Of a stretch of 30,574 nt of DNA, positions 1-30,574 are shown in pieces; position 1 is the first letter of the stretch; each line of letters starts with the position of its first letter. The position numbers and the translations under genes are program-made. The DNA is from Waddliaceae bacterium. GTDB taxonomy: Bacteria > Chlamydiota > Chlamydiia > Chlamydiales > GCA-2709385. Where the stretch lies: the NCBI GenBank assembly GCA_002709385.1, contig PAQS01000007.1, positions 1 to 30,574 of the forward strand, in the 5' to 3' direction. The notes under the pieces were generated by a model. The model worked only from the letters and a program-made list of their open reading frames with translations, did no database searches and was not told where the DNA came from.

Positions 1-482
<482 letters not shown>

Positions 483-824
483 AGGACATGATACTTCGAG
501 TTTGCTTGAAGTTATCTAGGTTGACCAAGTTTCCTTGGCCCCACACTATCTTCCTTTTTCTGTCGAAAAAAACAGAATTACTGAAACCATGTTTCAGTGT
601 AGCTATCTCGACAGTCAAGTAATAACGTAAAATTAAATAGAGTCCGAGTAAAGAACTTAGCATTCTTTTAAGAATGACTAAGACAAGTAAATCAAATACG
701 CAAGTAAGGTATTTATTTACTGTGAACAAATTTCACTAATAAAACTCGGCGCTTGAGAATAGAAATAAAACATTCGAAAGAACGTTTTAGCGGCATAATG
801 TTGGTTTGAACTAAATTTTTTTTT
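483..824 (+). other. 16S-23S internal transcribed spacer, no tRNA gene
   Basis: This spacer of about 340 bp has no tRNA gene: no cloverleaf, T-arm GTTCRA motif or CCA-type end was found on either strand. It holds several self-complementary stretches. An outer stem CTGTCGA (560-566) pairs with TCGACAG (608-614) and encloses a perfect 8-bp hairpin ACTGAAAC (580-587) / GTTTCAGT (591-598). A further hairpin CATTCTT (661-667) / AAGAATG (670-676) follows. Lack of tRNA-Ile/Ala in this spacer is typical of chlamydiae, whereas many other bacteria carry one or both. The stems are probable RNase III processing or folding elements of the rRNA precursor, which is inference. Confidence 0.85.
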
Positions 825-3759
<2,935 letters not shown>

Positions 3760-3943
3760 CTATTTTTTTACTTCGCATATCGAATAGATACGCAACATAT
3801 ACTTCTCATTTAATGAGAAAACCAGACTTAGGTGTATTCCAAGCCAGCAATATGCAGGTATTTTCAAGCGCTGAGTTTTACTAGTGAAAACACTAGGATC
3901 CTATTTATAGATTACGTTATACTTGACGCAATCGAGATTTTTT
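3760..3943 (+). other. 23S-5S internal transcribed spacer with hairpins
   Basis: This 184-bp spacer between 23S and 5S has no gene. Two clear hairpins are visible: TTCTCAT (3803-3809) with ATGAGAA (3813-3819), and CTAGTG (3881-3886) with CACTAG (3891-3896) around an AAAA loop. They are probably precursor-processing structures. No promoter for a separate 5S transcript is convincing. Confidence 0.7.
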
Positions 3944-4060
3944 TCTTGGTGATTATGGAGAAGGGGGTACACCTAAACCCATTCCGAACTTAGAAGTTAA
4001 GCCCTTCATCGCCGATGGTACTGCATTCAAGAGTGTGGAAGAGTAGGTCGTCGCCAAGTT
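3944..4060 (+). rRNA. rrf: 5S ribosomal RNA
   Basis: The segment begins CTTGGTGATTATGGAG and ends GTCGTCGCCAAG, so its two ends pair to form helix I of 5S rRNA. The interior contains the conserved loop region CCCATTCCGAACTTAGAAGTTAAGC (about 3979-4003) and GGTACTGC (about 4017-4024). Length is about 117 nt, normal for the molecule. It sits in the standard 16S-23S-5S order and is followed directly by a strong terminator. Ends are approximate to a few bases. Confidence 0.95.
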
Positions 4061-4068
4061 TTTCTTTC

Positions 4069-4104
4069 GCTCCTAGTAGGAAACTACTAGGAGCCTTTTT
4101 TTTT
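4069..4104 (+). terminator. Intrinsic terminator of the rRNA operon
   Basis: A perfect 11-bp stem, GCTCCTAGTAG (4069-4079) and CTACTAGGAGC (4084-4094), is closed by a GAAA tetraloop and followed by CTTTTTTTTT (4095-4104). This is a textbook rho-independent terminator for plus-strand transcription. Read on the minus strand the hairpin also forms but is followed by GAAAGAAAAAC, not a U tract, so it should stop the rRNA operon much better than the convergent giant gene, whose stop codon is 26 bp away. Confidence 0.93.
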
Positions 4105-4130
4105 ACCACAATCTTAAACTTCCTAAAATT

Positions 4131-7100
4131 TCAGAACGGTAATCCTAAACTTCTTAAAACTTCATGAGATCTTTTACCATATATAAGATCAATTTGAGTT
4201 CTTATGGTTTTTTTTACTGTTTCATTTTGTTCATCAAAAAAAGACTTGAAAACATCTTGATTTCTGTAGTCTATTTGTTGTTCATAGTATCCAAGAAGAA
4301 TCTTTGCTACGACCGAGTCTGAATAGAATTGACTTTCTGCTGAAAACTCATCACCCTGAGTTCTTATAGGTATCATTGTATTTGAAAAAGAGCTTTGTCT
4401 ATGATGAACGATATAGCTACTTGCGCTAAATTGAGTGCTTTTTATTTGACTGCTATCGCTAAATTCTAGTTGTAAATCAGCAACAGATCCCAATAGGCTT
4501 AAATTTCCTTGTGTTTTAAGAGAATCTAAATAAGTTGATTGAAAAGACTTTTCTACACGGTCATGACGTTCTAGCATGGCAAGTGGCACAGCAATAAATA
4601 GAGGTTTCGGATTTTTTGCTTCATAAGAGTTGTCAGGTTTCAAGACTATAATAGCACAATCTACTTGTGCAAATTTACTTCGTTCAGATTTTGAAGCATT
4701 TTTACATTTTTTATAAGCTTGAAAAGTAGCTTGTAGATTTTTATGAATAATCAATTTACCAGGAATAATTTCTTTAAAATGTTTGCTGATTCGAGTTTTA
4801 CAGTCATTTTTATCTTGATCGATTTTTGTCTTCAACTCATTTATTTTATCAACATAGTTAAGTTCTTTTAGTAATTCTTCTCTATCTTCAGAGTTTTTAT
4901 TTGGATTAATTATATCAAGTAGATTCCCATTTTTATTTGAATTAATTATATCAAGTAGATTTCCGTTTTTATCTAGATTAATTATATCAAATAGATTTCC
5001 ATTTTTATTTAGATTATTTGTACCAAATAAATTTCCAAGGTTTCCTGCAATTTGTTCAATATTTTTTATAAAAGAGTCGTCTTTTCCAGGCCCTTCATCG
5101 AGTTTTATCTCTCCTGATTGATAGCGCATGAGATCTTCTAGACCAATTTCATTCCATTCAATAGGCTCTGGCTCTTTTAAGTTTATTTCTCCGTCGATAT
5201 CAACCGCTGATACCTTACTAAGAATTTCTGTTTCTGTTGTTGTTTGTATTTGTACTTGAGATTCTACTACAGCTTGAACTTCTGTTTGTGCTTGTGCCTG
5301 TGCTTGTGCTTGAGCTGTTGAATTACTTCCCTGTACTGCAGGTATTGTTTCCTGTACAGCGTGTTTCATTTCTTTATCAAACTTGTTTGTTTCTGTTTCA
5401 TCGCTATATAGTTTGGCAAGATTTTCTAGATTATTTGCTGCTTTTTTTAAAGGTTCCATAACAAGATTCCAAATTTTTTCATCTTCTAATTCAGCAAGGT
5501 TTTCACTATTTGGTGAATCTTTATTAATTACAAAATCTGTATCAATTAAAAGAGCTTCTGTTTTTTGTATAATGTCTCTTAATTGATTTATCTGAGATTC
5601 GCAGAACTTTTTCATTGCTATTTTTGTTTTTTCCTCTCCCTCTATGTGAAGAGCAGCTATTAAATCCTTATTCTGGTTTTGTGTGCTGATACTATTCAGA
5701 CATGCTATATTGTAGAATTTTTTCCGAAGATCTTTTAAACGTTTTTGAGTAATTTGGCTGTTAGTATCGTAAGTAGATAATGAAACTCTAACTTCCATTC
5801 CAGCTTGTTTGATTTGTGCCGATATTTGCTGTTGTAATGCTTGTGTATATAGAGACTTATTTTCTGTATCTGTTATTTTATGTTGGAAACGATAGAGATC
5901 TCCGTATGTTTTTATATCTTTCAAGTCATCTACATCAGATTTTGCAATTGAAATACTATGTCCTAAAAGAAGCTTTCTCATGCGATACAAGGCTTGATCT
6001 CTATCAGGACTTGTTACTTTTGATGAGAGAGCAATTAGAGCATGTTTGTCAATTTGATTTTTAAGAGTGGGTTGATCAAATCCTCTCGTATCTTGGGTCC
6101 AATATAGATAAAAAAGACTATCCATTTCTTCTTTGTTCAGAAGATCATCTAATTTTTTTCTTCCAAGTTCGAAAATTTCTCCATTTTTACAATAACAACG
6201 CTTTTGGTCTTTTGCTCTACGAAATGCAATCACTCGATTGCTATCTCGTGAAAGGTTTTTTACAATGTCTTCTGAAGGGGTTTTATCGCAAATACCAGCT
6301 TGGTTTATGAAGACACTATATTTGTAAGACTTATCTGGCCATTTACTTTTTATTTGTTGAGTAAGCCACATTTCTTGCTTTGTTGATTCACTAGGGTATG
6401 ACTCAAGTTCTCTACTAGAAGCTAATCCTGGAGATTGATCTCTAGGAGATTTTGCCCAGAGTGTACTGATGATGGCTTCAGCAGTAACTTTTTGTCCTTT
6501 TTCTTTAAAGTTTTCCATACCTTCTTCTGATATGATTGGTGCTGAACAAATACTTCCTGTCCCTGTCAATCCAATGAGTCCATCAAAACCACTTAATGCT
6601 TCTTGTACTCCACACTCCACAAAGTGATCAGTTGTTTTTAGTTCTCCGGTAATCATCGCATGCTCAGCAAACGCTAAGCGTGCTCGAATTTTCCATAATT
6701 CGTTTCCTTTTATTTCTTCTGAAACTTTTTTTCCTCCTTCTAAAAAATGGTGTAAGGTTTCAGCCCAGGCATAAAGGGAAGGATTACCATTTTTTTCTAA
6801 GCTTTTTTCGTAGTGAAAGCGTGTTAGAACATTATTGATTACAGTAGTAGCATGTCGATCAATAAAAGTATCTTTTTGAGGTTTATAAGCGGCAACCAGA
6901 AAAGTTGCTAAAGAATGCATGATCGTATTGTTGTATTTTGTATTCTCACTTACATTACCGGCTACAGCAGGTACAGCTTCACATCCATTTGTGACCGACC
7001 AATTAACAGATACGCCTATTTTTTGTTTAGTTGCAGTTTCTAATACTCCACCATTTATATTGACAATTCGACGTAAAGCTCCAATTTCTGGGTGAGACTC

Positions 7101-10100
7101 TAGCTGATCACCAAGAATCGAATGTACTTTTTTATTCATAGCCCAATCGATAAAGATTTCTTGAGCTTCATTTAAGTTCACTTTTTCCAAAGAATCTTCG
7201 GAAAGTAATAACTGAATTCCCCATGAAGAGTAAGAGCGTAATTGCTTGGAAATTTCTTTGTAGTCTAAATCTTTAAATTGACTAATCGCTTCTTTGCTGT
7301 CTCCATCAATCAATTGTTGAATATAAGAATCAAGACTTAAGAATTTTTGCTTCTCATTAATGCAACGTGTTTTATAAGTTTCATACCCCTCTCTAGCGTT
7401 ATTTTTTACTTGGGTATATAAATTATGATTTCCTCTTATGTACATATAAGGTGAAAAGTTGTTTAAGTAAGTCTTCTTGCTGGTTTCGTAACTTTTGCAC
7501 ATATTTTCGAAAAAAGAATTGTTTTGAGGGGGAATAGAATCAAGAGAAGATTTAATATCATTGGTATTGTCATTCAAAACCAAATAAGCAAATTCTTTTA
7601 GTGAAATAGAAGATTTCTTTTCCTTTACTTTTTGTGTTTTATATTTTTCATAAAAAGGCGTCAATAAGTCGATTAAATGGCTTTGGAATTCTTCATTTCC
7701 TTCAAAATATTGAATTAGAGAAAAATTTTCGTTTTCAGGAGAGAGCCATTCTAAATTACTTATTTCTTTTTGAGAAATCTTTCCTATTTCTTTTTGTAGA
7801 GAAAGAGCTAGTTGAATTTCTTTTAAAAGCTCTGGGCTATAGTCTAGCCATTTTTTTAAGAGTTGTTGGCAAGCAAGATCCATTTCTGCTTCATCTAAAA
7901 GAGTTTCTCTTTGAAGAAGACGCTTTCTCAATTCATTTAGTTTTCCGTATCCTTTCTTTTCATCTCCATCTTCAGTGTTAAAGATCATTTCTACTACTTG
8001 TTTACTTGTCTCAATTACCAAGGGAGAAATAGTACAGCTGGTTAGTTCTGTACTTGCTTTATGGTTAGCTCTTGTTGCTTCATCCATTTCATCGATAATT
8101 AGTCTTGTATTGGGGTTTTTGATTAGACGATGAATTTTTTGCAGAATTTCTAGAGCATCTGAGTATATTTTCATTTTGTTTTTGTCAGAACGATCAATAT
8201 CTTCGATTTTTTCTGGACTATGCAAAATGAAATCAATTTCGTTGATAGCATTTTGTATAAATGCAAATGATTCAGGAGTTGTAAGGATATAATCTGTATT
8301 TATTTTTGCTTTTAGTAGCGAAAAGTATGTTGTTTCCAGTTTAAGTAATAATTCATCGTTACAGTTATCCAGATTAGGGATGTTGTCTCTTTTAAAGATA
8401 AATGGACAAGCACCCATTTCCCATAAGAGTTTTGTAGCAGGATCCATGTCATCATAATTTGTAATAAAGAGCTGTTCCGGTACCATACCAACAGAGAAAT
8501 AGCCTAAATCAGACATAATCGCTAAAGCAGTAGGTACAATGGTACTTGTTTTTCCTAAGCCCATGCGCATTTCAATTAGAAGGCTTGGGTTTTTAATGAG
8601 TTCAGCGATGGCACTTAGTTGTTCATCAGTATAACAATAGCCTAATCTTTGTTGAGCGAATTGAATTTTTTCCATATGAGGAGTGAGCTGAGGATCTTCA
8701 GGCTTTCCAATACTTTGGTCTAATTCTATCAATCTATCTTTTAAATCGCGGTCAGCATATTGCAAATTACTTTTAATATTGACTGATTTGATTTTCCATT
8801 GATCTTCTAATACTTTGATTTTTTGCTGAACTGAATCACTTTCATTTTGGGTTTCTGCTTGTACTGTTAATTTATGAAGAGTTTTTTTAATTTCATTGAG
8901 TGAATCGAGATCTGAAAGTGCATAGCTTTTTTGTTTTATGCGGACTTGATACTCAGTGTATTTATAAACTAAGTCGTTAAAATTTTTATCACTTCTGAAA
9001 ATTCTTTTGCTTTGAAGAAGTTGAATTTGTTCTAGATAGAATTCGTTAGAAATAAGACCTTTTCTATATCTATCACGTAAAATAGAAAAGCGTTTACTTG
9101 AGTTTTCTAATTTATCTGCTATTTGAATAATTTCTTGTTCGTCTTTATTGATTCCTTTTTTTAAATCATCAATTTCCTTCTTTAAGCTATCTAAAAATTG
9201 TTTTAAATCATTTTCGGAGATACTAGGCCGACCGGGTTGTGGGTTATGAATATTGCTAAAACCACTCAAAACTTCTTTAGTAAAAGCTGTTTCATTACCA
9301 TCCTTATCATAAGGAAGAACTCCAGTTTCTTGCTCACACAACTGTGCACGTAATAGCTGGAATTTTAGATTGGAATGGATTTCAATGCACTCCATCCAAA
9401 GCTTTTCTAATTCGAAAGGATTTTTAACTGCTTGAAGTATCTTTTCTTGATTTAGAGCATTTTTAGCGTCTTTAAGTTCTTCTAATTGTTTTGAAAAAAT
9501 ATTTTTTGTGTTTTCGTGAGTCCCCTTTAAGCTTTCTTCTGTTTCTTCAATTAGATGAGAAATTTCATCTACAGATTGATGAATATTGTTAAAAGTGAGT
9601 AGTAAGTATTTGGCCACTTTATCATTTTTCAAAGATTCTACTAAGAAGGTTTCTTTAGGAGACCTTTGTAAAGGACTATCTATGCTAGGATTGGAGGCGA
9701 TACGCTTAATGAATTCGTTTATTTCATCAATATTTGGACGTTCTCGAGAAGCTCCAAAGTATTTACTATAAGTATCCTCAAAACTTGTAGTTGCTTGATC
9801 ATTGGGAGTACTTATGGAGTTATCATTGACTTTTATTTTTTTCTTTTGTACCTCTTCTAAGGAACGAATTTGAGCATTTAGGAGTTGATGTTGTTGTGCG
9901 ATTGATAGGCCTTTAGTTCCTCCCATTTTAGAATATAGAGGTTGTAGCTTAGCTTTATGTGGTGTAGCAATTTCTGTAAAATTAGGTAAAAAGTAAGAGC
10001 TAACTAAATCTTCAATATTGATTTTTACTGGTAGGGATTCAAGGTTCAGTCCAACAGTACTTTCTAATAAGTCTACTAATTCTGTAGCAATTTTTGGGTT

Positions 10101-13100
10101 TTCTTTAATTAAAGGAATGAGACGATTTACAAGGCCGGGGCCTGAGGCTGTTAGAGCTGCAGAATAACTATCTGCTAAATGTTCTAGAGTTCTGCTTGCT
10201 ACAGAACTAGCAACTTCAGGAACAGAGTTTATTTCTTCTTTTAACTTGATTGTAGTAGTATCGCCTCCTAAATCACCTTTATGATGATGTATGAGGTTTA
10301 AAAGATCGGAAGTGAAATTTTTAATTCGAATTCCTGTTCCTTCTATATTTTCATAAATAAAGCCCCAAATGGCAGAACAGAGATGGAAACTTTGTTTAGG
10401 TAAATAGCTTGTAAAAGAAATGAGTCTATATATAGCTGTTTCGGTTTCATTTGCTTCTTTAAGAGATTGTTGATCGAGTGTATTTATTGCTGTAACTAAT
10501 TCATTAAGTTCAGATAAGTCAGCTTGTTGATCAAATCTTTTTGCAAAAAGCCCTTTCAGAGCGTATTTAAGTTGAGATGTAAAAGGAACAGTATGAGGAT
10601 TAACTATTTCTGAAAAAATAAGTGAGATATCACTGATAGTTTGTCTTACAGTACTAAAAGTACCGAGTCTTTCAGGGAGAAAGAGTTCTAAAACTTCTTT
10701 TATTTCTTTTACTCTTATATAGAAGTTAATTGGGTGTTTTATAGCATACTTAGTAATTCTAGGGAGAATTTTTAAAGAAAAAATAGCGAGAGGTTTCAGA
10801 GTTTTTTTAAAATCATCCCAATTTGGAATTTCTTGCCTAAAGAAACCGTTAAAAAAAACTTTTGCTAAATCTGGATTACCTTCTCCCAAAGAAAAAGCAT
10901 CAACTAAGCTATCAAGTCCGCTTAAATTTAAATTTAGAGGCTTTCGTGATTGGTCAATTTTATTTAAATTTATAAGAGGAATAATAGTTTCATCTCTGAG
11001 AGAATTTAAGAAAGAATCAGTTTTTGAGATTGTTGTGTCAAGCTCTATAATTTCACCTTCTATTCTTTTAGACTTTTCTTCAGACATAGCTATTTGCTTA
11101 TCTATTAATGATTTTTCTTTTATGAATTTCTTTTTATCTTTTAAATATTCTTTTGATTGTTTTTCTATTTCCTTTATTTCTGATTGTTTTTCTTTTATGG
11201 ATTTTTGTTTTGATAATATTTTTTCTTTTATTTTGCTTTTTTGTGTTTCTTCTTCTTCTGTTAAGTTGTTATAAGGTTTTGTTTCTTTTGGTTTTTTTTC
11301 TTTTTCTAGTTTGGTTAAATCCTCTTTTAATTTTTTTATTTCAACTTCTTCTTGTTTTATTGTATTACTTGTTAAATTAATTTTATCTTCGTAATATTTT
11401 GTTGTGTATGATGGTTCATTTAAATTGTTAAGTCTTTCGTTTAACCATTTTATTTTTTCATCATTACGTATTTTTTCTACTCTTTTGTTATGACGAATTT
11501 TTCTCTTTTCTTGAGTTAGTTTATTTATTGTTCTGTATTCTTCTGTTAGATTTCTAATTGTTTTTTTTGTTTCTTTTTTAAAATTATGATTTTCTTGTAA
11601 AGAGTATCCACTTTCTTGTAATATCTTGAATTCATTTAAAAAAGATTTAGCGTTTTGAAAATGACTCATTATTTGTTCGTATTTTTTATTGCCTTTAGGT
11701 ATCGCTACAACAAAATCATCTTCTCTAGTTTTTGTACTGTCATAACTTAAACTTGTTAAAAAATCCTCTATTTTTGTTTTTATATTATCTCCATCGTAGT
11801 CATTAACAGTTTGGTTTAATTCTTTGTTTAATATTGAATTCTCGTTTTTAAAATTAGAGTCGATGTAACTTTTAAAATAATTAGTTATTTTATCATTGTT
11901 TTGATTTTCTATTAAACAATCTAGTATTAGTCTTAGATGAATTGTTTTTGTTTTTTCTCCTTCAATTTGCGAATGAATGTAAGTTTCCCAGTAATGGGTA
12001 ATAGAAGGATCCGAATCGTTCTCTATAGATTTTTTTAAGTTTTCTACAGCTAATTTAATATGAGCGACTTTTATCTGTTCATCTGAACGGAAAATAGGGA
12101 GAGTTACAAATTCGCAGCTAATTTTTTCTACTGATGTTTCAATATTACTTATAGACTCACTGATAGTATTTTCGAGAACTTCTGTTTGCTTCATTGACAT
12201 TGCTTTACTAGCGCCCTGAGCAATACTCCTAAGAGGGCTAGATAAGTCAGAATCTACCAGATCTGTAGCCATTTTTGTGATATCTAGTTTTGATGCAGCA
12301 ATCTGCAAACCACCTTCTCCAATTTCCATCATCTCTTCTCTAAGTGTTTCAAGGTCTTCCCATGAATTTTTCAATGTTTCTAAAATGATTTCTTCTTTTG
12401 GAGGAAGAGAGAAGTTTTCTGATAAAGAGATTATTTCTGTTTTTTGCTGCTCTATTATTTTATATAAATCGCGAGCGTTTGAAAGTAATTTATTAATTTT
12501 TTCATTTAACTCTGTAGTGTTTTCATCTGTTTTCGGTAAAAATGATAAGTTTATTGAATGAGAGCTACTGATTATTTTATTGAAATCTGTTTCTAAAATT
12601 TTTATTATTTCGCTTTTTATTTTCTCTGATTTCTCTTTTAATGTTGTTATTGTTTCGATTATTTCAATAATAGGTAGGCTACTTGCTATATCAAAAAGTT
12701 TTTCTGTTCCGATAGTGCTTAAAAAAATTGTAATATCTGAAGATATTTCCGAAGAGCTGTAAATTATTTTAAGTAAATCTTCTTTTAAGTCTCCATCACA
12801 ATTATCTCCTTCTATAAGATCGATTACTTTTCTAATATTCTTAATGTGTATATTTATATTTATGTTTTCTTCTTTTGTTTTTTCTTGTAAGGTTGATAGT
12901 GTAGTTTCTATTGTTTTTAGCTCTTCTAATAAAGTTTTTGAGTGCTCTTTTATTATAATATTGCTTATTCCTGTTTTTAAATTACTGAAAAGTTCTTCTG
13001 AGTTATTTTTTAAATTATCGAAAACTTCTTCTGAATTATTTTTTAAGTTCTCTAAAAATGATTCAGAATTATTTTTTTCGTTTTTAAAATCTGATTTATT

Positions 13101-16100
13101 TTTACTTTTTAAGTCTGTGTTTTCTATGAATGTTTTTATTTCGTCATTTATGCATTCAATGTTTTTAAGTGAATCGCCTATATAGTTTGAATGCTTTGAT
13201 AGTTCTTTTAATGAGGTTTTTAAGTCTTCGTTTGCTGTGGTAAAAATGTCGTTTTTAAACATTTTTACTAGTTTTTTGTTTAATAATTTATTTGTTCCTA
13301 ACTCTAGTTTTTTATCTGCAATAGATTTTATATTTATATCTTTTATGTTTTTAGGATCGATAATATTTTTTATTGTTTCTTCTTCCAATAAACCCTTTAG
13401 CTCTTCAGGAGATAAATTAGGGTTTTGGAGCTGCTCTATGACTTTTCCTATATTATTTTTTATGTTCTCTATGACATTTAGAAATTTTTTAACATCTGGA
13501 TCTTCTCCTAGTTCCTCACAAACTTCTTCTGCCAAAAGTTTAAAATCAGCAATTTTTTTATGTATTTTTAGGACTTTAGGTAGGAGATGTATCTGTGTAG
13601 CTGTTACAGCATCATTATCTAAACTATTCTTTATTTCATTGTAGCTAGCAAACGATAGAAGTGTTTGTCGAGCCATTTTCTCTAATTCTTCGTAAGTTTT
13701 TTTAGATTTTTCTCCACTGTAAAGCGATGTAGTGGCTTCTTGGTATAGAGCTGGTAAATCTATTGGGCGTAAATGACCTTTATTGATTTCCTCCATATAG
13801 AACCAAAAGTTTCTTAGTAGCTCATCAAGAGATAAGGCATGTACACGGCCTTTTAACGAAGGAGTTCCCTTTTTACGGATTGTTTCGGGACTTTCAGAAA
13901 CCATAAATAAGGAAGCAAGTAATGGTATGGGAATACTATCAATAGTAGGAATGCTTTGTTCTTGTGCGTAACCTGTATGTAATGCCATTTGTGAAAAAAT
14001 ATTACTTTTTACTCCTTGAGCCCAAGAGGCTAAAATATCTTTTCCGTTTGGGAAAATTTCTTTTAAATTACTTTCATTTTCTTCTGTGAGTTGTTGGTAC
14101 CAATGAAATTCTTGTCCGATTTTATATTGATATTCAGCGAAAGCTTTTTGAGATTTTTGGCTGCTAGAGAAATCATTGTTACTCCGAATATTATTTAAAA
14201 TAAGGCTTTGGTTTAGGCGTATTTCAAGAGAGTCTATATGGGGAATTGCTCTTCCTGTAGCAAGGCTATAGTCTTCAATGAGCGTGCTTACATGTTCGAT
14301 CAGTTGCGGGTCTTTTGAACTGTTACTTTTTTGGGCTTCATCGATTTCTCTTTTAGCAAGAGCAAAAAATCTGTTTTTTGCGGAAGCAGAGCTAGAGCTC
14401 TCAGCTAAAGCGAGAAAATATTGAGAAAGATAAAGGTGTGCTTCTTGTGAGCCTTTATATTGAGATCCAGATACCTTTAATTCTAAAATAGGTGGTGCCT
14501 TTGTTTGGTCAACTTGGATCTTACCGCTTTCTTGATTAGCGGATATGGGATAAGCCATGACAAGTAGGGTGTTATGTTTAGAATTTTCATCTTTTAGAGG
14601 AAGCATGACTTGTCTATATTTAGGCCCAAGTCTTTCTCTATAGAGGAAGTCATTTGTAAGATCTAAGTAACCTTTAAGCAAGGCTTCATCATTTTCATGC
14701 TTTAAAACTTGCCAGTTTTTATCTTCTTTACTAAGGCTCCATTTTTTAGGTTCAATGATGATAGAAGATAGTTTTTCTGTTTTAGGGTCACAAAGCAATT
14801 GGCAATTGTTTAGGTTTAAAGAAGAAAATTCGGAGAGGTTTTTACTGGCATTGGGGTCAGCAAGAGCCTGGTTTTCGTTAAGTCTAATTTGTGTAATATT
14901 TCCTTTTTTCATTTCTATTTTGTAAATAGAAGAAGGAGATGGGGTACTGTTGACTTCTGAAAAAAGGTTGATTATTCCATCGCTTGTCTCCCAGAGACCA
15001 CGAGAGTCAATAAGTTGATCGATTATAGAAGGGGGATTCTTTTCACCTTCTACTACAGTGGGGTTTGTATCTATAAGAGTCCAAGTTTTAGAGATATCGT
15101 CAGGGGTCTTTCCTTTAAGAGTTCTTTTTATTTTCATTGACTCAATAGCTCCTGAATCACTTTGTGTATATGTGATCTCGAAGTCTTGCCCTAAGTGATC
15201 TTCTATTTTTATGATATGTAAGTTATTTTCTGTATGTGAAATGTAACCTTGTTTAGGGATGATTGTCTGATCTTCTCCGAATGCTTGTTTGAATTTTTCG
15301 TGTCTGAGAATTGAAGAAGAGATTCCTTGTAATTGCTTATTTTGATTTTCTTCTCCATAGGGTTGGTTTAGGTCTAGACAGTGAGAGAGATTCGCTGTTC
15401 GCGCTGTCTCTTCAGGTTTTTGATCTAATGGGTTTTTAGCTTTGAGTTGATATTGATACCCCCCAGAGAAAGGATCAGTAATCCATTTACATTCAAAATC
15501 ACAATTTACATTTCTAGTTTGAAAATCTTTGATTTTTTTTTCTAAATCTTCGAATTTTTCTGGATAAGAAAGTTTATATAAATCATTTAATATTTCTTGA
15601 AGCTCTTCACCTAAAGGAGGAGTATCTATGATAGGATTTAGTACTGTTTCCTGAATCCAGTTTTGTATTTCTTCTTCTAAACATTTAGATACTATTGGAG
15701 TAGAGGATCGAAGAAGAACTTTGTGGGTTAACAATAAAAAAGTTCTAGATTCTTTTGGTAATTGGTAATTAGGGTTTTTTATTTTTTCTCTTATATATTC
15801 TTCCTTGATTAAAATAGAAGCGCTTATTGCATAGCGTTTAATTTCTGTAAAATCACGTTGGTCATATTTATTAGAGTAAGGAATAAAGTTGGAAAGAGTA
15901 TTAACATTTATAATATTTTTTATCTTTTTTCTGTTACATATCTTTTTTAAAACGGAAATTTGTTCTTTTAAAATTTCTTCATCACTATTCGTGTCAATTG
16001 AATGAGATGATCGAGAGAAGATATCCGTACGTTCTTCTGGGTTTTTATGAAGAGCAAATGCTTGATTGGCCGGAAGTCCTCCTCCAGAAAGTAAATAACT

Positions 16101-19100
16101 ATGTATTCCATGGGATTGAAGGTCTTTGAGTACCCATTGGATACTTTCATCCAATTGGGTTCTTAGGGAACGTAAAAAGCTAATTTTACTTAGTTGTTGT
16201 AGGTTATAAGAAGCTCTCTCAGGATTTTCAGGATTCCTGCTTTGTTTTTTGAGAATGTCGTCTTGAAGGAGCTGTTCAAGTTTTTCCTCACTTAATGCAA
16301 TACATTCATCTAAAAGTTCTATCCAAGGAGCCAGAGCTTTTGGGTCTTCTACCAATAAAGATTTTACAAGGTCTGATGCTGATAAAGTCCATTCTATACG
16401 ATTTCTAACACCGCAATAATCTAATTCATCAGGATGTTGGATAATGTATTGTAGAGCTTTAATCACTGATAAAGGACTATAGCGTGCTTCTGTTGAGTCT
16501 TTAGTATTTGCTTGTTGTAAAATAACGTAAGCTTGTTCACGCAAGTGAAATTCCGGAGGTAGTTCGCTTTCTGTTTTATCATTCACAAGATCACGCAAAA
16601 GTTCTACTCGGTTTTTAGAAGAGGAGTACGAGTTACTTTCTTCATTTTCCGCTCTCATGATACTTGTAGTCGTGATGGGTTGTGTTTTATATGAACTAAA
16701 AGAGTCAGGCGGATTTCCAAAAAAAACTTGGGCAAAGGGCTGAGGTTTGCCGTGAACTTTGTAAGTAATACATATACCAGCTCCACATGATCCTTTTGAA
16801 TTTGTGCAATAATTTTCTAATTTTAAGTTCTGAAGTGTGTTTAAAGAAATATCACTGTATTTATTAAACAATTCATAGTTTTCTTGAATAAAATTATTAA
16901 CAGGTTTGTATTGAGCATTCGTAAATTCGCTTTCTGTTGTAATGGGTGCAAATACAGTATGTGGGTAACGGAGAATGTGCAAACGTACTTGGGAATAAGT
17001 GAAGTGATCAAATAGAGAAGAATTTTTAGAGTTATCGCCGAGTACTGCTTTGAGTTTTAAAAAGCTCTGGTCTATCCCACCATTACAAACTAAGCTCTGA
17101 CGTGTTTCTTGAGATAAATTTTTTAAAGAATTGTTGATGTATGTTTTGATTTTTTCTTTTAGGGCAGGATCTTTTATATTCTCAAGGCTTGTAGAACGGG
17201 CTATAGGGTTAGCAAATTCGTCTTTTAGATTAGGATCCCAGTATGATGAAGGAAGAGTATGTATTTGTTGAGGAGAAGAGAGAGGATTTAGTAGAAGCTC
17301 TTTTTCAATAAAGAGATTAAGAGCAAAAATTGTATCAGATGCATAAGGACTTCTTGCAAGAGTTGATTTGAGGTCTTTTTGTAAGAAATCTTTCATAGAT
17401 TTAAGATCTGGGCAAAAACGATCATAAGCTAAATCAGAAAGATTTAGATTTTTTTCTTTTAAATTTTCATGAATGATTTTTGTTTGATTTACTTCTTTAG
17501 CAAGTTCTTCGTAGTCCTCGTGTTCAAGTTGACTCCATTGGATTGCGATTGTATCCTCTTCCAAGGAAGCTTTTCCTTTATCTATTAAGAGTTTTAAAAA
17601 AAATGAATCTGGACTTAATGTATTTTCAATAGTTTTTTTTACTTCTTCTGACTTTCTGCGAAGAAGGGTATAAGAGATCGCTTGGCATTTATAAAGCTGC
17701 AACATTTGTTCTGAGCTAACTTTTCCTCCAAAGTTCTGCATAATTAATGACCATACTGAAGATTCAATTGTCATCATGTTCTGAATACATTCATCAAGAT
17801 CTTTTATGGGTAATTCGTTCCAAAGATCTATAGAATCTGTGGCACTCAGATGTTGCATAGGAGCAGGTAAAGCGTTTATAAATTTTTGAAAATCACGATA
17901 AATTCTTTTCGCTTTAAGTAGCTTCTGTGGATTAAGAGAAGAAGGGAGGTAGGATAAGTTTTCACTCACCCCACTAATTGATTGAGCAAAGTTAGGCAAA
18001 TTTTCCATAAAAATTTCATGGAATTTTATTTCTAAGTTTAATAATTCTTCTTTTTCAGTATTTGCTTGTTTTATTGATTTTTTTTCAGTAGTGTCTGAGG
18101 TTTTTAATGTGTTTTCTTTATTTTTAATGAAATTTTTTATGTTTTTTATTCGATTAATTCGTTTCTTTTCAAGTTGAAAGAATTTTTTTTTAAAAATTTC
18201 TTGGGAGTGAAGATCATGCTCAAGGTGAATATAAGTGATCAGTTCTTGTAAAGCATGTTTGAGAAAATCTTTGTCTTTTTCGTTAATATTTTCATAGTTT
18301 TTATATAAACTAGTCGTATCACTGTATAATTTATATAAATTATACTTTTCTAAGGTTTTTGTTTTAATATTTTTATTTATTGAATCTATAAATTTATTAT
18401 AATTTTCTTCCCCGAAATCTATGTTATTTAAGTAGGTGTTTTCTATTTTTAATGTATTATTTTTGCAGTATGTTTCTATTTCTTTTTTGATTATCGATAA
18501 TTTATTAATTGATTTAGATAGGTTGTTTATTAATATGTTTCTTAATTCGATTTCAGATTTATAGTTTTTTATTTTATTTTTTATGTCTATGTTTTCATAT
18601 TCTAGTTTTCCTATTAACGAAGGGTCTTTTGTTTTGTTTTTTGAATCTTTTATCTTTTTTATTTCTGTTTTTTTGTTATTTTTTTTTGTAATTAAATCAT
18701 CTATTTTAGATTGAATTTCATTTGATTCGTTTTTTAAAGTTTCTATTTCTTTTTTTAATTCCGATTCTAATTGGAGTTTTTTTGAATTAATTTGGTCGTA
18801 ATTAAATATATATTTTATTGATCCGTTACTTTTTTTGTTATTTATTTCTTTTTTCCATGTTTCTATATCTGTCTTTTTTGATTCTGATGAATTTACTTTA
18901 TCTTTGAATATTTTATTGTTCTGTTCTTTTATATTTTCACTAAAATGATCTAGTCTATTTTTAATATATTCTTCGAATATTGTAAGCCTTATTAAGGATT
19001 TGATATCTTTTTTTTCTTCAATTATTTCTATAGGAACTTTTGTTTCATATTCTGATAAATTGAGTTTTTCTTCTTTTAAATAGTCAATTTGTTCTCTTGT

Positions 19101-22100
19101 TTGATTTTTTAATTTTTCCATGACGTTGAAGTCTTTTGATAATACAGATAGTTTCATTTTTTCTTCTTCTATCTCTAAAATCGTCTTGTCATTATTTCTT
19201 TTAGTTTCAATAAAAACATTTATACATTTTTCATTTTCTGTATCTCCTTTTATATGGTCAGTTATTTCTTTAAAATCAGCTGTTAATTTTTCTTTTTGAT
19301 TTTCTCGTGTTTTTTCTAATTCCTTTAGTTTTTTTCTTGTTTCTTTTATTTTTTCGTATAATGTTTCAGTTTCATTAAAAATATAACTATACTCTTTGTT
19401 TCTTGTTTTTAAAATTTCATCTATTTCAGTTACTTTGCTTGTTATTTCATCTATTAATTTTTTTGATCTATTTTCAATCTCTTCATAAGTTTTTTTATCT
19501 GTAATTTCTTCGTCAATTTTTTCATTAACTTCTATACCACCTAATGTCGCTAAAAAATCTTTAAAGAAAACTCTTTTTTCTCTTTTGTGCTCTAAACAAA
19601 GTTTAATATCTTCTTTTTGCTCTTGTATATTTTTTAATTCTTCATGTGTAGTTTCTTCTATTTCATCTATTGATTCGTTTATTTCTTCTAACTCAGAGGG
19701 ATTAATCTCTAAGGGCAAGTATTGATAGAGTTCAGATATTTCTGAGGGTAGAATTCTTCTCAAATTTATTAATGGTTGAAGAATTTCTATGATGTTTTTG
19801 TCATTTGAATTTATTCCTGAGTGAGGAGGAGATGATGCCAAGCGAATGAGGTCGACAATTTTTCTTTGTATTTCACTTTTGGAGATTAGAGGAGAGCTTG
19901 GAGATTTATCAGAGTTTAATTTTTGATCAAGATCTTTAATGGCTTTTTCATATTTATTTATTTCATCCAAATGTGTCTGTGAGACCTTCAATTTTTTATT
20001 TTCTGTAATTTTTTTTAAAAAATCTAGTCTCTCTTGTATTATATCACGCATTTCATGAAAGTGGGGTTTATGCATTTTTTTTGCAGCCAAAAGATCATAG
20101 CTAGATAAGTGGAGAGATTGAGGAGATAAAATAGCATCGCATAGCCAAGTAATGATTTGTTCTTCTTCAGGAAGAGAAAATATATCTTCTTGCCCTATTT
20201 GATCTCTTAAAGAAAGAGCTTTTTTTGATAGAGATTCTTTTATGGTTTCTTTAAGAGCATCTCGTAGCTTATTAGCTTCGCTAAGTTGATCTTCAAAAGA
20301 TGTTGCTTCTTCATATTTATTGAGTATCTCTATGAGCTTTGGAGAATCATTTTCTAGTTTTTCTCTAGCTTCTTTTTTTAGATGTGTTTGAATAGCTGTT
20401 TTTAATGAAAAGGCGTTAGATATTTTTCGACTATTTTTCTGTAGTTCTGTGTGGTGTGTTGCATAATCCTTTGTAGCATCATCAATATTTTTGTCAGGTT
20501 CCAAATCTAAAGCGTTTTTTAAAGCCTGTAAAATAAATGTATTGATCTTTTCCGAATTTATTCTTTCTTTTTTTTCTAGTTGTTCACGGAGTTCATTTAA
20601 AAACTTTTTGTCTGCTGGATAAAGTTCATTAAATGCTTTCTGGTTATTGCCTGCTATCCATTGGCTGGTACGCACTTGAATTGTTGTTAGTTTTGTTTGA
20701 ATAAAAGAATCTATTTCTTCTTCGAAATTAACATTTCTGATGCTATCTGATATATTTTTTTTGTCTAAATCGCTTTTTTCTCGAAAAAAAGTATCTGTAT
20801 CGACAGCTCTTTTTTTGTTTATTTTTTTTACAATACTTCGGTTGATACAATGAGTATCGAATGGCTGTTGTAGAGCTTTTTCTAACTTTTCTTCTTCTTT
20901 TTTGCTTTTTTGATTTCTTAAATTCTTGATTCGTGTTCCGAGAACTTTTTTCAATAAAGGAATATTAGGCGAGATACTGTCCTGTTTATTATTACGATTA
21001 AGGTCTTCTAAGTCAGATATAAGAGTTAGAGCATGTTGATAATCTTTTAGAGAAGGGGCCCATTTTTTTAATACAGTTTTGCAGTAGTCTTCTACAAAAT
21101 GGTTCATCATTTGAGTTCGGTTTTCAGAGCTCAAATCATTAATAGCATTTTGCTCATCAATTGACAGTTCTTGTAAGAGTAAATCATTCATCCAAGAGAC
21201 CATGTAATGCTCTTTAGAGGTATCTTTAAGTTCTGTTTTTATAGAAGCTTCTTCTAAATGGCTTCGTTTGAATCCTTGGGCAATTAAGCTAAGACCTAAA
21301 AGTTGAGCAGGGCTTACTTTGAATGTATTTTTGTTCGTCGTTTTTGAAGAGTTGTTTTCTGGGGAACTGATACCGACTAAGCTCAATAAATCGTTTTTTT
21401 GTAATCCATCTATTAATTCTTTGGCTTGAGATGGTAAAAAAGAAGTTAATTGGTTTACTTTTTCTTTGAGAGTATCAAAAGCGAGATCTCCAGTATTTTC
21501 ATTGTTACCTAGGCTTTGTAGTAGATTAGAAACAGCCTTTGCCTTATCGAGAGATGTTGGGTTTCTAAGATGATGTTGTAAGCGAGAAATATTGTTTTTT
21601 TCAGGACCTGTGCTAAGGAGCAAGAGCATTGTATTGAGTGTAAAGTTTATGGGGGCTTTAACATTTTTTTTTCTATGTTCTTGATATGCTGCTTCAGCAT
21701 CGGCGATTGTTTCAAAATTTTGAAAACGCTCTTCATCCTTTTCTGTTAATTCTTGTAAGATAAATTCTTGATAAGTAAGGTTTTGTGCGCCAGAAGAGTG
21801 TTGATCATAGTTGTAAAGACGCACTCGGATTTCATTATTTTTAAGCTTTGTGAATTCCATAAAAATGGGGACAAATCGCTTTCCTTGATAGTATCCTAAT
21901 GGGACTTCAACGTGTTGTCCTTCATCTAAATTGATGATTTCTTCTGTTAACTCGTTCGATAAGTCTTTAAATTTTTCTTCTTGTATTTTGAAAGGGCTGT
22001 CGAGTATGCCAAAAATTTTCTTTCCATTGATGACGCTATTTTCTACTTTCATTCGAGCAACGTTGTCAGCGGACTTTTGAGTACTTAGGTATTTTTGACC

Positions 22101-22640
22101 ACGATGAATCGATTCTATGTGATCTTTATAGAGAGCTTTTTTTCCTATACTTTGTTTGCTTTTTTTACTTCTCCACAAAAGGTTTTTTCCGAAAATACTG
22201 TGAGATAGCAAAAATGTCTGAAATTTCCTAAGCAAGCTTCCATTGTCAATTTTCTCTCCCCATGATGTTTGTATAAGAGTTTTTGCAGGTATAGTGCCAT
22301 TTTGTTCATGATCAACTGCATTGGAAGAGCGACTTTCTATTTTTTTAGGAATGGTTACTTTTATTCTTTGATTATTTATCTGACAAAATACTTCAATATC
22401 ATTTTCGCCTTTATTATTTGTTGTTATGATTTCGATTTTTTGATTACGGTTTTTTGTAAGAGCATTTAATGTGTCCTTTACTGACAACAATGAATTTAAA
22501 TAATGTTGTGGACTTAAGTTACTTTTTTCTAAAATATTACGCGCTTGTCTTCGTGCTGATAGATCTATGTTATAAGTATTTCCATCGTTGACAAATTGAA
22601 AAGTTCCAATATTTCTATTTGAATCAGAATGAATAACCAT
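4131..22640 (-). CDS. Giant 6169-aa SF2 helicase/SecA-like ATPase, DUF3638-type, with coiled-coil blocks
   Basis: One uninterrupted frame encodes about 6169 residues (~700 kDa). The C-terminal third holds an ordered ATPase motif set: Walker A MGLGKTST (K4697), DEAD-like DEMDE (4850-4854), GLTGTG (about 5357-5362), TRGFDQ (5518-5523) and QALYRMRKLLLG (5549-5560). As I recall them, DUF3638 proteins of eukaryotes carry GEGK, GFSGT, TRGTD and QAxMRMRKLGKG in the same order, and SecA has GEGKT and GMTGT, so I infer a motor of that group. Residues ~980-1530 and ~3000-3900 contain long Lys/Glu/Ile/Asn-rich coiled coils. Short tandem repeats lie at ~3190-3222 and ~5869-5916, and a Gln/Ala-rich stretch at ~5770-5800. 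No signal peptide or clear membrane segment is seen. The ATG at 22640 has no good Shine-Dalgarno; an ATG-TAA pair precedes it directly. Substrate and location are unknown. The frame is certain, the family likely. Confidence 0.9.
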   Translation of the reverse strand: MVIHSDSNRNIGTFQFVNDGNTYNIDLSARRQARNILEKSNLSPQHYLNSLLSVKDTLNALTKNRNQKIEIITTNNKGENDIEVFCQINNQRIKVTIPKKIESRSSNAVDHEQNGTIPAKTLIQTSWGEKIDNGSLLRKFQTFLLSHSIFGKNLLWRSKKSKQSIGKKALYKDHIESIHRGQKYLSTQKSADNVARMKVENSVINGKKIFGILDSPFKIQEEKFKDLSNELTEEIINLDEGQHVEVPLGYYQGKRFVPIFMEFTKLKNNEIRVRLYNYDQHSSGAQNLTYQEFILQELTEKDEERFQNFETIADAEAAYQEHRKKNVKAPINFTLNTMLLLLSTGPEKNNISRLQHHLRNPTSLDKAKAVSNLLQSLGNNENTGDLAFDTLKEKVNQLTSFLPSQAKELIDGLQKNDLLSLVGISSPENNSSKTTNKNTFKVSPAQLLGLSLIAQGFKRSHLEEASIKTELKDTSKEHYMVSWMNDLLLQELSIDEQNAINDLSSENRTQMMNHFVEDYCKTVLKKWAPSLKDYQHALTLISDLEDLNRNNKQDSISPNIPLLKKVLGTRIKNLRNQKSKKEEEKLEKALQQPFDTHCINRSIVKKINKKRAVDTDTFFREKSDLDKKNISDSIRNVNFEEEIDSFIQTKLTTIQVRTSQWIAGNNQKAFNELYPADKKFLNELREQLEKKERINSEKINTFILQALKNALDLEPDKNIDDATKDYATHHTELQKNSRKISNAFSLKTAIQTHLKKEAREKLENDSPKLIEILNKYEEATSFEDQLSEANKLRDALKETIKESLSKKALSLRDQIGQEDIFSLPEEEQIITWLCDAILSPQSLHLSSYDLLAAKKMHKPHFHEMRDIIQERLDFLKKITENKKLKVSQTHLDEINKYEKAIKDLDQKLNSDKSPSSPLISKSEIQRKIVDLIRLASSPPHSGINSNDKNIIEILQPLINLRRILPSEISELYQYLPLEINPSELEEINESIDEIEETTHEELKNIQEQKEDIKLCLEHKREKRVFFKDFLATLGGIEVNEKIDEEITDKKTYEEIENRSKKLIDEITSKVTEIDEILKTRNKEYSYIFNETETLYEKIKETRKKLKELEKTRENQKEKLTADFKEITDHIKGDTENEKCINVFIETKRNNDKTILEIEEEKMKLSVLSKDFNVMEKLKNQTREQIDYLKEEKLNLSEYETKVPIEIIEEKKDIKSLIRLTIFEEYIKNRLDHFSENIKEQNNKIFKDKVNSSESKKTDIETWKKEINNKKSNGSIKYIFNYDQINSKKLQLESELKKEIETLKNESNEIQSKIDDLITKKNNKKTEIKKIKDSKNKTKDPSLIGKLEYENIDIKNKIKNYKSEIELRNILINNLSKSINKLSIIKKEIETYCKNNTLKIENTYLNNIDFGEENYNKFIDSINKNIKTKTLEKYNLYKLYSDTTSLYKNYENINEKDKDFLKHALQELITYIHLEHDLHSQEIFKKKFFQLEKKRINRIKNIKNFIKNKENTLKTSDTTEKKSIKQANTEKEELLNLEIKFHEIFMENLPNFAQSISGVSENLSYLPSSLNPQKLLKAKRIYRDFQKFINALPAPMQHLSATDSIDLWNELPIKDLDECIQNMMTIESSVWSLIMQNFGGKVSSEQMLQLYKCQAISYTLLRRKSEEVKKTIENTLSPDSFFLKLLIDKGKASLEEDTIAIQWSQLEHEDYEELAKEVNQTKIIHENLKEKNLNLSDLAYDRFCPDLKSMKDFLQKDLKSTLARSPYASDTIFALNLFIEKELLLNPLSSPQQIHTLPSSYWDPNLKDEFANPIARSTSLENIKDPALKEKIKTYINNSLKNLSQETRQSLVCNGGIDQSFLKLKAVLGDNSKNSSLFDHFTYSQVRLHILRYPHTVFAPITTESEFTNAQYKPVNNFIQENYELFNKYSDISLNTLQNLKLENYCTNSKGSCGAGICITYKVHGKPQPFAQVFFGNPPDSFSSYKTQPITTTSIMRAENEESNSYSSSKNRVELLRDLVNDKTESELPPEFHLREQAYVILQQANTKDSTEARYSPLSVIKALQYIIQHPDELDYCGVRNRIEWTLSASDLVKSLLVEDPKALAPWIELLDECIALSEEKLEQLLQDDILKKQSRNPENPERASYNLQQLSKISFLRSLRTQLDESIQWVLKDLQSHGIHSYLLSGGGLPANQAFALHKNPEERTDIFSRSSHSIDTNSDEEILKEQISVLKKICNRKKIKNIINVNTLSNFIPYSNKYDQRDFTEIKRYAISASILIKEEYIREKIKNPNYQLPKESRTFLLLTHKVLLRSSTPIVSKCLEEEIQNWIQETVLNPIIDTPPLGEELQEILNDLYKLSYPEKFEDLEKKIKDFQTRNVNCDFECKWITDPFSGGYQYQLKAKNPLDQKPEETARTANLSHCLDLNQPYGEENQNKQLQGISSSILRHEKFKQAFGEDQTIIPKQGYISHTENNLHIIKIEDHLGQDFEITYTQSDSGAIESMKIKRTLKGKTPDDISKTWTLIDTNPTVVEGEKNPPSIIDQLIDSRGLWETSDGIINLFSEVNSTPSPSSIYKIEMKKGNITQIRLNENQALADPNASKNLSEFSSLNLNNCQLLCDPKTEKLSSIIIEPKKWSLSKEDKNWQVLKHENDEALLKGYLDLTNDFLYRERLGPKYRQVMLPLKDENSKHNTLLVMAYPISANQESGKIQVDQTKAPPILELKVSGSQYKGSQEAHLYLSQYFLALAESSSSASAKNRFFALAKREIDEAQKSNSSKDPQLIEHVSTLIEDYSLATGRAIPHIDSLEIRLNQSLILNNIRSNNDFSSSQKSQKAFAEYQYKIGQEFHWYQQLTEENESNLKEIFPNGKDILASWAQGVKSNIFSQMALHTGYAQEQSIPTIDSIPIPLLASLFMVSESPETIRKKGTPSLKGRVHALSLDELLRNFWFYMEEINKGHLRPIDLPALYQEATTSLYSGEKSKKTYEELEKMARQTLLSFASYNEIKNSLDNDAVTATQIHLLPKVLKIHKKIADFKLLAEEVCEELGEDPDVKKFLNVIENIKNNIGKVIEQLQNPNLSPEELKGLLEEETIKNIIDPKNIKDINIKSIADKKLELGTNKLLNKKLVKMFKNDIFTTANEDLKTSLKELSKHSNYIGDSLKNIECINDEIKTFIENTDLKSKNKSDFKNEKNNSESFLENLKNNSEEVFDNLKNNSEELFSNLKTGISNIIIKEHSKTLLEELKTIETTLSTLQEKTKEENININIHIKNIRKVIDLIEGDNCDGDLKEDLLKIIYSSSEISSDITIFLSTIGTEKLFDIASSLPIIEIIETITTLKEKSEKIKSEIIKILETDFNKIISSSHSINLSFLPKTDENTTELNEKINKLLSNARDLYKIIEQQKTEIISLSENFSLPPKEEIILETLKNSWEDLETLREEMMEIGEGGLQIAASKLDITKMATDLVDSDLSSPLRSIAQGASKAMSMKQTEVLENTISESISNIETSVEKISCEFVTLPIFRSDEQIKVAHIKLAVENLKKSIENDSDPSITHYWETYIHSQIEGEKTKTIHLRLILDCLIENQNNDKITNYFKSYIDSNFKNENSILNKELNQTVNDYDGDNIKTKIEDFLTSLSYDSTKTREDDFVVAIPKGNKKYEQIMSHFQNAKSFLNEFKILQESGYSLQENHNFKKETKKTIRNLTEEYRTINKLTQEKRKIRHNKRVEKIRNDEKIKWLNERLNNLNEPSYTTKYYEDKINLTSNTIKQEEVEIKKLKEDLTKLEKEKKPKETKPYNNLTEEEETQKSKIKEKILSKQKSIKEKQSEIKEIEKQSKEYLKDKKKFIKEKSLIDKQIAMSEEKSKRIEGEIIELDTTISKTDSFLNSLRDETIIPLINLNKIDQSRKPLNLNLSGLDSLVDAFSLGEGNPDLAKVFFNGFFRQEIPNWDDFKKTLKPLAIFSLKILPRITKYAIKHPINFYIRVKEIKEVLELFLPERLGTFSTVRQTISDISLIFSEIVNPHTVPFTSQLKYALKGLFAKRFDQQADLSELNELVTAINTLDQQSLKEANETETAIYRLISFTSYLPKQSFHLCSAIWGFIYENIEGTGIRIKNFTSDLLNLIHHHKGDLGGDTTTIKLKEEINSVPEVASSVASRTLEHLADSYSAALTASGPGLVNRLIPLIKENPKIATELVDLLESTVGLNLESLPVKINIEDLVSSYFLPNFTEIATPHKAKLQPLYSKMGGTKGLSIAQQHQLLNAQIRSLEEVQKKKIKVNDNSISTPNDQATTSFEDTYSKYFGASRERPNIDEINEFIKRIASNPSIDSPLQRSPKETFLVESLKNDKVAKYLLLTFNNIHQSVDEISHLIEETEESLKGTHENTKNIFSKQLEELKDAKNALNQEKILQAVKNPFELEKLWMECIEIHSNLKFQLLRAQLCEQETGVLPYDKDGNETAFTKEVLSGFSNIHNPQPGRPSISENDLKQFLDSLKKEIDDLKKGINKDEQEIIQIADKLENSSKRFSILRDRYRKGLISNEFYLEQIQLLQSKRIFRSDKNFNDLVYKYTEYQVRIKQKSYALSDLDSLNEIKKTLHKLTVQAETQNESDSVQQKIKVLEDQWKIKSVNIKSNLQYADRDLKDRLIELDQSIGKPEDPQLTPHMEKIQFAQQRLGYCYTDEQLSAIAELIKNPSLLIEMRMGLGKTSTIVPTALAIMSDLGYFSVGMVPEQLFITNYDDMDPATKLLWEMGACPFIFKRDNIPNLDNCNDELLLKLETTYFSLLKAKINTDYILTTPESFAFIQNAINEIDFILHSPEKIEDIDRSDKNKMKIYSDALEILQKIHRLIKNPNTRLIIDEMDEATRANHKASTELTSCTISPLVIETSKQVVEMIFNTEDGDEKKGYGKLNELRKRLLQRETLLDEAEMDLACQQLLKKWLDYSPELLKEIQLALSLQKEIGKISQKEISNLEWLSPENENFSLIQYFEGNEEFQSHLIDLLTPFYEKYKTQKVKEKKSSISLKEFAYLVLNDNTNDIKSSLDSIPPQNNSFFENMCKSYETSKKTYLNNFSPYMYIRGNHNLYTQVKNNAREGYETYKTRCINEKQKFLSLDSYIQQLIDGDSKEAISQFKDLDYKEISKQLRSYSSWGIQLLLSEDSLEKVNLNEAQEIFIDWAMNKKVHSILGDQLESHPEIGALRRIVNINGGVLETATKQKIGVSVNWSVTNGCEAVPAVAGNVSENTKYNNTIMHSLATFLVAAYKPQKDTFIDRHATTVINNVLTRFHYEKSLEKNGNPSLYAWAETLHHFLEGGKKVSEEIKGNELWKIRARLAFAEHAMITGELKTTDHFVECGVQEALSGFDGLIGLTGTGSICSAPIISEEGMENFKEKGQKVTAEAIISTLWAKSPRDQSPGLASSRELESYPSESTKQEMWLTQQIKSKWPDKSYKYSVFINQAGICDKTPSEDIVKNLSRDSNRVIAFRRAKDQKRCYCKNGEIFELGRKKLDDLLNKEEMDSLFYLYWTQDTRGFDQPTLKNQIDKHALIALSSKVTSPDRDQALYRMRKLLLGHSISIAKSDVDDLKDIKTYGDLYRFQHKITDTENKSLYTQALQQQISAQIKQAGMEVRVSLSTYDTNSQITQKRLKDLRKKFYNIACLNSISTQNQNKDLIAALHIEGEEKTKIAMKKFCESQINQLRDIIQKTEALLIDTDFVINKDSPNSENLAELEDEKIWNLVMEPLKKAANNLENLAKLYSDETETNKFDKEMKHAVQETIPAVQGSNSTAQAQAQAQAQTEVQAVVESQVQIQTTTETEILSKVSAVDIDGEINLKEPEPIEWNEIGLEDLMRYQSGEIKLDEGPGKDDSFIKNIEQIAGNLGNLFGTNNLNKNGNLFDIINLDKNGNLLDIINSNKNGNLLDIINPNKNSEDREELLKELNYVDKINELKTKIDQDKNDCKTRISKHFKEIIPGKLIIHKNLQATFQAYKKCKNASKSERSKFAQVDCAIIVLKPDNSYEAKNPKPLFIAVPLAMLERHDRVEKSFQSTYLDSLKTQGNLSLLGSVADLQLEFSDSSQIKSTQFSASSYIVHHRQSSFSNTMIPIRTQGDEFSAESQFYSDSVVAKILLGYYEQQIDYRNQDVFKSFFDEQNETVKKTIRTQIDLIYGKRSHEVLRSLGLPF
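4894..5037 (-). repeat. Four 36-bp tandem repeats inside the giant gene
   Basis: Four consecutive 36-bp units occupy 4894-4929, 4930-4965, 4966-5001 and 5002-5037. They encode repeats of 12 residues with consensus GNLLDIINxNKN (residues about 5869-5916). Units 1-3 differ at only a few bases and unit 4 is more diverged. The repeat lies in a linker C-terminal to the helicase-like core. Repeat length is a multiple of three, so copy-number change keeps the frame. Confidence 0.9.
12976..13074 (-). repeat. Three 33-bp tandem repeats inside the giant gene
   Basis: Units at 12976-13008, 13009-13041 and 13042-13074 encode the 11-residue motif NNSEExFxNLK (residues about 3190-3222). They lie inside the second AT-rich coiled-coil block. 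Eleven residues is three helical turns, so the units could simply extend a coiled coil. Confidence 0.85.
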
Positions 22641-22736
22641 TTACATGCCGATTTTATTTATTAATTAACTTAGGTAAATTTTAATGGTTTTGTTTGTTAA
22701 TAAAAAAATAATTTAACTTAAAGAGAGGTTTGTTTT

Positions 22737-23074
22737 ATGGAAAGTAAATGATTTTAAGTTTACTTAAAGGACTTGGGATTTTAGACCTTCAAATTAGGTC
22801 ATCATCGAGGGAGACGCTTACAAAAACACATAGAAAAATTCTTCAAATCGAACAACTGCTACCCTCTGCACTATTTTTACAAGCGCCTAGAGCTGGGGCA
22901 TAATTTATCATAGTCCCCACTATAACTCTTTCGCCGCGTTTAAATGATATGCTGTATAAGAGCTTAAAATGGCTTTATTGCTTAGGTTTTGAAGAAATTC
23001 CATCATAGGTAACGTTCTACTGGGTCTCTTTCACTAAGATGCTGAATGGAGATGGAAGAAATGTAATAAGATGA
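22737..23074 (+). pseudogene. Possible decayed gene, unidentified
   Basis: A strong Shine-Dalgarno-like AGAGAGG (22722-22728) lies 8 nt before an ATG at 22737, which runs only four codons to a TGA. A second ATG at 22748 overlaps that stop (ATGA) and opens 51 codons ending at 22903. Reading on in the same frame past stops at 22901 and 23006 gives further protein-like stretches, such as LYKSLKWLYCLGFEEIPS and VTFYWVSFTKMLNGDGRN, up to a TGA at 23072. The pattern suggests a small gene broken by a frameshift and nonsense changes. I do not recognise the product; a transposase remnant is one possibility because inverted repeats lie in the same place. A chance frame cannot be excluded. Confidence 0.3.
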
Positions 23075-23176
23075 TGGGATATCGTATGAAGGTTAAGAGA
23101 GGTCATGAGCAAAATAAGGGTAAAATCGTAGAAAAAAATCATCAAACGCGGCGAAAGAGTTTATAGTGGGGGACTA
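22910..23176. mobile_element. MITE-like or IS-remnant segment with ~32-bp terminal inverted repeats
   Basis: The left arm at 22911-22941 (TAGTCCCCACTATAACTCTT, continuing TCGCCGCGTTT) is matched by the reverse complement of 23144-23176, which reads TAGTCCCCCACTATAAACTC and continues TTTCGCCGCGTTT. The arms differ only by two single-base insertions over about 32 bp. The interior is about 200 bp and has no intact frame. If the arms begin at GTCCCC, each end is flanked by TA, as expected of elements that duplicate a TA target (IS630/Tc1-mariner and some IS5-family groups). A miniature inverted-repeat element or shrunken insertion sequence is the best reading. A large stem-loop of another origin is the alternative. 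Confidence 0.5.
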
Positions 23177-23302
23177 CTATACACTATGCCTTCCCCAAGA
23201 TGTTTGCAAAAATAGTGAAGCAGATCTTGTTGTGGGTAAAAGTATTTACTTCTCAATCACTTATGAATTTAACATAAACAAATAGTAGCCTTAGTTGAAG
23301 AA

Positions 23303-25966
23303 CTAAAGAGTGTTGCTTAAAATTTCTTTTGCTTTTTGTAGAACAATTTCTTTCTGTGGTCCCTCAGATTCTTCAGCAAGCTTTAAGTAACATTGAGCGC
23401 GGTTTTTACGGCTATTTTCAAATAAACGCTTGTATCGAGCGAGCTCTTGTTCGGGAATTTGAGATTTTTTTGCTAAGTTTTTAAATCCAGCTTCTAATTT
23501 TTCATATTGTTCAATGGCGAGCCAAAGATCTTTTCCTTGTAATAAAGAGCCATCAGCTCCTCGACGGTCTGCTTCTTTTTCCATTCCAAGTAAAAAATAG
23601 GCGAGGAGGCTTAAAGGGGATTCTGGATATTGTTTAGGTAACTCACGTAAATGAATCATAGCTGCAAGGTCTTTAGCTAGGTATGCTTCTTGGGGATATA
23701 CGCGAAACATAGCTTCAGCAGCGTACTTTGATTGTGGAAAGTTTTTATAGAGGGCTGTGCGGTATTTTCTAATGTGTTCTTCATCAAGCCCTTGTTCTTC
23801 AGCAGCTCTAGCAGCCCAATGATAGGCGCTTGCTGTGAGTGGGTGACGTGGTGCTTTTTGGCTTTGCTCGACAAAATACTTTTCAGCAAGATCATAATCT
23901 TTTTTATGGTAGGCAATGCTCCCTAAGTGATGAAGTGTAGAGGCTAAAAGGTTGGTATTTGTACTGTTTTCTAATAGTTGTAAAAAAGTATTTTCGGCGG
24001 TCTTAAGATACTGATATTGATTTGTTTTGATGTAGTTTTTCCAGGAAAGTTCGCCGAGAAGAACTTGTACTTTTTCTCCCTGAGGAGTTTGATCTAGCAA
24101 TGTACTGTGCTGCTCTAAAAGTCTTTGAAGAGTTTCAAGTGCTTGAGCACGACTAGCATCAGTATTCATAAGCCAATATGTTTCTGCTAGATACTCTAAT
24201 GCAGAGGCGGCTTCTAAATTCTGTGATCTATGATCTAATAACTGAAAAGCTTGATGAAAAGAGTCGTCTGCTTGTTCGAGTAAAAGATAAGCTTCTGGCT
24301 GTTTTCCTTCTGCCATTAACTGTTTGCTTTCATTTAGGTCTGCAAGGGCCATATGGAAAAAACCTTCTCCATAAGTAGGTGTTTTTGAGTATACATCACT
24401 GGTTAACTCTATAAAAAAAGCTTTCTTTTTACTGTATCTTTGTGCAGTTTTTGCCTGAATGAGAAGGGCTTCAGCTTTTGCAGATATACTATGAAAGCTT
24501 TGTGATTTGCCGATAAGGTTTTCTACTTTTTCAATACATGCAAAATCGTGAAGAGTTTCTAGCTTACTTTCATATACCCGAGCGAGAGCCAAGCGTACGT
24601 GGTCGTCATTATTTTGCTCCAAGATTTTTTCCAAAGCAAAAGAGGCTTTGATAAAATATCCTTCTTGTAATTCTTGCTTATTTTTAGATTCTCTTGCTAG
24701 GGCTACGTATGACTCGGCTTGTTTAATCATAGCGCTGTTAAACCATGCAGCACGATCTCCTCTTGTTTGAGGAATAGATTTTTCAAAGAAGCGGATGGCT
24801 TTATGATGTTGCTTTTGCTGTTGAGCAGATTCTCCTTGTAAATAGGATAATTCGTATTCTTGAATTTGTGTGTATTCTTGTTCGGTAAGAATCCAGGCAA
24901 AAATATCTTCAGCTTCAGAAAGCTGTTTTAGCTCAATTAAAGTACGTGCGAGATCTAGCTGTGCGCGAACACGAAGTTTTAAGTTTGTCTCATGATCAAG
25001 ATAAGCATTTAAATGAGCTTTTGCTTTATTAGGTTCTTTCAAGACAAGAAAGCAATCTGCGAGTTCACGATGAAGAGTGAGAAGAGTTGATACTTCTTTT
25101 TGTTCGAGAAGCTTTGCGTACTCAGTAAGTGCTTTTGCAGCTTCAGCATAATTTCCTAAGTATTTATAAGCTAAGCCTTGAAGATATAGACCATTTACAT
25201 AGAAATCTTTTAGCCTAGGTGTATCTAAAAGACTAGGCTTTTGTAAATCTAGCACTTTAATGGTGTGTTCATATTCACCTAAGGCAAAGTAAGCTTGTGC
25301 AAGCCGATACTGTATTTTGGAGCGAAGGTTGAAGCGTCGACCAGCATCTTGAGTATCTGTTAGGTAAGTTCCTTGTTGTATGGCAAACAGTACTTGTTTA
25401 TGTAAGTCGATGGCTTTGCTGTATTGTTTGGCCTGGAAGAGCGCCTCGGCTTTTGCTAGGCTTTTTTCATAACGTTTTTCGGCACGATTTTTTAGTTCGA
25501 GATATAAAAGACGGTACTCTCCCTTCCAAAGGTACATATCAACTTCTTTATGAAGATCTGCAAGTATTTCATAGGCCTTTTCAAGTTGTTTTCGATGTCG
25601 AAACCCTTCTACACGAAGGAGTTGAATTTCTTGTAAAAAGTGGCGAGGAGGGTTCTTTGTAAGTAAATGAGAGAGAACTCGTTCAGCACGTTCAACTTCT
25701 CCCATTTTACTCATGGCTTTTGCAAGGCGGATATTCATATCAAGAAAAAGGTCTTCAGACATGAGTTCTTCATCATCGCGGCCTAGTTGTAAGACGTGTC
25801 GGTAGCGATCTCGTGCGAGAGCATAGTCTCGTACTAGCATAGCTTCCTCTGCTTCATGATAGGCTTTTTGCATTTCCGCGATTTTTTCTTCTTGAAAGAG
25901 AGAGAAGAGAGAGCTTGAATAGAGGAATGAGAGAAGAAGCCATGGCCAAATACGGAATTGTTTCAT
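23303..25966 (-). CDS. Large exported tetratricopeptide-repeat protein, 887 aa
   Basis: The N terminus MKQFRIWPWLLLSFLYSSSL is a basic residue pair followed by a hydrophobic run, so a Sec signal peptide or single membrane anchor is likely; the cleavage site is unclear. The rest is almost entirely helical with many TPR-type units, for example AKAEALFQAKQYSKAIDLHK, RLAQAYFALGEYEHTIKVLD, YLQGLAYKYLGNYAEAAKAL and LGSIAYHKKDYDLAEKYFVE. The last third (AYHWAARAAEEQG, FPQSKYAAEAMFR, LPKQYPESPLSLLAYFLLG) resembles the TPR units of periplasmic BamD/YbgF-type proteins. TPRs bind protein partners, so an envelope scaffold or assembly role is inferred. It lies 169 bp downstream of the ankyrin gene on the same strand. 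ATG 25964-25966 begins the signal peptide; only a weak GCGAGA precedes it. Specific function unknown. Confidence 0.88.
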   Translation of the reverse strand: MKQFRIWPWLLLSFLYSSSLFSLFQEEKIAEMQKAYHEAEEAMLVRDYALARDRYRHVLQLGRDDEELMSEDLFLDMNIRLAKAMSKMGEVERAERVLSHLLTKNPPRHFLQEIQLLRVEGFRHRKQLEKAYEILADLHKEVDMYLWKGEYRLLYLELKNRAEKRYEKSLAKAEALFQAKQYSKAIDLHKQVLFAIQQGTYLTDTQDAGRRFNLRSKIQYRLAQAYFALGEYEHTIKVLDLQKPSLLDTPRLKDFYVNGLYLQGLAYKYLGNYAEAAKALTEYAKLLEQKEVSTLLTLHRELADCFLVLKEPNKAKAHLNAYLDHETNLKLRVRAQLDLARTLIELKQLSEAEDIFAWILTEQEYTQIQEYELSYLQGESAQQQKQHHKAIRFFEKSIPQTRGDRAAWFNSAMIKQAESYVALARESKNKQELQEGYFIKASFALEKILEQNNDDHVRLALARVYESKLETLHDFACIEKVENLIGKSQSFHSISAKAEALLIQAKTAQRYSKKKAFFIELTSDVYSKTPTYGEGFFHMALADLNESKQLMAEGKQPEAYLLLEQADDSFHQAFQLLDHRSQNLEAASALEYLAETYWLMNTDASRAQALETLQRLLEQHSTLLDQTPQGEKVQVLLGELSWKNYIKTNQYQYLKTAENTFLQLLENSTNTNLLASTLHHLGSIAYHKKDYDLAEKYFVEQSQKAPRHPLTASAYHWAARAAEEQGLDEEHIRKYRTALYKNFPQSKYAAEAMFRVYPQEAYLAKDLAAMIHLRELPKQYPESPLSLLAYFLLGMEKEADRRGADGSLLQGKDLWLAIEQYEKLEAGFKNLAKKSQIPEQELARYKRLFENSRKNRAQCYLKLAEESEGPQKEIVLQKAKEILSNTL

Positions 25967-26041
25967 TGAAATAGGTCTCGCACTATTTGTAGCTTTGATG
26001 GTGAATAAATCGAGATTGAGTCACGATCAAAGGTGTAATAC

Positions 26042-26073
26042 ATATTGTTTCTATTACATGATGGAGACAATAT
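26042..26073. repeat. Inverted repeat between the ankyrin and TPR genes
   Basis: ATATTGTTTC (26042-26051) is complementary to GAGACAATAT (26064-26073) in 9 of 10 positions around a 12-nt loop. It lies in the 169-bp gap upstream of the TPR gene. No T tract follows on the minus strand, so it is not a standard terminator. It could be an operator or an mRNA hairpin. Confidence 0.4.
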
Positions 26074-26135
26074 TTATACATGACCCTTTTCCATTCAAGC
26101 AAACAGAATTAATAGGATTATAAGTGATTCTTAGT

Positions 26136-27140
26136 CTATATGGGGCTCTTTTTTTGTTTGTGACATGGTAGTAACTTTTTAATTATTTGCAATTTGCCAA
26201 AAAGAGTTGGTTTTTTCTTTTCTTGATTCTTAATGGAATCATCAGCTCCATATTTTTTAAGTGTGAGCCAGCCACTAAGTTGTTTTTTAGGGGCTCTTCC
26301 CCAAATATGTAAAGGAGTATCACCGTTGAGATTTTGTAGGTTTGGGCTTGCATTATGGTTAAGTAGTACTTTACTAACTTTCTCATATTGGTTGATTGCA
26401 GCTAGATGTAGTGGGCTGCATTTGTAATGGTCTCTAGCATTTACATCTGCTCCATGTTGAATCAAATCACGTGTTAGAGAGATTAGTCCATATTTCGCAG
26501 CTAAATGGAGAGGAGTTCTACCTTCATTGTTTTTTATATTTATGGGAGCGCCTCGCTTGATCATATTTTCTGCTAATACCCAGAGTTTATTTTGGATAGC
26601 GATATGAAGAGGAGATTGGAAATCGGGATCTAGCTCTATAAGTGAAGCTTTTTCATTAAACATATGGTAAGCAAGAGAGTCTTCAAGACTAGTGATACAG
26701 TTTGATAGCTCCTCTTTAGAAAAGTTCGTCCAAGTGTTTATTAATGCATAGTGAAAGGGAGAATAGCCTGCATGATTTTTTTTATTCATATCTGCACCCA
26801 AGCTAATGATTCTATTTGCAAGAGAACTTGAGAAAGTTTTTTTCGCCAAAATATGTAAAGCTGTATTGCCGCTATCGTCTTGAGCGTTTACTTCGATTCC
26901 GTAATCTAGAAGGAGCATTCCGACTTCATACTTCTGTAATTTAACACTATGTAATAAAAGGTTTGGGTCTAATGAAGGGTGATAGTCCTTCTTTAATTCA
27001 TGTGAAAGAACACGTTTGATTTCTTTGATACATGCATTATTTGTTATGAGTGTAAATATGTTTTCTTGTTCGTCAGCGCTGTTTATGATTCCATGAGGAA
27101 TGGAAAAGTTATTTTCATAAAATGTTTCAGATTTAATCAT
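26136..27140 (-). CDS. Ankyrin-repeat protein, 334 aa
   Basis: Six to seven ankyrin repeats are visible by the TPLHxAAxxG and GADVNxxD signatures: about residues 57-88, 91-122, 125-136 (partial), 175-206, 207-239, 241-271 and 273-305. The best are GRTPLHLAAKYGLISLTRDL and the following HGADVNARD. Between the third and fourth repeats is a ~40-residue insertion (about 137-174), and the basic C-terminal tail (308-334) is rich in Lys. No signal peptide or membrane segment is seen. Ankyrin repeats bind proteins; in host-associated bacteria many such proteins are secreted effectors, but nothing in the sequence proves export. ATG 27138-27140 is the first possible start and lacks an obvious Shine-Dalgarno. 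It is followed by the TPR gene on the same strand, possibly as an operon. Confidence 0.9.
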   Translation of the reverse strand: MIKSETFYENNFSIPHGIINSADEQENIFTLITNNACIKEIKRVLSHELKKDYHPSLDPNLLLHSVKLQKYEVGMLLLDYGIEVNAQDDSGNTALHILAKKTFSSSLANRIISLGADMNKKNHAGYSPFHYALINTWTNFSKEELSNCITSLEDSLAYHMFNEKASLIELDPDFQSPLHIAIQNKLWVLAENMIKRGAPINIKNNEGRTPLHLAAKYGLISLTRDLIQHGADVNARDHYKCSPLHLAAINQYEKVSKVLLNHNASPNLQNLNGDTPLHIWGRAPKKQLSGWLTLKKYGADDSIKNQEKKKPTLFGKLQIIKKLLPCHKQKKSPI

Positions 27141-27580
27141 AAGAAAAATAAGTTACTTTTGATGGATAGTTTTGTTTAAGCTTCTATCAAATGAATTACT
27201 ATTTTGTCTAAATAAAACATCTTTATTTATTCGTTTTCAGAAGTTTAGTGTGGTTTTTTCAGTATTTTTCATGAAAATCCAAATGAAGGTTTTTTTTGTC
27301 TAAAATTTTAGAATAAATGATTGTAATGCGGCGAGAATCATTTTTTTTAAAAAAAAATAATAAATTTTTTTTGTGATTTGTCGATAGCTATAAGAGGAAG
27401 TTAATATTATGAGAAATCCCTTTTTCATTGCATTGTCAGCATTATTTTTCTTAATGACAAATAATGAAAAAGAGATCTGAGTAATGCCTTCCAGGACCTT
27501 AGACTGAATTTATTTCATAAAAAGAGGTTGCTCATTAAATACAAACTTAATATTGATTTTGTTTGAGAGGGCAACTCTAA
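27141..27580. other. AT-rich intergenic region between divergent ankyrin and hctA genes
   Basis: This stretch must contain the promoters of two divergent genes. It includes an AT-only perfect hairpin TAAATAAA (27209-27216) / TTTATTTA (27222-27229), long A and T homopolymer runs near 27340-27372 of the kind that bend DNA, and a short peptide frame at 27409-27480. I could not find a -35/-10 pair with proper spacing that I would defend for either gene. Confidence 0.5.
27409..27480 (+). CDS. Possible 23-aa hydrophobic small peptide
   Basis: ATG at 27409 is preceded by a strong Shine-Dalgarno AGAGGAAG (27393-27400) with an 8-nt spacer, clearly better than those of several larger genes here. The frame gives MRNPFFIALSALFFLMTNNE plus three residues and a TGA at 27478. 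The composition is that of a signal peptide or a single short transmembrane helix with a basic N terminus. It could be a small membrane protein, a leader peptide upstream of hctA, or the start of a gene lost by frameshift. There is no homology evidence. Confidence 0.4.
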   Translation: MRNPFFIALSALFFLMTNNEKEI

Positions 27581-27601
27581 TTGGGAGGAGTTTTTCCAAC
27601 T

Positions 27602-28210
27602 ATGGCTCTGAGTAATTCAATGAAGCAAATGAATGAGCTTCTAGCAAACATCGTTTCTGACCTTGCGAAGGCAGAGAACGGTAACAAAGCTGCGGCCCAG
27701 CGCGTGCGCACTGGGACAGTAAAGCTTGAAAAAGTTGCGAAGAAATTCCGTAAGGAATCTGTAGCAGCTGAGAAGACTGGTACTTTTAAGAAGAAAAAGA
27801 AACCAGCTAAGAAGAAAGTTGCGGCTAAAAAGAAGCCAGCAGCAGAAAAAAAAGCAGCTCCTAAGAAAAAGGTAGCAGCTAAGAAGCCTGCAGTTAAGAA
27901 AAAAGCTGTGGCTAAGAAAAAGCCTGCGGTGAAAAAGGCAGCTCCTAAAAAAGTAGCAGCTAAGAAGCCAGCAGCTAAGAAGGCAGTAGCTAAGAAAAAG
28001 CCTGCGGTGAAAAAGGCAGCTCCTAAAAAGGTAGCAGCTAAGAAGCCAGCAGCAAAGAAAAAAGTTGCTAAAAAGCCTGCAACTAAGGTAGCTAAGAAGC
28101 CAGCAGCTAAGAAGAAAGTCGCTAAAAAGAAGACTGCTTCTCGCGCTCGCATGTCAATGCGTAGACCAACGGCTAAGCTTCCTGTAAGACGAAAATCTGC
28201 TAGCAGATAA
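27602..28210 (+). CDS. hctA: Histone H1-like nucleoid protein Hc1, 202 aa with extended Lys/Ala/Pro tail
   Basis: The N terminus MALSNSMKQMNELLANIVSD and the block GNKAAAQRVRTGTVKLEKVA (residues 27-46) match the conserved N-terminal domain of chlamydial Hc1, a protein that condenses the chromosome when reticulate bodies turn into infectious elementary bodies. From about residue 63 the protein is a Lys/Ala/Pro/Val tail of KKPA and AAPKK units, a eukaryotic histone H1-like DNA-binding tail. Chlamydia Hc1 is about 125 residues, so this tail is much longer and recalls Hc2. A 78-bp direct duplication lies in the tail. The ATG at 27602 is chosen because GGGAGGAG (27583-27590) precedes it at a workable distance; an upstream TTG at 27581 lies at the ribosome-binding site itself and is unlikely. 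The family call is firm. In Chlamydia the sRNA IhtA represses hctA; I did not find such a site here. Confidence 0.93.
   Translation: MALSNSMKQMNELLANIVSDLAKAENGNKAAAQRVRTGTVKLEKVAKKFRKESVAAEKTGTFKKKKKPAKKKVAAKKKPAAEKKAAPKKKVAAKKPAVKKKAVAKKKPAVKKAAPKKVAAKKPAAKKAVAKKKPAVKKAAPKKVAAKKPAAKKKVAKKPATKVAKKPAAKKKVAKKKTASRARMSMRRPTAKLPVRRKSASR
27911..28066 (+). repeat. 78-bp tandem duplication within hctA
   Basis: The segment starting GCTAAGAAAAAGCCTGCGGT at 27911 recurs at 27989, giving two nearly identical consecutive 78-bp units that encode the 26-residue pattern AVAKKKPAVKKAAPKKVAAK plus KPAAKK. Near-identity at silent positions indicates a recent duplication or ongoing gene conversion. Confidence 0.85.
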
Positions 28211-28241
28211 GCTCTACTAGCGAGAGTCTTCGTTTCTCAGC

Positions 28242-28272
28242 AGGGAGGTTCGATAATCGCCTCCCTTTTTTT
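28242..28272 (+). terminator. Intrinsic terminator after hctA
   Basis: AGGGAGG (28242-28248) pairs with CCTCCCT (28260-28266), with extra CGA/TCG pairing inside, followed by a T run to 28272. It lies about 30 bp after the hctA stop codon and separates it from the rlmD-tgt unit. Confidence 0.85.
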
Positions 28273-28294
28273 CTTTCTACTATTTCTCTCTTGT

Positions 28295-28323
28295 TTGCTA
28301 TCTATAATAGTATCCTTTATAAT
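28295..28323 (+). promoter_or_regulatory. Candidate sigma70-type promoter for rlmD-tgt
   Basis: TTGCTA (28295-28300) and TATAAT (28318-28323) are separated by 17 bp. The -10 is a perfect consensus and the -35 matches at 4 of 6 positions. It lies just downstream of the hctA terminator and about 40 bp before the rlmD start, as expected for a promoter of the two-gene unit. A second TATAAT at 28303 has no suitably spaced -35. Confidence 0.45.
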
Positions 28324-28364
28324 AAGACGCTTAAAATCAAAACTTTCCTTCCGTTATTTATTAT

Positions 28365-30574
<2,210 letters not shown>

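What the first reader, a model, noticed from the sequence alone, without database searches (positions are those of the whole stretch)
4131..22640. Single 18.5-kb gene encoding a ~6170-residue protein
The frame is open without one stop over 18,510 bp even though large parts are extremely AT-rich, where stops should be frequent; this means strong selection to keep it intact. A ~700-kDa product costs a reduced-genome bacterium a great deal. Such size in bacteria usually goes with non-ribosomal synthetases, adhesins or giant toxins, and none of those signatures is present. It is instead a helicase-like motor attached to long coiled coils.
Basis: partly seen in the sequence, partly recalled or inferred. 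Interest (0 to 1): 0.8.

Follow-up and report, generated by a model that had tools for sequence, protein, structure and literature searches.

The report
Giant motor protein in chlamydial gene family
The 18.5-kb gene is real and encodes a 6,169-residue protein with an ATP-driven helicase-type motor; it is the largest of fifteen related giant genes in one chlamydial genome, from a little-studied family found in bacteria that live inside protists and in eukaryotes, many members of which also carry a domain with the fold of known host-manipulating Legionella proteins.

Summary
An uninterrupted 6,169-codon frame lies at 4131-22640, on the minus strand. Chance is excluded (log10 P about -225), and the protein aligns collinearly with single-frame 3,957-4,736-residue proteins in three other places. 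It is not a lone oddity. The same 3.15-Mb chlamydial genome holds 15 such giants (2,463-6,169 aa; at least 162 kb, 5.2% of the genome), and 94 of 232 Chlamydiota genomes have members above Pfam's cut-off. Shared anatomy: an N-terminal region, a helical middle domain, a DUF3638/DUF3645-type SF2 motor with intact motifs, and a positionally conserved alternating Glu/Gln tract. Many relatives, though not this copy, carry an N-terminal domain whose predicted fold matches the cysteine-protease-like domain of Legionella effectors LegA15 and AnkH, with the His and Cys conserved. Relatives outside Chlamydiota are mainly gammaproteobacteria (Legionellales) and verrucomicrobia (Puniceicoccales); the Pfam domain is known from eukaryotes. 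Best reading: a host-directed giant ATPase effector/scaffold whose protease-like module has decayed and whose length comes from lysine/glutamate-rich insertions. Host delivery is inferred, not shown. I found no description of the chlamydial family in the held literature.

The parts
4131..22640 (-). giant gene, 6,169 aa; divergent DUF3638-superfamily protein (subfamily A with the 4,736-aa paralogue on contig C4)
20817..22286 (-). N-terminal region, residues 119-608, shared with the paralogue
   Evidence: blastp 24-25% identity, E 6e-24
21771..21998 (-). residues 215-290: possible remnant of the AnkH/LegA15-type cysteine-protease-like domain, catalytic His and Cys absent
   Evidence: hhalign 41% probability over 63 columns only: weak
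17841..19643 (-). K/E/N/I-rich, very AT-rich region, residues about 1000-1600 (possible coils)
13791..16493 (-). conserved middle domain, residues about 2050-2950, shared with the other subfamilies tested
   Evidence: hhalign E 3e-32 to subfamily B, E 7e-10 to protease-domain-bearing members
9321..13505 (-). residues 3046-4440: expanded region (1,394 aa against about 514 in the paralogue), K/E-rich in parts
12974..13077 (-). in-frame tandem repeat, 33 bp x 3.2
5841..8723 (-). SF2 helicase-like motor, residues about 4640-5600
8544..8567 (-). Walker A RMGLGKTS (residues 4692-4699)
   Evidence: core residues invariant in A4
8079..8102 (-). Walker B LIIDEMDE (residues 4847-4854)
   Evidence: DE invariant in A4
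6555..6572 (-). motif III-like GLTGTG (residues 5357-5362)
6069..6092 (-). motif V-like DTRGFDQP (residues 5517-5524)
   Evidence: G and D nearly invariant
5976..5996 (-). motif VI-like QALYRMR (residues 5549-5555)
   Evidence: Q, R, R invariant in A4
5217..5315 (-). alternating Q/E tract (residues about 5776-5808, ..QAQAQTEVQAVVESQVQIQ..), family hallmark after motif VI
4894..5037 (-). in-frame tandem repeat, 36 bp x 4

Best explanation
SHOWN: an intact giant gene of a bacterial family of roughly 3,000-6,000-residue proteins, built as N-terminal region, helical middle domain, SF2-type ATPase motor and E/Q tract. The motor motifs are intact here; the N-terminal protease-like domain that many relatives carry is absent or decayed. 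The extra length lies in K/E/N/I-rich insertions between conserved domains. INFERRED: the family are host-directed proteins of bacteria living inside protists. Intact members would pair an AnkH/LegA15-type cysteine-protease-like (or GTPase-like) module with an ATP-driven motor that engages or remodels a host nucleic acid or polypeptide. The window protein would be a version that has kept the motor and the scaffold but not the N-terminal catalytic site. The expansion to 15 divergent copies fits adaptation to varied host targets.
For: Fifteen giants in one genome; members above cut-off in 94 of 232 Chlamydiota genomes. The scan of 84,980 species returned 65 loci: 42 Chlamydiota, 13 Legionellales and other gammaproteobacteria, 8 verrucomicrobia (6 Puniceicoccales), 2 from one unassigned bin. 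N-terminal domain model of a relative (pLDDT 91.7) matches LegA15 (Z 17.7) and AnkH (Z 16.0), next unrelated row Z 8; His invariant and Cys over 90% in 27 rows; AnkH homologues are reported with closely similar His and Cys motifs and the triad is needed for AnkH function (PMC6712400). Ankyrin repeats fused in some relatives. Motor motifs invariant including the window. Collinear homologues, shared middle domain. A DUF3638-bearing large gene family is among those enriched in secretion or membrane signals in microsporidia (PMC5423893).
Against: No secretion signal or host localisation was testable. Proteins of 350-700 kDa would be far larger than type III substrates I know of. The window copy lacks the protease-like His and Cys. 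A nucleic-acid-related role inside the bacterium is not excluded. LegA15 itself is reported to be a GTPase, so the protease label of the fold is uncertain (PMC9757750). The family is absent above cut-off from the genomes read here as Chlamydiaceae, so it is not a general chlamydial need.
Confidence: 0.5

Rival explanations
1. An intracellular bacterial machine: a giant SF2 ATPase acting on the bacterium's own nucleic acids or ribonucleoprotein, with host-association of the family incidental to chlamydial ancestry and lateral transfer.
For: The motor is SF2-type with ResIII/DEAD-like similarity; no transmembrane segment or signal-peptide-like stretch in the window protein; size is a problem for secretion.
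Against: Patchy, lineage-specific copy number (0 to at least 15) and absence from the genomes read as Chlamydiaceae are unlike a housekeeping machine; protease-like and ankyrin modules of known effector type in relatives.
Confidence: 0.27
2. A conflict or defence protein against phage or rival microbes, as many giant helicase-containing bacterial proteins are.
For: Large, multi-copy, fast-diverging ATPases with partner catalytic domains are common in defence systems (general knowledge, not tested).
Against: No PADLOC hit in the window or in an intact relative; no viral homologue found; phyletic pattern follows host association.
Confidence: 0.1
3. A decaying paralogue: the window gene is a relaxed, insertion-bloated copy with little function, open only because the decay is recent.
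For: Protease-like catalytic residues absent; large AT-rich low-complexity insertions and tandem repeats; long branch.
Against: The frame is open over 18.5 kb at 31% GC while only about 35% identical to its nearest relative, so it has stayed open for a long time; all motor motifs intact; codon-position GC structure kept.
Confidence: 0.1

Closest known systems
Eukaryotic and fungal DUF3638/DUF3645 proteins (Pfam PF12340, PF12359), function unknown
   Same: Bacterial giants match PF12340 (up to 119 bits) and weakly PF12359 just downstream.
   Different: The window copy scores only 18 bits (cut-off 31). Whether eukaryotic members have the protease-like domain, the middle domain or the E/Q tract could not be compared here.
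Legionella effectors LegA15/AnkD and AnkH/LegA3 (ankyrin plus cysteine-protease-like domain)
   Same: Predicted fold of the relatives' N-terminal domain (Z 16-17.7) and order and motifs of His and Cys.
   Different: No sequence-level match in the PDB search; the window copy lacks the residues; the crystallised chains are 431-460 residues long and have no SF2 motor.
SecA and other SF2 ATPases (DEAD-box, DinG, RIG-I)
   Same: Two-RecA motor with Walker A, DExD, TGT and a large insertion between Walker B and TGT, as in SecA; best structural Z is SecA (17.3).
   Different: DEAD-box, DinG and RIG-I are close behind (Z 14-16); no SecA Pfam family among those matched by the 35 cores; profile comparison does not single out SecA.

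Membership tests
DUF3638 superfamily (PF12340) | score above Pfam's curated cut-off | tested here: not met
   Window 18 bits against 31; 13 other giants of the genome are above it. Hence described as a divergent relative by homology, not as a PF12340 member by its cut-off.
DUF3638 superfamily (PF12340) | sequence homology to members that are above the cut-off | tested here: met
   Window against C4 paralogue E about 1e-62, against C21 and C35 members E 6e-13 and 7e-10; those three score 31-45 bits on PF12340.
DUF3638 superfamily (PF12340) | conserved SF2 motifs A, B, III, V, VI | tested here: met
DUF3638 superfamily (PF12340) | shared middle domain upstream of the motor (bacterial giants) | tested here: met
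   hhalign E 3e-32 and 7e-10
AnkH/LegA15-type cysteine-protease-like domain | fold (in relatives of the window protein) | tested here: met
   L096 model, Z 17.7 to 7kj6 and 16.0 to 6mca
AnkH/LegA15-type cysteine-protease-like domain | His and Cys of the triad present in the window protein | tested here: not met
   No GHA or QxSGTC motif; the weakly aligned stretch has no His at the catalytic place; so the window protein is not filed as a member.
SecA | SecA_DEAD domain match | tested here: not met
   not among the families matched by the window core, nor among the 25 families shown for the 35 cores
SecA | closest SF2 family by structure or profile | tested here: inconclusive
NRPS/PKS, adhesins, large toxins | their Pfam or NCBIfam domains | tested here: not met
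   none in any segment
Known anti-phage defence proteins (PADLOC) | PADLOC model match | tested here: not met
Type III secreted effector | secretion signal and delivery into the host | not testable with these tools
   Two FHIPEP (SctV/FlhA-type) genes exist in the genome, which shows only that export machinery is present.

The most novel reading that the evidence does not exclude
A new class of host-directed machine shared by protist-infecting bacteria: an SF2 motor that feeds or remodels host substrates for an AnkH-type catalytic domain on the same giant chain, acquired from or given to eukaryotes as DUF3638 proteins, with the window protein as a motor-only, scaffold-expanded variant.
Probability: 0.15. 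Interest if true: 0.85.

Novelty: new variant of a known kind. Interest (0 to 1): 0.62.

Why it matters
About 5% of a chlamydial genome goes into one family of giant motor proteins that I could not find described for chlamydiae. The family links environmental chlamydiae, Legionellales, Puniceicoccales and the eukaryotic DUF3638 proteins of unknown function, and joins an effector-type domain to an ATPase motor. It gives testable targets for how protist-dwelling bacteria handle their hosts, and bacterial handles on an uncharacterised eukaryotic domain family.

Tried and rejected
Plus-strand reading: stops throughout. Viral origin: no relative in viral contigs with the motif scanned. Defence system: no PADLOC hit. 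SecA membership: structural top hit but not distinguished from other SF2 families by profile. Weak DUF3638 hits in the genomes read as Chlamydiaceae: sub-cut-off, in 1,087-1,145-aa ORFs, taken as another SF2 protein (Mfd-sized), not giants. Sequence-level link of the N-terminal domain to LegA15/AnkH by PDB search: none; the link is by fold and motif only. Protease-like domain in the window copy: not detected by the family HMM; profile alignment weak. Literature: DUF3638, giant-protein and chlamydial searches found no description of the family in chlamydiae; only open-licence papers are held.

Full report
Observation. The frame is real: minus strand, ATG at 22640 to stop at 4131, 6,169 aa. At the ORF's composition a stop is expected in 8% of codons, giving log10 P about -225 for an open run of this length; the other five frames carry 273-677 stops. 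The window is a whole contig (C7) of a 3.15-Mb assembly, 97% complete. It carries the end of the 16S and the 23S and 5S rRNA genes at 1-4059, a TPR gene, an ankyrin gene, a Hc1/Hc2-type histone gene and, by my reading of the translations, an RNA methyltransferase and Tgt. Hc1 is a chlamydial histone-like protein, so the source is a member of Chlamydiota.

Not a single gene. Searches of the same genome found 14 further giant ORFs of 2,463-4,739 aa carrying the same motor, in at least five sequence groups. My sum of the 15 frames is 54,169 codons, 162.5 kb, 5.2% of the genome; one is cut by a contig end, so this is a minimum. In the phylum 110 of 232 genomes match PF12340 at E<=0.001 and 94 are above the curated cut-off. 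The weak matches in the genomes I take for Chlamydiaceae are in 1,087-1,145-aa ORFs and are not giants. The window groups with its C4 paralogue (support 100) inside a clade of ten with the RMGLGK[TS] Walker A (support 100); 4,637- and 3,957-aa proteins of two other families align collinearly.

Anatomy. From N to C: region 119-608 shared with the paralogue; a K/E/N/I-rich stretch; a middle domain (about 2050-2950) that profile comparison finds in the other subfamilies too (E 3e-32, 7e-10); an expanded region 3046-4440; the motor (about 4640-5600) with Walker A RMGLGKTS, LIIDEMDE, GLTGTG, DTRGFDQP and QALYRMR; an alternating Q/E tract; a tail. The extra length over the paralogue (about 1,430 aa) lies mainly in 3046-4440 and in an insertion inside the motor (4896-5159). 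Heptad periodicity is only modestly enriched, so 'long coiled coils' is plausible for parts, not shown.

Motor. Invariant residues in a 35-row alignment (Walker A GxGK, DE, Q..R.R of motif VI) include the window. All 35 cores match DUF3638, 14 DUF3645, 18 ResIII and 9 DEAD at a lax E-value. The window core model is good only in the first RecA lobe. Structural rows are led by SecA (Z 17.3), but DinG, DEAD-box and RIG-I follow at Z 14-16, and profile comparison does not separate them. So: a two-RecA SF2 motor, relation inside SF2 unresolved.

N-terminal domain of relatives. About forty giants from several phyla share a domain with GHAxxYEx, YNtGxG and QxSGTC motifs; His invariant, Cys over 90% in 27 rows. 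The model of one (pLDDT 91.7) matches LegA15/AnkD (Z 17.4-17.7) and AnkH (Z 16.0), with the next unrelated row at Z 8. AnkH has a putative His-Asp-Cys triad, conserved in its homologues in the patterns rGHa, D/NRg and GNCSWANV, and required for its function though no protease activity was seen in vitro (PMC6712400). For LegA15 a later paper reports a GTPase in which C361S abolishes activity (PMC9757750). In this genome seven of fifteen giants have the domain by HMM; one of them has lost the Cys. The window and its group have at most a remnant without His or Cys. I therefore do not file the window protein as a member of that domain family.

E/Q tract. In 36 of 46 members with a located motif VI, the best alternating E/Q window of the whole protein lies 100-300 residues after motif VI, against 2.75 expected from length. 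In the window it starts about 227 residues after. Its role is unknown.

Distribution. One scan of 84,980 species returned 65 loci: by title 42 chlamydial, 13 Legionellales, Francisellaceae and other gammaproteobacteria, 8 verrucomicrobia (six Puniceicoccales), 2 from one unassigned bin. The scan used one short peptide pattern, so absence elsewhere is not proven. Gammaproteobacterial copies form one clade (support 100) beside chlamydial ones, which suggests transfer. DUF3638 is described as widespread in eukaryotes with undefined mechanism (PMC12615304) and marks a large gene family in microsporidia (PMC5423893). No viral relative was found with the pattern used.

Mechanism. I think it most likely that the family acts on the host, and that the window copy is a motor-and-scaffold member without the N-terminal catalytic site. 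Host delivery, ATPase activity and substrate are inference. The main objection is size. A role inside the bacterium is the main rival.

Literature. No paper in the held open-licence library describes this family in chlamydiae; this is weak evidence of novelty.

Noticed in passing
window 22880-23200: Intergenic element with 18-bp perfect inverted arms 202 bp apart; parts of it recur at many places in the genome (39 matches), like a MITE or similar interspersed repeat.
   Followed up: partly
window 27581-28210 (+): Histone-like gene joining an Hc1 domain (E 9e-20) to an HC2-like lysine/alanine repeat tail (E 5e-7, below Pfam's cut-off) in one 209-aa protein.
   Followed up: no
window 26136-27140 (-) and 23303-25966 (-): Ankyrin-repeat protein and an 887-aa TPR protein next to the giant gene.
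   Followed up: no
L113 3611-20503: Gammaproteobacterial relative of at least 5,631 aa, still open at the end of the stretch, with protease-like His and Cys motifs and ankyrin repeats: may rival the window gene in size.
   Followed up: partly
L124 and L132, after the motor: Puniceicoccales copies carry long pure EQEQEQ runs at the position of the family's E/Q tract.
   Followed up: partly
L018-L020, L022, L081, L082: In subfamily B and its relatives the same tract has become polyQ, QL or QH repeats.
   Followed up: no
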